Part shown: in pieces, positions 1-64,000 of the stretch
How positions within the stretch are numbered: the first letter of the stretch is position 1
Layout: every line of letters starts with the position of its first letter
Source of the DNA: Salinispora arenicola
Lineage (GTDB): Bacteria; Actinomycetota; Actinomycetes; Mycobacteriales; Micromonosporaceae
DNA length: 64,000 bases
Direction of reading: 5' to 3'
Assembly: GCF_006716065.1 (NCBI RefSeq)
Contig: NZ_VFOL01000001.1
Span: forward strand, 310,001-374,000
Made by a program: the position numbers and the translations under genes
Notes under the pieces: model-generated
What the model saw: only the letters and a program-made list of their open reading frames with translations
What the model was told of the DNA's origin: nothing
Databases searched by the model: none

Positions 1-1126
1 GGAAGGTGTGTCGTACGCCGCCATGCTGGCCACACGCCCGGGGGCTGCCACCAGCGAGGCTGACCGAGCCGTTCCCGCACTGCACCAGGTGCCCACGGCC
101 GGCCCAGAACCCGGGCACACAGTCGAGCCACTCACACACGTCGGTCACCGGTTCCCGGATCGGGGTGCCGGCGCAGAAGCCGTACGCCATCGGGTTGGCC
201 GGCGCGCCACACAGATCGGGTGGCGCGGACGGCGTCGATTCCGGCGGCATAGTCGTGGGAGCCTCGGTGGCCGCGCTGGTGGCGGTGGCGGCGACCGCCG
301 CCGCGGCGGAGGCTGGGACGTCCGTGGCCACCCCGGCCGCCACCTCCGCCTCGCTGGATTCGGACGGGGCGGAGGCGATCAACGTCGCCGGGACCAGCAG
401 GGCGACACCGGCGGCGACGGCGACCGTCCGCCGGCCACCGGGGACGACCGCGGCCAGGCGCGCCTGCGCGGGCGTGACAACGGCGGGGCGCAGCGGCTGG
501 CGCTGCGCGTGCTCGGCAAGCGCCTCGTCGAGTTGGGCGAGGACCGCGTCACGCTGCTCGACCGCGTCAGCGAAGGCCACGCTCAGCTTGAACCGGAAGT
601 CGGCCGCCGCCGCCGCGGGCAGGAGCAGGCCGGAGGCACACCGCCGATCGAGCACCTGGATCAGGGTCACCGGCGCACTGGCGTCGTGGGCCAGACCAGT
701 GATCTTGCCGTATGCCCAGTCTCGTCGGCCACGCCCACCGAGCAGGACCAGACGACGGTTGGTGATCATGGCTATGCCGGTGTCGGCGACGCGGACACCG
801 TCGGGGCGTCGTTTGCGCAGGGGACCGGGTCGCGAGGTGACCGTGAGATCGGGCGCGGGAAGTACCGCGGTGTGCCGGACCTCGACCAGGTGGGCGGCGG
901 GTAGCACCCAGCACACCGTTTCGCCGGGTTCGAGCTCGATCGGGAGGCCCGCGCCCGCGTCGGCCGAGCCGCCGAACTCCCCGGCCAGGGTACGCAGGCG
1001 GCGCAGTTCCTCGTCCCGCTGCCGCCACGCCCTGTCCGCCTCGGCGAATGCCCGCTGCCGCCGTTCGTTCTGCCGGCGCACCCATCGGTACCGCCACGTC
1101 GAACCCGTCGAGTCAGTCATCGCCAT
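1..1126 (-). CDS. Membrane protein with Cys/His-rich C-terminal domain (partial, runs off left edge)
   Basis: Open from an ATG at 1126 to the window edge without a stop (375 codons). GGAGGAG lies 5 nt before this ATG; a second ATG two codons in is possible. Order of parts: charged coiled coil (about residues 8-45), a PH-like beta region containing MITNRRLVLL (about 105-190), one membrane helix (about 225-245), an Ala/Pro/Thr linker, and an extracellular tail rich in Cys ending in CGQHGGVRHTF. The Cys plus HGGV pattern resembles the DUF3761 type. The real end is probably just outside the window. Function unknown; the domain assignments come from reading the residues, not from a search. Confidence 0.75.
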   Translation of the reverse strand, partial: MAMTDSTGSTWRYRWVRRQNERRQRAFAEADRAWRQRDEELRRLRTLAGEFGGSADAGAGLPIELEPGETVCWVLPAAHLVEVRHTAVLPAPDLTVTSRPGPLRKRRPDGVRVADTGIAMITNRRLVLLGGRGRRDWAYGKITGLAHDASAPVTLIQVLDRRCASGLLLPAAAAADFRFKLSVAFADAVEQRDAVLAQLDEALAEHAQRQPLRPAVVTPAQARLAAVVPGGRRTVAVAAGVALLVPATLIASAPSESSEAEVAAGVATDVPASAAAAVAATATSAATEAPTTMPPESTPSAPPDLCGAPANPMAYGFCAGTPIREPVTDVCEWLDCVPGFWAGRGHLVQCGNGSVSLAGGSPRACGQHGGVRHTF

Positions 1127-1247
1127 ACCGACTCCTCCGCCGCGTAGGCCACCAATCGGGGTGTCACCACGGTTAACGTCGACGGAGCGCACCAGGGGAC
1201 GGCCGGCATGTCACAATATGACCGATCGGTGGAGCAATCCGGACGAT

Positions 1248-1361
1248 AGGGTGGTTTCCCCGAGCCGTCCCGGCCCCTCCGGGCGTGTCGCGGCCCGCCG
1301 CAAGGTCGCGGCTGGCCAGCGGCCACGCTCGGACGTCAGCGAGGGACGAGGAAACCACCCT
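1248..1361 (-). other. Long nested hairpin, candidate structured RNA
   Basis: A perfect 12-bp inverted repeat (AGGGTGGTTTCC at 1248-1259, its complement at 1350-1361) encloses three further nested pairs: 1267-1271 with 1343-1347, 1283-1287 with 1324-1328, and 1297-1301 with 1308-1312. It lies 7 nt past the stop of the monooxygenase gene and 122 nt before the start of the next leftward gene. It could be a terminator, a leader element or a small RNA; it matches no class I know. Confidence 0.5.
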
Positions 1362-1367
1362 GCCGCG

Positions 1368-1652
1368 TCAGGGGGTCTCGACGGCCGAGATCACGTATCG
1401 GTACACCTTCGCGCCCCGGATCGCCACCTGCTGCTCCTCGGTCGGACCGGAGCCGCGGAAGGCCAACAGCTGCTCCTCGGTCTCCCAACGCTCGTAGACG
1501 TTGATCCGGCCCGGCTCGACCAAGTCCCCGCTGATCGTGAAGTCCAGACAGCCGGGCGTGGCCCGAGCTGCCGTCACCACCTCGAGGCACCCGGTGAGGT
1601 AACTGTCCCGGTCCTCCGGGTCGACGTACATGCTTCCGGCGACGATGAGCAC
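1368..1652 (-). CDS. ABM-domain (YgiN-like) monooxygenase
   Basis: About 94 residues, the size of the antibiotic biosynthesis monooxygenase family, which act as small dimeric ferredoxin-like quinol or polyketide oxygenases. Visible landmarks are the first strand LIVAGSMYVDPEDR, the central PGCLDFTISGD and the conserved NVYERWETEEQL. GTG at 1652 is preferred because GGGAGGT sits 7 nt upstream; a longer reading from 1670 would place that ribosome site inside the gene. No obvious partner gene. The substrate cannot be told from sequence. Confidence 0.8.
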   Translation of the reverse strand: MLIVAGSMYVDPEDRDSYLTGCLEVVTAARATPGCLDFTISGDLVEPGRINVYERWETEEQLLAFRGSGPTEEQQVAIRGAKVYRYVISAVETP

Positions 1653-1738
1653 CTGCCGGACCTCCCACACTCGTGATCCACCGATGACGTCCCACCAGTC
1701 AGCCTACGACCGCCGGAGTCAGCGACCCACCCCCTCCC

Positions 1739-2497
1739 TCAAGCCCGGCTGACCGCATTGGCGTGGATGGCCGCGCTGAGGTAGGTGGCCATCCCTGGCC
1801 GGATCCGCTCGTAGTACTCGGTGAACCGTGGGTCCGCGAGGTACATGTCAGCCAGGCCGGTGTGGACCTCATACGAGCAGTCGTAGAACCACTGGCTGAT
1901 CAGCTGCCGGTGCTCCTCGGCCAGATCCATGGCCGCCGGGCTGTCCGGCGCCGCCCCGGACGCCATCACCTCGGTGAAACGGCGGCCCCAGTCCTCGTTC
2001 GCGGCCTTGTGACGCAGCCAGTCGTCCTTCGAGTAGCTGGCGGCGCGCCGGGCAGACGCCTGGTACGCCCCGGTGCCGCCCCACCGCCGCTCCGCCTCCT
2101 CGGCGTACGCGTCCGGATCGGCATCGCCGAAGACCTCGAACCGCTCCTCCGGCGTCAACGAGATGTTCATCTTCCGTGCCTCCATCGCGAGTTCGATCGC
2201 CGCGACCATGTCCTGGAGCTTCCCGATCCGCCCGGTCAGCAGCTCGTGCTGCCGACGCAGGTGCTCCGCCGGGTCGCTCGCCGGGTCATCCAGAATCGTG
2301 GCGATCTCGTCCAACGGGAACCCCAGCTCCCGGTAGTAGCGGATCAACTGCAGCCGCTCCAGGTCCAGGTCGTGGTAGCGGCGGTAGCCCGCACTACTGC
2401 GACCGTGTGGCGACAGCAGGCCGATCTCGTCATAGTGGTGCAGCGTCCGCACTGTCACGCCGGCCGCCTTCGCCACCTGCCCCACCGAGTAGCCCAT
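1739..2497 (-). CDS. tipA: TipA-type MerR regulator (TipAL with internal TipAS start)
   Basis: 252 residues. Residues 1-70 form the MerR winged helix (GQVAKAAGVTVRTLHHYDEIG), 75-108 the dimer coil, and 110-252 the TipAS drug-sensing domain. In TipAL of Streptomyces lividans (known) this domain binds thiopeptides such as thiostrepton through a cysteine; Cys207, in WFYDCSYEVH, is the candidate here. As in TipAL, residue 110 is a Met preceded by GGAGG 8 nt upstream (ATG at 2170), so a separate TipAS product is likely. The upstream promoter has the ptipA layout, suggesting autoactivation. A leftward MFS exporter gene lies just upstream and may be linked to drug resistance. Confidence 0.9.
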   Translation of the reverse strand: MGYSVGQVAKAAGVTVRTLHHYDEIGLLSPHGRSSAGYRRYHDLDLERLQLIRYYRELGFPLDEIATILDDPASDPAEHLRRQHELLTGRIGKLQDMVAAIELAMEARKMNISLTPEERFEVFGDADPDAYAEEAERRWGGTGAYQASARRAASYSKDDWLRHKAANEDWGRRFTEVMASGAAPDSPAAMDLAEEHRQLISQWFYDCSYEVHTGLADMYLADPRFTEYYERIRPGMATYLSAAIHANAVSRA

Positions 2498-2518
2498 GGC
2501 CCCTCCCTTCCGCAGTCC

Positions 2519-2549
2519 AGGCTGCCGCCTCCCGCGACGTAAGGGTCAA
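2519..2549 (-). promoter_or_regulatory. MerR-type promoter of tipA (19-bp spacer)
   Basis: Reading leftward, TTGACC (2549-2544) is followed by exactly 19 nt and CAGCCT (2524-2519). The stretched 19-bp spacer carries an imperfect dyad (CCTTACG-TCG-CGGGAGG), the binding and twisting site expected for a MerR activator. Composition and spacing closely follow the known ptipA promoter of Streptomyces lividans. The tipA start codon is 22 nt downstream, so the leader is very short. Confidence 0.75.
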
Positions 2550-2744
2550 GCCGACCTCCAGTGGCGCCGGACACGCCGGTCACTCGGGGACCGGCATCCC
2601 GACGCGGACCCGACAGTCCTGCACCCGACGACGCCTCACCCGCCTGGCCCACACCCGACGACGTCCCGACCACACCTCACCGGCAGGCCCGCACCCACCG
2701 CCGTCCCACGTGACAGTCCAACACCCGGACGGCGCCCCCACGAC

Positions 2745-4130
2745 TCACCCGGCGACGGTCACCGAACGGCGCGAACTCCGACGGACCAGCACCGCGACGG
2801 TCAACGCGGAGAGCGCCGCCGCACCGGCCATGGCCCAGAGCACGGTACGCAGACCGCTGGTGAAGCCGGGATCAGCGAGCCGGCCCGCGGTGGTGCTCGC
2901 CAGCACCGCGCCGACGACCGCGATGGCGACGGTCTCACCCGCCAACCGAGCAGTGTTGATCACTGCGGCGCCGGTGGCGGCCCGGTGCGGGGGAACGCTG
3001 CCGATGGCGAGCGCGTCGAGCAGCCCGATGGACAGGCCGATACCGAGGCCAATGGCCAGCAGCGGGCCGGCCAGGTCGGCCAGGCCGCTGGTCGGGGCGA
3101 TCACCGTCGCCCAGGCTGCACCCAACGCGACCGCGACGACGGCGACGACAATCACTGTCGACGCTGACACCCAGCGGGTCAGTGCCCCGGCGATCAGCGG
3201 CAGCACCACCGTCGGCGCGGTCAGCAGGATCAAGGTCGCCCCGGCGGCGCTGGGCGTCAGGCCGATCACCGTCGTGAGGTAGGACGGCAGGTACACCAAC
3301 AGCGGCACCAGGACGGCGACGGTGGTGGCCGCCGCCAGGCAGATGCCGACGAAGCGGGGGTTGGCCAACAGGGTCAGGTCGAACATCGGCTCGGGGTGGG
3401 ACCGCTCCACCCGGACGAAGGCGACAAAGAACGCCACCGTCGCCGCGAATGCGGCAACGATCCTCGGGTCGTCCCAGCCGTACTCCGGCCCCTGCACGAA
3501 GCCGAAGATCAACAGCAGCAGTGCGGCCGTGAACGTGACGGTTCCACCCCAGTCGATTCGGCCGGCGTACGGCTGACGCGACTCCGGTAGCCACGGGACC
3601 AGCAGCAGCACCGCCACCCCCGCCAACGCGGGCACGGCGAACACCGCCCGCCACCCCAGAACGTCGATCAACACTCCGGCGATCGACGGACCAAAAGCCA
3701 GGCCAGCACCGATGGCCATACCGAAGACACTGAACGCACGCGCCTGGGCACCGCCCCTGAACGTAGCCGCCAGCAGCGCCCCCGCGCTGGTCGCGGCGGC
3801 TGCCGCACCGACACCGGCGAGTGCACGCAGCAGGTTCAGCAGCAGGATGTCGTCGGTGCCGGCGGCGAGCAACCCCGCCCCGGCGAAAACCGCGACTCCG
3901 GTGGCATAGAGCCGTCGCCGGCCGAACAGGTCGGCCAGGGCACCCGCGGCGAGCATGCAGCTGGCGAAGGTGGCGTTGTACCCGTTGACCACCCACTGCA
4001 CCCCGGCCAGGTCCGCATCGAGATCCCGCCCGATCTCGGGCAACGCCACCGAGGCCCCGGTCAGCGAAAGCGGCAGCGCGAAGGTCGACGCCAGCACGGC
4101 GACCAGCATGACGGCTGGACGTATTCCCAC
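2745..4130 (-). CDS. MFS exporter, EmrB/QacA (DHA2) type
   Basis: 461 residues, almost entirely hydrophobic helices; 12-14 membrane spans can be drawn. The MFS motif A is visible as GALADLFGRRRL (about residues 63-75), and PSIAGVLIDVLGWR matches the motif C region of proton-driven drug exporters. ATG at 4130 gives the expected short cytoplasmic N terminus. Transcribed in the same direction as tipA, which follows after 247 nt with its own promoter. Substrate unknown; a toxic small molecule is the usual role. Confidence 0.88.
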   Translation of the reverse strand: MGIRPAVMLVAVLASTFALPLSLTGASVALPEIGRDLDADLAGVQWVVNGYNATFASCMLAAGALADLFGRRRLYATGVAVFAGAGLLAAGTDDILLLNLLRALAGVGAAAAATSAGALLAATFRGGAQARAFSVFGMAIGAGLAFGPSIAGVLIDVLGWRAVFAVPALAGVAVLLLVPWLPESRQPYAGRIDWGGTVTFTAALLLLIFGFVQGPEYGWDDPRIVAAFAATVAFFVAFVRVERSHPEPMFDLTLLANPRFVGICLAAATTVAVLVPLLVYLPSYLTTVIGLTPSAAGATLILLTAPTVVLPLIAGALTRWVSASTVIVVAVVAVALGAAWATVIAPTSGLADLAGPLLAIGLGIGLSIGLLDALAIGSVPPHRAATGAAVINTARLAGETVAIAVVGAVLASTTAGRLADPGFTSGLRTVLWAMAGAAALSALTVAVLVRRSSRRSVTVAG

Positions 4131-4277
4131 GGATCCCCCCGTTCCTCACCGCCGCTCCAGGCTAGTGGCCGCAGTCCTGGTAGCCACCGGGTCGGGGTGG
4201 AGATCACAGCGGGCCGGTACGGCGCGGCGTCCGGACACCCGCGATCGGTGCCAGCAGCCGCGCCTGGACACCGACAG

Positions 4278-4318
4278 GTTGATGCCGGCGGTCGCCCGAA
4301 GCGACCGCCGGCATCAAC
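4278..4318 (-). terminator. Strong terminator of tmsAB
   Basis: A perfect 18-bp stem (4278-4295 with 4301-4318) with a 5-nt loop, 7 nt past the tmsB stop codon. There is no U-tract, as is common in actinomycetes. Confidence 0.85.
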
Positions 4319-4325
4319 AACCGAC

Positions 4326-5666
4326 TCAGGGCAGCCAGTCCGGCCGTAGCGGGTAGCTGGTCACACCCTCGGCGCTGGTCCGCGTCGCGAGCACCTGATG
4401 TAGCTGGATTCCGTTCCGCTCGAACGCCATCCGTGATCCAGCCATGTACAGGCCCCAGACCCGGGCAGTTCCCGCGCCCACCTCGGCGACGCAGAAGTCC
4501 CAGTTCGCGACGAGGTTGCGGCACCAGGCTGCGAGGGTCAGGGCATAGTGGCGGCGCAGGTTCTCCTCGTGCTGCACCTCCAGGCCCGCGTCGTGGATCT
4601 CGGAGAGCACCCTGCCCGGCCCAGCCAACTCGCCGTCCGGGAAGACGTACCGGTCGATGAACGCGCCGGATCGGTGCGGCGCCCGGTTGTCCACCCGGGT
4701 GATGCAGTGGTTGAGCAGCCGGCCGTCGGGCCGCAGTCGATCCCGCAGCGCACCGAAGTACGCCGGATAGTTACGTACCCCGATATGCTCGGTCAACCCG
4801 ATCGAGGACACCACGTCGAACTGCTCGCGCGGGGCGTCCCGATAGTCGAGGTACCGCACCTCGGCCAACCCGGTCAGCCCTTCCCGCTCGATCGCGGCCT
4901 GCGCCCACTGGGCCTGCGACCTGGACAGGGTCACCCCGAGCGCCTGGACGCCGTACTCTCGGGCGACGTGCCGGACCATGCCGCCCCAGCCGCAGCCCAC
5001 ATCCAGCAGCCGCATCCCCGCCTTGACCGCGAGCTTCTGCGCCACCAGGTCGTACTTGGCCGCCTGCGCCACCTCCAACGTGTCCTGCGGCGAGCGGAAC
5101 ACCGCGCAGGTGTACGTCATCGACTCCCCGAGCACCTTCTCGTAGAACGCATTCGACACGTCATAGTGGTGTGAGATCGCGCTGCTGTCCCGGAAGCGGG
5201 AATGACGCAGACCGCCCAACACCCGCTTCCACCGGGGCAGCGCCTCCTGGGGCGGAGGCGCTGGCGGCAGCAACCGCTCCCAGCCCAGGCCCCGCACCAG
5301 GGCCACGGCCTCGGCCACCGGCGGAACACGCAACCGTAACTCGTCCTTGAGCACCCGCAACGCCTCGTACGGATCCCCGGGGTGCACTCCCGTCAGCCCA
5401 AGGTCGCCGCTGACGTACGCGCGGGCCATCCCCAGGTCACCTGGCGCGGTCAGCAGGTACGACAGGCCCCGCGGAGACCTGATGGCGAGGGTGATGCCGG
5501 CGTCGGCCGGGCCGACGGCGCTGCCGTCGAACCCGGTGATCCGTACCGGCAGGGGCCCGGTGGTCAGCGTCCGGATGACATCAGCCAGAGTCAGGCCCCG
5601 ACCCCGGGACACCGGCGAGGTCGCGGGGACGCTCGCCGCCCCCTGGTGTCGATCGATGAGACTCAT
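4326..5666 (-). CDS. tmsB: SAM-dependent fatty-acyl methyltransferase TmsB (cyclopropane synthase family)
   Basis: 446 residues of the CFA synthase family. SAM motif I is LLDVGCGWGG (about residues 215-224), followed by VSSIGLTEHIG and the C-terminal RRHYALTLAAW. The family either cyclopropanates or methylates a phospholipid-bound double bond. Because an FAD-dependent partner gene lies directly upstream with a 4-nt ATGA overlap, the pair matches actinobacterial tmsAB (BfaAB). There TmsB makes the 10-methylene derivative of an oleoyl chain and TmsA reduces it to a 10-methyl acid such as tuberculostearic acid, a lipid typical of Micromonosporaceae. Acts at the inner membrane face. The exact product is inferred from gene pairing. 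Confidence 0.85.
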   Translation of the reverse strand: MSLIDRHQGAASVPATSPVSRGRGLTLADVIRTLTTGPLPVRITGFDGSAVGPADAGITLAIRSPRGLSYLLTAPGDLGMARAYVSGDLGLTGVHPGDPYEALRVLKDELRLRVPPVAEAVALVRGLGWERLLPPAPPPQEALPRWKRVLGGLRHSRFRDSSAISHHYDVSNAFYEKVLGESMTYTCAVFRSPQDTLEVAQAAKYDLVAQKLAVKAGMRLLDVGCGWGGMVRHVAREYGVQALGVTLSRSQAQWAQAAIEREGLTGLAEVRYLDYRDAPREQFDVVSSIGLTEHIGVRNYPAYFGALRDRLRPDGRLLNHCITRVDNRAPHRSGAFIDRYVFPDGELAGPGRVLSEIHDAGLEVQHEENLRRHYALTLAAWCRNLVANWDFCVAEVGAGTARVWGLYMAGSRMAFERNGIQLHQVLATRTSAEGVTSYPLRPDWLP

Positions 5667-7045
5667 GCTCGTGCTACCGCCTTCTCGTACAGTCCGGTGA
5701 GCCGGTGGGCCGGGTCGTAGCGGTCCTTGACCGCCCGCCAGGTGTCACCGCCGTAGAGCCGGTCGAACACCTCCCGGTCGTAGTACGCGTCGGAGTAGAG
5801 CGACTTGTGCCCGCCGAGCTCCGACACCCTGTGTTCGATCGCGCGATTCACGTCGCCGTCGACGGCGCCCGCAGTAATCGGCACGCTTCCCCAGAAACCG
5901 ATGTTCACGTAGTCCTGCCCTGGCCACAGCGGGTACAGCGGCCACGACCGAGCCGACCCCGGGCCCGCCGGTTCCCGCAGCCGCAACGGGCAGAGCCAGA
6001 CCGGGGTCATCTGCACGGACGAGGCGAACCAGCGCAGGAAGTCGGCGGCGCGGTCCAGCGGGATCTCCACATCCTGCACCACCCGTTCCCGCGCCGGCTG
6101 GCCCCGCCACCGGTCGATCCGCGCGGCCACCCGATGCCGGTGCTCCAGCCGGACCAGACGGTGGTAGACGTCGCTACGCCGCCAACGCGCCGGCCAGATC
6201 CGGCGTACCACCGGATGCTGCGCCCCGAACGCCGCGGAGCACCAGAACCAGTCGGTGTCCCAACGCCACAGGTAGTCGTGCCCGGTCAGCGCGTCCTGGG
6301 TGCGTTGGCGCAGCGACCGGTAGTAGATCTCCTGCCCGGTGTAGTCGCTGACCGGCCCGGCGTCGTCAGTGAACGTGGCGAGCACCAGATACGCCTCGGT
6401 AGGGGTGAACATCACCCCGTCCATCGCGTCCACCGTCGTGCCCGCCCACGAGCGGGTGGCGCTGACCTCACGGATCGCGTCGGCAAGGTCCTCCAGCCGG
6501 CTGAACCGCACATTGCGCAGGACGACCCGCCGACCGATCGGCTGCAACTCGATCCGCAACCGGGTCGCGTAGCCGAGACTTCCCAACGAGTTGGGAAACG
6601 CGGCGAACATGTCGGCGTGCTCCCCCTCCGGCCGGACGGTGACGATCTCCCCCGCCCCGGTGAGCACGTCCAGCTCGGTCACCGACTCGTGCGGCAGCCC
6701 GTTACGGAACGACGTGGACTCGATGCCCAGGCCGGTCACCGCACCGCCAATGGTGATGGTGCGCAGTTGCGGCACCACCAGGGGCATCAGCCCATGTGCC
6801 AGGGTCGCGTCGACCAGATCCTCGTACGTGCACATGCCCTGCACGTCGGCGGTACGGGCGACCGGGTCGACGCGCAGAACACCGCCGAGGCCGCTCACGT
6901 CCAAGCCGGGGGCGCGTGGTTCCGCACGCGGGCGGAACAGGTTGGATGTGCGCTTGGCGAGCCGGACCGGCTGCCCCGGCCGCACCGCCGCGTACGACCG
7001 CCGGAGCTGGGTCACCGCCTGATCATGATCACGCACGGCATACAT
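5663..7045 (-). CDS. tmsA: FAD-dependent 10-methylene fatty-acyl reductase TmsA
   Basis: 460 residues. The N-terminal half is an FAD_binding_4 domain (VVPQLRTITIGGAVTGLGIESTS at about residues 88-110 gives the FAD-contacting Gly-rich loop), the C-terminal half the DHCR24-like cap. First gene of a two-gene operon with tmsB; its TGA overlaps the tmsB ATG. Known TmsA/BfaA proteins reduce the methylene intermediate with NADPH. The upstream ribosome site is weak. Divergent from the DUF427 gene, with a 109-nt shared promoter region. Confidence 0.85.
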   Translation of the reverse strand: MYAVRDHDQAVTQLRRSYAAVRPGQPVRLAKRTSNLFRPRAEPRAPGLDVSGLGGVLRVDPVARTADVQGMCTYEDLVDATLAHGLMPLVVPQLRTITIGGAVTGLGIESTSFRNGLPHESVTELDVLTGAGEIVTVRPEGEHADMFAAFPNSLGSLGYATRLRIELQPIGRRVVLRNVRFSRLEDLADAIREVSATRSWAGTTVDAMDGVMFTPTEAYLVLATFTDDAGPVSDYTGQEIYYRSLRQRTQDALTGHDYLWRWDTDWFWCSAAFGAQHPVVRRIWPARWRRSDVYHRLVRLEHRHRVAARIDRWRGQPARERVVQDVEIPLDRAADFLRWFASSVQMTPVWLCPLRLREPAGPGSARSWPLYPLWPGQDYVNIGFWGSVPITAGAVDGDVNRAIEHRVSELGGHKSLYSDAYYDREVFDRLYGGDTWRAVKDRYDPAHRLTGLYEKAVARA

Positions 7046-7154
7046 GAGATCACTTTACGCCCTACCGCACGCCACACGCCGGATGTCCACGGTGGCCGAT
7101 GGCGAATTGGCAACTTGGGTGGCCGACGGTGGACGGTGGGCCTAGCGTTGGGTC

Positions 7155-7439
7155 ATGCCGAAGGCCATGTGGAACGACCTGGTGGTCGCCGAGAGCGACG
7201 ACATCGTGCTGGTCGAGGGGAATCGCTACTTCCCGCGCTCGGCGCTGCGCGAGGACCTGATCCGGGAGTCCGACACGCGGACGGTCTGCCCGTGGAAGGG
7301 CACCGCCTGCTACCACTCGCTCGAACACGACGGGCGGATCAGCACGGACGCGGTCTGGTACTACCCGACTCCCGCCCCGGAGGCGGAAATGGTGCGCGAC
7401 CGGATCGCGTTCTCGGACGACGTCCAGATCATCGACTGA
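7155..7439 (+). CDS. DUF427 family protein
   Basis: 94 residues, the normal size of the family. The signature is clear: VVAESDDIVLVEGNRYFPR, then the conserved CPWKGTACY and DAVWYYPTPAPEA. The fold is a small beta barrel; no enzymatic role is established. Reads away from tmsA. The following lectin gene begins 58 nt later and could be co-transcribed. Confidence 0.9.
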   Translation: MPKAMWNDLVVAESDDIVLVEGNRYFPRSALREDLIRESDTRTVCPWKGTACYHSLEHDGRISTDAVWYYPTPAPEAEMVRDRIAFSDDVQIID

Positions 7440-7497
7440 GTGGTGACGCGGCCAGGGTGGCTGGCCGCGGACCCCACTGGTGGGTCAGGATGCCGGT

Positions 7498-8223
7498 ATG
7501 CCCACCTCCGCTGAACGCCCCGATCCGGCCGGCACCGTCTACCGCCACGATGTTGCCCGTTCCCGGCTCCCCCGCGATCCGCTGATGTGGGCGGCGGTCC
7601 TTATCGGCGCGGCCGGCCTCCTGGTCGGGGCTTTCTTCGTCCTCAGTCCCGGAGGCGGTGGTCCTGGGGGCAGCGGCAGCACAGCGGTCCCGGCGGCCGC
7701 GACCCAGCCGACTGCCGCACCGACCCCGTCGGCGGAGCAACCCGCCGCCCCGACCATCCCGGCGACCACGCCCCCGACCACCGCCCCGACCACGGTGCCG
7801 CCGCCCCAGCCCACCGGCCCCACGGTCTTCCGCCAGGTGGCGTCTGGCCGCTGCCTGGGCATCGACGGGGACGGCGAGAAGGCGGCCGCGAAACTCGTCG
7901 ACTGCACCGACGATCCCCGGCAGCGATGGCTCGCCGACTCCATCGGCCCAGGCCTCGTGACACTGGTCAACCAGGCCTCGAACATGTGCCTCGACGTGGA
8001 AGGGCACAGCGCCGACGACGGGGCGAAACTACAGCAGTACCCCTGCCACGGCGAGGCCAACCAGCAGTGGCGGCTGGTGCCCACCGCCGGCGGGTCGGTG
8101 CTGCTCGCGGCCCTGAACAGCGGCAGGTGCGCACACCCGGACGCGGGTAAGCACGACGCCGGCACCGACATCCGGCAGATCACCTGTGTTGATGCCCCCG
8201 ACCAGCAGTGGCTGCTCGGCTGA
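7498..8223 (+). CDS. Membrane-anchored ricin-B lectin protein
   Basis: 241 residues. A short cytoplasmic N terminus is followed by one membrane helix (about residues 24-46), a Pro/Thr/Ala linker to about residue 108, and a beta-trefoil with three Q-x-W landmarks (QRW, QQW, QQW) and paired cysteines. This suggests a lectin domain displayed outside the cell that binds a glycan or cell-wall sugar. ATG at 7498 is chosen because AGGA lies 7 nt upstream; an in-frame GTG at 7480 is possible. Its end meets the next, convergent gene after 4 nt. Confidence 0.82.
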   Translation: MPTSAERPDPAGTVYRHDVARSRLPRDPLMWAAVLIGAAGLLVGAFFVLSPGGGGPGGSGSTAVPAAATQPTAAPTPSAEQPAAPTIPATTPPTTAPTTVPPPQPTGPTVFRQVASGRCLGIDGDGEKAAAKLVDCTDDPRQRWLADSIGPGLVTLVNQASNMCLDVEGHSADDGAKLQQYPCHGEANQQWRLVPTAGGSVLLAALNSGRCAHPDAGKHDAGTDIRQITCVDAPDQQWLLG

Positions 8224-8227
8224 CCGG

Positions 8228-8695
8228 TCACCCGACCGCCCGGAGCGTCCTCAGCTGGGCCAGGTGTTTGGGAAGGTGGACCCGCGCGTGCAGGTCCAGC
8301 ACCCGCCCCCAGGGCAGCGGCCCCTCCACGGCCAGGTCGTAGCCCTCACGCAGGTGGGTGTCGACGGGCGTACCAGCCGCCGGACCGAGCCGGTCGACGA
8401 GGGCCATCAGCTTCTGGCTGGTGGTCCGCAACAGCGTTGCCAGCTCGTCGATCCCGCCGTACTCGGCGACCAGCGCGTCGACCTGGGGCCGGTGCATCGT
8501 CTCCAGGTTGTAGTAGGCGTACGGCGAACCGGCAAGGACCGCCTCGGTCGCCTCGATCATCAGCTCGTCGTTCGCCGCCAGGTGGGCAACGATCTGCTCG
8601 GCATCGAGCCGTCCCCGCGGTGCCGGTCCGAAGCCGCCCATGGCCACCTCCGCGAGCAGCTCATCGTAGGCCCGCCCCAGCCCTGCGCCGTCCAC
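8228..8695 (-). CDS. DinB-like four-helix protein
   Basis: 155 residues, nearly all helical. EQIVAHLAANDEL near the N terminus and HARVHLPKHLAQL near the C terminus have the spacing of histidines seen in the DinB / maleylpyruvate-isomerase-like superfamily, whose members are often mycothiol-dependent transferases. The GTG start has no good ribosome site, so a start closer to MGGFGPAP is possible. Convergent with the lectin gene. Specific function unknown. Confidence 0.6.
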   Translation of the reverse strand: MDGAGLGRAYDELLAEVAMGGFGPAPRGRLDAEQIVAHLAANDELMIEATEAVLAGSPYAYYNLETMHRPQVDALVAEYGGIDELATLLRTTSQKLMALVDRLGPAAGTPVDTHLREGYDLAVEGPLPWGRVLDLHARVHLPKHLAQLRTLRAVG

Positions 8696-8839
8696 GACTG
8701 CCAGTCAAACCCGCGACTCGCGGGTTCGCGTCGGGTTCCGGCACGGTGTTCACCCGAACGGGGTGGCAGGACCTACCAGAGGCACCGTGGTCTGCGCGTC
8801 CGTGGCGGCGGGCGTTCCGGCAACGACCAGCGCCACCGT

Positions 8840-8998
8840 CGTCCACTACCCGCGCCGCGCCGCACCACCGGCACGTCCGGCCCGGACCAGCCCGATGCCA
8901 TCCGCTTCCACGAACGTGAGGGCGACCATCGCATCACCAACTTCGGCCCCTGCCGGGGCGAGTCGCCGCCCGCCTGCCACGCCCGCGAGCTGGCCTGA
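8840..8998 (+). pseudogene. GNAT acetyltransferase 3' remnant
   Basis: The reading frame around 8888-8998 encodes QPDAIRFHEREGDHRITNFGP and a short tail, clearly homologous to the end of the intact GNAT at 11039-11512 (QPEAVRFYQREGYDPIPNFGP). No upstream acetyl-CoA loop can be followed in any single frame, so this is a decayed fragment ending 22 nt before the aldo/keto reductase. Confidence 0.7.
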
Positions 8999-9019
8999 CA
9001 CCCGTCGCCGACTATCCTC

Positions 9020-10015
<996 letters not shown>

Positions 10016-10034
10016 CGGCGGCGGTCAGCGCAAC

Positions 10035-10064
10035 GGTCCGCTCGCCCGCGTGGGCGAGCGGACC
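10035..10064 (+). terminator. Terminator of the aldo/keto reductase gene
   Basis: Perfect 13-bp stem (10035-10047 with 10052-10064) and a 4-nt loop, 19 nt past the stop. Confidence 0.8.
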
Positions 10065-10343
10065 GAGCCAAGGCGGGGCGGTGGCACCTTCACGGCGCCT
10101 GGCTGGCTGAACGGGCATCGGTGCAGGTGGGCATCCGCGAACGGGAGGCGCTGACGTCCGCCGCCGCGGCGGCTCGACCGTGGCCTTGGAGAGCGCGGTC
10201 TCGCTCCTGCCGGCGTACCCACGACGCGGCAGCCGCGTACGCGGGGCGAGTGCCGTGTACGCGGGGCGAGTGCCGCGCACCGGCCGGCAGGCGCCCGGCA
10301 ATCGACCCCCGCTCGACACCAGGACATCAGGCAGTAGAAATAG
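10065..10343. other. Non-coding stretch with a 20-bp tandem duplication
   Basis: No supported gene. Two adjacent 20-bp copies (10237-10256 and 10257-10276) differ only at the last base. The rest shows no recognisable element; it is the 3' flank of the TetR gene. Confidence 0.6.
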
Positions 10344-10952
10344 TCAACCGCCCGAGAAGACGCTGCCTGGTGCAGTGAGGCGGTCGAGGGCGTTCTCCAC
10401 GGCTCGACGCTGCTCAGCGGGGTGATAGGTCGCAGGGTCGAGCGCGGCGAGGGTGTTGATGCCCTCGACGAGCGCCACGAGAGCGGTGGCTGCGTCTGCG
10501 CGCACGTCCTCAGCAAGGTCCGGGTATGCCTCGGCCAGGAGCCGGTTGATGCGTGCGAGGAAGGAGCGGTTGTGCTTGCGGTGCAGGTCGGCGAGATCGG
10601 CGTTGGCGACCGCGGCCGCCGCGTAGGCGACCCAGACCCCGGCTTCCTGTCTCTTGTCGTCAGAAGCGGCGACCGCCTGCGACAACACGGCTCGTAGCCG
10701 GTCTCGTGGGTCCGCAGCGGCTGCCTCGGCCTGCTCGATGCGCTCGGCGGTGCGTTCATGCAGCAGATCCCGTGCATGCCGAAGCAGGGATAGTTTGTCG
10801 GGAAAGGTGTGCATCACCAAACCCGTCGTACAGCCGGCGCGCTCGGCGACGGCCCGGACTGTCAGGCCGGTCAAACCATCCTGGGCCAGGACAGCCCAGG
10901 TGGCAGCCGACAGTCGTTGCCGCTGGGCCTGGACATCACGAGTACGAGTCAT
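10344..10952 (-). CDS. TetR family repressor
   Basis: 202 residues. The N-terminal helix-turn-helix reads LTVRAVAERAGCTTGLVMHTFPDKLSLL (about residues 32-60, with a gap-free TetR pattern); the remainder is a helical ligand domain. ATG at 10952 is chosen because of the GGGAGGGCGG ribosome site. An open frame extends 25 codons further upstream through the operator region and is not used. Divergent from the GNAT-MFS operon, whose promoter region carries two palindromes, so it very likely represses itself and that operon in response to an exported compound. Confidence 0.9.
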   Translation of the reverse strand: MTRTRDVQAQRQRLSAATWAVLAQDGLTGLTVRAVAERAGCTTGLVMHTFPDKLSLLRHARDLLHERTAERIEQAEAAAADPRDRLRAVLSQAVAASDDKRQEAGVWVAYAAAAVANADLADLHRKHNRSFLARINRLLAEAYPDLAEDVRADAATALVALVEGINTLAALDPATYHPAEQRRAVENALDRLTAPGSVFSGG

Positions 10953-11001
10953 GCCGCCCTCCCGTCGAACCGTCACGTCCAACACGGCCACCGTAGCAGA
11001 T

Positions 11002-11028
11002 GTTACGGTAACGCTTGTTACGAACAAG
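11002..11028 (+). promoter_or_regulatory. Twin palindromes, probable TetR operator
   Basis: GTTACGGTAAC (11002-11012) and CTTGTTACGAACAAG (11014-11028) are adjacent perfect dyads in the region between the divergent TetR and GNAT genes. The second ends at the GNAT ribosome site, so occupancy would block both transcription and translation. Confidence 0.7.
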
Positions 11029-11038
11029 GGAGGACCGA

Positions 11039-11512
11039 ATGGACGTGCTCGTCACCCCTGAGCCGTGGAACGCGCCGGACGCAGCCAGGCTGCGCGCTGC
11101 GCAACGTGCTGAACTCGACTCCCGCTACGGGAACGACGACCACGAACCGGGTACCACGCCCAGCGCGGACGACGTGGCCGTCTTCGTCGTCGCCCGGCAG
11201 CCGGACGGGGCCGCGGTCGGCTGCGGCGGATTGCGAATGCTCGCACCGGACACGGCAGAGATCAAACGCATGTACGTGATCCCCGCACACCGCGGCACCG
11301 GCGTGGCAACGGCGATCCTGCGCGACCTCGAAGCACGCGCATACCCCCTCGGCATCCGACAGCTCGTGCTCGAAACGGGAACGTTGCAGCCCGAGGCTGT
11401 GCGGTTCTACCAGCGTGAAGGTTACGATCCGATCCCCAACTTCGGCCCCTACGTGGGTGCCACTCAATCGGTGTGCTTCGCACGTACCCTCGGCCCGCCG
11501 ACCCACCCGTGA
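11039..11512 (+). CDS. GNAT N-acetyltransferase
   Basis: 157 residues. Acetyl-CoA pyrophosphate loop RGTGVA follows IKRMYVIPAH (about residues 79-95); the C-terminal QPEAVRFYQREGYDPI is the GNAT motif B. ATG at 11039 has GGGAGG 5 nt upstream. The stop overlaps the GTG of the downstream MFS gene (GTGA), so the two are translationally coupled. In a TetR-controlled pair with an exporter, acetylation plus efflux of a toxic amine is plausible. A decayed paralogous 3' end lies at 8840-8998. Confidence 0.88.
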   Translation: MDVLVTPEPWNAPDAARLRAAQRAELDSRYGNDDHEPGTTPSADDVAVFVVARQPDGAAVGCGGLRMLAPDTAEIKRMYVIPAHRGTGVATAILRDLEARAYPLGIRQLVLETGTLQPEAVRFYQREGYDPIPNFGPYVGATQSVCFARTLGPPTHP

Positions 11513-12813
11513 CCGCCCCGAACCGCTCACGTCCGGCGTCCAGGCCATGGGTCGTAGTCGTCCACAACACCGCCACGACGCTGCGACCAGCCGACCCCGT
11601 CGCCGCAGCACTGACCACGTCAGCCATAGCCGCCTCGTTCAGCAACGGCGTGTTCTACACAGTCAGCGCCCTGTTCTTCACCAGGGTTGTCGGCCTGGGC
11701 GTCGGCCAGGTCGGCCTCGGGCTGACCGTTGCTGGCGCCGTCGCGATCGCCGCCTCATTCGTCGCCGGTCACACTGCGGATCGAATCGGCGCACCGGCCG
11801 TCCTGGTGACCACCACCGCCAGCCAGGGACTGGCCCTGCTTGCCTACCCCACCACCGCCACTCTCACCACGTTCACCCTGGTTGCCTGCCTCGCCGTCGC
11901 CAGCAAAGCCGCTCAGGGCACCGCCCGGGCCGCCGTGTTGGCGCACGCGTTCACCGGCGCCGACCGCGTCCTCGTCCGAGCCCGCCTCGGCGTGGTCATC
12001 AACGTCTTCACGGGTGTTGGCACGGTCTGCGGCGGATTGGCCCTGCTCGCCGACACCAAGGTCGGCTACATCTTGGCGATCCTGGGCTCCGGGAGCTTTG
12101 TCCTGATCTCTATCTGGCCGTTGCTGGCCATCCGCGGCCAGCTCGCCGCACGTGCACGCCACGACGAGGCATATGCCGCCATGCCCGCGAGCCACTCAGG
12201 ACCCTCACCCCTGCACGATCGCTGCTATCTGGCCGTCAGCGGCCTGAACGCGCTGTTGGCCATGCATGCCGGCCTCCTCACCGTCGGCGTGCCCCTTTGG
12301 ATCACCGAACACACATCAGCGCCCACGATCACCGTCGCGTTGGTGCTACTTCTCAATACCGCCCTCGTTGTCGTTATCCAAACACCCGTGGCACGGCGCA
12401 TTCATGGCATTCGCCGTAGCGCCCGAGCCGTCCACATGGCTGGGCTCACTCTCGCCCTGGCCTGCCTCGCCTACTCGGCGTCCGCCGTCACATCGAGTAC
12501 CGTCGCAGTTGTCATGCTGCTCAGCGCCGCCGTTCTGCACACCCTCGGCGAGGTCACCGCCGAGATCGGCAGCTGGGGCCTGGCCTTCGACTTCGCACCA
12601 ACCAGCTCTGCCGGCGCCTATCAGGGAGTCAACCACGCCAGTGTCGCCGCGGGTGCCATGCTCGCTCCCCTTGTCATCACCACCACCGCACTCACCCATG
12701 GTGCGATCGGCTGGCTAGTGCTGGCCGCCATCTTCATCTCGGCGGGAACAGCCACGCTCCTGGCCGTCCGGGGCCGCCAGCTCCCTCAAGGGGGAACTAC
12801 AGGAGTTCGGTAG
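11509..12813 (+). CDS. MFS exporter coupled to GNAT
   Basis: 434 residues from GTG 11509. About 12 hydrophobic helices; motif A appears as AGHTADRIGAPAV. The start overlaps the GNAT stop by 4 nt. Compared with the other MFS genes in the window it is a shorter, 12-span type. Presumably exports the ligand sensed by the divergent TetR repressor; substrate unknown. Confidence 0.85.
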   Translation: MTAPNRSRPASRPWVVVVHNTATTLRPADPVAAALTTSAIAASFSNGVFYTVSALFFTRVVGLGVGQVGLGLTVAGAVAIAASFVAGHTADRIGAPAVLVTTTASQGLALLAYPTTATLTTFTLVACLAVASKAAQGTARAAVLAHAFTGADRVLVRARLGVVINVFTGVGTVCGGLALLADTKVGYILAILGSGSFVLISIWPLLAIRGQLAARARHDEAYAAMPASHSGPSPLHDRCYLAVSGLNALLAMHAGLLTVGVPLWITEHTSAPTITVALVLLLNTALVVVIQTPVARRIHGIRRSARAVHMAGLTLALACLAYSASAVTSSTVAVVMLLSAAVLHTLGEVTAEIGSWGLAFDFAPTSSAGAYQGVNHASVAAGAMLAPLVITTTALTHGAIGWLVLAAIFISAGTATLLAVRGRQLPQGGTTGVR

Positions 12814-12970
12814 CTCCTTGTCAAGCAGAGCCCTCGCTGCCGGGGCCCTGGCCACCCTCATCGCAGCGGCCCTGCACGTGCGCATTTCCGCTTGTGGCGG
12901 CACGCGCAAGGGGCCTGATGGCAGCAGACGCGAAGTGGGCCGACGACGCACCACAGCACGTCCTCGCGAG

Positions 12971-13005
12971 CCAGGTCCGGATCCCTGCCACTGATCCGGA
13001 CCTGG
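12971..13005. terminator. Bidirectional terminator between convergent genes
   Basis: Perfect 13-bp stem (12971-12983 with 12993-13005), 9-nt loop, between the MFS gene (+) and the DUF1737 gene (-). Confidence 0.75.
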
Positions 13006-13042
13006 TCCGGCGCGACCTACTCGGACCGACGACAGACTTGGC

Positions 13043-13237
13043 TCATCCTGCGGTAGTGCCTGGCCAGACAACAGCTTGCGCGGCGATCACCCGTACTCCG
13101 TCGAACGTCACCGCCGGGCTGCCATGGAGGCGAAACCCGAGATCGAGGGCCTCGCTCACCCTGTGACAGAACTTCTCGTCGTCCGGTCCAGTCAGCAGGC
13201 GGTAGCTCGGCAGGCCGTTCGGCGGCTGGTCAGTCAT
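13043..13237 (-). CDS. DUF1737 family protein
   Basis: 64 residues. LPSYRLLTGPDDEKFCHRVSEALD and the ending VIAAQAVVWPG are the family signature; a YRLL...GWxL-type single domain of unknown function. ATG at 13237 matches family length. A longer frame to 13360 reads through an unrelated leader. Confidence 0.85.
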   Translation of the reverse strand: MTDQPPNGLPSYRLLTGPDDEKFCHRVSEALDLGFRLHGSPAVTFDGVRVIAAQAVVWPGTTAG

Positions 13238-13460
13238 GCCAGCAAGCATGCCAGTGGCGAATTGCGACGGTACCGCCTGCCAGCATGTCACGAGACGCCC
13301 GGCCCACCGTCCACGGATCACGACCACGTGGGGTCGAGACTCCCAGTTGCGAACACGCAACGGGCGGCGGCCGAGGTTGGGTGATCCGAAACAGCATTCC
13401 TCGCGCCCGGGCGGGAACTGGGATTTCGCGAATCACTATTCCGGCTGTCAGATCTCAACG

Positions 13461-13690
13461 GTGAACCGGACTGGGTTGACGGACCAGTTCGACCGGCTGG
13501 CCCGTAGAGCCGGGTTGCCGCTGATCCAATTAGGACTCCGTCACCGCGCCGCGACGACCGTGCTTGCGGCAGGGATCGCACGAAGGTGATTCAAGAGGTG
13601 TCGACCCTTGGCCTCCCGCTAACGTCGGACGCCTACGCCTCGGTTCTCGTTCCGGGCAGTCCGGCGACCGCAGCGACGGCGCCGGCGAGG
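13461..13690 (+). pseudogene. Tyrosine recombinase (phage integrase) C-terminal remnant
   Basis: One frame gives LTDQFDRLARRAGLPLIQL then LRHRAATTVLAAG, i.e. the HxLRH box of a tyrosine recombinase with the ends of the HDLRH motif mutated. At about 13585 the frame shifts and continues as VIQEV...LPLTSDAYASVL, the family's VQEMLGHSS...TLDTYSHV region. The catalytic C-terminal Tyr segment survives, but the gene is broken and lacks an N terminus. A trace of an old integrated element next to the B12 locus. Confidence 0.75.
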
Positions 13691-13740
13691 ATCCAGATGG
13701 CATCGACGGCGTTGCCCCGATCACGCCGGTCGGCTCCGAA

Positions 13741-14094
13741 TCAAGGAGCTGACGCATCCGGGGCTTCGATGACCGACAACTCGAGAACACTCCGCAGCTC
13801 AGCTTCTCCGGGCCCACCCGCCTGGATCCACTCGATCAGGTCGGTGAGCACCGCGTCGTCGAGGATCAGGCCGAACCATACCGGACGGGCGCCGGCCCGG
13901 CGGGCGGCCGGCGCCGGGTTAACCACGAAGACGTTGGACTGGGCGCAGACGTCCAGGCAGTTGCTGGTGCGTACCCGATGGTCCCGGCCCAGGGCCGCAC
14001 GGACCCGGTCGAGCTGTGCGTCATGGTCGACCTGCGGATGTTTGGGCCGGCTGCCGCAGCAGCAGTCCCGACACACGGTCACTGTGCAGCCCAC
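13741..14094 (-). CDS. Thioredoxin-like [2Fe-2S] ferredoxin-domain protein
   Basis: 117 residues. Clustered cysteines VCRDCCCGS near the N terminus and NCLDVCAQ in the middle fit a thioredoxin-like 2Fe-2S fold. GTG at 14094 is preferred (AGAGG upstream); a TTG four codons earlier is possible. It follows btuF by 91 nt on the same strand, so it may be the last gene of the B12 uptake operon. Similar small iron-sulfur proteins accompany cobalamin or siderophore loci in actinomycetes; its task is unknown. Confidence 0.75.
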   Translation of the reverse strand: MGCTVTVCRDCCCGSRPKHPQVDHDAQLDRVRAALGRDHRVRTSNCLDVCAQSNVFVVNPAPAARRAGARPVWFGLILDDAVLTDLIEWIQAGGPGEAELRSVLELSVIEAPDASAP

Positions 14095-14185
14095 GAGACC
14101 TCTCAAGATCGATCAATACGGTGGCCGGTGCGAGGGTCCGTGCTCCGTGCTCCCGTGCTCCCCGCGTCGGAATCAAGCTGCGGGA

Positions 14186-15264
14186 TCACTTGAGCCAGTC
14201 ATTGCCGGGCAGCTTGCTAAGCTGCCGGACGTCGAGCGTCGGGGAGACCGATGACTTCGGGACGACCCCGAAATGCTCCACCGCTTCGCGGACCCACTCG
14301 GCCGCGTCGATGTTCAGCGGGCCAGAGACCCACATGGCGTACGGCAGGTTGACGAACCGCCCCTCTTTGACGGCCTCGAGGTTGCGGGATGCCGGGTTGG
14401 CTTTCAAAGTTTCGACCTTTTGCTGGTACGACTGTCCCGGGTAATCGACGAAGAAGATGACGTCCGGATTCGATGCGGCGAGCCGCTCCCAGCCCACTTC
14501 GGTCCAGGTGTCCTTTACGTCGGCGGTGGCGTTGGTGACCCCCGCGGCGTCAAAGATGGCTTGCGGGCCGCCGTACGAACCGGAGGTGAAGATAGCGTCG
14601 GTCCCGGAGTCGAAGAGGAACACGGTCGGCTCCTCGTCACTCGCAGGCGCGGCCGCCAGTGTTGCCAGCCGCTTCTCGGTGCCGGCGACGACGGCGTCCG
14701 CGGTCTCGCGGTGGCCAGTCAGTGTGCCGATGTTGCGCAGGTCGGTGGTGAGCGCTGTCCACGCGTCCATCGTGCCGCGAGCGCCGCTGTCCTGCTTGCA
14801 GGTCTCGCTAAGCAGGTAGGTCTTGATGCCGTGGGTCGTCAGATCCTCTGGCATCAGGTTGCGGGACTCGCTGAACCCGTACCCGTACCCGTAACCGGCG
14901 AACATCATCTCTGGCTTGACCGCCAGGACGTTCTCCAGGGTGGGGTATTCGCCCCCGACCTCCTTCAGCTGATCGATCCGGGCCTCGGGATAGGCGAGCT
15001 CGAGCACGTCCCGGTCCTGGTCAATCCCGGTGACGGCGATCAGTTGATCGCGTGCGCCGGCGGATAGCACGATCGATATGACGCCGCCGTCGTACGCGTA
15101 CAGCCGGGTGACGGGCTTGTCGATATTCAGTTCCTGCCCGCAGTTTTGGACAGTGATGGTGCCGGTGGCCGCGCTCGGTCCGGCCTCTCCGGAGGCGCAC
15201 GCGGTGAGGGCAGAAAGGCCGAGCACAAAGGCGGTGACACGGGTACGGCCGGGCGAGAAGGCGG

Positions 15265-15268
<4 letters not shown>
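14186..15268 (-). CDS. btuF: Substrate-binding lipoprotein, probable cobalamin-binding BtuF
   Basis: 360 residues. Signal peptide with lipobox LTAC (Cys about residue 23), then a two-lobed FecB/BtuF fold: the DKPVTRLYAYDGG strand, ENVLAVKPEMMFAGYGYGYG, and the long connecting helix around TADAVVAGTEKRL. The start ATG (15268) overlaps the ATPase stop (ATGA). Family members bind iron chelates or corrinoids. The cobalamin riboswitch heading this operon makes vitamin B12 the likely ligand (inference). Confidence 0.85.
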
Positions 15269-16094
<826 letters not shown>

Positions 16095-16098
<4 letters not shown>

Positions 16099-17129
16099 CG
16101 GTCACCACCAAACCGATAGGCACCTCGACCCATGAGCAGCAGGAACAGAGGCGCCCCGAGCACGCCGGTCACTACGCCCAGGGGTATTTCCTGCGGTCGC
16201 ACCGCCACCCGGGCCAGTACGTCTACCCAGACGAGGAACGCCGCTCCAGCCACCGCCGCGACCGGCAGTACGACTCGGTGCCGGGCGCCCACGACCAGCC
16301 GGGCCGCGTGCGGAACGATCAGCCCGACGAACCCCACTCCTCCGCTGACTGCCACCAGCACACCCACTACCACGGACAGACACACGAACAGCGCCACACG
16401 CATCGCGGCCACGTTGATCCCGAGAGCCGCGGCCGTCTCTGGCCCGGCTGCCAGCGCGTCCAGCCACCGATGCACGGCCAGCAAGCCAGCCGCGAGGACG
16501 ACGACGAACGCGGCGGGTATCCCGAGCTTTTCCCAAGTGGCTCCGCCGACGCTACCCAGCATCCAGAACATCACCGAGTTGGCCGCGCGCGCATCGTCGC
16601 TGAGGAAGACCAGCAGCGAGGCGATCGCCGACAACCCAGAGGACAGGACGACGCCGGAGAGCACCAGCCGGATCGGGGTCAGGCCGCCCTGCGCGGTGGC
16701 GATCAGCCAGATCAACAGCGCGGATCCGACCGCGCCCAGCAGCGCCCCGGTCGACACCGCGTAGAGGCCGAGCCCAGCGAGTGCGCCGGTGGTGAGGGCC
16801 GCGGTGGCACCCACCGATGCGCCCGAGCTGATGCCCAACAGGTAGGGGTCGGCCAGGGTGTTGCGCACCAGGGTCTGCATGCCGGCTCCGGCGATCGCCA
16901 GGCCCGCACCCACGACCAGCGCCAGCAGCGCGCGGGGCAGGCGCAGATCCCAGATGATGACATCCCAGCGGCCAGCCGGCTCGCCGGCGAATCGATCGGT
17001 GACCGCCGCGACTACCTCGGCGAGGGGAATGCGCTCGGAGCCGAAAGCCAGCGAGGCAATCACGCTGAAGACCGATACGGCGGCCAGTACGAATAACAGC
17101 GGCCAGAACGGCAGCCGGCGCCGGGACAT
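16095..17129 (-). CDS. btuC: FecCD/BtuC family permease
   Basis: 344 residues from ATG 17129, about 10 membrane helices. Landmarks: LRLPRALLALVVGAGLAIAG, QTLVRNPLADP-like QTLVRNTLADPYLLG, and the coupling segment GFVGLIVPHAARL. The ribosome site GAGAGG lies 7 nt before ATG 17129 and is part of a hairpin after the riboswitch; a longer frame to 17321 actually reads through the riboswitch. First gene of the B12 uptake operon. Confidence 0.9.
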
Positions 17130-17345
17130 GATACGGCCTCTCGGGTCTGGAGACCCTGGTCGCGAGAGTCCACCGACGAGCATGTGAGCCGACAGGTCTT
17201 CGGACTCGGGGTCAACCGGCGGCACGGCCTTCCCAGAGAAGCGCTCCAGTGGCGATATCGTGCCGCCGTCGCCCTCACCGCTGCGCGCCAGTCCCGGAAT
17301 CTCACCGGAGTTCCCTGGCATCCCTCAGGATGCGGTCGACTCGAC
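17130..17345 (-). promoter_or_regulatory. Cobalamin riboswitch with translational expression platform
   Basis: Leftward reading shows the conserved core in order: GGGAACTCCGGTGAGATTCC, then GCGCAGCGGTGAGG, GCCACTGG...TCTGGGAAGGCC, and the B12 box AGTCCGAAGACCTG (17183-17345). Downstream, CTCTCG (17168-17163) pairs with CGAGAG (17143-17138) around an inner GGGTCT-CC-AGACCC hairpin. This buries the btuC ribosome site GAGAGG (17142-17137). Binding of B12 would therefore shut translation of btuC and, through overlaps, btuD and btuF. Confidence 0.93.
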
Positions 17346-17435
17346 CCCGGACGTTACACGCCCGCCCCAGGCGGATACAGCCGCCGCGGATCCCATCCTC
17401 GGTGACATCTACCACTTGCACCGCCCAGGCCGGCG

Positions 17436-17555
17436 GCGTCGGCGTACTTCCGACGAACGCCTTCCGCGGCACCCTCGGCATCCGCGTGATTCAGTGCCGG
17501 CCGGCGGACCCGGAGTCACATACCGTTTCCCCGTCGGCTGTCACCTGAATGAACG
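17436..17555 (-). promoter_or_regulatory. Probable second, upstream cobalamin riboswitch
   Basis: On the same strand, 90 nt before the first, the same blocks recur in weaker form: TCAGGTGACAGCCGAC, GGGGAAACGGT, TGTGACTCCGG, CGGCACTGA, GGAAGGCG and a box-like GTCGGAAGTACGCCGAC. No gene lies between the two. It may be a functional tandem partner or a decaying duplicate. Confidence 0.5.
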
Positions 17556-18043
17556 CAGCCCCCGGTACCTACCGAAAGCCCGCGGTGTCGACCGTAGCAA
17601 CGCCAGCACGGCGGCGCAGGTCGTCACCCCACCAGTCGGCGCCAACGTCAACCACCAGCGCTGCCCAGACGCCCAGGTGAGCCACTCCGATCACCTGATA
17701 GAGGCACTTACCTCCCGACACGGACACCAGGCCGGACGAGAGGCCGCCTCACCCGCGCGTAGGCAGGCCCGCGACGCGAACGGCGAGATCGACGTTCGCG
17801 CGGCCAACCGGGACGACTTCAGCACCGACCGCCACCGCGACACACGATGCCCGTGACGACGGTGATGAGGTCTGCGGCCGTGGCCCCGGGGTGCACCGCG
17901 CCGCACGAGTGAGCGGGCCGCGTCGGAGTCGGGGGTACGGACGAGGGCCACTGATCATCGCGAGCCGACACCATCGAACGCCAGGCCCACCGTCAGACAT
18001 CACTTAGCTGACAGCCTATACTCGCAGTTCAGAGGCCGTTCTT
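17556..18043. other. Non-coding stretch upstream of the B12 leader
   Basis: About 490 nt without a supported gene. Frames on both strands are short, and their composition and residues resemble no family. The operon promoter should lie here, but no convincing -35/-10 pair was fixed. Confidence 0.5.
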
Positions 18044-18118
18044 TGGTGGGCCGCCAGGGACTCGAACCCTGAACCTATGGATTAAAAGTCCACAGCTCTA
18101 CCATTGAGCTAACGGCCC
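18044..18118 (-). tRNA. tRNA-Lys (UUU)
   Basis: Complete cloverleaf on the minus strand. The acceptor 7-mer is GGGCCGT with GCGGCCC (one G-U). The D arm is AGCTCAATGGTAGAGCT, and the anticodon loop CTTTTAA carries anticodon TTT. The T arm is CAGGGTTCGAACCCTG, followed by discriminator A and an encoded CCA (18044-18046). Confidence 0.97.
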
Positions 18119-18181
18119 GCCGAGCCACAAGGCTACCCGACTCCCCGGCGAGCAAGCACGCGGATCTCCGGGCAGCCGGCC

Positions 18182-18491
18182 CCGCAGCCCATCCTCGCCA
18201 AGAACTGGCGTCTGCTGCTGCGCCCGCACCCCCACGAGCCGCATCCCGCGCCCGGTCTACACCCGCCTACCAACACCCTGTCGGGACTACCTGCACAGGC
18301 CTACCCCCCGCCCGGGCTACTCCATCTTGATCAAGCACCCGTCGTCCACACGAGCGGACACATCACCCAGCCGTCCGGATCGACCTGCCGGCTACCGCTT
18401 CGCAGGCCAGCAGCGAACGCCGCACCGGCCTAGACCAGGCCGCAGGTGGAGCATCCGGGCTGGCACAGATGACTGTGGTCTACCCCAGCGC
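18182..18491 (+). repeat. 310-bp direct repeat, copy 1
   Basis: Roughly 90-95% identical, same orientation, to 26171-26481; both copies start at the string CCGCAGCCCATCCTCGCC. No protein is evident in either. The second half is also related to 23656-23786. The copies bracket the IS-rich section that contains the RCC1 gene, suggesting spread by or recombination between mobile elements. Confidence 0.85.
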
Positions 18492-18620
18492 GATCGCCAC
18501 GACTATCTTGCCCTTGGTGTGGCCACGCTCGAGGTGGGCGAAGGCGTCCGCACCCCTTGAAGCGAAGGACCTGATCCGTCACCACCTTCAGGTGCCCGCT
18601 GTCGGTGCGGCGAGGAATGG
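18480..18620 (-). pseudogene. Zinc-type alcohol dehydrogenase / quinone reductase 3' remnant
   Basis: One frame encodes ADAFAHLERGHTKGKIVVAIA then a stop at 18480, the typical C terminus of zinc-binding quinone oxidoreductases. The preceding residues (SGHLKVVTDQVLRF) are in another frame, so a frameshift is present at about 18550 and nothing upstream survives. Confidence 0.75.
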
Positions 18621-18882
18621 GTGCAGCGAGTCGCACGGAGCGGTTCGTACGCGCAGGAGCCAGCAGGTAGTCACGATCTTGATCATTTCAACCGTGGTCG
18701 CCTTTTGGCATACCGAAACGCTTCTCGGGGGGTTTCGGACGACGGTGCACGTCTCCGGCCACGGCTGCGACGGACTCGTGGCTGGCCAGCGCGGACGTGG
18801 CCCGCCCCGATCGGCGGCATGAGCGCGCGCACCAGAGCGCGAGACTGTCAGGGCGAGCAGCCAGCGGCCAGTGGATCTGCGG
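18621..18882. other. Short non-coding spacer
   Basis: Nothing recognisable between the dehydrogenase remnant and the end of the MFS gene. Confidence 0.5.
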
Positions 18883-20346
18883 TCACCTGGTACGCCTGAG
18901 GTAGTAGAGGTCGATCAGGGACGCGACGAGCGCGACAAGTAGGAAGCCGATAATAATCGACCACGACACGCGGAAGGCGGTCACCCAGTTGCCCGTGCTT
19001 CCCAGGCCGGCGAAAAGGGCGCTACCGGCTACGGCGACCCCAAGGCCGCCACCGAACCGCTGTCCGGTCTGAAGCATGCCGCCGGCACTCCCGCCCTCGC
19101 TCGGTGGCACCTCGGATAGCGTCAGCGTCTGATTCGGGGCGATGACGAGGCCCGCGCCCACTCCGGTGAGGACCAGACCACCGCCAAGCCCGGACAGCAG
19201 CAGTGGCAGTGCCGCAGCATGCGGCGAGTCGGGTTCAGGAAGAAAGACGTCGCCGACCACGAGTCCGGCCAACCCGATCGCCCCCAGGACAAGTCCCAGG
19301 ATCACCAGCGGTCGGCCGACCCACTTTGCCTTGGTGGCGGCGAAGAACGACGTGACGGCTACTCCCAGGGGCAGCGGCGTAAGGGCGAGACCGGCCTCCA
19401 GCCCATCGTGCCCAAGCCCCTCCTGCAGGTACTTCGACAACACAAAGAAGATCGCGTTGTAGCCGGCAAAGTAGAACGTGGCGACGAACGTCCCTAGCGC
19501 GAACGAACGGAGCCGGAGCAGTCGCGGGTCGAACAGTGGTTGGCCCTGCCGGGCGTAGCGCTGCTCCCAGAGGACGAAACCGACCAGGACTCCTAGCCCT
19601 ACCGGCAAGAAAAGCAGCCAACGAAGCAGGGGCGGCCACAGCTCTCCCTGCATCAGCCACAACAGTGACAGCCCGGTGATGAGCAGTAGGACTCCTACCG
19701 GGTCCAGGTCAGGCCGCGTGGTCCGCCCGATGGTGGGCATCAGCCGCCATCCCCAGACGGTGGCAACGATCCCGATCGGAATGTTCACCAGGAAGATCCA
19801 CCGCCACCCGTACTCGGGTCCACCGACCGTGAGTAGCACGCCGCCGAGCGGCGGACCGACGATCCTGGCGGAGACGACCCCGGCGGCATACCACCCGAGC
19901 GGGCGCGCACGTTCGTCGGCGGCGAAGAGGCGCTGGATCATCCCGTAGACCTGCGGTATGACCATCCCGGCAGCCAGGCCTTGGAACAGCCGGGCGATGA
20001 TCAGCCACCCCATCGACGGGGCTAGACCGGCTACCCCGCTAGCCACCACGAGCAACAGGGTGCCGGCCACGAAAACGTTACGCCTGCCGCACGCGTCCCC
20101 GAACCTCCCGGCGGGCATCAGCGCCGTTCCCAGCGTGAGGAAATACCCGGAGACCAGCCACTGCTGTTCGGTGTTGCTGGCTCCGAAAGTCCTATTGATC
20201 GCCGGGATGGCGAGCGCGACCAACGAAATGTCGAGTACCGTCATAAAAACGACGAGGATGCCGACGACTATCACCGGCAGCCGGCGGACCGGTCGCTCCG
20301 CCGCTGCCCGGTCTGCCTCGTCCCCGGACCGCCCGACGGCGCTCAC
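18883..20346 (-). CDS. MFS exporter, 14-span DHA2 (EmrB/QacA) type
   Basis: 487 residues. Motif A AGRFGDACGRRNVF (about 77-91), the DHA2 motif C region GPPLGGVLLTVGG, the D1 motif LDISLVALAIPAI, and around 14 hydrophobic spans. GTG start at 20346 without a strong ribosome site. Stands alone amid mobile-element debris; no regulator adjoins it. Substrate unknown. Confidence 0.88.
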   Translation of the reverse strand: MSAVGRSGDEADRAAAERPVRRLPVIVVGILVVFMTVLDISLVALAIPAINRTFGASNTEQQWLVSGYFLTLGTALMPAGRFGDACGRRNVFVAGTLLLVVASGVAGLAPSMGWLIIARLFQGLAAGMVIPQVYGMIQRLFAADERARPLGWYAAGVVSARIVGPPLGGVLLTVGGPEYGWRWIFLVNIPIGIVATVWGWRLMPTIGRTTRPDLDPVGVLLLITGLSLLWLMQGELWPPLLRWLLFLPVGLGVLVGFVLWEQRYARQGQPLFDPRLLRLRSFALGTFVATFYFAGYNAIFFVLSKYLQEGLGHDGLEAGLALTPLPLGVAVTSFFAATKAKWVGRPLVILGLVLGAIGLAGLVVGDVFLPEPDSPHAAALPLLLSGLGGGLVLTGVGAGLVIAPNQTLTLSEVPPSEGGSAGGMLQTGQRFGGGLGVAVAGSALFAGLGSTGNWVTAFRVSWSIIIGFLLVALVASLIDLYYLRRTR

Positions 20347-20984
20347 GTAGCCCGTGCCACCGGGCGAGAGGCGTGGTCGTCACGGCCGGGCAGAAGGTGC
20401 CGGCGATGCCACGACAGCACCTCGAGACCTGTACGCGACGCCGACACCCGGCCACGGATGACTCGGCGTGCGCCATCTCCAGCGCTCACTGGCGCGGCGG
20501 CGGTCCGATCGGCCCAGTCCGCCCCGCCCTCCATACCCTCGCACGCTCCTCTGCCACTCCTGGGCCTGACCGGAAGCGAGTTCCCCATCTGGCGCAGAGC
20601 ATGCATGCCGGTGTCTCGCGTTGCGGGTAGCTCCTGCGGGGTGCGGCAGGCCGCGGGCGATCACCTGAGCCATCCTCAGCGCCGAAGTCCATACCAAACA
20701 GTGACGACCGTCGGCCGGGCGACGACACCGTCACCGCGGCTCAGGTACGTAAGAGGCGCACCATCGACCGGGCCCGGGCGTCCCCTCAGGTTCGCCGAAA
20801 CTCGACGTCTCCTGGCCACAGAAACCCAGCCACGAACAGTGATGGGGCCTTTGGAGCCACGGTCACCGTCAGGATCGGCGTGGGCGGCCCACGCCGCTCA
20901 CGAGTCACCACTCGACAACGGCCCGTCAGGCAATGAAGCCTTGTGCGCCATCCGCACCGCCAGTCCTACCGGCGCCAGCCCCGC
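20347..20984. other. 640-nt non-coding stretch
   Basis: No supported gene on either strand. Probably holds the missing 5' part of the IS30 element beyond recognition and the promoter of the MFS gene. Confidence 0.5.
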
Positions 20985-21490
20985 ATGTCGAAAGACATGC
21001 TAATCATCAGTCAGCAGCCAGCTGAGGTCGCCCACCGGGTAGTCCCCGGGCACTGGGAGGGCGACCTCTGCATCGGCAAGGACCACAAGTCAGCGATCGG
21101 CACGCTCGTCGAACGCACCACCCGCTTCGTCGTTTTGGTCCACCTGCCGACGGCCGGCGGCCCGCCCAGGTTCGTGACGCTCTCGTCCAGCTGTCTCGAC
21201 CCTGCCGGCCCAGCTAGGACATTCGCTGAGCTGGGAGCAGGGATCCGAGATGGCCCTGCACAGGCAGCTCAGCACCGCCGCCGACATGCCGGTCTTTTCC
21301 GCGGTCCCGGCAAGCCCTGGCAGCGCGGGTCGATCGAGAACACCATGGCCTGCTGCGCCAGTACTTCCCCAAGGGCACCGACCTGGCCCGCTACAGCCGT
21401 GGCAACTTGGATGCCGTGACCGCCGAGCTCAACAGCCGACCACGCAGAACGCTCGGCTGGGTGTCCCAGCCGAACGTCTCGCTTAACTCC
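20985..21490 (+). pseudogene. IS30 family transposase remnant
   Basis: First frame: [21 protein letters not shown] then [22 protein letters not shown], the start of the DDE domain with its first Asp (WEGDL). After about 21170 the family sequence is scattered over frames: [10 protein letters not shown] (one frame), [16 protein letters not shown] (another), [16 protein letters not shown] (a third). The N-terminal helix-turn-helix is absent. At least three frameshifts; inactive. Confidence 0.85.
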
Positions 21491-21727
21491 TGGCAACAGC
21501 CAGTTGATCACCAGTGTTGCGACGACCCCTGGAATCCACCCGTCGGGGCAGCCGCTTCGCCGTACCGGGCGCTGCGCGGGCCGGTAGTCACCCGAGGCAC
21601 GCCTCGCCGCTTCGACCGGCGAGAAGGTCCTCCTGCATCGTTCGTCCTCGACACGGCGCCGAAATCCGTACCCTGAGGTCGCCCGCGGGATTCCAGTTTC
21701 AGACCGTCCGACCTGGGAGGATGTTCC

Positions 21728-23281
21728 ATGCTGCTGTCCGGGAGCCCGATGGATCGCTCGGTGCGCCTGTCCGAGATCGTGCGGGCCGGGCTTAACACCA
21801 AGCCCGATGCTGATGCCCTGGTGTCGACGACGGCACGCTGGACGTGGCGGCAGCTTGAGGACGTCACGATGCGACTCGCGGTCGGGCTTGTGGACTTCGG
21901 CCTGCAGCCGGGTGATCGCATAGCGTCCTTGATGCCCAACCGCGACGCGCTGGTCATACACTATCTCGCCTGCGCGAAGGCGGGTCTGGTGTCGGTGCCG
22001 CTCAACTACCGGTACACCTCACGCGAAATCGACTTCGCCCTGACCACGAGTGGCGCTTCGGCGTTGCTGGTCCATGCCGAGCGCGACGCCGATGTCCGCA
22101 CCAGTGCCCGGGCTTCCGCGTTACCACTCGGGACAATCAGGTACGGCGGGAACGACACCGGCGCGCCGCGGCTCGAGGACCTCGTCGGCCCAGCACGCTC
22201 GTCGTCGCTTCCCCCCGAAAATCCGAGTGCCCCGGCAGCCATCTTTTTCACCTCCGGCAGCACCGGGCGACCAAAGGGTGCAACACACACCCACGCATCC
22301 CTCGCGGCGATGATCGCCTCCTGTATCCAGGGGATTGAGCTCACACCCGAGGACGTCATGCTGCCTGGCTCATCCCTGTCCCATATCGTCGGCTATCTGT
22401 TTTCCTTCGCTGCCCTCGCCGCTGGTGCTCGCACGCTTGTCGCCGAGCGCTTCTACGATCCCGACGACATTCTGTCGTTGCTGCGCCGGGAACGTCCCAC
22501 CATGCTGGGTATGATTCCGGTCAATCTCATCTCGGTTGTCCGTGCCGCACAGGCCAGTCGCGCCGACTTCGCGTCGCTGCGGTGGTGCCGCGCGGGCGGC
22601 GCCAAGGTTCCGATGGAGCTCAGCAGCGCGTTCGAGGCGCTGACCGGCCACACCATCCACGAGAGCTACGGGTGTAGTGAGGTGGGAGCGGTTGCACTCG
22701 ACCCACCGTCGGAAACAGCCGTGCGGGGATCGGTTGGTCGGCCACTGCCCGGTGTGGCCCTGTCGCTGCGAGACGACAGTGGCAGCGAGGTTCGGCCCGA
22801 CGAGGTCGGCCGGCTTTGGATCCGCACGCCGGCTCGGATGGCCGGGTACTGGGGTGACGAAGCCGCCACGGATGCTGCTGTTTGCGATGGCTGGTTCGAC
22901 AGCGGTGACCTGATGACAGTCGACAATGACGGCTACCTCTGGTTCCGTGGCCGGCGTAGGGAGCTCATCGTTCACGACGGGTCGAACATCTATCCACAGG
23001 AGGTGGAGAACGCGTTGCTCGGCCACCCCGCCGTCGTCGCCGCGGGGGTTGTCGGAATTGCCGACTCGACGCATGGCGAGAACGTTCGTGCCTACGTCGT
23101 GGTATCCGACGGCACTACGCCCCCGACCGCCGGTGCGTTGGTCGACTTCGCTCATCGACGAGTCGGCTACAAGGCGCCGGAGGACATCGTCTTCGTCGCG
23201 GAACTGCCGCTCACCCCGGCCGGCAAAGTCGACCGGTTGGCGCTCCAGCGGATGACAGCCGCAGGTCACGACTCGGACTGA
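21728..23281 (+). CDS. AMP-binding acyl-CoA ligase
   Basis: 517 residues, normal for class I adenylate-forming ligases. P-loop FFTSGSTGRPKGATHTH (about residues 173-189), ESYGCSEVG (A5), DGWFDSGDL (A7), FRGRRRELI (A8 hinge) and the catalytic lysine in PAGKVDR near the C terminus. It activates a carboxylic acid as acyl-AMP and then acyl-CoA; fatty acid or an aryl/alkyl acid cannot be decided. ATG 21728 has GGGAGG 7 nt upstream. It stands alone between IS30 and IS21 remnants, so it may have arrived with them. Confidence 0.9.
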   Translation: MLLSGSPMDRSVRLSEIVRAGLNTKPDADALVSTTARWTWRQLEDVTMRLAVGLVDFGLQPGDRIASLMPNRDALVIHYLACAKAGLVSVPLNYRYTSREIDFALTTSGASALLVHAERDADVRTSARASALPLGTIRYGGNDTGAPRLEDLVGPARSSSLPPENPSAPAAIFFTSGSTGRPKGATHTHASLAAMIASCIQGIELTPEDVMLPGSSLSHIVGYLFSFAALAAGARTLVAERFYDPDDILSLLRRERPTMLGMIPVNLISVVRAAQASRADFASLRWCRAGGAKVPMELSSAFEALTGHTIHESYGCSEVGAVALDPPSETAVRGSVGRPLPGVALSLRDDSGSEVRPDEVGRLWIRTPARMAGYWGDEAATDAAVCDGWFDSGDLMTVDNDGYLWFRGRRRELIVHDGSNIYPQEVENALLGHPAVVAAGVVGIADSTHGENVRAYVVVSDGTTPPTAGALVDFAHRRVGYKAPEDIVFVAELPLTPAGKVDRLALQRMTAAGHDSD

Positions 23282-23369
23282 TCTCGCGTGACACCCGGAC
23301 GAACCCGGTCGGGTCGAGGCGAGCGTCGGTAGGTCGGCTATCGGGCGCGGGTCCAGCCGGTGGCCGCCG

Positions 23370-23620
23370 CGGGTCCACCCAACCCGTTCCATGATCACCG
23401 TCGTCGGCAAGTCCTGGAACTTCGCCAACAATGCCCGGATCCGCGGCTCGACCGCGTCCACGATCGAGCCCTTTGCCGCCCGCTAGGTGCCCGAGGTCGA
23501 GGTCGCCGCGGAAGGCACCGCTGATAGCGAGGCGGCTCATGACTGGCCAAGGCCCCACGCACCGTGTTCCGCGAAACCCCAACCGGCGACAGATGGCCTT
23601 GATCGCCATCCGCTCCGCCC
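23370..23620 (-). pseudogene. IS21 family transposase (IstA) N-terminal remnant
   Basis: Three frames share one IstA N terminus: MAIKAICRRLG, then VSRNTVRGALASHEPPRYQR, then VDAVEPRIRALLAKFQDLPTT with VIMERVGWTRG. Frameshifts separate them, and no DDE domain follows. Confidence 0.8.
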
Positions 23621-23655
23621 GGAACCACGGGGTCAGTCTTCAGGCGGAGCCGACA

Positions 23656-23786
23656 GCGCCGCACCGGCGTGGACCAGGCCGCGGGTGGAGCATCCGGGCT
23701 GGCACGGATGGCTGTGGTCTACTCCAGCGCAAGGGACGCCACCAACGAAGACGATCTTGGGCCGTTCCATGCGGGTGAGCCGCTCG
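23656..23786 (+). repeat. Partial third copy of the repeat family
   Basis: Similar to 26411-26530 in the same orientation (shared block around GTGGAGCATCCGGGCTGGCA and the end GCGGG-GAGCCGCT), and to 18430-18491 over its first part. Confidence 0.7.
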
Positions 23787-23976
23787 CGCGAAGTCGCCGG
23801 GGGTGTAGCAGCGCCGTTCGCGGTGCCCATCGACCGGCAGCGGCACGCTCTTTCTTCAGGTGTTGCGTCCACGGAGGTGGCCTGGTCGTAGGTTCCAGCC
23901 CGGAACCAGCGACATGCCAAGCGGTAGCAGCAGCACGAGCGACACCCCGTCGCCCAGCGGTACAGGTGACCAGCGT

Positions 23977-24131
23977 TGCCGTTGGTCTTCAGCCGACTAT
24001 CCCGTTTAGGCCAGCGGAACCGGGCGCCGGCGCTGGACCATGCGCTGGAAGGCACCCCTAAATGCCTTCCAGATCGCCTTCGAGGCCGGCGCGCCCGGCC
24101 AACGACTGACCACCTCAATAGCCAAGATCAG
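23977..24131 (+). pseudogene. IS256-type transposase 3' end, left inverted copy
   Basis: Encodes MRWKAPLNAFQIAFE, matching the C terminus of IS256-family transposases (RWKxALNAFAIxFxxR). The whole 155 nt is about 95% identical, inverted, to 25987-26142. The two copies face each other across the RCC1 gene. Confidence 0.7.
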
Positions 24132-24162
24132 CCGCTACCTTGACAGACCCTCAGACGTCCTC

Positions 24163-25812
24163 TCAGGCACCGTGTGCTGGTCGGCGTCGGTGGGCAAGGA
24201 TCAGGGCCGCGCCGGTGAGGGTGAGCAGGGATCCGGCGGTGAGGATGGTGGGCAGACTGGCGCCGGTTACGGGGATGGTGGGCTTGGGGACGGTGACTGT
24301 GGTGGGTTTGGACGTTGAGGTTGGGCAATTGTTGTCGCCGTTGTAGCGCGCGTGGATGTGGTGTGTGCCGGGTGTCAGGCGGGTGACCGTGAGGATGGCG
24401 GTGGGGCTGGCGGGCAGGGGTTCAGTGCCCAGGGTCTTTGTGTTGTCTAGGAAGGTCACGGTCCCGGTGGGGGTGCTGGCGGTGCAGGTCACGGTAGCGG
24501 TGAGTGTGACGGGTTGATCTGGTGTCGGGTTCGGTGGGGACACCTGCAGGGTCGTGGTTGATGTCGACGGGACGATAGCCAGACTGTGGAAGTCGCCGCC
24601 GGCGGCGGCGGTGATCGTGGTGCCGGCTGGCAGGTCGACCGCAACGGGGGCGCTTCTGTGGGTGGTGGTGCCATCTCCTAGCTGGCCGAGGGCGTTGTAG
24701 CCCCAGGCCAGCATGGTGCCGGCGGAGGTCACCGCCAGACTGTGGAAGGCGCCGGCGGCGACGGTGGTGGTGGTGGTGGTGATCGTGGTATCGGCCGGCA
24801 GGTCCACCGCAACGGGAGTGCTTCTGTCCGTGGTGGTCCCATCGCCCAACTGGCCGAAGTTGTTGTGCCCCCAGGCCAGCATGGTGCCGGCGGAGGTCAT
24901 CGCCAGAGTGTGGCGGGCACCGCCGGCGACGGTGGTGATCGTGGTGCCGGCCGGCAGGTCCACCGCAACAGGGGTATCTCTGTCCGTGGTGGTGCCATCG
25001 CCCAACTGGCCGAAGATATTGTAGCCCCAGGCCAGCATGGTGTCGGCGGAGGTCAACGCCAGACTGTGGTAGGCGCCGGCGGCCACGGTGGTGATCGTGG
25101 TGCCGGCCGGCAGGTCCACTGTCACGGGGGTGCTGCTGTCCGTGGTGGTGCCATCGCCCAACTGGCCGGCACTGTTGTCGCCCCAGGCCAGGACGGTGTC
25201 GGCGGAGGTCAACGCCAGACTGTGGCGATCGCCGGCGGCCACGGCGGTGACCGTGGTGCCGGCTGGCAGGTCCACCGCGACGGGGGTGCTTCTGCGGGTG
25301 GTGGTCCCATCACCTAACTGGCCGATGAAATTCTCGCCCCAAGCCAGCATGGTGCCGGTGGAGGTCAACGCCAGACTGTGACGGTCACCGGCAGCGACGG
25401 CGGTGATCGTGGTGCCGGCCGGCAGGTCCACTGTCACGGGGGTGCTGCTGTCCGTGGTGGTGCCGTCGCCCAACTGGCCGGCACTGTTGTCGCCCCAGGC
25501 CAGGACAGTGCCGGCGGAGGTCAACGCCAGACCGTAGGCGGTGCCGGCGGCGATAGCGGTGATCGTGGTATCGGCGGGCAGGTCCACCGCAATGGGGGTG
25601 CTGCTGCCATTGTTGGTCCCATCGCCCAGCTCACCGTCACTGTTGTTTCCCCAGGCCAGGCCGGTACCAGGAGGGCCCGCTGCCGCCGACGGCACGCCCT
25701 GCGCGAGCACACGCGCCGCACCGACCGAGGCTATGCCCAACGTGATCGCCACCATCAGCGGCAGCGCGAAAAGCCCCCGCAGACTCGCGGGCCGAACCCA
25801 GCTTCCTTTCAC
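24163..25812 (-). CDS. Surface RCC1-repeat protein with Ig-like domain and sortase signal
   Basis: 549 residues. N-terminal signal peptide (hydrophobic run to VLAQ). Seven RCC1 blades follow, each about 51 residues beginning LAWGxNxxGQLGDGT and ending ALTSAGT. Then come a bacterial Ig-like domain (TTTLQVSPPNPTPDQPVTLT onward) and a C-terminal IPVTG, hydrophobic helix and RRR tail, i.e. an LPXTG-like cell-wall sorting signal. Seven blades match a closed RCC1 propeller. GTG 25812 matches the start of the paralog at 35324. A wall-anchored binding protein is likely; ligand unknown. It sits between inverted IS256 fragments. Confidence 0.88.
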   Translation of the reverse strand: MKGSWVRPASLRGLFALPLMVAITLGIASVGAARVLAQGVPSAAAGPPGTGLAWGNNSDGELGDGTNNGSSTPIAVDLPADTTITAIAAGTAYGLALTSAGTVLAWGDNSAGQLGDGTTTDSSTPVTVDLPAGTTITAVAAGDRHSLALTSTGTMLAWGENFIGQLGDGTTTRRSTPVAVDLPAGTTVTAVAAGDRHSLALTSADTVLAWGDNSAGQLGDGTTTDSSTPVTVDLPAGTTITTVAAGAYHSLALTSADTMLAWGYNIFGQLGDGTTTDRDTPVAVDLPAGTTITTVAGGARHTLAMTSAGTMLAWGHNNFGQLGDGTTTDRSTPVAVDLPADTTITTTTTTVAAGAFHSLAVTSAGTMLAWGYNALGQLGDGTTTHRSAPVAVDLPAGTTITAAAGGDFHSLAIVPSTSTTTLQVSPPNPTPDQPVTLTATVTCTASTPTGTVTFLDNTKTLGTEPLPASPTAILTVTRLTPGTHHIHARYNGDNNCPTSTSKPTTVTVPKPTIPVTGASLPTILTAGSLLTLTGAALILAHRRRPAHGA

Positions 25813-25986
25813 GTCCGCAACCTCGCCGGTCCTACTCTCCACCTACCGCTACCCCTCTGTCTCCCCGCCCCCGGCCCGTGTCCGACCACAGCCTGTACAA
25901 CGACTCCAAACGGCCGCAGGCCTCGACCGCGTCGCTGAGCTTTGCGCCACAGGTCGGCGCGGGTGAGGTTGGCGCGGTAGGGGTCG

Positions 25987-26142
25987 CTGATCTTGGCTAT
26001 TGAGGTGGCCAGTCGTTGGCCGGGCGCGCCGGCCCTCGAAGGCGATCTGGAAGGCATTCAGGGGTGCCTTCCAGCGCATGGTCCAGCGCCGGCGCCCGGT
26101 TCCGCTGGCCTAACTGGGATAGTCGGCTGAAGACCAACGGCA
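25987..26142 (-). pseudogene. IS256-type transposase 3' end, right inverted copy
   Basis: Inverted partner of 23977-24131, again ending in RWKAPLNAFQIAFE. It carries one extra base in the Glu-Gly-Arg region, which breaks the frame relative to the left copy. Confidence 0.7.
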
Positions 26143-26170
26143 GGGTCAGCAGCGCCGGCTGGGTCACCCC

Positions 26171-26481
26171 CCGCAGCCCATCCTCGCCAAGAACCGGCGT
26201 CTACTGCCGCGCCCGCACCCCCACGAGCCGCATCCCGCGCCCGGTCTACACCCGCCTACCAACACCCTGTCGGGACTACCTGCACAGACCTACCCCCCAC
26301 CCGGGCTACTCCATCTTGATCAAAAAGCCGTCGTCCACGCGAGCGGACACATCACCCAGCCGTCCAGATCGACCCGCCGGCAACCGCAACGCAAGCCACC
26401 AGCGAACGCCGCACCGGCCTAGACCAAGCCGCAGGTGAAGCATCCCGGCTGGCACAGATGACTGTGGTCCACCCCAGCGCA
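26171..26481 (+). repeat. 310-bp direct repeat, copy 2
   Basis: Partner of 18182-18491, same orientation, 8 kb apart. The flanks differ on the left but continue similar for a further 50 nt on the right relative to 23656-23786. Confidence 0.85.
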
Positions 26482-27038
26482 AGGGACACCACCAACACGA
26501 TCATGGGTCGTTCCGTGCGGGAGAGCCGCTAGGGCACTCAGCCGACGACCTGGTCCTCACCGACCACCCACACCGAAGAATCCGATCTGCACGATCCGCC
26601 GCGAGGACAACGAACAAGGCGCTGGGACAGCTACGCCACCCGAACACCCGGACGGCTGGCGCGCGGCGAACCCTGATCAACGCACCGCGGTACGATCCGG
26701 CTGGGAACGGCGCCGCCTGGGCGGCACTGCCGTTGGCGTCCGCGACAACTACGACGAGCACACCGTGACACTCGCCACCCTCCACTGACAAAGTCAGCGT
26801 CAATGCTGCGGGTTCAGGGTCAGCCCCACACGCCGGCGAGGCGACAGCCCGCAGTTGCCCACCGTGCTGGACCGAAGCGTCCCTTCGGCGGTAGCGCATA
26901 TGGTGTTCGGCTGGGATCGGAATGCGCGGGAGAGGGCGAACGAGGCAGCCTGATCGCTGGTTGGGAGCGGGGCGCTGACATCGGTGTGCTGGTTGGGGTT
27001 GACTGGCGCGGATTGTGCCGTTGGGTCGAGGAGGTCTG
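26482..27038. other. Non-coding stretch before copCD
   Basis: About 550 nt without a supported gene. A short frame ending at 26788 (VRDNYDEHTVTLATLH) looks coding-like but matches no family I recognise, so it is left unnamed. The promoter of the copper gene should lie near 26990-27025. Confidence 0.45.
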
Positions 27039-28577
27039 ATGCAGCGCCGTTTCGTGCTCGCGTTGCTGGTGGCGATGCTGGGACTGGTAATGGCGCCGGT
27101 GTCGCCGGCGTGGGCACATTTCGGCTTGGCGGAGTCGACCCCGGCTGATGGTGCGAAGGTGCCGGGCCCACTGACCGAGATCCGGCTGGTGTTCACGAAG
27201 CCGGGGACGCTGGTGGGCGAGGGCTTCGAGCTGTTCGACGGCGACGGTCGTGCGGTGCCGGTCACCGCCGAGACCCCGGATGGCGGGATCACGTGGGTGG
27301 TGTCCCCGGAGGGCGGGGTCGCGTCGGGCACGGTGGGGTTAGCGTGGACGGCCGCGGCACCGGACGGGCATCCCAGGTCCGGCACGGTCACGGTGACGGT
27401 TACCCCCGCGGCGGTGGCCTCGCCAAGCCCAACACCTGCTGGCGGCGCCTCCGCGCCAGCGTCGCCGGCAGCTGGGTCGGGTGACGCGCTGGCCGACGCG
27501 CTCACGGGCGCGACGAGCACCGATGAGGGGCCGGTGCGCTGGGCGGGAATCGTGGGCCGCTGGCTGTCGTTCGCGGCAACGCTGGTCGCGGTGGGCGGGC
27601 TGGTGTTCGGCGCGACCACGGTGATGGGTTCGCACCATGATGTCGCGGTCGTGGCCCGGTGGGTACAGCGCTGCGTTCCCCTACTGCTCGTTGGTGTGGT
27701 GATGGAACTGGTGGCGCACGTGATGAGGTTCGGCGATGGCACGACCGGGTCTGTGCTGGCGATGTCGTCGCTGGTGGATGCCCTGGACTCGTCGGCCGGC
27801 GCGGCGATCGTAACCCGGTTCGCCGGTGGGCTGGTACTGCTGGGGGCCGCATCGCTGACCGCAGTGGCGGTACGGGGCCGGCATACCGCCCTCGCGGCCG
27901 TGGCGCCAGCACCGGTGGCGATGGCGGCTGGCCGTGTTCCCGGTGGTGTGCCCTCCTCGACCGGATCCTATGGCCGTGACGCCTCCACCCGTCGAGGATC
28001 GGTGGGCGGTGGTGCGCCGGTGATGCGTGGCCGGTTGTCTCGGCCGGTGATGACGGCGCTGGCAGGCGTACTGCTACTGAGCTCGTTCCTGCTGGACGGG
28101 CATACCGTGACCGCCGGACCGCGGCTGCTGGTGATCGTGTCGGATGTGGCGCATACGGCGGCCGCTGCGGTGTGGGTCGGCGGTGTGGTGATGCTGGCGG
28201 CGCTGCTGGCCTCGCGGGCCCGCCGGGGTGCGGTGTCCGGGGTGGTGGAGACGGCGGCTCGGTTCTCGGTCCCGGCGGCCGCGGCGGTGGCGCTGGCCGG
28301 TGTGGCAGGCGTCGGGCTGGCATCGACGATCGTGGACTCGCCGGGGCAACTGCTGTCCACGCAGTGGGGGCGCGTGTTGTTGGTCAAGCTCGCGCTGGTG
28401 GCCGCGGTCGCGGCGGTGGGCCTGTACAACAACAACCGGCTCGTGCCCGCGCTGGAGGAAGGCAGTGTCGCCGGGCCGAACCCGACACGGCGGCTACGCC
28501 GCGCGGTGACCGTCGAGGCCGGGCTGATGGTCGCGGTGGTGCTGGTGACCGCGATCTTGGTCGTCTCGGCCACCTAG
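27039..28577 (+). CDS. CopC-CopD fusion, copper import/resistance protein
   Basis: 512 residues. Signal peptide ending AWA, then His as the first mature residue (AHFGLAESTPADG), which is the copper ligand of CopC. The second ligand His lies in APDGHPRSG; the CopC domain ends at about residue 125. After a linker come about eight membrane helices of CopD (RWAGIVGRWLSF, VSDVAHTAAAAVWVGG with its His, QWGRVLLVKLALV). Known YcnJ/CopCD fusions move copper across the membrane. ATG 27039 has GAGGAGG upstream. Convergent with the sigma-factor gene after 70 nt. Confidence 0.9.
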   Translation: MQRRFVLALLVAMLGLVMAPVSPAWAHFGLAESTPADGAKVPGPLTEIRLVFTKPGTLVGEGFELFDGDGRAVPVTAETPDGGITWVVSPEGGVASGTVGLAWTAAAPDGHPRSGTVTVTVTPAAVASPSPTPAGGASAPASPAAGSGDALADALTGATSTDEGPVRWAGIVGRWLSFAATLVAVGGLVFGATTVMGSHHDVAVVARWVQRCVPLLLVGVVMELVAHVMRFGDGTTGSVLAMSSLVDALDSSAGAAIVTRFAGGLVLLGAASLTAVAVRGRHTALAAVAPAPVAMAAGRVPGGVPSSTGSYGRDASTRRGSVGGGAPVMRGRLSRPVMTALAGVLLLSSFLLDGHTVTAGPRLLVIVSDVAHTAAAAVWVGGVVMLAALLASRARRGAVSGVVETAARFSVPAAAAVALAGVAGVGLASTIVDSPGQLLSTQWGRVLLVKLALVAAVAAVGLYNNNRLVPALEEGSVAGPNPTRRLRRAVTVEAGLMVAVVLVTAILVVSAT

Positions 28578-28647
28578 CTAGGTGGGCAGCGGGGATCCAA
28601 CGGAGGTGACCGTCCGGGTGCGGCGGCTGGCCGTGAGCAGCGCAGCC

Positions 28648-29868
28648 CTAGCGGCTGACCTCGTCCAGACGGCGTCGAAGGAACCCGCGTTCGGCTGCGT
28701 TGTCGGTCAGCTCCAGCGCCTGCCGGTACTCTGCCGCCGCCTCGATGTGCCGGCCCAGCCGCCGCAGCAGGTCAGCCCGAGTCGCCGGCAGGTACCGGTA
28801 ACCGGCGAGCCGGCCGTCGACGTCCAGCGCCTCGATGGTTGCCAGGGCGGCGGTCGGTCCGTCCGCCATAGACACAGCGACCGCCCGGTTCAGGGCCACC
28901 ACCGGTGACGTCCAGACCGTCAGCAGCACGTCGTACAGGCCGACGATCTGGCGCCAGTCGGTGTCTTCGTAGGTGGGTGCCTCGGCGTGCAGCGCCGCGA
29001 TGGCCGCCTGCAGCGCGAAACGGCCGGCCCCGCCGCGCAGCGCGCCCGGGACCAGCGCCGCGCCCTCGGCGATCAATGCCCGGTCCCACCGGCCGCGGTC
29101 TTGCTCGGCGAGGAGAAGCAGCCGCCCGTCGGTAGCCGTTCGGGTCGCCCGGCGGGCGTCGGTGAGCAGCAGCAGGGCCAGCAGCCCGCGTACCTCCCGC
29201 TCATCGGGCATGAGCGTCCGCAGCATCCGGGCCAGGTCGAACACCTTCTCCACCAGGTCCACCCGCACCAGCCGGTCGCCGGCCGGGGCGGTGTGCCCGG
29301 TGGTGTAGAGCAGGTGCACCACGGTCAGTACCGCGTCCAGCCGGTCCGGCAGTTCCTCGGGAGCCGGCGCGCGGTAGGCGATCCGGGCCGCGGCGATCCT
29401 CTTCTTGGCCCGGGTGAGCCGGGCCGCCATCGTCGCCTCGGAGATCAAAAACGCATGAGCAATCTCGGCTGTGGTAAGCCCGCAGACCAGCCGGAGCGTG
29501 AGCGCGACCTGTGCCTCCCGGGTGAGGGCCGGGTGGCAGCAGGTGAAGAGCAGGCGCAGCCGGTCGTCGGTGATGTCCTCCACCGTGGACTCCTCGGGTT
29601 CGACCAGCAGCGGCAGCTTGGCGCGCAGGGTGCGCTCGCGGCGGCGGCCGTCGAGGGCCCGCCGCCGTGCGGTCGTCGTCAGCCAAGCGCCGGGGTTGTC
29701 CGGGACGCCGTCGTGCAGCCAGGCGTCGAGCGCGATCACGTACGCGTCCTGCACGCACTCCTCGGCGAGGTCGAGGTCGCCGGTGACGCGCACCGTCGCG
29801 GCGAGCACGAAAGCCCACTCGCGACGGTGCGTGTCGGCGACAGCTCGCGCGATATCCGTCTTGTTCAG
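28648..29868 (-). CDS. ECF sigma factor, ECF42-like with C-terminal TPR-type domain
   Basis: 406 residues if it starts at CTG 29868. Region 2 (LAEECVQDAYVIALDAW ... NPGAWLTTTARRRALD), region 4 (LTLRLVCGLTTAEIAHAFLISEATMAARLTRAKKRI), then a long helical C-terminal half of the DUF6596/TPR kind that marks ECF42. The DGPF-type gene directly upstream is the hallmark partner. No ATG, GTG or TTG in frame would give a full region 2: GTG 29808 removes 20 residues. CTG 29868 has GGAGG 7 nt upstream and overlaps the DGPF stop as CTGA. ECF42 factors have no dedicated anti-sigma; the C-terminal domain regulates them. Confidence 0.88.
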   Translation of the reverse strand: MNKTDIARAVADTHRREWAFVLAATVRVTGDLDLAEECVQDAYVIALDAWLHDGVPDNPGAWLTTTARRRALDGRRRERTLRAKLPLLVEPEESTVEDITDDRLRLLFTCCHPALTREAQVALTLRLVCGLTTAEIAHAFLISEATMAARLTRAKKRIAAARIAYRAPAPEELPDRLDAVLTVVHLLYTTGHTAPAGDRLVRVDLVEKVFDLARMLRTLMPDEREVRGLLALLLLTDARRATRTATDGRLLLLAEQDRGRWDRALIAEGAALVPGALRGGAGRFALQAAIAALHAEAPTYEDTDWRQIVGLYDVLLTVWTSPVVALNRAVAVSMADGPTAALATIEALDVDGRLAGYRYLPATRADLLRRLGRHIEAAAEYRQALELTDNAAERGFLRRRLDEVSR

Positions 29869-30209
29869 CCGTCTACCTCCATGATCGGGCGGAGTTCCAC
29901 GCCGCCGGTGCCGGCGGGGCAGAGCTTGGCCAACGCGATGGCATGGTCAAGGTCACGGGCCTCGACCACGTAGTAGGCGCCGAGGGCCTCTTTTGTCTCG
30001 ACGAACGGGCCGTCGGTGACCACGTCGCCACGGACCGTCGTGGCGGTGCTGGTCGGCTGGAGCGCCTCCCCACCGAGGATCTTGCCCCCCTGTTCAGGCA
30101 CCTGCTGGGTGAACCGCTCGTGCTCGACCATCGCGGCCTGCCACTGCTCCTCGCTGGCACTCTCCCACACCTGCTCGGACTCGTAGATCAAGATTAGGTA
30201 CTTGGCCAT
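29865..30209 (-). CDS. DGPF-domain (YCII-related) protein
   Basis: 114 residues. MAKYLILIYESEQVWE at the start and VTDGPFVETKEALGAYYVVEA in the middle are the DGPF signature; a ferredoxin-like YCII fold. ATG 30209 has GAGGAGG upstream. It is the upstream gene of an ECF42 pair and is usually the main target of the sigma factor; biochemical role unknown. Confidence 0.92.
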   Translation of the reverse strand: MAKYLILIYESEQVWESASEEQWQAAMVEHERFTQQVPEQGGKILGGEALQPTSTATTVRGDVVTDGPFVETKEALGAYYVVEARDLDHAIALAKLCPAGTGGVELRPIMEVDG

Positions 30210-30337
30210 GAAATCCTCCTCCAGCTGCCGATTCTGGTCCGACAACCTTCCGACGAATGGCAGGACGCGGATTTCGACAGCGGCCCGGATCCTCGTGGTC
30301 AAGCGGCTGTGCGACCTCGCCCAGACACCCGAGGTAG

Positions 30338-30550
30338 GTGGTCCGGGCGAGCGGTCTGGGGTTCGAGGGCTACGTCGTGTGTCGACGATTTGCCGGGGTT
30401 GCCCTGTTCGGCAGGACGACCTTCACCGGCGTCGCCCGATTCGACAGGATGATGTTCGCCGGCGCTGCCTGGTTCGACAAGGCGTCGTTCACGGATGTCG
30501 CCTGGTTTGCCGAGGCAACGTTCACAGGAGAGCAATATTCACTGAAGTAA
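30338..30550 (+). pseudogene. Pentapeptide-repeat fragment
   Basis: The 70-residue frame repeats the pattern FxGxAxFxxxxFxGxAxF (FAGVALFGRTTFTGVARF and so on), typical of the Phe-rich pentapeptide-repeat helix. No upstream membrane part or ribosome site is seen, so this is most likely the tail of a lost gene. A short real gene is not excluded. Confidence 0.6.
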
Positions 30551-30723
30551 CGCTTAACGGAGAAAAGGATGCCGGCCCCAGAGTTGACGCCTAAGCCGCT
30601 AAGTGCGACCGCCAGTTCGTTCGGGCGAGGCGGACCCTTACCGAGGCTCTGAGTCGGCCGAACCATGAGAGGCAGTTCGGCTGGGCAGATTCATGGCGCG
30701 GGTTGGAGCTGAACGAGAATCAT

Positions 30724-30927
30724 TCAGTTGTCACCATCCTCGCGGTACGCCGCCCGGACCCGGTATACGCCCGGGCGCAGATCGACGACAAGGTGGCTAT
30801 CGGGCTCCACATCCGCTCCGGGCCAGGCCGAATCGAACATCACGACTGGCCCGTCCACCACCCAACGGACATCCTCATCGGCGTCCCACTCCACACCACC
30901 ACGTACCGCCCGGTGCGCAGCGCTCAC
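30724..30927 (-). CDS. Small unknown ORF or gene fragment
   Basis: 67 codons with strongly coding-like third-position GC, ending [23 protein letters not shown]. The (L/V)PPGxYRVR-like ending recalls immunity-type or beta-sandwich proteins, but I do not recognise the family. No clear ribosome site. It opposes the frame upstream of the sigma gene. Could be the last third of a lost gene. Confidence 0.35.
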
Positions 30928-30966
30928 CAGATCGTTGACTATTCATGGCGCGTGCTCGGTGGGGCG

Positions 30967-31962
30967 ATGTGCGACGATCGGTCCGTGGTTGCCAGTATCG
31001 ACTCTGCCTTGCTGTCGGCGGCGCAAGCCGGGGATTCGGACGCGTTCGCCGCTGTGGTCGACCCGTTCCAAGGGGAGTTGCACGCATACTGCTATCGGAT
31101 GCTGGGTTCCGTCCATGACGCCGATGACGCCGTTCAGGAGACGCTGGTCCGGGCCTGGCGGGCGTTTGACCGATTTGAGCCTCGTGGATCAATGCGGGCT
31201 TGGCTGTACCGGATCGCCACCAACCGGTGCCTGTCGATTCTCAACGGGCGAGGCCGCCGGGAACTGCCGGCCGATCTCGAGCGCATCGCGGGAGGCGACA
31301 CCAAGATCTCCTGGCTGGAGCCCTACACGGACGAGCGGCTGGGCCCGGAGCAACGCACTGTCGCGAGGGAGAGCATCGAGCTGTCGTTCGTTGCCGCGGT
31401 GCAGCGATTGACCGGTAGGCAGCGTGCGGTGCTCCTGTTGCGGGAGGTGCTGGGCTTCACCGCCCGCGAGGTGGCTGACCAACTCGATACCACCGTGGCC
31501 GCCGTCAACAGCGCGCTGCAGCGCGCCCGCGCAGTTCTCGATCCGGGACTGCCCACCGCGACCCAGCAGGCGACGATGCGCCAGATGGGTGACACCGCGG
31601 TTCGGGACCTGGCCCGACGGTACGCACAGGCGTGGGAGGCGGCCGATGTCGACACCATCGTTTCGATGCTGGTCGAGGACGCCCGCTACTCTATGCCGCC
31701 GGTGCCGACCTGGTTCACCGGCCGGAAGGCCATCTGCGACTTTCTGCTCAGCGGCCCGTTGACGTGTGGTTGGCGGTTCGTGGCGACCGAGGCGAACAGT
31801 CAGCTTGCGTTCGGCACGTATCGCTGGGACAGCGACCACGCCGCCTACCGTCCCTGCGGGCTGGACGTCCTGACACTGCGTCGAGACGGCATCGCGGAGG
31901 TCGTGTCCTTCCTCGAAGCCGACTTCGCCGCGCACGGCCTGCCACCCAGCCTGCCGAACTGA
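30967..31962 (+). CDS. ECF sigma factor with fused SnoaL-like domain (SigJ/TIGR02960 type)
   Basis: 331 residues. Region 2 ([28 protein letters not shown] ... [14 protein letters not shown]), region 4 ([26 protein letters not shown] ... NSALQRAR), then an NTF2/SnoaL domain ([31 protein letters not shown]). In this sigma group the SnoaL part controls activity in place of an anti-sigma. ATG 30967 is the best start; the frame is open 88 codons further upstream but that part is not sigma-like. The following double-SnoaL gene is the likely partner or target. Confidence 0.87.
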
Positions 31963-32034
31963 TATCGCACATCATCACCTGATCACGATGGATCCGCTGC
32001 CTCCGCCGGGTTGTACCCGTGAAAGGAGGCACAC

Positions 32035-32883
32035 ATGGTTGTGCAGCAGTACCGAGACGACGAAAGACTCATCACCGAACTGATCGAGCGGTGGGCAGCC
32101 GCGATCCGAGCACAGGACCTGCAGGGCGTGCTGACAGACCACACCGAAGACATCGTCATGTTCGACGTGCCGCCACCGCAGGACGGAGTTCGAGGGATCC
32201 AGGCCTACCGCGACAGCTGGCCACCGTTCTTCAGGTGGATCGCCGACGGTGCCGTCTTCGACATCGATTCCCTGGTGGTGACCGCTGGGACGGACGTGGC
32301 TTTCGCTCACATGCTTCTGCGGTGCGGCACACCGGACGACCTCGCCCGTCGTCCCGACCACCGGCTCCGGATTACCCTCGGGCTCCGCAAGGACGCCGGG
32401 CGCTGGACCGTCAGCCATGAGCACCACTCGTTCCCGTTGGCGCAGGGCTCCGACAGCAGGGCCACAGAGCAGGAAGTCAGGTCTTTGCATCAACACTGGT
32501 TCACGAGCACATCAGCGAGGGACCTCGACGGGCTGATGATCGGCATCGCCGACGACGTGGTCTCCTACGAGCACATCGCACCACTGCAATACAGCGGCCT
32601 GTCGCAGGTCCGGCAGATATGCGAGGACGGCCTCGACACCGGAGTCGGTGAGGTGACCTGGCAGATCCCCGACCTCACCGTCCTCGCCGAGGGCGGCCTC
32701 GCCGTCGCGTGGGGCCTCAACCGGATACGGTTCGACGGCCCGGACGGACAGCCGACGGAAACGTGGTCGCGCGGAACACGAGTGTTCCGCCGTACCGGCG
32801 AGACATGGACGATGGTACATCAACACCTGTCGTACCCCTGCGACCCACAGACCGGCGCCGCACGCGCCGATCTGAGGCCATGA
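32035..32883 (+). CDS. Tandem SnoaL-like (NTF2-fold) protein
   Basis: 282 residues in two SnoaL-like halves. Half one begins ITELIERWAAAIRAQDLQGVLTDHTEDIVMFD; half two begins VRSLHQHWFTSTSARDLDGLMIGIADDVVSYEH and ends TWTMVHQHLSYP. Each half is about 130 residues, so the gene is an internal duplication. AGGAGG precedes ATG 32035. Follows the SnoaL-bearing sigma factor by 72 nt and ends at a strong terminator, so the two probably form an operon. Ligand or reaction unknown. Confidence 0.82.
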   Translation: MVVQQYRDDERLITELIERWAAAIRAQDLQGVLTDHTEDIVMFDVPPPQDGVRGIQAYRDSWPPFFRWIADGAVFDIDSLVVTAGTDVAFAHMLLRCGTPDDLARRPDHRLRITLGLRKDAGRWTVSHEHHSFPLAQGSDSRATEQEVRSLHQHWFTSTSARDLDGLMIGIADDVVSYEHIAPLQYSGLSQVRQICEDGLDTGVGEVTWQIPDLTVLAEGGLAVAWGLNRIRFDGPDGQPTETWSRGTRVFRRTGETWTMVHQHLSYPCDPQTGAARADLRP

Positions 32884-32887
32884 CCAC

Positions 32888-32913
32888 GGCGCGGGGCCAC
32901 AAGGCCCCGCGCC
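32888..32913 (+). terminator. Terminator after the SnoaL gene
   Basis: Perfect 11-bp GC stem (32888-32898 with 32903-32913) with loop ACAA, 5 nt past the stop. Confidence 0.85.
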
Positions 32914-32917
32914 ACAC

Positions 32918-33400
32918 CAATACACTCATCTCGGCTAGATGGGAGCCGCCGTCGCCGCGCAGCTACAACGTCACGAAATCACCGTACTCTGGCGCCCCGC
33001 AGGGCGCAGCGACACCACCACCCACCGTGCCACCGCCGCCGGGCTGACCGCAACCACCGACCTGACCGAACCCCTCGAGCGCTCCCACATCGTGCTGTCC
33101 ATCTACCCACCCGCCGCAGCCGAGGACATCGCCACCACCGTCGCCGCACAGGCATACGTAGGGATCTACGTCGACGCCAACGCCATCAGCCCAAGCCGCA
33201 TGCGCCACATCGCCACGACGCTGACCGCAACCGGCACCACAGTCATCGACGCCGCGACCATCGGCCCTCCACCCATCAACGGGGCTGCCACACGGATCTA
33301 CCTCGCCGGCGATCACACCGACACCACCGCCGCGCTGTTCGCCGACACCACCATCACCCCTGTTGTCCTCAACGAGCCAGTCGGAGCGGCCAGCGCCCTG
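32918..33400 (+). pseudogene. NAD-binding 6-phosphogluconate-dehydrogenase-like remnant
   Basis: Reads THLG-stop-MGAAVAAQL, i.e. the GLGxMG nucleotide loop with its Glu codon turned into TAG at 32936. Then HIVLSIYPPAAAEDIATTV, YVDANAISPSRM and VIDAATIGPPPINGAATRIYLAG follow, the Rossmann half of a 6PGDH / beta-hydroxyacid dehydrogenase-like imine reductase. The C-terminal helical domain is replaced by unrelated methyltransferase sequence at about 33405. Confidence 0.75.
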
Positions 33401-33414
33401 AATGGCCTACGCCA

Positions 33415-33890
33415 CGTCTACCAACACCAGCTGGACGCAGACGACCTGCCCGGCGAACCCGCCAACGTCGACGTCGTCGTCGCCCGGTGGCCGGCCCGCC
33501 TGCGCGGCCCGCAAGCCCTGGTCACGCGGATGGTGCGACGGCTGCGCCCAGGGGATGGTTCGTCATCGCCGACGTCACCGACACCCCTACAGCGCATCCA
33601 CCGCGCCACCGACGAGCCAGGCATGCTCGACACGTCCGGGATGCTGATCGACACCGTCACACGACAGATCCACGACACCGTCACAGGCTGCGGCAGCTGG
33701 ACCGCCGCCCCCGAAACGCTGCTGCTACACAACGGCATGGCCGGGTACTGCGCCCACACCTCCGTCGAAACCTGGAGCGGCGGCAACCCGGCAATCACCG
33801 AGTTGCTGCACAAGGACCCGGAGCACTACCGCCCGCAGTTCGGTGACATCCCGCCTGATCTGGACTACGTCTGGCCGCGCTCCGATCGTT
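33415..33890 (+). pseudogene. SAM methyltransferase fragment, frameshifted
   Basis: VDVVVARWPARLRGPQALVTRMVRRLRPG is a class I methyltransferase segment (motifs II to III). Its continuation GWFVIADVTDTP lies in another frame at about 33555. The rest returns to the first frame without recognisable motifs. The SAM-binding motif I is missing. Confidence 0.65.
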
Positions 33891-34207
33891 CCACGGCCGA
33901 GGAAGACGGTTCATGGCCCAGGGGGACGGGAGGGGACGGGGACGGGGGAACGAGGGTCTGTCAGACGAACGTTTTACAGTCCCCAGGACCCGAACCGCCC
34001 CTGACGCGTCGGCAGCGACGGACCCTTGCCCGTGCGCCTCGCGCGTGTCGCGTCGTCGCGCCGGGTCGGCCAGCGTTGGCCGATGCTGTCTCGGGTACCC
34101 ATGGCGCTCCCCGCCCACGGTCGATGGCGCGACGGGAGATCGTGGCGTCCCGCTGCTCCCGATGGGCTAGCAAACGGCTGATCGACCGATCAAGGGAGAG
34201 ACGCTAG
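33891..34207. other. Non-coding stretch
   Basis: Nothing recognisable apart from GGGAGAG just before the IS256 start codon at 34208. Confidence 0.45.
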
Positions 34208-34345
34208 ATGACGACCGAGGCGACCGTGGGACAGCCGGCCGTGGAGCCGGTGGCTGCGGTCACGGACGAGCAGTTGATCGCGAAGGGGCCGACCAACAAC
34301 ACCTCGCTCAGTGCGGGTGGTGTGTTGGTCGGTGTCGGCGGCTGA
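34208..34345 (+). pseudogene. IS256-type transposase 5' remnant
   Basis: Begins ATG with a good ribosome site and reads MTTEATVGQPAVEPVAAVTD then EQLIA, the start of actinobacterial IS256-family transposases. From about 34286 it runs into the end of the RCC1 gene on the opposite strand and stops at 34345. It marks an insertion or deletion breakpoint. Confidence 0.6.
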
Positions 34346-35324
34346 GGTGGACCAGGGCGGCGCCGGTGGGGATGAGCAGGGTGGCGGTGCCGATGGTGGT
34401 GGGCAGGTTGGGTCCGGTGATGGGGAGGTCAGGGTCGTCGGGTGCGGTGATGCTGATGGTGATGGATTCGGACTGGCCGCTGGGGCAGGTGTTGGTGCTG
34501 GTGTAGTGGGCGGTGAGGGTGTGGGTGCCGGGTGGGAGTCGGGTGGTGTGGGTGGCGGTGTTGTTGCTGTCCAGGGGCACGGTGGCGAGGTCGGTGTTGT
34601 TGTTGCGGAAGGTGATGGCTCCGGTGGGGGTGTCGATGGTGCAGGTGACGGTGGCGGTGAGGGTGACGTCCTGATTCGGTTTCGGGTCCGGTGGGGACAC
34701 CTGCAGGGTTGTGGTTGATGTCGGCGGGACGATAGCCAGACTGTGGAAGCGGCCGGCGGCGACGGCGGTACCGGACGGCACGTCCACCACAACAGGAGTG
34801 CTACTGTCGGTGGTGGTCTCATCACCCAACTGACCAGCAGCGTTGAAGCCCCAGGCCAGCACGGTGCCGGCGGAGGCTAACGCCAGACCATGGAAGCCGC
34901 CGGCGGCGACGGCGGTGATCGTGGTACCGGACGGCACGTCCACCACAACAGGGATGCTGCTGTTGGTAGTGGTCCCATCACCCAACTGGCCCAGGTCGTT
35001 GAGGCCCCAGGCCAGCACGGTGCCGGCGGAGGTCAACGCCAGACTGTAGCTGCGGCCGGCGGCGACGGCGGTGATCGTGGTGCCGGCCGGCATATCCACG
35101 GCAACAGGAGTGCTGCTGCTGGCGGTGGTCCCATCACCCAACTGGCCGGAATCGTTGAAGCCCCAGGCCAGGCCGGCACCAGGAGGGCCCGCTGCCGCCG
35201 ACGGCGCGCTCTGCGCGAGCACGCGCCCCGCGCCGACCGAGGCTATGCCCAGCACGATCGCCAACATCAGCAACACCGCGAACAGCCCCCGCAGACCCGC
35301 GGGCCGGACCCAGCTTCTTCCCAC
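34308..35324 (-). CDS. Surface RCC1-repeat protein with LPITG sortase signal (paralog 2)
   Basis: 338 residues, paralog of 24163-25812. It has the same signal peptide (RSWVRPAGLRGLFAVLLMLA) but only three full RCC1 blades plus a short fourth, then an Ig-like domain with NCPSGQSE-like ending and a true LPITG motif, membrane helix and RRH tail. Three to four blades cannot close a seven-bladed propeller, so it may oligomerise or be a shrunken copy. GTG 35324 aligns with the paralog start. About 20 nt upstream are conserved between the paralogs. Confidence 0.85.
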   Translation of the reverse strand: MGRSWVRPAGLRGLFAVLLMLAIVLGIASVGAGRVLAQSAPSAAAGPPGAGLAWGFNDSGQLGDGTTASSSTPVAVDMPAGTTITAVAAGRSYSLALTSAGTVLAWGLNDLGQLGDGTTTNSSIPVVVDVPSGTTITAVAAGGFHGLALASAGTVLAWGFNAAGQLGDETTTDSSTPVVVDVPSGTAVAAGRFHSLAIVPPTSTTTLQVSPPDPKPNQDVTLTATVTCTIDTPTGAITFRNNNTDLATVPLDSNNTATHTTRLPPGTHTLTAHYTSTNTCPSGQSESITISITAPDDPDLPITGPNLPTTIGTATLLIPTGAALVHLSRRHRPTHHPH

Positions 35325-35645
35325 GTCCGCAACCTTGCCGGTCCAGAAACTCGCCGCTTGCCCCTACCCCTACCAACTCGCCGAAAGCTCGCCCGTCGCA
35401 AGGTATAAGCGAACAAAGTAGGCTCAGGTGACGAAGGACCCGAGATGCGGCTGTTGGCCGGCACCCGAATCGAGTGCTGGGGAAACGGACCGGAGATAAT
35501 CTCGGCACCGCGCCCCAGTCCGACTCATCGGGATCTGCGGCAGGCCGGGCGCGGCGAGCAGAGGCCCACTCACCGCCATGGGATCGACGACGGGTCCTGT
35601 GCTACCGTGGGCGAGTTGCAGTTTTGATTTCCGTAGACGTTTTTC
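35325..35645. other. Non-coding stretch upstream of the cold-shock gene
   Basis: No gene supported. A TACCGT-like -10 at about 35603-35608 may belong to the cold-shock promoter; the -35 is unclear. Confidence 0.4.
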
Positions 35646-35682
35646 GGCGCCTGATGGGGCATCTGAAACCTATCCAGGCGCC
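35646..35682 (+). promoter_or_regulatory. Hairpin in the cold-shock mRNA leader
   Basis: GGCGCCTG (35646-35653) pairs with CAGGCGCC (35675-35682) around a 21-nt loop, followed by a T-rich run (TTTCGTTTCG). Long structured leaders are typical of csp genes and can act as attenuators or thermosensors. Confidence 0.55.
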
Positions 35683-35775
35683 TTTCGTTTCGTGTCGTTT
35701 CGACGCAGGTAATCAACGCGGCGGCGGAAGGGGACCCGCACAGTGCGGACTCTGACAGCCTGCGAAGGAGCAGAC

Positions 35776-35979
35776 ATGACTACAGGTACCGTCAAGTGGT
35801 TCAACGCCGACAAGGGCTTCGGCTTCATCAGCCCGGACGGCGGCGGCGCCGACGTCTTCGCCCACTTCTCCGCGATCTCGGCGAGCGGCTTCCGCAGCCT
35901 CGACGAGAATCAGAAGGTGGAATTCGACATCACCCAGGGCCAGAAGGGCCCGCAGGCGGAGAACATCCGCCCACTTTGA
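35776..35979 (+). CDS. Cold-shock domain protein (CspA family)
   Basis: 67 residues, family-typical. RNP1 KGFGFISPD and RNP2 DVFAHFSAI are intact, starting [20 protein letters not shown] precedes ATG 35776; an 11-codon in-frame extension upstream is not used. Binds single-stranded RNA/DNA as a chaperone in the cytosol. Long structured leader and a strong terminator make it a single-gene unit. Confidence 0.96.
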
Positions 35980-35995
35980 TCCACATCCCGTAGGC

Positions 35996-36023
35996 GGCGG
36001 CCCGACTGATTCAGCGGGCCGCC
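35996..36023 (+). terminator. Terminator of the cold-shock gene
   Basis: 9-bp stem GGCGGCCCG / CGGGCCGCC (35996-36004 with 36015-36023), 16 nt past the stop. Confidence 0.8.
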
Positions 36024-36140
36024 GTTCCGCGTCCCATGCGCATAGGGGTGCCGGCAACGAACGTGCCACCAGTCGCCAAGCAGTCGATCTTCCATGTGGG
36101 TGGTGCGCGACGGGTGGCGGGGCAGCCAGGATGACCGCTC

Positions 36141-36571
36141 GTGAGCCGATCCCCGCTGGACCTTGATGACCTCGTCGAGCACTGGACGTTACTGCCGGAC
36201 GAGGTGGACCTCGTCGTGCGTCGGCATGGCGCGACGCGGCTGCTGTTCGCGGCGTGGCTGAAGTTCACCCGGCATGGCCGGTTCCCGCGCGGCCGCAGCG
36301 AGCTGCACGACGACGCGGTGGTGTTCCTGGCCCGGCAGTTGAAGGTGTCGGCCGGCGTCATCGGCTTGGTGGAGTGGGACGGCCCGGCGGAGCGGCATCG
36401 AGCGGATGGTGGGCTCGGCACTACGCCAAGCGGAGAAGGAGTTGTGCGCCTGCGTACACGCCCGGCTGCCCGGTCGAGGTGGTCGCCCGGTTGAAGGAGC
36501 TGGCCGGCGCCGACGATGACGGGCCGTCGCTGTTGGCGACGATCAAGGCGGTGCCCGGCTGCGGCCTGCTG
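36141..36571 (+). pseudogene. Tn3 family transposase N-terminal remnant (DUF4158)
   Basis: SRSPLDLDDLVEHWTLLPDE, GATRLLFAAWLKFTRHGRFPRG and HDDAVVFLARQLKV are the DUF4158 start of Tn3 transposases. After about 36400 the frame shifts; VEVVARLKELAGADDDGPSLL in a second frame is a later piece of the same protein. The DDE part is missing. Confidence 0.8.
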
Positions 36572-36654
36572 ATGCCCACTCCACGCGCCGGCGTCCTCGT
36601 CGGCTACGGCCGCGTCTCTACCCGAGAACAAACCTCACCCGCACAAATCCGCCC
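36572..36654 (+). pseudogene. Serine resolvase N-terminal remnant
   Basis: LVGYGRVSTREQ is the nucleophile strand of TnpR-type serine recombinases, with the catalytic Ser in RVST. Homology ends within 20 residues, where IS256 sequence starts on the opposite strand. Probably the resolvase of the same Tn3 element. Confidence 0.7.
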
Positions 36655-36972
36655 TCACCACAGCCGGCCGGGCCGGTGCTGTCGGTCCAGCACCGTCCTC
36701 GACCGGGTCCCGTTAGGGATGTTGCCCGAGCCGGCGCCGTCGGGTTCGTGTTCGGCACAGCCGAGGCGATCGGTCATCTCCTCGTTCAGCGCGGCCTCCA
36801 GGACCGTCTTGGTCAACTGCTTGAGCAGCCCGGCCGGGCCAGTCAGGGACAGCCCTTGATCCTTGGCGGCCCGGACCAGCTCAGCGGCAGCCTTCGCCTC
36901 CGCCGACAGGTCGGGCCGCTTCTTGCCTGCGGTCCGGTCGTTCAGTGTCGCCAGGGAACTGGGACGCTTCAT
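36655..36972 (-). pseudogene. IS256 family transposase N-terminal remnant
   Basis: ATG 36972 follows GGAGGG. LSLTGPAGLLKQLTKTVLEA, ALNEEMTDRLG and GSGNIPNGTRSRTVL are the conserved N terminus of IS256-type transposases. The frame leaves homology at about 36688, and the DDE domain is missing. Confidence 0.85.
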
Positions 36973-37128
36973 GGGGACCCTCCACGCCCGGACAGGCATC
37001 TGCCGGCAGCTACGTCATCGCACCGCCCTAATATTTAACTATTAACTATTTATGCCCAGAATATCCGTTCCGCGCTGGCCGCACAAAGCGTACGGAGGTC
37101 TCAGAACAAGGAAGACATTTTCGTATAA

Positions 37129-38532
37129 ATGGTACGGTTCGGTGTGTCGTTCCGTCCGCGTCTGCCCCGGCCCCACGGCCAAGGTGACGCGTCGGCGGGG
37201 GATGCGGACCGGCCGCGGCGCGGGCTGACCCTGCTCGCGGCTGCTGCCTGCATCTTCCTCGTGCAGCTTGACTTCTACGCGTTGAATCTCGCGTTGCCGG
37301 CGATGGCGGCGGAGTTGGGTACCTCCATCACCGATCTGCACTGGGTGGTCAGTGGCTACATTCTGGCCCAGGCGGCGCTTCTCATCCCCGGTGGCAAGCT
37401 CGGCGACATCATCGGTCGTCGACGCATGCTGGTGGTCGGCCTACTCATCTTCGGGGCGGCTTCGCTCGGTGCCGGTCTGGGCTCCGATCCGCCGATCGTG
37501 ATCGCTTTTCGGGCCGTGCAGGGGATGGGTTCGGGCATCGTGTACCCCCTCGCCTTCGCGGTGATCACTGAGGCCTTCCCGGGAAAGCAGACGAAGCGGG
37601 CGATCGGTAACGCCTACGGCATCGGGGCGGTGGCGCTGGCGCTGGGGCCGCTGCTCGGCGGCGGGGTCACCGAGCTGCTCAGCTGGCGAAGCGTGCTCCT
37701 GGTGAACGTGCCACTCTGCGTTGTCGCCATCGTTGCCAGCGTCGCCTGGCTGCCGGAGTCGCGTGACCCCACGGTGTCGCGGGCAATCGACCTGGCCGGT
37801 CTGGTCGTGGTGGTGCTCGGGGTCCTCGCGGTCACCGTGGCCGCCGACCGGATGAACGCCTGGCGGCCGGTGGTGGCCGCGGCCCTCGCTGCCGGTGGGC
37901 TGGTACTGCTGGCCGCCTTCGTGCTCCGGGAACGAGTGGCCGAAAGTCCGCTGGTCCGGCTGGATCTCTTCCACAACACCAAGTTTGTGGCGGTGACCCT
38001 GATGGGGCTGGTCGCCAACATCGCCTTCGTGGTCACGATCTTCGCCACGACAATCCACCTACAACAGGTCCGGGGCTACTCGCCGTTCGTCGCGGGCCTG
38101 GCGGTCCTCGCCGCCTCGATCAGCGGTGGCATCGCCGGTCCGTTCGCGGGTCGGCTCAGCCAACGGGTCGCGGTGCGTCGGTTGATCGCCACGGCCACCC
38201 TGGTCGGCGCGGTCGGCCTGGTCGTGGTGGCCTTCGGCGGGGAAATCGGGCCGTACCTGCTCGGTCTGGCGGTCGCCGGGTTCGGCTACCGGACCGGGCT
38301 CACCCTGACCAACCTGGGCACGCAGGCCATGGTTCCGGCCGAGCGCGCCGGCGAGGCATCCGGGACCACACTCTCGATCCTCTCCGCCGGCTCGGGTATC
38401 GCGATCGCGGCGGCCGGCACGCTCATCGAGCAAGGCGACCTCGCCACCGGCATCATGCGGGTTCTTCTGGGAGTCGCGGCCGGTAGCGTCGTGGCCTCGC
38501 TGCTGCTGGTCCGGATCCCCCGACCCGCCTGA
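37129..38532 (+). CDS. MFS exporter, DHA2 type
   Basis: 467 residues. Motif A GGKLGDIIGRRRML, D1 motif LDFYALNLALPAM, motif C region GPLLGGGVTELLSWR, about 14 hydrophobic spans. ATG 37129 has AAGGAAG rather far upstream. The AT-rich 37020-37125 segment before it is unlike the surrounding DNA and probably carries the promoter. Ends at a terminator shared with the convergent gpgS gene. Confidence 0.88.
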   Translation: MVRFGVSFRPRLPRPHGQGDASAGDADRPRRGLTLLAAAACIFLVQLDFYALNLALPAMAAELGTSITDLHWVVSGYILAQAALLIPGGKLGDIIGRRRMLVVGLLIFGAASLGAGLGSDPPIVIAFRAVQGMGSGIVYPLAFAVITEAFPGKQTKRAIGNAYGIGAVALALGPLLGGGVTELLSWRSVLLVNVPLCVVAIVASVAWLPESRDPTVSRAIDLAGLVVVVLGVLAVTVAADRMNAWRPVVAAALAAGGLVLLAAFVLRERVAESPLVRLDLFHNTKFVAVTLMGLVANIAFVVTIFATTIHLQQVRGYSPFVAGLAVLAASISGGIAGPFAGRLSQRVAVRRLIATATLVGAVGLVVVAFGGEIGPYLLGLAVAGFGYRTGLTLTNLGTQAMVPAERAGEASGTTLSILSAGSGIAIAAAGTLIEQGDLATGIMRVLLGVAAGSVVASLLLVRIPRPA

Positions 38533-38539
38533 CCGGCCT

Positions 38540-38567
38540 TCGCCGCTGTCCGGACAGCCAGCGGCGA
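38540..38567. terminator. Bidirectional terminator between MFS and gpgS
   Basis: TCGCCGCT (38540-38547) pairs with AGCGGCGA (38560-38567); the loop contains a further small palindrome TGTCCGGACA. Confidence 0.7.
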
Positions 38568-38595
38568 TTCCACGGTCGGGGTGTTGGCGCCGCCA

Positions 38596-39600
38596 CTACC
38601 GGCGCGGCACCAGGTGTCGCAACTCCTGCAGGGGTGCCCGTTCCTGCACCGAAACGTCGTTGACGACGATCTCCCGGTCGAGGTTGGGCAGTTCCTCCGA
38701 GTCGCCGCGGCGGAACTGGGCCAGCAGGGTAGCTGGACTGGTGCCCGGGACGGCCCAGCCCTGCTGCTGCAACCGGGCCCAGACGGTGTGCATGATCTGT
38801 GCGGACATCCGGCCCAACGCCTCGGTGTCCTGGTGGCGGTGCTTCCGGATGCCGAGGTCAACCTGGGACAGCGCGTCCAGGCCGACCAGTTCCAGCAGGT
38901 CAACCAGCATGGCCGTCTCCACCCCGTAGCCGGTGATGAACGGCAGCTGTTCCAGCACCTGACGTCGACCTGCGTATTCGCCGGCCAGGGGTTGCACGAA
39001 GCCGGCCAGCTCCGGCCAGAACATGTTCAACAGCGGCCGGACCATCAGCTCCGTCACCCGCCCGCCTTCGTTGTCCTCCTCGGGGCCAGACTGACCTTCC
39101 AACGGTCGGTGGTAGAAGCCCTTCACGAAATCGATCGACGGGTGGGTAAGCAACGGGCCGAGCAGGCCACGTACGAAGTGCGGCCGGAATTCGCGCAGGT
39201 CAGCGTCGACGAAGGCGACGAGGTTACCGTCGGTGGCGGCTAGGCCGGCCCAGAGCGCGTCGCCCTTGCCGGTCAGTCGGGGCAGGCCCTGGGTCACTTC
39301 GTCCTGGCTGACCACCTCCGCGCCGGCGGCCCGGGCCACCTCCGCGGTGCGGTCGGTGGACCGGGAGTCGACCACGACCAGCTCATCCACGAGGGGAACC
39401 TGCTCCATCAGGTGTTCGCGGATCGTCGAGACGATCGGCCCGGTTGTCGCCTCCTCGTTGTAGGCGGGTAGCACCACGCTGACCCTGTTCTCCCCCTTCG
39501 CCTCCATCAGCCGCTCGGTGTGCCAATCCTGCGCCGATGACGTCCGAGACTTGGTCCATGCGTCGACAACCGGTGAGACGGTCGGTTCTGTATCCCGCAC
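38596..39600 (-). CDS. gpgS: Glucosyl-3-phosphoglycerate synthase
   Basis: 334 residues, GT81 family size. VSVVLPAYNEEATTG binds UDP, DELVVVDSRSTDRT and AFVDADLREFRPHFVRGLLGPLL carry the metal-binding DAD motif, and FITGYGVETAMLVDLLE with LGIRKHRHQ is the GpgS acceptor region. It makes glucosyl-3-phosphoglycerate from UDP- or GDP-glucose and 3-phosphoglycerate, first step towards methylglucose lipopolysaccharide or glucosylglycerate. GTG 39600 is chosen because six Gs lie 5 nt upstream; a GTG two codons earlier is possible. Confidence 0.92.
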   Translation of the reverse strand: MRDTEPTVSPVVDAWTKSRTSSAQDWHTERLMEAKGENRVSVVLPAYNEEATTGPIVSTIREHLMEQVPLVDELVVVDSRSTDRTAEVARAAGAEVVSQDEVTQGLPRLTGKGDALWAGLAATDGNLVAFVDADLREFRPHFVRGLLGPLLTHPSIDFVKGFYHRPLEGQSGPEEDNEGGRVTELMVRPLLNMFWPELAGFVQPLAGEYAGRRQVLEQLPFITGYGVETAMLVDLLELVGLDALSQVDLGIRKHRHQDTEALGRMSAQIMHTVWARLQQQGWAVPGTSPATLLAQFRRGDSEELPNLDREIVVNDVSVQERAPLQELRHLVPRR

Positions 39601-39799
39601 TGGCACCCCCCGAATTCTGGCAGAACGCGCGGATGGACTTCCCTTTCGTGGGTCGAGTTAACCCGCGCGGCGCAGGGGCGGAACAGGCGAGGTGGCCCGT
39701 CGTGTTGCGGGGGGTATCACCGTCGCCGCGGGCTAGCTAGACGATCACACCACCCGGTGGGTGCGCTGGCGCACGAGGCTCCCCGCTGCCGACTCTGGT

Positions 39800-40000
39800 C
39801 AGACCGAAACCGCCCGGCGTACGTGTTCGTCCAGGTACGCCTCAGGCCGGCGCCAGCAGGTCTCGATCGTGGGAGCCGGTGCCAGCACCGACGTTCAGCA
39901 CCGTACGGGCGTCGCGGCACGTCGCCCGCCGAGTAGGCCCCGGTGTCCGCCACGGTCCGCGTGGACGGCTGCGGGAGGCCGACTCGTCGTAGTGATCAGG
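39800..40000 (-). pseudogene. SAM methyltransferase remnant
   Basis: One frame gives DARTVLNVGAGTGSHDRDLL, with the SAM motif I of class I methyltransferases. The C-terminal piece AYLDEHVRRAVSV lies in a second frame and ends in a stop at about 39800. Little else survives between 39601 and 40150. Confidence 0.65.
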
Positions 40001-40153
40001 TGTGCGGACGGTTATGCCGGGCGGTTCGGCCGCTTGTCCCTCAGTCAGATGATGCTCCACGGTATCGACCATGTGACATACCGCTGGGTGAGGGGCAAGC
40101 GCTGTCTAACCGACAGCCGCCGAAGGAAGCCGTCGCAGAGGGCCACGTGGGGG

Positions 40154-40183
40154 CTGACTCGGAGTGGCCACTTTGGGTAGGGT
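40154..40183 (+). promoter_or_regulatory. Probable promoter of the FtsK operon
   Basis: CTGACT (40154-40159), 18-nt spacer, TAGGGT (40178-40183), close to the actinobacterial housekeeping consensus. If correct, transcription starts near 40190, so the gene must start at TTG 40224 or GTG 40233 rather than GTG 40164. Confidence 0.5.
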
Positions 40184-40223
40184 CTGCGCGAGTAGCCGTG
40201 ATCGGTGGGCTGGGGGACGTGCG

Positions 40224-42851
40224 TTGGAGTCGGTGGCGTCAGCGTTCGGTCGGGCGGTGGCGGCGCACCGGGAGGCCGTCTCTCACATCGAGGCTGCTCG
40301 GGCAAGGCTGCGCGACCGCACCGCGGGAGATGGCGTCTCGGAGCAGACTCGCGAGGAAGCGCGACGTTTCGCGGCTCGGATGCGGCGGCTCGCCGAAGGG
40401 CTGACACCAGGGTGGCTCGGTTGCCGACTGGACGGGCCGGCCGCGGACCTTCCCACCGGCGTCGACGCGACGCTGGGGCGTCCGATGCCGGTTCGCCTGG
40501 GTGACGCGACGCCGGTGGCGGGGAGTGGGTTCAGCGTCGTGGCGCCGTTCGTGGGCGCCGGTCACTTGGCGGTCGACAGCGACGCCCGCGATCCGGCGGT
40601 GGCGTGCTGGCTGCGCGGGGTACTGCTGCGGGTGTTGGCAGCATTGCCGGACGGCGCGCTTCAGGTTGCGGCTGTTGATGGGGCGACCCTCGGGACGGTG
40701 TTCGGCCCGTTCCGCGAGATGGTGGAGGCGGAGGCGTGGCCGCGTCCGGCGATCGACCTGCCGGGGTTCCAGCAGGTGCTGGCCGAGGCGGAGGAGCGGA
40801 TCGAGCGCGCCCAGGGCGGCGAGCCGGATCCTTCGGTGCTGCTGGTGTGCGTGGCGGCGATGCCGGAGGGCACCGGGCGCAGGGAGTGGTCCCGGCTGTC
40901 GGCGATCGCGCACGCGGGGCCGGCTGCCGGGGTGTTCCTGTTGCTTGCCGGCTACCCGCCGCCGCAGCACCCGGGCGGGCTGAACACGGCACCGCGCCTG
41001 GAGGGCACCACCCAGCTGACGGCGGTGGACGGAGGATCGTTCACGGTGTCCGACCCGCCGGGGCAACACCGGTTCAGCTCGGACGGCTCGGGGTTGGCGG
41101 TGCCGATGCGGTTGGACGCAGGCCCCCCGGACGCCTTGGTGGAGGTGGTCTGCCGGCGGCTGGCGAAGTCGGCTCGGGTGCAGACGGCAACGGACTTCAT
41201 GATGCTGATGCCGGACGAGATCTGGCAGCAGTCGTCGATCGACGGACTGCGGACGGTGGTGGGCCGGGAGGGGCGTAACGAGTGCGTGCTGGCGCTGGAT
41301 GACGTTACGCCGCACTGGTTGGTGGGGGGGCGCACCGGTTCGGGTAAGACGGTGTTTCTCCTTGACGTGCTCTACGGCCTGGCGTCGCGCTACTCGCCGG
41401 ACGAGTTGTCGCTCTACCTGCTGGACTTCAAGGAGGGCGTGTCGTTCGCGGAGTTCACCCCGACGGCGGTGGACCCGTCGTGGATCCCGCACGCCCACAC
41501 GGTCGGCATCGAGTCCGATCGGGAGTACGGGCTGGCGGTGTTGCGGACGCTGTCACGGGAGATGACGCGCCGGGCGACCGAGTTGAAGCGGGCCGGAGTG
41601 ACCAAACTGGCCGACCTGCGTACCGGGCGACCGGATGTGGCGATGCCTCGACTGCTGGCGGTCATCGACGAGTTCCATGTGCTGTTCGAGGGCAACGACG
41701 CGGTGGCCCAACAGGCGGTGGCGCTCCTTGAGGAGCTGGCGCGTAAGGGCCGCTCGTACGGCGTCCACCTGATCCTGGCGTCGCAGACGATCTCCGGGGT
41801 GGAGGCGCTCTTCACCAAGACCGACTCTATTTTCGGACAGTTTCCGCTGCGGGTCGCCCTCGCTGGTGGCGGCGGTGTCCTCGATCAGCTCAACGACGGT
41901 GCGGACAGCCTGCCCATCGGCGGGGCGGTGATCAATTCGGCGGCCGGCATTCCGGGGGCAAACCGGGTCATCCGTTTCCCCAACGCCGACGTGGGGTCGG
42001 TGGCCGCGCAGCGGCAGCTGCTGTGGGCCGCCCGCCGACCGGGTAGCGCCCCGCCGATGGTGTTCGCGGGCTACGCGGAGCAACATCCCGACCAGGATCC
42101 CACCTTCGTGTCCCTGACGCCCGACGTACGGCGGCGACGGGCCCTGGTCGGCCGGGCCGTGGCCGTCGGCCTGCCCACCGCGGGTTTCACCCTGGACGCA
42201 ACCCCGGGAAGCCACCTGGCGGTACTGGGCACCTCACCGGTCGGGGCCGACGTCCTCTATGCGGCCACCGCCAGCTTGGCCCGCCAACACGCGCCCGGCA
42301 CCGCCCGGTTCCTCCTCGCGCCGCTGGTCCCCGCCGCCGATGATGCCTCCGACGCCACCGTCGAGGCGATCGCCGCCGCCGGCCATCCGCACGAGACGAT
42401 CAGCGCAGCCCAGCTCCGAACGCGGCTGGCGGAGTTGGCTCCGGCGACCGGGGCCGGCAGCGGGCCGACGACCCATCTAGTGATTTTCGGGGCGGACATC
42501 GCCAGCAGCCTGTTGACCACCGCCGACCCCACCACCTACCGCTCCGGACACGACGATCTGCGGGATGTGCTGGCCAACGGGCCCACCCACGGTGTCCACC
42601 TGCTCGGCTGGTGGCGGTCCGTGAGCCGGTTCACCAACGATCTCGGGCCCACCGGCGGTAACGAGGTCGCCTGCCTCGTCGCCCTCAACCTTCCCAGCAA
42701 CGAGGTCGGAGCCCTGCTCGGCGACTACGCGTCGGAGTGGCGGTCCCGCCCGAACCGTGCGCTGCTGATCGATCGGCATGACAACCGCCGCGCCCTCATC
42801 GTCCCCTACATGCGCCCCGGCACCCTCGACCAGATCGACGAGTACGCATGA
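40224..42851 (+). CDS. FtsK/SpoIIIE-type ATPase, EccC-like, soluble
   Basis: 875 residues from TTG 40224. Parts: coiled coil (about 5-55); a degenerate ATPase-like module (about 80-320) without Walker motifs; a canonical FtsK module with Walker A GRTGSGKT (R370-T376) and Walker B VIDEF (480-484), plus SYGVHLILASQ; and a third module (about 650-875) whose P-loop is degenerate (GTSPVGAD). Three stacked ATPase modules recall EccC of type VII secretion, but there the first or all are active and membrane helices are present; here no membrane helix is seen. ATGA overlap with the next, membrane gene suggests that protein supplies the anchor. Function unproven. Confidence 0.8.
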   Translation: MESVASAFGRAVAAHREAVSHIEAARARLRDRTAGDGVSEQTREEARRFAARMRRLAEGLTPGWLGCRLDGPAADLPTGVDATLGRPMPVRLGDATPVAGSGFSVVAPFVGAGHLAVDSDARDPAVACWLRGVLLRVLAALPDGALQVAAVDGATLGTVFGPFREMVEAEAWPRPAIDLPGFQQVLAEAEERIERAQGGEPDPSVLLVCVAAMPEGTGRREWSRLSAIAHAGPAAGVFLLLAGYPPPQHPGGLNTAPRLEGTTQLTAVDGGSFTVSDPPGQHRFSSDGSGLAVPMRLDAGPPDALVEVVCRRLAKSARVQTATDFMMLMPDEIWQQSSIDGLRTVVGREGRNECVLALDDVTPHWLVGGRTGSGKTVFLLDVLYGLASRYSPDELSLYLLDFKEGVSFAEFTPTAVDPSWIPHAHTVGIESDREYGLAVLRTLSREMTRRATELKRAGVTKLADLRTGRPDVAMPRLLAVIDEFHVLFEGNDAVAQQAVALLEELARKGRSYGVHLILASQTISGVEALFTKTDSIFGQFPLRVALAGGGGVLDQLNDGADSLPIGGAVINSAAGIPGANRVIRFPNADVGSVAAQRQLLWAARRPGSAPPMVFAGYAEQHPDQDPTFVSLTPDVRRRRALVGRAVAVGLPTAGFTLDATPGSHLAVLGTSPVGADVLYAATASLARQHAPGTARFLLAPLVPAADDASDATVEAIAAAGHPHETISAAQLRTRLAELAPATGAGSGPTTHLVIFGADIASSLLTTADPTTYRSGHDDLRDVLANGPTHGVHLLGWWRSVSRFTNDLGPTGGNEVACLVALNLPSNEVGALLGDYASEWRSRPNRALLIDRHDNRRALIVPYMRPGTLDQIDEYA

Positions 42852-43522
42852 GCGATCCTTCCGGCACTCCACTGCCCCGCGACGGCGGTTGGGCCGCCTA
42901 CACCGATCACTCCCGTCGCCTGTCCGCCCTCCTGAAGGACGAACGCGCCCGTGCCGAGCGGCGGGCCGCCGCCAGCCGCGACGGGCTGACCGCCGTTGAC
43001 CGACTCACCCACCGGGTGGCATCCCAACGGCAGCACCTGCACCAACTCGCCGTCACCCTGCGCCTGCCCGAACCTCAGGTAGGCGGGATCGCGCCCGGAC
43101 CCATATCCGACCCGGCCGAGGCTCTGCGTCGGGCAGCAACAGCCGCCGACGCCGCCGACGCAGCCGCGGAGAACGCCCACCGGCGGGCCGCCCAGCCGCC
43201 GCTGTTGCCGGGGCTCACGCCGCTGGCCCGCAACTCCCTCGTCTACGCCACCGCGGCGATACTCGGCAGCTTCGCGTCGCTGCTGATGTTCGTCATCAGC
43301 CCCGACACGAATTTCGGGCACATCCCGTGGCAGCTCGTGCCCTGGTCGCTGTGTGGGCTGCCCGCGCTGGCATTCTTCGCCGGCTACCTCACGATCAGTC
43401 TCGCCGGGCAGCCCCGCATCGCGGGTGGTGGCGGCACCCGATCGGCTCGGGCCGGCGGCGTGATCTGTTTCGTCGGCATGCCGATCTTGTGGTTCATCTT
43501 CATCGCCGCGACCCGCGGCTGA
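42848..43522 (+). CDS. Coiled-coil membrane protein, partner of the FtsK-type ATPase
   Basis: 224 residues. A charged, helical N-terminal half (about 1-115) with an Ala-rich coiled coil, followed by three hydrophobic helices (about 130-150, 160-182, 198-217). ATG 42848 overlaps the ATPase stop by 4 nt. No family recognised. Co-transcription and topology suggest the membrane anchor of the ATPase, much as EccC's own helices or EccB/EccE serve in ESX systems (inference). Confidence 0.7.
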   Translation: MSDPSGTPLPRDGGWAAYTDHSRRLSALLKDERARAERRAAASRDGLTAVDRLTHRVASQRQHLHQLAVTLRLPEPQVGGIAPGPISDPAEALRRAATAADAADAAAENAHRRAAQPPLLPGLTPLARNSLVYATAAILGSFASLLMFVISPDTNFGHIPWQLVPWSLCGLPALAFFAGYLTISLAGQPRIAGGGGTRSARAGGVICFVGMPILWFIFIAATRG

Positions 43523-43584
43523 CAGCGGACGCACCTGCCACCAAGGACAGCGCGTTGGACACCACATTCAGGGAGGAACATCCA

Positions 43585-43845
43585 ATGGCCACCATCGGAG
43601 ACATCAAGGCGGGTCTGACGCACGGCAAGTCCGAAGCCGACAAGGCCCTCGCCCAGCTCGCCGGCGTCAACGCCCAGGTCGACAAGGCCATCGCCGTGCT
43701 CCAGGCGCTCGCCGCCGGCACCCAGCAGCCCGCCGTCATGAGCGCCATCGGCCAGCTCAGCGCCGCCAAGCAGAAGTTCGGTGAGGGTGCCGGCCTGATC
43801 CAGGCCGCCGTCGCACAGACCGAGAAGTACAACGCGATCCTCTGA
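43585..43845 (+). CDS. 86-residue helical-hairpin protein (DUF6244-like, WXG100-sized)
   Basis: Ala/Gln/Lys-rich. Helix one (about 4-42), a turn at AAGTQQPAV, helix two (about 50-84). Size and hairpin design match WXG100/ESAT-6 proteins, although no W-x-G is present; the turn reads AGT. GGGAGG precedes ATG 43585; 62 nt after the membrane gene. I recall it as the DUF6244 kind of small actinobacterial protein. Candidate substrate or structural subunit of the ATPase system (inference). Confidence 0.7.
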   Translation: MATIGDIKAGLTHGKSEADKALAQLAGVNAQVDKAIAVLQALAAGTQQPAVMSAIGQLSAAKQKFGEGAGLIQAAVAQTEKYNAIL

Positions 43846-44267
43846 TCCCCGCGACCTGCTGCCGTGTGGTGCTGCGCGTGCAGCGGCAGCATGGCCCACG
43901 CGGCGGCCCCGCCCGGTGACCAGTCGCCCTTTGGCTCTGCCACGGGTTGGTATGCCGCCGAAACGACCGCGACGCGCTGGCCGTCGCACAACTGATCGAC
44001 TCACCGGCCCGCCCGAGGCGGTGCCGTCCCACCCCGACTCGCGCGGCCACTGCGGCAATCGGGTCGGTTCCTTGCTCTGGGATGCAACCGGTCCTACGCT
44101 CGCCACACGGCGGGCGACCCTCGGTGATCATCTCCGTCCACAACCTGATCGCGGTGACGAGAAGCCGGCCACCGCGAAACGTCCGTGACACGCCACAATT
44201 TGATCGCGGCAGACCAGGGCCCCTGAAGCCCTAACAGAATCATGTTCGCCGGGTTGGGAGTAATCGC
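43846..44267. other. Non-coding stretch
   Basis: About 420 nt with no supported gene. It separates the ATPase operon from the DUF4239 gene; no terminator of good quality was found. Confidence 0.45.
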
Positions 44268-45050
44268 ATGTGGAGCTGGAATCACCTTGCGCCTGGCTGG
44301 CTACTCTTCCTCATGTTCCTAGCGGTTGCCATTGGCTTTGGCGCATTAGGTGTCTGGTTGCTGCGCGGACGCGCCAAGCGACTGTCCGAGGCCGAGCCCA
44401 AATGGCTGGACCTGATCACCCACACGATCACGGTCACCGGCACTCTCTACGCACTCCTGCTCGTCCTGACCGCCTTACAGGTGTACGGAACGTACTCCCA
44501 AGCCAGCCTTGCAGTCGCCACTGAGGCAGCGGAGCTGAATGCCCTCCACAGTGTCGTGTCCGAGTACCCGGAGCCCACTCGAAGCAAACTCCAGGGAGAG
44601 TTGCGAGAATATGTCGACTTCATGGCTAACGAGGCGTGGCCAGCCTACCGGCGAGGTGACAACGTGGAGGGTGACCGTCAGCTGGCCGAACAGCTGTCGA
44701 AGACACTCCTGAGCTTCGATCCGACTTCCGAGAGGGAAGAGCGATTGAACAGCCTTGCCCTGACGGAATTCAACAAGTTGAGCGAGGCTCGTCAGATCCG
44801 ACACACGTTCGCCACCGCAGCGCTCCCCACCACACTCTGGTTCACACTGTTGATCGGCGCGGCGATCATCATCATCCTGTCCTGCCTCATTCCGACCCGA
44901 ACGCGTCGGGCTTCCCTGGTCCTTGTCTGCGCGGTCGCAAGCATGATCGCACTGCTGACATTCATCATCGAACGGGTGGATAATCCCTTCAGGGGGTCGA
45001 TGAACGTGTCCGCCGGGCCCTACGTGGAGGCGGGCAAGAACATGCGTTAG
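44268..45050 (+). CDS. DUF4239 (bestrophin-like) membrane protein
   Basis: 260 residues. Two N-terminal helices (about 10-31, 48-69), a long helical soluble segment with ATEAAELNALHSVVSEYPEP, and two C-terminal helices (about 183-205, 212-235). The order and the T..A..EA..L segment fit DUF4239. GGGAG lies 7 nt before ATG 44268. No partner gene is obvious. Ion-channel function has been suggested for relatives only by similarity. Confidence 0.8.
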   Translation: MWSWNHLAPGWLLFLMFLAVAIGFGALGVWLLRGRAKRLSEAEPKWLDLITHTITVTGTLYALLLVLTALQVYGTYSQASLAVATEAAELNALHSVVSEYPEPTRSKLQGELREYVDFMANEAWPAYRRGDNVEGDRQLAEQLSKTLLSFDPTSEREERLNSLALTEFNKLSEARQIRHTFATAALPTTLWFTLLIGAAIIIILSCLIPTRTRRASLVLVCAVASMIALLTFIIERVDNPFRGSMNVSAGPYVEAGKNMR

Positions 45051-45475
45051 CCCGCATTGATCTTCAATCTACATTGATCAGGGTACGGAACAGCAGCGCG
45101 GGCGCCGCCGATGAGCCGTCGACCACACGGGCAGTGCTCACCGACCAGCTTCACGGGGGCGAAGCGCGTGCACCGGCACGGCGCAAACGCGCCTTCCTCA
45201 TCCCGAAAGCCGCCCGACTGCCCTTCACACCCCGTGGCCCCGTCTTCCGACTACGGTGACGGCAATCCGCCGATGGCACGCGGCAACACCGCCCGGATCG
45301 CGGCATGTGTGTGCACACGGGGTGTACGGCTGATCAGCGCCTTTTACTTGGCGTTGCCGGTTGGCGCCTGATTGGCGCAACTGCTTTCCTGGCGAGACTC
45401 GGATCTCGGGGCGAAAATCGCTCAGCACTCGCCGGCGGTGAGGTGCTATCGTGCCGCTGCTTGAGAGGAGAGGTC
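45051..45475. other. Non-coding stretch with likely promoter
   Basis: About 425 nt without a supported gene. A TATCGT (45447-45452) shortly before the next gene may be its -10; the -35 is not clear. Confidence 0.4.
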
Positions 45476-46207
45476 GTGCCGAGGCTCAACCAGATCATCG
45501 CGGTGGAGAAGGGCATCAAAAGCAAGTCGTTCGCGGACTTGACTGAGGCGCACCACGCCGTGCAGAAAACCACTCCGCTGGCAGGTATCTCGCGTACCTA
45601 CCAGCCAAAGGACGAGGAAGGCGAGCAACTGCCGGCCGAGTCGACGCGGGTGCAGATCAAGGCTGAGGACATCCTGCGGCAGGTTTCGACAACACTCACT
45701 CGCCTTTTTGACGTGACGGCCACCAAAGACTGGACCAACTGTGTGGCGCACGCCGACATCGTGGTCGACGGTCAGACTGTCGCCAGTGAGGTGCCGGTCA
45801 CATACCTGTTGTTTCTTGAGAAGCAGCTCGTTGACTTGCACACCTTCGTCAAGAAACTGCCGGTTCTTGACGCCGCCGAGTCGTGGGTACGTGACGAGTC
45901 CACCGACAGTTGGCGGACCGAGTCAGTGCGCACCATCCGGACCAAGAAGGTCCCGCGCAACCACGTGAAGGCCGAGGCCACCGACAAGCACCCGGCCCAG
46001 GTTGAGGTCTACTACGAGGATGTGGCCGTCGGCTACTGGACGACGGTGAAGTTCTCCGGAGCGCTGCCAGCCAAGCGGGTCAACGAGATCCTCGATCGTG
46101 TCGTGAAGCTGCAGACCGCAGTCAAGTTCGCGCGGGAGGAAGCCAACAACACCGATGCCGTTGATCGGCGGATAGGCGCGGCGGTTTTCGGCTACCTGTT
46201 CGGGTAG
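45476..46207 (+). CDS. Conserved protein of unknown function linked to Y-like RNAs
   Basis: 243 residues from GTG 45476, which follows GAGAGGAGAGG. Soluble, alpha/beta. Striking, probably family-wide blocks are LNQIIAVEKGIKSKSF, PVTYLLFLEKQLVDLHTFVKKLPVLD, RTKKVPRNHVKAEATDKHPAQ and AVFGYLFG. It resembles a protein found in actinobacteria and their phages (I recall it as DUF7873), with no known activity. The two tRNA-like RNAs begin about 55 nt past its stop, on the same strand, so an RNA-related role such as binding, processing or repair is plausible (inference). Confidence 0.75.
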   Translation: MPRLNQIIAVEKGIKSKSFADLTEAHHAVQKTTPLAGISRTYQPKDEEGEQLPAESTRVQIKAEDILRQVSTTLTRLFDVTATKDWTNCVAHADIVVDGQTVASEVPVTYLLFLEKQLVDLHTFVKKLPVLDAAESWVRDESTDSWRTESVRTIRTKKVPRNHVKAEATDKHPAQVEVYYEDVAVGYWTTVKFSGALPAKRVNEILDRVVKLQTAVKFAREEANNTDAVDRRIGAAVFGYLFG

Positions 46208-46261
46208 CCGTCTCAGGTTCCCTGTGGGAGCGCAGGGGTGCGCCGAAGGGCGCAAAGGCTG

Positions 46262-46375
46262 AAGCTGAAGCCGAAGCTGACGAACGTGGCCCAGTGCAGG
46301 TTCGACCCCTGCCCCCGGCGCTTGTCGGGCCGGGGTAGCCCAACCGGCAGAGGCAGCCACGGTCAAGCTCAGACT
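46262..46375 (+). ncRNA. Y-RNA-like, permuted tRNA-like RNA 1
   Basis: Read 5' to 3': GACGAACG (46279-46286) in a bulged stem, then CGTGGC (46285-46290), CCAGT, the T arm GCAGG-TTCGACC-CCTGC (46296-46312), acceptor half CCCCGGC (46313-46319), 9-nt loop, acceptor half GCCGGGG (46329-46335), TA, a D arm (GCC, CAACCGGCAGA, GGC; 46338-46354), A, and GCCACG (46356-46361). The last pairs with CGTGGC as the anticodon-stem equivalent; outside it AGCT (46275-46278) pairs with AGCT (46366-46369). This is a tRNA with joined ends and opened anticodon loop, the YrlA layout. Confidence 0.75.
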
Positions 46376-46405
46376 ATCGCTCCAACTTCAGTATTCGTCA
46401 CCGAA

Positions 46406-46541
46406 CACCAGGTCGAACGGATGTGGACGCTGATCGTCGGATGCTGGTTCAAGTCCGGCTCGCCGCTCCAACATGCGGCGATAGTTTAACGGTAAAACCC
46501 GACGTTGTAACGAATGATCCACATCCTTAAACGTGCTGGTG
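46406..46541 (+). ncRNA. Y-RNA-like, permuted tRNA-like RNA 2 (with CCA)
   Basis: Outer stem CACCAG (46406-46411) with CTGGTG (46536-46541); internal loop holding GTCGAACG (46412-46419) against TTAAACGTG; stem GGATGTGGA (46419-46427) with TCCACATCC (46518-46526); then CGTCGG (46435-46440) with CCGACG (46499-46504). Inside lie the T arm GCTGG-TTCAAGT-CCGGC, acceptor TCGCCGC (46460-46466) with GCGGCGA (46475-46481) closed by the loop TCCAACAT, TA, and D arm GTTT-AACGGTA-AAAC. All pairs are perfect except one T-stem G-U. It is a complete permuted tRNA body; even CCA is present, in the loop. Confidence 0.82.
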
Positions 46542-46562
46542 TGTGCAAATCGGCGGCAACCC

Positions 46563-46595
46563 GAGGCCCGGGGATTGGACATATCCCCGGGCCTC
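46563..46595 (+). terminator. Terminator after the tRNA-like RNAs
   Basis: Perfect 13-bp stem GAGGCCCGGGGAT / ATCCCCGGGCCTC (46563-46575 with 46583-46595), 7-nt loop. It would end both RNAs and separates them from the convergent eccB gene. Confidence 0.9.
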
Positions 46596-46672
46596 ACCAC
46601 GCGAGGCGCAACCCAACCGCTGGTAGTGAACATTCGAGTAGTGGTCAGTGCCTGACATTCTGTTATCGCTCA

Positions 46673-48091
46673 TCAGGGTGACGAACCCTCCGTTCGGGCC
46701 GCCTGCGGATTCAGGGCCGGGCCGGTGGTGAACATCGCCAACACCGTGGTCGGCACCGGCACCCGCGGGGCCTGCGCATATCCGAGAGCGGCGACGACCT
46801 CCTCTCCCGCGAGGGGATACTTCACCCCGATCTCGTTAATCAAATACAGCGTGCCGGATTCCACCCCCGGTGCTGGCTGCCCCACCACCAACGCCCCACC
46901 GCTGGGCGGCACCTGCACCCGATCAGCCAGCCGACCATCCTCAGGTGGACCAGTGGCGACAAGCCGTGCCGCGGCTACCCGACCCGCCGGCACAGTCACC
47001 AGCCGCCCCGCCGCTCCCCGATCTCCGTCGAAGGACAACTCGACACACAGGCCCCTAGCTCCGTCCAACCCTTCCACCGGACGGGGCGGCGTACGGGGGT
47101 GCTTTCCCGAGACCGCCACCGTCGCCCCGGGCGCGAGCGCCACGGCGGCCGCATTGATCGGTCGAGGGCCATCGGGATTGAGCTGTGCTATGCGTTGGTC
47201 GGCCAACAGGAGCGCCACCTGGGTGGCGGTGATCGGGGCCAGGCCGTCACGGCGCATCAGGTAGTACTCTTCGGTGTCGCCGGCCATTCGCACCGTGAAG
47301 ACCTGCCCCACCTTGGTGGACTTGCCACCGAGTGGCACCCCCGCCGCACCATGCCCGGTGACCTCCGGCGCGACGAGGTCAGGGCCGGCGGCCAACGCGT
47401 TGAGCCAGGCGGCCGACACCGGCATCGGTGTCACGCTCCGATAGCCCAGCGCCACCAACGCACGATGGTCCCGGATCCGCATGCGCCGATCTCGCCACGC
47501 CAGGTACGTCTGCCCACCAGCGCTGACCAGCACGCCGTGTTCTTCGGGTACCCGTTCCACCGGCCCACCCTGGTCGAGGCTCACGACCAGTCCCGGCCGA
47601 TCAGGCAGACCTGGCACCGGATCCGTTGCGGCAGTGCACACCAGCCAGGGGCCGCTACTCAGGCTGTCCTTGTCTGGCAGGGCGTCAGGGGCTCCGGGTA
47701 TGCCGATCGGACGCCCGTGCGGCACTGTCGCCAGCGAGGCCCGCGAAACGATCCGTACTGTCGCACGGTCGTCGGAGACCGCCAGCAGTGCCGAGCTGTA
47801 GTTGAGCACCGGCCGCAGCATGTCGTCAAGGTAGAGGTAACGGGTGCCGGTCTCTCGTTCAACAATGATCGAACCAGGTTCCTGCCAGGCGGTGCTGCGA
47901 CCACCGGCGACCATGCCGTAGACGCCGAAACCGGCGGTGGCCAACAGGGCGAGGACGAGGCCGATCATGCCCCCCACCCGGCTTCGGCGCATCGGCCGTT
48001 CCCACACATCAGGGTCGCCGCCCACCAGCGCAGAAACCAGCCGGTCAGACACGAACTGGTGTGCGTGGAGTCGGTCACGGGTGTCTGGCAT
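46673..48091 (-). CDS. eccB: Type VII secretion protein EccB
   Basis: 472 residues. The cytoplasmic N terminus (RDRLHAHQFVSDRLVSALVGGDPD) is the family signature, followed by one membrane helix (about 40-62) and a large extracellular domain with repeated beta modules (for example GYRSVTPMPVSAAWLNALAAGPDL). Two conserved cysteines (PWLVCTA, ARGLCVEL) suit the EccB disulfide. Last gene of the leftward ESX operon, 6 nt after eccD. Part of the membrane complex with EccC and EccD. Confidence 0.95.
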   Translation of the reverse strand: MPDTRDRLHAHQFVSDRLVSALVGGDPDVWERPMRRSRVGGMIGLVLALLATAGFGVYGMVAGGRSTAWQEPGSIIVERETGTRYLYLDDMLRPVLNYSSALLAVSDDRATVRIVSRASLATVPHGRPIGIPGAPDALPDKDSLSSGPWLVCTAATDPVPGLPDRPGLVVSLDQGGPVERVPEEHGVLVSAGGQTYLAWRDRRMRIRDHRALVALGYRSVTPMPVSAAWLNALAAGPDLVAPEVTGHGAAGVPLGGKSTKVGQVFTVRMAGDTEEYYLMRRDGLAPITATQVALLLADQRIAQLNPDGPRPINAAAVALAPGATVAVSGKHPRTPPRPVEGLDGARGLCVELSFDGDRGAAGRLVTVPAGRVAAARLVATGPPEDGRLADRVQVPPSGGALVVGQPAPGVESGTLYLINEIGVKYPLAGEEVVAALGYAQAPRVPVPTTVLAMFTTGPALNPQAARTEGSSP

Positions 48092-48097
48092 CGTTGA

Positions 48098-49516
48098 TCA
48101 ACCACCCAGTCCGCGTACCCGGGCGTAGACGCCCAGCACGGCAAGTGCCAACGGAGCTATGGCGATCGCAGCCAGTGTCTCCAGAACGTCGGCCGACCGG
48201 CCCCACCACGGCGACGAGCGGTGTGGCGGCAGGTGGTGCACCACGGCGACGATGGCACCGACACAGACCGCTCCCACCGTCAGCAGTGCGCTGCGGGCTG
48301 AGGCGTCCGCACGGGCTGCCAGCGCCAGCGCGAGCAGGAGCAGACCGACCGCGCCGGGCACGGCGGTGGCGAGCCGTTGCCAGGCGTTCACCAGTGTCCG
48401 CGCGCGCAGCAGCAGCGCCAGGCTGAGCACGACGACGAACGATGTCGGGGCCCACCCCGCGTCGGTGGAAAGCGCCACCAGGGCCGCCACCACGGCGGCA
48501 CCAGCGGCGGCGAACAACGCCGACAGGTACCGGTCGGCGACGACCGTACGGGACCGCACCAGGTCCTCGGGGATTGGGTCGATGTCCTGTTGGAGTTCCT
48601 CGGCTGTGGTCGGAAGCCGCGGCGGGCGCAGGCGGGCCACTCGGACAGCCACGGTAGGGCTGGCCACGCCGGTGAAGTAGGCGAGGCTGGCCACGATCAC
48701 CGCCGCACCGACCCCACTCGTCCTCATCGCGACGATGAGGACACCTGCGAGCACGGCGTATCCAGCGGCAACCGCCATCCCGACGAACAGTGGCCGCGCA
48801 ACCGCCACCGCGAGCGCCACCACTGTCGCGGTCGCGGTGGCCGCCGCCCCGGCGGCCATCAGCTGGGTGCCGTTCCAGGCGTCGGCACCGGCCGCGAAAG
48901 GCACCGATGCTCCGGCCAGTCCGGCGAACGGCACCGCCGCAATCCCGAGCAGGACGCCGACGCCCCCGTCGCCGAGTGCGCGGGAGCTGGTGCCACTCGC
49001 GGCGACGAGGAACAGGGCGACGCCTGCCGCGGCTCCCACGCGCCACCCCGCCGGAGCAGGAAGCAGCAGGCCGATGAGCATCCCCGCCAGCACCATCACG
49101 GTCAGGCCCAGCAGGAGTCGGCGGGTGTACCCCGGATGCCAGGCGTCCGGCCGGTCTCGAATCACCGCCCCGACACCATCCACGACGTCGTCCACGTCAA
49201 TGGGCGGCAGCGGATCCTCGCTGGGCCGCAGGTACAGCACGTCGCCGTCCCGTAGCCCCAACGCGGCTGGGGTACGGTCCTCGTCGAGGGCCCTCTCGCC
49301 GAGGCGTTGCAACACGTACGTGGCGGTGGCGCCGCTACCGGTCAGTGCAGGGTCAACGTGGCGGACCACCAGCGGGAGTACCTCGGCCATCGGTGTGTCG
49401 ACCGGCACCGCGAGGTCAACGCGTCCCGCCGCGGTGTCGATGGTGATCCGGCACACGTCCCCCGCCGTCGCGGCTGGCGGCGCAACGGCAACCATACCGC
49501 CGTCGATACCCGTCAT
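48098..49516 (-). CDS. eccD: Type VII secretion channel protein EccD
   Basis: 472 residues. N-terminal ubiquitin-like domain (about 20-105; CRITIDTAAGRVDLAVPVDTPMAEVLPLVV ... DGDVLYLRP), then about 11 membrane helices. ATG 49516 overlaps the eccC stop by 4 nt. The longer open frame to 49879 reads antisense into eccC and is not used. EccD forms the hydrophobic membrane barrel of the ESX complex. Confidence 0.95.
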   Translation of the reverse strand: MTGIDGGMVAVAPPAATAGDVCRITIDTAAGRVDLAVPVDTPMAEVLPLVVRHVDPALTGSGATATYVLQRLGERALDEDRTPAALGLRDGDVLYLRPSEDPLPPIDVDDVVDGVGAVIRDRPDAWHPGYTRRLLLGLTVMVLAGMLIGLLLPAPAGWRVGAAAGVALFLVAASGTSSRALGDGGVGVLLGIAAVPFAGLAGASVPFAAGADAWNGTQLMAAGAAATATATVVALAVAVARPLFVGMAVAAGYAVLAGVLIVAMRTSGVGAAVIVASLAYFTGVASPTVAVRVARLRPPRLPTTAEELQQDIDPIPEDLVRSRTVVADRYLSALFAAAGAAVVAALVALSTDAGWAPTSFVVVLSLALLLRARTLVNAWQRLATAVPGAVGLLLLALALAARADASARSALLTVGAVCVGAIVAVVHHLPPHRSSPWWGRSADVLETLAAIAIAPLALAVLGVYARVRGLGG

Positions 49517-52500
49517 CAGGTCGTCTCCAGATCTGTCGGGGGCACTTCGGCCGTCTGCAGCACCTGGATGCCGCGTCGGGTCACCAACTGGGCTCGGCCG
49601 GGTGGGAGCTGCCGGGGCATGGCATCGCCGAGGAATTTGCCCTCCTCGCGGGCACAGGACAGCAGGAGACCGGGGCAGGCGAGCTCCCAGATTCGCCGCA
49701 ACGTCGGGTCCATCATCGCCCGCATCCCACCTGAGCTGCTGCGTGCCACGACAAGGTGTAGGCCGATGTCGGCTCCTTTGGCCAGCAGTTCGACAAGGGA
49801 GTCCAGCGGACCGGGCAGGCCACCAGCGAGCAGGTCGTAGTCGTCCACGAGAAGGAACACCCGGGGGCCGGTCCACCAATCGCGACGACGCAGCTGGTCC
49901 GGTGTGATGTCCGGGCCGGGTAGCCGGCGGCGCATCGAGACCATGGTGTTGCCGGCCAGCGTCGTGACCGCCTCGACGTCGGCTGCGTAACCGACGCGGT
50001 ACTCCTCCGGAATGTACGGGTACAGCGTCACCTGTGGGTCGGCCAACGCGATGCGGGCCTCGCTCGGCTCGTAGCGCCGGACGATTCCCTCGGCGACCAG
50101 TCGGAGCACGTTGGTCTTACCGGACTGTCCATCGCCGAAGACAAGCAGGTGGGGGCTCCTGGCGAAATCGTGCCACACGGGTTCGAGCCGTTGCTCGTCC
50201 CAGCCAAGAGCCAGGCGGAGATCGCCCTCGGGCGGCGGCAGTGCAGCGACCGGAAGCGTGGGGGGCAGTAGCCGTACAGGTGGTGCGGGCTGGCCTGGCC
50301 AGGCGTCGGCGATGTCCTCGACCAGATGTCTCAGCGCCGTCGAGGCGTCCAGGTCGGGGAGGCAACCGTCGGTGCGCGGCACGGCCGCCAGGAAGTGCAG
50401 GCTCTCGGTGGTGATGCCTCGACCGGGCTGCGCGGGAACCCCGGCTGCGACCCGCGACCGTACCTCGGACTCAAGCGGGTCACCCAGTCGTAGCTCGAAC
50501 CGCGTACCGATCAGGTCCCGTAGCCAGGGTCGAATCTCCGACCATCGGGCGGCAGTGATGACCAGGTGGATTCCGTAGCCGATGCCTCGGGAGGCCAGTT
50601 CCGACAGCTTCGGCTCCAGGTCCTCGAACTCCTGCCGCAGCGTGAACCAGCCGTCCACGACGAGGAAGACATCCCCGTACGGGTCCTCCACCGTTCCAAC
50701 GTGCCGAGCCCTCCGCCAGCCCGCCATCGACTCGACGTCGTGATCGGCGAAGAGCTGCTCGCGTCGTTCCAGGAGCGCTTCGAGCTCGGCGACGGTCCGG
50801 CGAACCCGGTCGGGGGCGAGGCGGGTGGCGGTCGACCCGACATGTGGGAGCCCGGCCACACCGGTTAGCGTTCCGCCGCCGAAGTCCAGACAGTAGAACT
50901 GAACCTCGGCCGGCGTGTGCGTCAGCGCCAGTCCGACCATCAGTGTCCGCAGCATGGTGCTCTTACCGCTCTGTGGGGCACCGACGATGCCCACGTGCCC
51001 CGCAGCGCCGCCGAGATCAGCGACAAGCAGGTCCCGCATCTGGTCGAACGGGCGATCCACCACGCCGACCGGCGCCCGCAGCCGACCTCGATCGGGCCAG
51101 CACTGAGCGGTCATGCCACGCACCGCCTCGACCCCGATGCCAGGTAGGAGCTGACCCAGTGTCGGGGACTCGCCGAGCGGCGCCAACCACACCTCGCGAG
51201 CCCTCGGGCCCTGGTCGCGCAGTCCTTCGATCAGCACTGCCATGAGGCTGGGCACGGGCGCGGTCACGGCTGCGGACGTTGGCGATTCCGGTTCCGTGGC
51301 CCCGGCGACTGGTGACGGCGCGGAACGGACATCAAACGCGGTGATCTGCCGGCGGACCGCACCAGCAGGTGTGGGGTTTCCGGTTGTCGGGCACGGGCCG
51401 GAGACGTAGCCCGCCTTGAACCGGACGAGGGCGCTCGTATCCAACTTGGCATAGCCGTGGCCCGGGCTGGACGGCAGCTCGTACGCGGCGCCGGAACCGA
51501 TCACGCTCCGGCTCTCCGAGGCGGAGAAGGTACGCAGCGCGATCCGGTACGACAGGTGGCTTTCCAGCTGGTGAATGCGGCCCTCGTCGAGACGCTGCGA
51601 GGCGAGGAGCAGGTGCACTCCCAGGCTGCGTCCCAGTCGCCCGATGGTGACGAACAGCTCCATGAACTCGGGCTTGCTGCCGAGCAGCTCGCTGAACTCG
51701 TCAACCACGACAAGCAGCGTGGGCATCGACTCCAGCGGGGCGCCTTCGGCGCGGACCGTCTCGTACTCCAACCGGGAGCTGACCCCGGCCTGGCGCAGCA
51801 GCTTCTGCCGGCGGATCATCTCGCCGTGCAGCGAGTCCTGCATCCGGTCGACGAGCACGAGTTCGTCAGCCAGGTTTGTGATCACCGCTGAGGTATGCGG
51901 CAGCTCTTCCATGCCCAGGAACGTGGCGCCGCCCTTGAAGTCGGTCAACACGAAGTTGAGCGACTCTGAGGAATGGGTCGCGGCCAGCGCCACGACCAGC
52001 GTGCGTAGCAACTCGCTCTTGCCGGAGCCGGTGGCGCCGATCAACACACCGTGCGGCCCGTTACCGCCCTGGGCGGACTCACGGAGGTCAAGGGAGACGA
52101 TGTCGCCGTCCGGCCCGATCCCGATCGGTACCCGTAGGTCACCCCAGTCGGACGACTCCCACAGCGCGTGCACGTCGTAGCTGTGTGGGTCACCGATGCC
52201 GAGCAGCCGGGTCAGATCGAACTCGGTGGCCATCGGTACGGACGCGTCCACCCCGCCGCCCGTACGGTATGGCGCGAGAAGCCGGGCCAGAGCCTGGGCA
52301 CGGACACCGCTGAGCCCGTCGACCCGACACCGCCGGTCGGGGTGGGCATGCTGCTGGACGGTCACCTGGTCCGCTTCGACGCGAAGCTGGAGGACCTGTG
52401 GGCCGTCGAGCGCGTTGGCGCCCCCGATGTCGAGAAGCACCGTGTTGCGCAGGCCACCCACGATGAGCGGTGAGTCGTCGGGCAGTGCCACGCCATCGCA

Positions 52501-53454
52501 GACGATGACCAGGAAAGGCTCGGTAGGGCTGGCGGATGCCTGGGCGGTGAACTGCGGACGGGCCAGCATCCGGTGGCCGAGCACGCCGATGAGTTCGTGG
52601 TAGTCGTCGGCAAACAGCCGCACGTCGCCGGCCGCGTCAGAGCGGGTGGGATGCCCGGTGTGCGGCAGCCACTTCGCCCAGGTCCACTCGGCCATCCTCG
52701 CCGGATCGGCGAGGATGGCGACGCGCAGTTCCTCCGGCGCGTGCAGCGCCGCCAGATGCGCCAGCACCGCACGGCTGAGACTCAGCACGCCGAGGTCGTC
52801 GCCGACCAGTTCCACGCCGGCGAAGCCCGGGAGGTGTACCACCGCCGGCACCTCGGTGACGGTTTGGTAGGCACGCATGAACCGCCGTAGCGCGCTTGCG
52901 CAGAGCGGCTCCAGGTCCTCCACCGGCGGGGTTTGTGGGGGCACCAACCGGAGTGCGGCCCGCTGCTCACCCATACCGATGCGAACCTCGGCGAAGTCGT
53001 CGTGGCCCACTCGCCGCTCCCACAGCCGCGGACCCATCGCCACCGCCCACAGCCGTGACGGGTGCGGGTGAGTCCAGCCGACCGCCGTGCGCTGCTGGTT
53101 GGCAGCCCGCCGCACCCGTCGGCGGATCTGCGCCAGATAGCGGAGGTAGTCACGACGATCACCACGCAGCTCCCGCTTACGCTGGCCCGCCCCGCGTCCC
53201 AGCTGGACCAGCACCATGCCGAGGGTGGAGACTCCCATCAGTCCAGAGGCCAGATAGCCGGTGGGACCGACGCCTGGGCTGGCGAACATCAGAACGGTGG
53301 CACCCGAGCCGAGGCCCATCGGTAGGTAGGTCATCGCCGCGGACATGTCGGCGGCCGCCGGCTCCGGAAGCGTCGGCGGCTCCTGGAGTTCGACCTCGCC
53401 GTGGGGCAGCGGAGGCCCTTCACTCCGCGGCGGCCGGCTGATCATGATGCTCAT
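49516..53454 (-). CDS. eccC: Type VII secretion ATPase EccC
   Basis: 1,312 residues, full-length fused EccCa-EccCb. Two N-terminal membrane helices (about 38-85), then three FtsK modules with P-loops GATGSGKS (about 472), GAPQSGKS (about 824) and GDGQSGKT (about 1106). Walker B VVVDEFSELLG follows in the first; the module spacing matches EccC. ATG 53454 follows GGAGGGAG; a longer frame to 53724 overlaps mycP antisense-like sequence and is rejected. Drives export of WXG100-type substrates; 73 nt after mycP. Confidence 0.96.
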   Translation of the reverse strand: MSIMISRPPRSEGPPLPHGEVELQEPPTLPEPAAADMSAAMTYLPMGLGSGATVLMFASPGVGPTGYLASGLMGVSTLGMVLVQLGRGAGQRKRELRGDRRDYLRYLAQIRRRVRRAANQQRTAVGWTHPHPSRLWAVAMGPRLWERRVGHDDFAEVRIGMGEQRAALRLVPPQTPPVEDLEPLCASALRRFMRAYQTVTEVPAVVHLPGFAGVELVGDDLGVLSLSRAVLAHLAALHAPEELRVAILADPARMAEWTWAKWLPHTGHPTRSDAAGDVRLFADDYHELIGVLGHRMLARPQFTAQASASPTEPFLVIVCDGVALPDDSPLIVGGLRNTVLLDIGGANALDGPQVLQLRVEADQVTVQQHAHPDRRCRVDGLSGVRAQALARLLAPYRTGGGVDASVPMATEFDLTRLLGIGDPHSYDVHALWESSDWGDLRVPIGIGPDGDIVSLDLRESAQGGNGPHGVLIGATGSGKSELLRTLVVALAATHSSESLNFVLTDFKGGATFLGMEELPHTSAVITNLADELVLVDRMQDSLHGEMIRRQKLLRQAGVSSRLEYETVRAEGAPLESMPTLLVVVDEFSELLGSKPEFMELFVTIGRLGRSLGVHLLLASQRLDEGRIHQLESHLSYRIALRTFSASESRSVIGSGAAYELPSSPGHGYAKLDTSALVRFKAGYVSGPCPTTGNPTPAGAVRRQITAFDVRSAPSPVAGATEPESPTSAAVTAPVPSLMAVLIEGLRDQGPRAREVWLAPLGESPTLGQLLPGIGVEAVRGMTAQCWPDRGRLRAPVGVVDRPFDQMRDLLVADLGGAAGHVGIVGAPQSGKSTMLRTLMVGLALTHTPAEVQFYCLDFGGGTLTGVAGLPHVGSTATRLAPDRVRRTVAELEALLERREQLFADHDVESMAGWRRARHVGTVEDPYGDVFLVVDGWFTLRQEFEDLEPKLSELASRGIGYGIHLVITAARWSEIRPWLRDLIGTRFELRLGDPLESEVRSRVAAGVPAQPGRGITTESLHFLAAVPRTDGCLPDLDASTALRHLVEDIADAWPGQPAPPVRLLPPTLPVAALPPPEGDLRLALGWDEQRLEPVWHDFARSPHLLVFGDGQSGKTNVLRLVAEGIVRRYEPSEARIALADPQVTLYPYIPEEYRVGYAADVEAVTTLAGNTMVSMRRRLPGPDITPDQLRRRDWWTGPRVFLLVDDYDLLAGGLPGPLDSLVELLAKGADIGLHLVVARSSSGGMRAMMDPTLRRIWELACPGLLLSCAREEGKFLGDAMPRQLPPGRAQLVTRRGIQVLQTAEVPPTDLETT

Positions 53455-53527
53455 CGCATCTCCCTCCGTTGTGGACTCGGCGTGAGCCTCGCCTCTGACC
53501 GGCGATGTCGAGACCCCGCACGGGTCG

Positions 53528-54763
53528 TCACCGGCCCGTCCATCCGGCCGGCCGCCAGCGCCGCCGCCGTCCGCGCGGCACGACCGCCCGGGCCACCACC
53601 ACCGCGGCAACCAGCACGGTGGCGACCACCGTGATGATGAACGCCGACCGGCGGCCCGAGAGGCCGCCGCTCGGCCACGTCGGGCCTGAGACGGTGGCCG
53701 GCGGAGCGACAGCCGGCGTGGCACCGGCCTCGTTCGGCAGGATGGACGTCACCGCCGCGTACGGGTTGACGACACCCCAACCAAGTCGCGGGTCGGGCAC
53801 CGTACTGCTCGGCGGGTCGGCGGTCACCTGCAGCCGGTGTTTTACCTGCGCGGCTGTCAACTGCGGATGGTAGGCCCGCACGAGTGCGGCGGCGCCGGCG
53901 ACCAGCGGTGCGGCGTAGCTGGTGCCGGTGGCGGTCAGGTGACCGCCACCGCGCGGCCCGACACTGACGATGCTGCTTCCCGGAGCCACCAGGTCGACGA
54001 ACTCTCCGGCGCCGGAGAAGTCGGCGGCGGCACCGTCGGAGCCGATCGCTCCGACCGCGAGAACCTGCGGGTACGCGGCGGGGTACGGGTGGGCGTTGCC
54101 GTTGCCGAGCTCGTTGGCGACCGCCGCCACGATCAGCACGTCCTTGCTGGTGGCGTACTCGACGGCCCGGCGCAGCGTGTCGTCGGGAAACAGCGACGCC
54201 GAGGAGACGTTGATGATGTCCGCCCCCTGTTCGGCGGCCACCCGGATGGCCTTGGCCAGACCGTCGGCGGTGCCGTCGCGTCCGTTGCGCGTCTGCCGGA
54301 TCGGCAGGATCGTACTCGCCGGGGCGACTCCGCTGAAGCCCGTGTCCCTCGCCGGGCGGGCTGCGATCAGACCAGCGACGAACGTGCCGTGCCCGGGGCA
54401 GTCGTCCACGCCGGTCTGGCCGCCGATGATCTCCACCTGGTCGCGCCGTCCGCCGGCGAGTTGGGGCACCCGGGCCACACCGGAGTCGATCACCGCTACC
54501 ACCTGGCCAGCCCCACGGGTCAGCGGCCAGACCCGCTCGGGCGTCAGGCGTCGCTGGGCCCAGGGAACGTCACGGATACGGACGTCGGAGGCCGGCACAC
54601 AACCGTCGGACTGCTGCCGAAGCGGCGGCAGCCCGTCCCCGAGTGGATCCGCTCCCGCAGTTCCGGCGAAACAGAGCACATGCACGAGCGCAAAGACGAA
54701 GACGAAGGCGCTGGTTCCGGCCGAACGGCGCCGTGGCGTCACCATCCGACGGGGATGGCTCAC
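53528..54763 (-). CDS. mycP: Mycosin, membrane-anchored subtilisin protease MycP
   Basis: 411 residues. Signal sequence (about 15-38), S8 catalytic triad Asp93 (VVAVIDSG), His125 (CPGHGTFVAG) and Ser282 (TGTSYAAP), C-terminal membrane helix (about 370-390) and an Arg-rich tail. GTG 54763 overlaps the stop of the preceding gene (GTGA). Mycosins sit outside the membrane, stabilise the ESX complex and cleave some substrates. Confidence 0.96.
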   Translation of the reverse strand: MSHPRRMVTPRRRSAGTSAFVFVFALVHVLCFAGTAGADPLGDGLPPLRQQSDGCVPASDVRIRDVPWAQRRLTPERVWPLTRGAGQVVAVIDSGVARVPQLAGGRRDQVEIIGGQTGVDDCPGHGTFVAGLIAARPARDTGFSGVAPASTILPIRQTRNGRDGTADGLAKAIRVAAEQGADIINVSSASLFPDDTLRRAVEYATSKDVLIVAAVANELGNGNAHPYPAAYPQVLAVGAIGSDGAAADFSGAGEFVDLVAPGSSIVSVGPRGGGHLTATGTSYAAPLVAGAAALVRAYHPQLTAAQVKHRLQVTADPPSSTVPDPRLGWGVVNPYAAVTSILPNEAGATPAVAPPATVSGPTWPSGGLSGRRSAFIITVVATVLVAAVVVARAVVPRGRRRRWRPAGWTGR

Positions 54764-55779
54764 CGGGCATCCCACCGGTGGGATGGGCCCGCCGGTTCAC
54801 CTGGGCCTGAAGCGTCACCCGAGTCGCGTATCGGGTCGGGCTCCGGCTCACGAAGCGCGGCCATCGCCCGGTGCCACGCTAGCCTGCTCAGCTCGACCGG
54901 GCGGCCGCGCTGCCGCCCGATGTGCGCGAGCAGCGCACTGTCCGGTGCGAGGTGGTACTGCCTCAGGTAGTAGGCGGACGCGTCGGACCAGATCCAACGT
55001 CCGTCGGTACGCAGGTCAACCGGGACGACCTCGCCGCGACCCGGCTCGACCAGGTCGGGTTCCCCGTCGTGGACGGTGAGGAGACAGTGACCGGCGTCCA
55101 GGTAGTCGAGCACGCGTTGACGCTGCTCGGCGGACTCGATCCGCGGGCGGTCGACGGCGAACGGGGCGGCGTCCTGCGGGGCGTCGAAGACCGCCGCCAG
55201 CCGCGGCGGCAGCGCGGGGGTCGTCGCGGCGAGTTCGGCGGCGTCGAGCAGGGCCACCGTCTGATAGGGCGGCAGCGCCACGGTCGGCCCGAAGACCTCC
55301 ACCTGCGCACTGACCTCGCCGACGTCGAGGAGGATCCGCTGCATATGGGCCGCCAGCCGGGGTGCGGTGTCGTCGTCGGAGACCTCCATCAGGTAGACCC
55401 GACGGGCCGCAGCCCACGGCAGGCCCGCTGCAGGTATCCGCCACACCGCCCACAGCGCCTGGAAACCTGGAAGCCCGCGGGCGGTGTCCACCGCGGTGGC
55501 GTCGTTGTCGGCGGGCGCCCTGACGAAGCGGTACGGCGGTTCCGGCTCGTCGTCGATGCGGGGATGTTCGTCGGCGACCTCGCCGTGGGCGGCGGTGAGC
55601 GCAGCGGCTTGCGCGGGAGACAGCGGTAGGCCCAGGGTGTGGACCGTGTGAGCGGCAACTTTCACTGCCAGTTCGTCCCGGCCCGCTGCCAGCCACCACC
55701 GGCACTGCGTCACGACGTCGTCGGGCAGCCAGCCCGCAAACCACAACAACAGGTCGTGTGCCCGCTGTTCGCCACTCAC
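54760..55779 (-). CDS. Unknown protein between the giant gene and mycP
   Basis: 339 residues, soluble, no signal or membrane helix. N-terminal 80 residues are helical (LLLWFAGWLPDDVVTQCRWWLAAGRDELAV). The C-terminal 120 residues look like an ADP-ribosylation-free alpha/beta domain with RQRVLDYLDAGHCLLTVHDGEPDLVEP and DGRWIWSDASAYYLRQYHLAPD, recalling proteins that estimate side-chain contacts in ESX loci. GTG 55779 has GGAGGAGG upstream. Coupled by overlap to mycP. I do not recognise a family; a cytosolic EspG-like chaperone role would fit its place but is only a guess. Confidence 0.75.
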   Translation of the reverse strand: MSGEQRAHDLLLWFAGWLPDDVVTQCRWWLAAGRDELAVKVAAHTVHTLGLPLSPAQAAALTAAHGEVADEHPRIDDEPEPPYRFVRAPADNDATAVDTARGLPGFQALWAVWRIPAAGLPWAAARRVYLMEVSDDDTAPRLAAHMQRILLDVGEVSAQVEVFGPTVALPPYQTVALLDAAELAATTPALPPRLAAVFDAPQDAAPFAVDRPRIESAEQRQRVLDYLDAGHCLLTVHDGEPDLVEPGRGEVVPVDLRTDGRWIWSDASAYYLRQYHLAPDSALLAHIGRQRGRPVELSRLAWHRAMAALREPEPDPIRDSGDASGPGEPAGPSHRWDAR

Positions 55780-55849
55780 CGATCGCCTCCTCCGATGACA
55801 CGGTTGTCAGTCTTTGCCTGTCGATGGTCCGGGAGCCGCTGCGCCGTGG

Positions 55850-58800
55850 TCATCGAGACTCCCCACGTGCGGGGGGTCGTGGTGGAGCGGTTGGCAGGGC
55901 AGGTAGGCCTGCCAGAATCGGCACCTGTCCCTCGTGGCCGGCGTGGGGTGGGTCGATGCCGGGAATCGCGCCCGCACTCCAGAGCGCCGGCTCAGGCTCT
56001 GACGGGTCCGGTGGTGTGGGCGATCGGTCCGGTGGTGTCAGCACCGGTGGTTGGTATCTCACCAACAGCAGGCACACGATCAGCGGGAGCCCGATCAGCC
56101 GGACGTACCTGGCCAGATTCGTTAGGGTGAGGACCTGACCACTCGGATCACCGGATGCGGCCTCTGACGAGGATGCTCCGACGGTCGGGTCCTCCGACCG
56201 GGGCGGAGGCTCTGCCCGGGGCAGGGGCTCCGACCGGGGCAGGGGCTCCGACCGGGGCAGGGGCTCCGACCGGGGCAGGGGCTCCGACCGGGGCAGGGGC
56301 TCCGACCGGGGCAGGGGCTCCGGCTCCACGTTCGGTGACGCTGACGGCAGCGGCAGGCCCAGCCGCTCGGCGTCGGCCACCGAAATCGAGAAGTAGAGCC
56401 CGCGGTCAACGCTGATCTCCCGGTGGATCGGTAACCCGGCACGTTCGATGAACACGTTGCTCCGCTCGAGCCGTGCTTGAGCGTGATACACCGCGTCCGC
56501 CCGGTAGCGGTAGTAGATGCCGTCGTGTTTCGTGGTGGTGGCCTGTTCAGTACCGCGGGTGTGTCCGAGGCCGGAGCCCGTCGTGAGGTTCCCACTGAGG
56601 GTTGGCCCGCCGAGCAGTCGGGCATCCTCGCCTGTTGGCCCCTGCCCGGCCAGCCCCAGGGTGGCACCGACGGTTCGGCTTGGTTGGACGGTCCGCCCGT
56701 GCTCGGCATTGACCGCGGTTTCCTGCTCGCGGCTGACGGTGTGGCTACCCAGGTAGGCCGGGTTGACCACTTGCAGTCCCAGTCGGAGCCGAAAGACCTT
56801 CGTCGTGAGCGGCCCGTCGTGGACCACCGTGGTGTCATAGGTGGCGTCGAGAAGCCGCTGCAGATGACCCACCCGCATCGCCTCACTGAGAAACTGGTCG
56901 AGCTTCGCGCCGCCGGGGGTGGCTTCGCCGGCTACGCGAGCAGCGGTACTCCGGGAGGCGGCGCCGAGTGGATTGGTGGTGCGTTCCAGCAGGTCGCGGA
57001 GATGATCGGTCAGTGGGCCGCGAGGCATCGCCTCGACCACCACATCCGACCGACTGAGCTCGATTCTGTCCACTCGCGGGTGTGGCGGTGTGTCGCTGAT
57101 GGGGCCAACGGTGGTGGCGGTGCGGCTGGGAGGCGGGTCGGTGGGGCCTTCGGTGCTCACGGTCGGGATCAGCAGGTCGACTGTGCCCGTCACCTCCTCG
57201 TCCACGTGGACCCGCCGCCGCTCTGGGTGTCGGTCGGTGCTCGTGCGCAGTCCGGCCTTGTCGAACAGGTTCGCGTACTGTCGATGCCGGAACACCTCGA
57301 TGGTGTACTGGACGGGGACGGTGAACCGCTCGATGCCAGAGTCAAGCTTGGCGGTGTCCTTGATCTTCGACGAGTGTGTGTCGGTGGCACCGGTACGGCG
57401 CTGTCCGCCCTGAGTAGCGGCGATGCCGGGTCGGCCACCCGTGGTGTTGGTGCGGGCAGCAGTCAGGTCATGGCCTCCCTCTCGGAGGTTGTAGGCGAGT
57501 GCGATGGAGGTTGACCACCCCCGTCCTGTCGTCGTGGCTTCGGCGCCCTTGTCGTCGCCTTGGGCCACGTGGCGCAGGGCGACCTCCTGCTCGGTTCCGA
57601 CATGCTGGGCGTCGGCGGTGTGCAAGCGCCCGCTGACTCGGATGAGGACGGTTTCCTGCCCCTTCCAGATCGGACGGGTGACCATGGTGCTCACGCCACC
57701 GGACAGCACATCCGGCAGAACCGCGGCGGCGGTTGCCGGGGTCACCAGTGCGCGCACGGATGGGGCGGCTCCCGGCACCGCGGGAACTGCGGCGTGTCGT
57801 AGCGTGTGGGGAGCCACCTCATTCAGGACGCGCCCGAGCCGGGAGGCCAGCTGGTCCAGGCCACTCACCCCGTCCACCACCGCCGGGCCCAGGGACGCAT
57901 GGTCCGCGAGGTACGGGGGGAGACGGCGCGCCTCTGCTGCCGGCTGGAGAGGACTCTGCCCGTCGCCTACGGGAAAACCGTTGGCAATCGCCTTCCGGTG
58001 AGCAGCCAGAAACTCCGTCCCGTCGGGCACGAGCAGACGCACCGTGGCAGTGACGGGTTCGGCTGGGCGGCCGAGTCTGCTGGTCCATGAGCGCGCAGTC
58101 ACCTCATACACCATGTCGCCCCGGTAGTGGTGGTGGGCGCTGGTGTCGGTGACACCGGTCGTCCGCTTGGCGGCCAAGGTTGCCGTGCCGAGGATGTCCT
58201 GACCGCTGGTGTAGCTTGCCTGAGAACTGGCCAAGGGGATGCCGACAGTGCCGCGTACGCCCCAGCCGAAACCGGATCCGGTCGACGACGCCACAGACAC
58301 CTTGCCGGAGTTCTGCTGCTCGGAGGTCACCGCTTCCTCGGTGCCGAGCAGTCGAGGCTGGTAGACCCTGGCGGTGACCGTCACGGTCGAGTGCTGGTGG
58401 GAAAACGAATGCGCGGCCGGCGGGCCGGGCAGCACCAGTCCGCCGTTGACGAGCCGATCAAACTGGGCGGCCAGGGCGACCGGGGTGAGGCGTGGCGCGT
58501 CGGTGATGCCGATGTCGGTCAGTGCGCGGGCGACCGCCCGGTTGATGTCGTCGACACCTCGTAGCCGGATCACCCCAACGGTCCCTGGGTTTGGCAACAC
58601 CCGCTCGGCGTTTCCGAGCTGGGCCGCAAGGTCAGCCTCCGTCGGATTGAGGGTCGGTGCCGCGGCACCCGTCTCCCGATCGGCGACCGACGCGGGCAGG
58701 ACTAGACGAACAATGCCCGGGGTGGCGCTCTGGTGAGTGGTGGGGGCCGCGTGACGGGCCAGCCCCAACGCCACCAATACCCGTGGGCGGGGGTCACGGT

Positions 58801-61800
58801 GTTCGGTGAGACTGACGTGGAAGGTTGCCGCGTACTCGCGAACGAGGGCGGCACCGCTGTGTTTGATGGTGTGCTTACTGACGCCACCCGACGCGGCTGT
58901 CGAGGCGTGAGCCCGGTTCCAGACACCGGTGGCGCCAAGGCCGATACCGATGTTCGCCCCGGTGACCTTGTTGAGCAGAGGGAATCGGATGTAGGGGTTG
59001 AACTCCCCTGCGATGTTTCTACCCTGCTTGTCCTTAACCTCGATCGTGTCGGCCGTCTCCGTCGTGGTCTCCAGGGTGACCGCTGGTAGTTCAGTTTGAC
59101 TGAGGCGGTGTCCCAGTCTCGCCGTGGCCGTCACGTCGTAGCGCCGCCCACCGAGGGTGACCGACGTCGTGACTCCTGCCCCACGCAGGGCGTCGAAGTC
59201 GCCCACCAGCCGCGTGGTTGCGAGCCGGTCGCCGAGCTGGGCCCGAGCTGCCGCCACCTCCGCGGGCAGCACGGCGGAGTGCCGGATCGCGTCACCGAGC
59301 AGTTCTGTGGCCAGGTCGGCAACGGTGGTGTCCGTGGGGGACGCCTGCTCCACGGCCAGCAGTCCGGTGGGAATGTCGTCGGGGTGGTCGTTGACCGACG
59401 ACATCGTGGTCGGCGGCGGCTGCTCCCGCTGCCGTGCAGCGGGTGACAGGTCCCGTTCCGCTGTCAGGCCTTCCTCGAAACGGCTTGCCTCGTGGTTCGG
59501 GACACGTACGTAGACGGCGGCGTCGTCGCTGACAAAGGAGTGCTGCCGATCCGCAAGGGTGGTGTCGACTGTGACCTCGTATCGGCCTGAGAGCCGATAC
59601 AGGACCGTGTCACCGTCGTACGTCAGCTTGGACCGGTGGGTTCCCTCGATGGTGGTGGCGGCGGTCTGTCCCCTACTCGCACCAGCGGTGACAGCGAGCC
59701 TGGGTAGGGCCACCACGTCACCTGTGGCAATCTCGGTCACCGCCGGCAGTGGGGTAACCGCCAGCCCCACGCCCATGCTGGAGGTGCTCACCTGACCGTC
59801 GGTACGCTTGTCGGTGGTCTCGGACTCCTGGACGATGCTGGCTTCGCCGGTGCCGAGTCGTTGTGCCTGATCGAAACATGCGGTCAGGGTGAGGGCGATG
59901 TGTTGTTGACGCCCGCTGGTCAGCACGGTCACCGGGTCACCCACCACCGCACCGGTCAGGAGCTGACGACCATTGTCGTTGGTCACCAGTTTGGAGACCA
60001 GCGCATCGAGCGCGTCCACGAGTGCAGGCCCCACGGTGTTTGCCGCTGCCCAGGCTTGCGCGTCCGCACGTAGCGTCGCCAGGCCGGTGATCGCTTCCGC
60101 GACCACGAAGGTGGTGGCGTCAACACGAGGTTCGCGCATGCGCACCCGCTCGGCCTCCACCCGCGCGAACTCCGGGAAGGCCAGCCGAAGGACGTCAGTG
60201 ACCGGAGCGGAGTGACGTCTGTCCGGCGCCCCGCCAGGATCGGTACCGGCGAGGAAGACGTGCGCGGACAGCTCCGCGGTGACGTCGAACAGTGCACCGT
60301 CGGCGACAGTGACGCTGCGAGTGCTCTTGGCCGAGGTGTCGACGCTGTGGTGGAGGATTCGCTCCTCGCCCGCCCTCACGATCGCCTCGGTGTGTAGGGG
60401 GGTTGTCAGCGACGTGACGATCATTCCGAATGGAACCGCCGGCGAGACATTCGACTGTGTGATCTCGGTCGTCGTGGTGTCGCTGGCAGCGGTGGGCGCC
60501 TCGGGTGCGCCGCTGACGATCGCGCCGGCCTCGTCGGCGGAAACGGGCCTGGCCCCGGTGGGCTGCAGGACCAGCCGAAGCGTCGCCGGTTCAGCCCCAA
60601 TCGTGATCTCCATAGTCTCGCCGACCGCCAGACGCCGCACCGCTCTGTCGGCCCCGAGTCTGCGCACGAGTTCAGCTATCTGGCGGCTGGCGCCGGGCCG
60701 AAGGTCGTCTGGAAGGGCATTAGCCAGGGTGGCCGCAAGGTGTGTCGCGACGTCGCTGTCCGTCAGGCTTCTTCCAGCGACAGCACCGATTCGGGCAGAT
60801 CCCAGCACCCCGTCGTCAAGGAGGTACGCGGGGGGTGAGCCGGCGAATCGGCGGTCGGCGGTGCCGATCTGCGTGACCTGCTCGGTGGTGGCGGGACTCG
60901 CGGTGCGTAGCGCGGCGGTGGTCGGCACGGTTTGGCCGTCAGCGGTTGTGGGGTTCTCGGCAGGCAGGTGCCGCTCCGTCGAGGCCGCATGGGTGGCAGG
61001 TGGGCTCGGAGGTGGCGCGGGTGATGGCTGCAGCGTCGCCCCGACCACACCAGACACCGGTGGGGGCACCCGTCCGACGGAGCCGCTCCCGTCGGGTCGG
61101 GACCTCACGGAAAGCCCATCGTCGGCTGGAGCATTCGCCGGCGCCAGGCGCTGTGCATCCTGATCGTGATTTCGCCTTCTCAGCACCGCTTGCGTGTTGA
61201 TGGCGATCCCCAGAGCGGAGCTGTGTTTGATGGGCTCAAGCTCCTTGATCAGCTGTTGCCGCCTGGCCCTACGCTCACCGGGTGTGATCTCTTCCAGGGG
61301 AAGAAATGCGAAGTCGGCCAGCCGCTCGTCAAACCCACGCACCTCTCGCTGATACGTTTCAATATAGCCCTTTATGAGGTCACGCCAGACGTCCTTGCGG
61401 GAATGACTTTGTGCGATTCCACGGGACTGGAAGTTCTGCGCGATTCGCTCGCCATTGGTCGTGACCGCGAGTCGAGAGTCGAACACGGCCATGTGCTGCT
61501 CGTTCCCCGTACGTGCCGCCGCGCGCTGACGCAGCACGGACGTGACGATACCGCGCCCCTCCTGCGAGGTGAACGAGCTGTCATGGCCGAAGGTAGCGTC
61601 CTGCTCCAGGCGGCCGTCGACCCGAATGAAGGTGTTCGGCTCCGGAAAGTAGACCGACCGGGGATCAATCTTGGCCATCGCGTCGCGCACCCGCAAGTCA
61701 AGCTCGCCTGCCGCACGTACCTCCGGTGGCCGATCGGACTCGACGCGGTAGCCACCACTGATCAACTCGGGAGGAAAGTCGTTCACCGTGTACCGGTCAA

Positions 61801-64000
61801 TAGCCTCGGTCGCCCGGTCAAACAGGCTACTGAGATCATGGACGTCCGCGTCGCCGGTGTGCAGGTAGGTCGGCGCTCCGTCGGATCCCACCCACGCCAG
61901 CAGTCTTTCAGCATCCGGATGACGGGCCAGCAGCTCGCGAATCGCGCCGTACGGGATGGTGCGCTGGTCAGGTCGATCACCGGCCCTAATATCGTTATTG
62001 CTCCAGGTGAACCCGATCGCCACGACCGGAAAAGGTGGGTTGAGCCGCGCGAGGGAATCAACAGTCTGCGCGATGTTCCTAGCTTGACGATCGCTCCGCG
62101 CGTCACTTCCGACCCAGCCGTTCACCCCGACCACCAAGGCAAAACGACCATGAAGCGACGTGGCATCGCCGAAGCCAGCCGCATACCTGGCAACCAGGGA
62201 GGCCAGATCAACATCGGCGGTGGCCGGCACCGTCGCGACGAAGCCCGGAAGATGGCCCGCATCCGGATGACGTGGCGCCTGATCGCCCCTCATCACAGAG
62301 TTGACAGAACTGAACCGGTAGCGACGCTGTACGCCCTTGAAGGCATCCGAACCGGAATTCACCATCAGCGGCACCTGTGGCGCCGAAGACGACAGATGCA
62401 GCCCTGACCCTCCAGGCCCGGAATCATCGTTCCTGCCGACCGACCGAGGCGCGCCCGATACCCCTTGGCTGGCGGGAATCTCCTCGGAGGCGATTCGTCG
62501 CAGCTCGGTCATCAATGCCAAACGGGATTGAATGACGATTCTCCGAAGCGCGTCCGGCAACGCACCCCTGATATCCTGCCACCTGATCCACGTGGCAGGA
62601 GCATAACTTTTCGCCTGCTTGACCGGAATTGGGATCTCGTGCTGCACCTGCTGCCAGGTGGTGTCCGACGAGATCCCATAAAACACGGTGTCCCGCAGTG
62701 CATCTCGCTGCGCCCCCGTCAGCACAAAGTCATGGTGTGTCTGCGCATAGGCCTGGATCTGCTTGGCCCAGGTGTCCGGGTCGGCGTGGCTCTGGGAAAG
62801 CTGGAACAGCCCGGCGGGACGTTCGGCGGTTACTCTCGCGCCGATTCTACTGCCGTCAGTAGTGATGGCCAGCGTCCGGTCGAAGATCGCAGCGTTATCG
62901 TGAGCGTACCGCTGCTTCAGTACGGAGTCGACCAGTGCGCGACCCTCCTTGTCGCCTTCTCCGAAGGTCACGTCGTTCTCGAGTCTTTCACTCGCTCCGA
63001 TCCGGACGAAGGTGTTGGGCTCAGGGTAGTAGACACTGCGTCCGTCAACGAGGGCCATCGCCTGCCGCACGGCCAGGTCCAGCCCAGCCGCCTGCCGCAC
63101 CAGTGGAGCATTCTGGCCGACGTCGGCAGGGGTCAGGTACCCGCCGCTGACCACCTCCGGCGGCATACCGGCGTCTGCCCTGGCCGACAGTCGACGCGCC
63201 GCCTCGGCAAAGAGACTCTTGTTGTCCGGTGTGGCCAACGAGGACACATCACCGTCACCGGTATGCAGATACACCAGCTCACGCTGATGCTGATCGGTGC
63301 CACGGATCGCCTTGATGGCGTCCAACGTCACCTGCTGACGGGCCACGAACTCGCGTATCAACCCGTACGGAATCACTTTCTGATCCGACACATCACGCCC
63401 AGCAGGCGCTTTCCACGTGAACGGCACCACGGACACCGGGAAGTCACCGCGCCATCTGGCCTTGAAATCCGCCAGTTCGGCGTTGAGATCGGCCTGATTC
63501 ACTCGCCCCTCGGCTCGATTCAGTCCGACCACCAAGGCGAACCCGTTCGCCGGCCGCTCCACCTGCGCGTACCTGTTCGCCAGCTCCCACACCACGCCCG
63601 GCCTGTCTCCCACCACGGCCGGCGCTGTCGCGACGAACCCGACCGTCCCCGCTTCGTCCCTTGTCAGCTCGGCCCGCAGCGACGGCCCCACCGTCACCAC
63701 AGAACCCGCCGGCGTCAACCGCCGAGCTAGCTGCTGTTCGAAGGACCGCGAGCCACCTGCTGTCTCGACAGCTGTCGTCGTCACCGGGGGTTCCGCAGGC
63801 GCCGATCGCCCGGTGCGTCTCGGCATGGCTGACGGCGGTCGGCTACCGGTCGGCTCCGGCGCGGAGCCGCTGCCCTCGGACCGCGAATCGCTCACCGTCA
63901 GTTGTGGTGACTGGCCCGACACGGGCAACGGCGTGTCGTGCACCACAGCGCTGGCTGCGGTGACCTCAGCGATACGGTCCAGATACCGCTGCGGCAGCGC
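55850..64000 (-). CDS. Giant type VII-linked membrane protein (partial, N terminus outside window)
   Basis: At least 2,716 codons, open to the right edge. Two related alpha/beta modules of about 470 residues lie first, landmarks YLHTGDGDV with YYPEPNTFVRIG (63,270-63,020) and YLHTGDADV with YFPEPNTFIRVD (61,850-61,640). About five beta-rich modules of 245-275 residues follow, each with a pattern like K-x-x-H/Y-x-G-x-x-x-Y-R-x-x-x-x-Y-x-V (near 59,600, 58,840, 58,100, 57,320, 56,500). Then come a SEPLPR repeat, one membrane helix (about 56,105-56,055) and a Pro-rich tail. First visible gene of the ESX operon. Function unknown; perhaps a substrate or a large surface fibre. Confidence 0.85.
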   Translation of the reverse strand, partial: ALPQRYLDRIAEVTAASAVVHDTPLPVSGQSPQLTVSDSRSEGSGSAPEPTGSRPPSAMPRRTGRSAPAEPPVTTTAVETAGGSRSFEQQLARRLTPAGSVVTVGPSLRAELTRDEAGTVGFVATAPAVVGDRPGVVWELANRYAQVERPANGFALVVGLNRAEGRVNQADLNAELADFKARWRGDFPVSVVPFTWKAPAGRDVSDQKVIPYGLIREFVARQQVTLDAIKAIRGTDQHQRELVYLHTGDGDVSSLATPDNKSLFAEAARRLSARADAGMPPEVVSGGYLTPADVGQNAPLVRQAAGLDLAVRQAMALVDGRSVYYPEPNTFVRIGASERLENDVTFGEGDKEGRALVDSVLKQRYAHDNAAIFDRTLAITTDGSRIGARVTAERPAGLFQLSQSHADPDTWAKQIQAYAQTHHDFVLTGAQRDALRDTVFYGISSDTTWQQVQHEIPIPVKQAKSYAPATWIRWQDIRGALPDALRRIVIQSRLALMTELRRIASEEIPASQGVSGAPRSVGRNDDSGPGGSGLHLSSSAPQVPLMVNSGSDAFKGVQRRYRFSSVNSVMRGDQAPRHPDAGHLPGFVATVPATADVDLASLVARYAAGFGDATSLHGRFALVVGVNGWVGSDARSDRQARNIAQTVDSLARLNPPFPVVAIGFTWSNNDIRAGDRPDQRTIPYGAIRELLARHPDAERLLAWVGSDGAPTYLHTGDADVHDLSSLFDRATEAIDRYTVNDFPPELISGGYRVESDRPPEVRAAGELDLRVRDAMAKIDPRSVYFPEPNTFIRVDGRLEQDATFGHDSSFTSQEGRGIVTSVLRQRAAARTGNEQHMAVFDSRLAVTTNGERIAQNFQSRGIAQSHSRKDVWRDLIKGYIETYQREVRGFDERLADFAFLPLEEITPGERRARRQQLIKELEPIKHSSALGIAINTQAVLRRRNHDQDAQRLAPANAPADDGLSVRSRPDGSGSVGRVPPPVSGVVGATLQPSPAPPPSPPATHAASTERHLPAENPTTADGQTVPTTAALRTASPATTEQVTQIGTADRRFAGSPPAYLLDDGVLGSARIGAVAGRSLTDSDVATHLAATLANALPDDLRPGASRQIAELVRRLGADRAVRRLAVGETMEITIGAEPATLRLVLQPTGARPVSADEAGAIVSGAPEAPTAASDTTTTEITQSNVSPAVPFGMIVTSLTTPLHTEAIVRAGEERILHHSVDTSAKSTRSVTVADGALFDVTAELSAHVFLAGTDPGGAPDRRHSAPVTDVLRLAFPEFARVEAERVRMREPRVDATTFVVAEAITGLATLRADAQAWAAANTVGPALVDALDALVSKLVTNDNGRQLLTGAVVGDPVTVLTSGRQQHIALTLTACFDQAQRLGTGEASIVQESETTDKRTDGQVSTSSMGVGLAVTPLPAVTEIATGDVVALPRLAVTAGASRGQTAATTIEGTHRSKLTYDGDTVLYRLSGRYEVTVDTTLADRQHSFVSDDAAVYVRVPNHEASRFEEGLTAERDLSPAARQREQPPPTTMSSVNDHPDDIPTGLLAVEQASPTDTTVADLATELLGDAIRHSAVLPAEVAAARAQLGDRLATTRLVGDFDALRGAGVTTSVTLGGRRYDVTATARLGHRLSQTELPAVTLETTTETADTIEVKDKQGRNIAGEFNPYIRFPLLNKVTGANIGIGLGATGVWNRAHASTAASGGVSKHTIKHSGAALVREYAATFHVSLTEHRDPRPRVLVALGLARHAAPTTHQSATPGIVRLVLPASVADRETGAAAPTLNPTEADLAAQLGNAERVLPNPGTVGVIRLRGVDDINRAVARALTDIGITDAPRLTPVALAAQFDRLVNGGLVLPGPPAAHSFSHQHSTVTVTARVYQPRLLGTEEAVTSEQQNSGKVSVASSTGSGFGWGVRGTVGIPLASSQASYTSGQDILGTATLAAKRTTGVTDTSAHHHYRGDMVYEVTARSWTSRLGRPAEPVTATVRLLVPDGTEFLAAHRKAIANGFPVGDGQSPLQPAAEARRLPPYLADHASLGPAVVDGVSGLDQLASRLGRVLNEVAPHTLRHAAVPAVPGAAPSVRALVTPATAAAVLPDVLSGGVSTMVTRPIWKGQETVLIRVSGRLHTADAQHVGTEQEVALRHVAQGDDKGAEATTTGRGWSTSIALAYNLREGGHDLTAARTNTTGGRPGIAATQGGQRRTGATDTHSSKIKDTAKLDSGIERFTVPVQYTIEVFRHRQYANLFDKAGLRTSTDRHPERRRVHVDEEVTGTVDLLIPTVSTEGPTDPPPSRTATTVGPISDTPPHPRVDRIELSRSDVVVEAMPRGPLTDHLRDLLERTTNPLGAASRSTAARVAGEATPGGAKLDQFLSEAMRVGHLQRLLDATYDTTVVHDGPLTTKVFRLRLGLQVVNPAYLGSHTVSREQETAVNAEHGRTVQPSRTVGATLGLAGQGPTGEDARLLGGPTLSGNLTTGSGLGHTRGTEQATTTKHDGIYYRYRADAVYHAQARLERSNVFIERAGLPIHREISVDRGLYFSISVADAERLGLPLPSASPNVEPEPLPRSEPLPRSEPLPRSEPLPRSEPLPRSEPLPRAEPPPRSEDPTVGASSSEAASGDPSGQVLTLTNLARYVRLIGLPLIVCLLLVRYQPPVLTPPDRSPTPPDPSEPEPALWSAGAIPGIDPPHAGHEGQVPILAGLPALPTAPPRPPARGESR
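56221..56310 (-). repeat. 18-bp minisatellite (five perfect units)
   Basis: GCAGGGGCTCCGACCGGG repeated five times without change, with diverged units on both sides. In frame it encodes the hexapeptide SEPLPR, a rigid Pro-rich stalk just before the membrane helix of the giant protein. Copy number may vary between strains. Confidence 0.95.

Follow-up and report, generated by a model that had tools for sequence, protein, structure and literature searches.

A DUF7873 Gene Conserved Together with a Predicted Structured RNA That Bears Two Circularly Permuted tRNA-Like Folds

Results

The DUF7873 Gene and Its Surroundings

The window (by which we mean the whole 64,000-nucleotide stretch of Salinispora arenicola DNA that was analyzed) contains a gene whose inferred product matches the Pfam family DUF7873 (PF25283) with a score of 386.5 bits, against a gathering cut-off of 27. 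Directly downstream lies a conserved region with two tRNA-like folds (Table 1). The protein has many relatives (7378 of 8000 scored candidates), the nearest named one being from Salinispora fenicalii (94%). None of known function was detected among PDB sequence profiles (nothing below an E value of 0.059), PHROGs (best E value 0.042), or PADLOC and NCBIfam (no matches), and the name DUF7873 was found in none of the papers searched.

Type VII secretion genes lie beside the gene and RNA on the minus strand (46673-54775). In a genome of the same genus (G013), similarity to the window (82% identity over window positions 46686-49011) starts just 3' of the last hairpin of the RNA, and positions 30000-46686 have no counterpart in the 16.7 kb that precede the homologous stretch. 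The cassette may therefore sit at the edge of an island; a clean empty site was not found in relatives, the homologous stretch of G013 itself starting at window position 46686. Elsewhere in the window there are fragments that by eye look like a resolvase and a transposase (36254-36999). The minus strand also has a 2698-residue frame (55850-63946) in which segments are repeated and PRSEPLPRSEPLP recurs in a run close to the C-terminus, a cobalamin riboswitch (17174-17355), and a tRNA-Lys(TTT) gene (18044-18118).

Table 1. Features of the DUF7873 gene, the adjacent RNA, and neighboring genes (window coordinates)
Feature	Position	Strand	Basis or remark
DUF7873 (PF25283) protein, 243 aa, predicted partner	45476..46207	+	Pfam match; aligned with 58 homologues
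Structured non-coding RNA, probably a single one, about 375 nt, ends approximate	46220..46599	+	Conservation in 17 diverse loci; fold z-score
5' hairpin	46220..46237	+	Alignment and fold; covariation uncounted
Second 5' hairpin (UGCGC/GCGCA)	46239..46254	+	Alignment and fold; covariation uncounted
Domain 1	46258..46392	+	Proposed closure: 46258-46264 with 46386-46392
Permuted tRNA-like fold 1	46285..46361	+	27-sequence alignment
RNA 1 anticodon-type stem	46285-46290/46356-46361	+	
RNA 1 T arm	46296-46312	+	
RNA 1 acceptor	3' strand 46313-46319; 9-nt loop; 5' strand 46329-46335	+	
RNA 1 D arm	46338-46354	+	
Linker motif CUAUCGCUCCAAC	46374..46386	+	Conserved between both domains
Domain 2	46397..46557	+	Helices of 34-sequence alignment 95.6-100% paired, with double changes
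Domain 2 helices	46397-46402/46552-46557; 46406-46411/46536-46541; 46419-46427/46518-46526	+	One A-C mismatch here in the first
Permuted tRNA-like fold 2	46435..46504	+	YrlA match, energy fold, covariation, tertiary positions
RNA 2 anticodon-type stem	46435-46440/46499-46504	+	
RNA 2 T arm	46443-46459	+	
RNA 2 acceptor	3' strand 46460-46466, then TCCA; 5' strand 46475-46481	+	
UCCA of RNA 2	46467..46470	+	Right behind 3' acceptor strand
RNA 2 D arm	46484-46498	+	
UUAAACG motif	46527..46533	+	3' strand of scaffold internal loop
3' hairpin, 13 bp, 7-nt loop of YGGMYAY type	46563..46595	+	
ACCA	46596..46599	+	3' of the 3' hairpin
EccB	46676-48091	-	
Protein with three FtsK/SpoIIIE stretches	49516-53724	-	
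Subtilase	53528-54775	-	

Two Permuted tRNA-Like Folds

The original prediction, made from the window alone, placed two circularly permuted tRNA-like folds downstream of the gene, each with the T arm and the 3' acceptor strand preceding the 5' acceptor strand and the D arm. Both are present where it placed them, with the anatomy it described, and covariation and the conservation of tRNA tertiary positions strengthen the reading of them as tRNA mimics. The CCA that it saw behind the discriminator of RNA 2 is likewise there, as part of a TCCA; RNA 1 has none. The minimum-energy fold recovered the tRNA-like arms of RNA 2 and gave RNA 1 another structure (with modest z-scores of -1.86 and -1.28 for the two elements), and folding of the longer region likewise left the tRNA-like form of RNA 1 unrecovered, so that RNA 1 depends on comparison. 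ARAGORN found no ordinary tRNA at the locus of the RNA. A strict descriptor of the fold (T arm, acceptor, loop, acceptor, D arm), which has a background of 0.2 matches per 613 kb of shuffled sequence, matched just 3' of the DUF7873 gene in every locus among those listed. The string GNCGAACG occurs twice, starting at 46279 and 46412.

In 115 of 153 loci the descriptor detected a pair of heads with the right spacing. From 89 representatives of these, 57 had a recognizable 3' anchor and 39 were chosen for covariation analysis; the domain 2 alignment holds 34 of the 39 (five divergent viral sequences omitted) and the domain 1 alignment 27 (long-loop members omitted as well), and because of the omitted rows the pair counts are mostly bacterial, with three viral rows in each. 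The pairs that had been proposed covary in relatives, strongly so in domain 2, where 97.3% of the cells of 41 pairs are paired, 28 of the pairs show double changes, and double-change cells number 226 as compared with 72 in shuffles (slid controls were 38-46% paired); the structure scored was the RNAalifold consensus with the anticodon-type stem added manually. In domain 1, for which 20 pairs were chosen by tRNA naming, 96.1% of cells are paired and 10 pairs show double changes, with an invariant D stem and outer anticodon-type pairs that are just 72% paired. RNAalifold alone recovered two arms of domain 1, T and acceptor, and missed the D and anticodon-type stems.

These helices bear on a bolder alternative raised by the original prediction, that the elements are true permuted tRNA genes giving working tRNAs. 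A full set of tRNA arms and the CCA of RNA 2 are what such genes would have, but in domain 2 long covarying scaffold helices occupy the place of the anticodon loop, which could not be restored by joining the ends. For this reason we regard working permuted tRNAs as very improbable; moreover, no bacterial enzyme for processing permuted tRNA genes is known.

The tertiary positions of tRNA, which the descriptor left free when elements were scored, are almost invariably present: among 236 unique elements, U8 was found in 234, A14 in 227, U54 in 235, A58 in 234, and the D-loop GG in 233. At the Levitt pair (15-48), 230 of the 236 have A-U or G-C, against a mean of 186 and a maximum of 199 for shuffled controls. 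It is A-U in 121 of 123 bacterial elements and G-C in none, all 24 G-C pairs being viral; 109 of 113 viral elements fit. Given these signatures, an L-shaped tRNA fold of the heads is very probable. A few of the viral elements in these counts and in the CCA counts below may be tandem tRNA genes.

A discriminator followed by CCA (NCCA) stands 3' of the acceptor in 88 of 243 unique elements, as compared with 0-4 at other offsets (34 of 109 bacterial elements, where 3.3 were expected, and 54 of 134 viral elements, where 2.9 were expected). An NCCA also follows the 3' hairpin in 21 of 58 unique hairpins, against 0-2 at other offsets; 15 of these 21 are from Micromonosporaceae. Such ends invite comparison with the permuted two-piece tmRNA, in which the T arm and 3' acceptor strand likewise lie 5' of the 5' acceptor strand and are separated from it by a removable segment. 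By this reasoning RNase P and 3' trimming would cut the acceptor loops to leave three base-paired pieces with free CCA ends that could be charged. Acceptor loops range from 3 to more than 60 nucleotides in length, yet the NCCA, where present, stands exactly behind the discriminator. However, some of the loops measure only 3-4 nucleotides, and about two thirds of the elements are without CCA; we consider a split tmRNA-like RNA distinctly unlikely. Two-piece tmRNA also differs in not having the two full tRNA-like heads seen here, and scans of the window and 15 related loci gave no match to tmRNA (RF00023) at the RNA. Elsewhere at two loci, a tmRNA gene lies near the DUF7873 gene: within a tRNA array in Gordonia phage Phendrix (L177, 2072-2600) and, matching it, on an IMG/VR contig (L148, 384-912).

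The Folds Look Like Heads of a Single RNA

The original prediction took the two elements for separate Y-RNA-like RNAs. In an alignment of the regions 3' of the gene from 17 diverse loci, conservation extends throughout, beyond the tRNA-like cores, from about 46220 to 46599, and the two folds look instead like a pair of heads on a single conserved structured RNA some 375 nucleotides long. The stretch from 46211 to 46601 (391 nucleotides) has a fold z-score of -5.16, with none of 100 shuffles equally stable. Between and around the heads, three scaffold elements recur among the 115 loci in patterns drafted after viewing the alignment: the linker motif class in 95 (1.6 expected from shuffles), the UUAAACG class in 103 (7.4), and a 3' hairpin whose stem has at least six base pairs and whose loop is of the YGGMYAY class in 78 (1.1). 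In bacterial domain 2 the string GAUCGAMCG is conserved; it is related to the Ro-type motif.

Both strings of the helix proposed to close domain 1 occur in 71 of the 115 loci, in a search that demanded the cores CUGA and UCA, and its two free positions are paired in 18 of 46 unique cells, against 12.9 in shuffles (33 of 2000 shuffles were as high). Because this lends weak support to the closing helix, we infer the single RNA and put it no higher than that. A GAGCG/CGCUC pairing around domain 1 was dropped, since by eye it fails in Micromonosporaceae. A scan of 45100-46720 turned up neither a sigma-70 promoter nor, at the 3' hairpin, a T-tailed terminator.

The RNA Travels with DUF7873

The gene–RNA pair recurs across actinobacteria and in phages. 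In the best 80 bacterial loci from at least 569 relatives, a looser descriptor placed one or more permuted elements in the 1 kb 3' of the DUF7873 gene in all 80, and two or more in 67; these loci are related to each other and so are not independent events. Among 83 viral loci the end of the gene could be located in 72, and in 68 of these the 1 kb downstream holds one or more elements. The looser descriptor gave 31 and 81 matches elsewhere in the genome loci and viral loci, respectively, some of them tandem tRNA genes. A strict anticodon-type stem is present in at least one head at all 80 bacterial loci and at 51 of the 72 viral ones.

We also built a covariance model of domain 2 (R1) from 34 loci, the window's own copy included, and ran it on 95 of the sources; outside this set are, for example, L161-L171 and the majority of the loci behind the model. 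Of the 94 sources other than the window, 79 gave matches at E ≤ 1e-5. The 15 misses include loci in which the descriptor found elements (L095, L131, L145, L147, L173, L174, L175, L180, L121, L122, and L143) and four in which neither R1 nor the descriptor found one near DUF7873: L118 and its near-copy L119 (3729-4400 in each), L146 (3729-4500), and L179 (4748-5400). In a survey of 396 genomes of the phylum, DUF7873 was found in seven, and full-length R1 matches were found in exactly the same seven; 29 further genomes had partial matches only. Among 151 relatives, five besides the window's genome have DUF7873, none of the same genus, and all five have an adjacent R1 match (L003-L007). DNA similarity alone, a less sensitive test, found the region in none of 60 relatives.

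Partial matches of this kind at L205 and L210 (from two of the 29 genomes) and at L206 (from the seventh-group genome G512) were rejected as tandem tRNA genes. Such genes, which give partial matches to the Rfam model of YrlA as well, raise the question of whether the folds are accidental pairings of neighboring ordinary tRNA genes. No tRNA gene was detected at the window locus, however, and the structure there is full length, with scaffold helices and covariation; the explanation is refuted at the window locus and is extremely improbable in general, a few viral elements perhaps excepted.

DUF7873 is present in 73 phage records, named for Vibrio (29), Gordonia (12), Rhizobium (12), Klebsiella (7), Serratia (6), Arthrobacter (3), Pseudanabaena (2), Rhodococcus (1), and Microcoleus (1). 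In nine phage records (from Gordonia, Arthrobacter, Vibrio, Rhizobium, Klebsiella, Pseudanabaena, and Microcoleus), at least one head lies 3' of the gene in eight and is absent in that of Microcoleus; the pair is within a tRNA array in three of the nine. tRNA genes are near or a few kilobases away in L173, L174, L178, and L180, and none is annotated in the stretch in L176 and L179. A plasmid collection yielded four records with DUF7873, one of which, at 11.9 Mb, is perhaps a chromosome; the gene–RNA pair is carried by Streptomyces plasmid SNP1 (L043).

The same-strand placement of the RNA at a short distance from the gene in scored loci would suit a cis-acting element in the 3' untranslated region that controls DUF7873 mRNA. 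However, at L158 the RNA comes before the gene, and at L137 the two are on opposite strands with about 1.2 kb between them. Because of these differing arrangements it is evidently a gene of its own at those two loci; its size and the completeness of its tRNA-like parts also go beyond what an untranslated-region element would need. We judge such a role improbable.

No other neighbor gene is widely shared. The three largest clusters of neighbors proved to be frames over the DUF7873 gene, over its other strand, and over the gene plus the RNA (in the third, 40 of 59 members lie mainly over the gene or RNA), and the next cluster occurs in 9 of 178 loci. The gene that truly accompanies the RNA is DUF7873, immediately upstream of it.

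Relation to Y RNAs and Ro60

Kinship with bacterial Y RNAs (YrlA), as originally proposed, is supported for the permuted tRNA-mimic module and is not supported for partnership with Ro60. The Rfam model of YrlA (RF02553) spans both elements end to end, yet with 27.9 and 24.6 bits it falls below its gathering cut-off of 69; among plausible matches, sub-threshold YrlA was all that an Rfam scan of the window and 15 related loci returned at the RNA. These scores are on their own weak evidence, because the tandem ordinary tRNA genes of L205, L206, and L210 reach 32-41 bits. Nor does the cut-off by itself separate the kinds of RNA, because the YrlA-like RNAs of three Streptomyces loci for TROVE, the Ro60 domain (PF05731), miss it too, with best scores per locus of 42.5 (G338), 43.9 (G306), and 56.2 (G253) bits.

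The window was noted to lack a Ro60 gene, and that absence extends to the complete 5.63-Mb host genome, in which a TROVE search gave 0 matches. Among the 396 genomes, TROVE was matched in 10, four of which also have DUF7873, and three of the seven genomes with DUF7873 are without a TROVE match. At each of the three Streptomyces loci, where TROVE matches cover just a short part of the profile, the YrlA-like RNA or RNAs lie about 0.9-1.4 kb from the TROVE match. In two genomes with both systems (G253 and G306), TROVE and its own Y RNAs are at a separate place from DUF7873.

Y RNAs carry a Ro60-binding motif, GNCGAAN(0-1)G, on their stem. The string GNCGAANG, which had been read as this motif, is indeed in both window RNAs, but the motif occurs in just 6 (RNA 1) and 12 (RNA 2) of the 115 loci, where about 4 were expected for each. 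The possibility that these are ordinary Y RNAs that bind a Ro60-type protein draws on the shared permuted module, on the conserved GAUCGAMCG, and on tandem pairs of YrlA-like RNAs, below the Rfam cut-off, at two of the TROVE loci (L207, 3337-3660, minus strand; L208, 2086-2400). Set against the distribution of TROVE, the separate Y RNAs that two of the four doubly equipped genomes have at their TROVE loci, and the scarcity of the Ro-type string, we find it hard to credit.

Discussion

We have found a conserved protein–RNA pair whose RNA, as judged by comparison of sequences, has two permuted tRNA mimics on a conserved scaffold. The explanation that we favor, and consider probable, is that the pair is a mobile two-part cassette that gives rise to a new kind of tRNA-mimic ribonucleoprotein, with DUF7873 as the protein and the long RNA presenting both heads. 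DUF7873 would most likely bind the scaffold, at the internal loop GAUCGAMCG/CUUAAACG, the linker motif, and the 3' hairpin. The elbow and acceptor features by which tRNA-handling enzymes recognize a tRNA are preserved in the heads; by analogy with YrlA, the heads would therefore be modified like tRNA and would recruit such enzymes or keep them occupied. In elements with an NCCA behind the acceptor, a CCA end could become exposed if RNase P and 3' trimming opened the loop. As the weakest step, the particle might shield tRNA functions or stand in for them while a phage infects the cell, for instance by serving as a decoy or platform against tRNA-damaging defenses; a role in infection is suggested by the presence of the cassette in phages, in some of them within tRNA arrays, and a decoy or platform role in phages is our best guess at its function. 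Counting against this explanation are the scarcity of a full NCCA among the elements, the small share of phage records with the pair inside a tRNA array, the four loci without an element, the failure of the energy fold to recover RNA 1, the stems of domain 1 that the alignment fold missed, the weakly supported closing helix of domain 1, the restriction of G-C Levitt pairs to viral elements, the relatedness of the bacterial loci, the absence of a detected DUF7873 relative of known function, and the viral loci without a strict anticodon-type stem.

A more elaborate version, which we think unlikely, would combine spread by phages and other mobile DNA with cutting of the RNA by tRNA-maturation enzymes of the cell. 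The product would be a particle of several pieces, with two (perhaps three) CCA-ended arms held on DUF7873, that acts on tRNA or the translation machinery, perhaps by serving as a decoy for anti-phage tRNA cleavage or by carrying aminoacyl groups.

The closest known relative in design is YrlA with Ro60/Rsr, which shares the permuted module (T, acceptor, and D arms) borne by a longer stem and, at two Streptomyces TROVE loci, the tandem copies; unlike YrlA, the RNA described here has both heads in what is apparently one molecule, other scaffold motifs in which the Ro-type string is uncommon, and DUF7873 in place of Ro60 as the partner gene. YrlA is described as an RNA of 90-150 nucleotides that is modified by DusA and TruB and tethers Rsr to PNPase (PMC8394870), and its tRNA-like domain has been suggested as a possible competitive inhibitor of an anticodon nuclease (PMC7790460). 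Like GOLLD and ROOL, which are described as phage RNAs often near tRNA islands, of unknown function and, in the case of ROOL, without an identified protein partner (PMC12286853), ours is a large structured RNA found in phages; unlike them it is smaller, bears a pair of tRNA heads, and is linked to a protein gene, and no Rfam match to GOLLD or ROOL was found in the window or the 15 related loci. The results of our literature search named no such RNA, and an earlier mention in papers on YrlA or RNA repair, on bioRxiv, or in subscription journals is possible.

If the explanation is correct, tRNA mimicry by permuted RNAs would extend beyond Ro60 particles to a second protein family, for which no relation to Ro60 was detected and which would have a more elaborate RNA of its own, carried by phages of very different hosts. 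The large unannotated family DUF7873 would gain a likely function, and the roles of tRNA-mimic RNAs in bacteria and phages would become testable. It would also follow that YrlA-like scores alone are insufficient to call a Y RNA.

Finally, we note a difference between the heads at viral loci such as L131, L141, and L174. In some phages the D arm of head 1 (TGGCGGAATTGGCAGACGC) is like that of tRNA-Leu, and in bacteria it is like another type, whereas head 2 has short D loops. The two heads may thus mimic different tRNAs.
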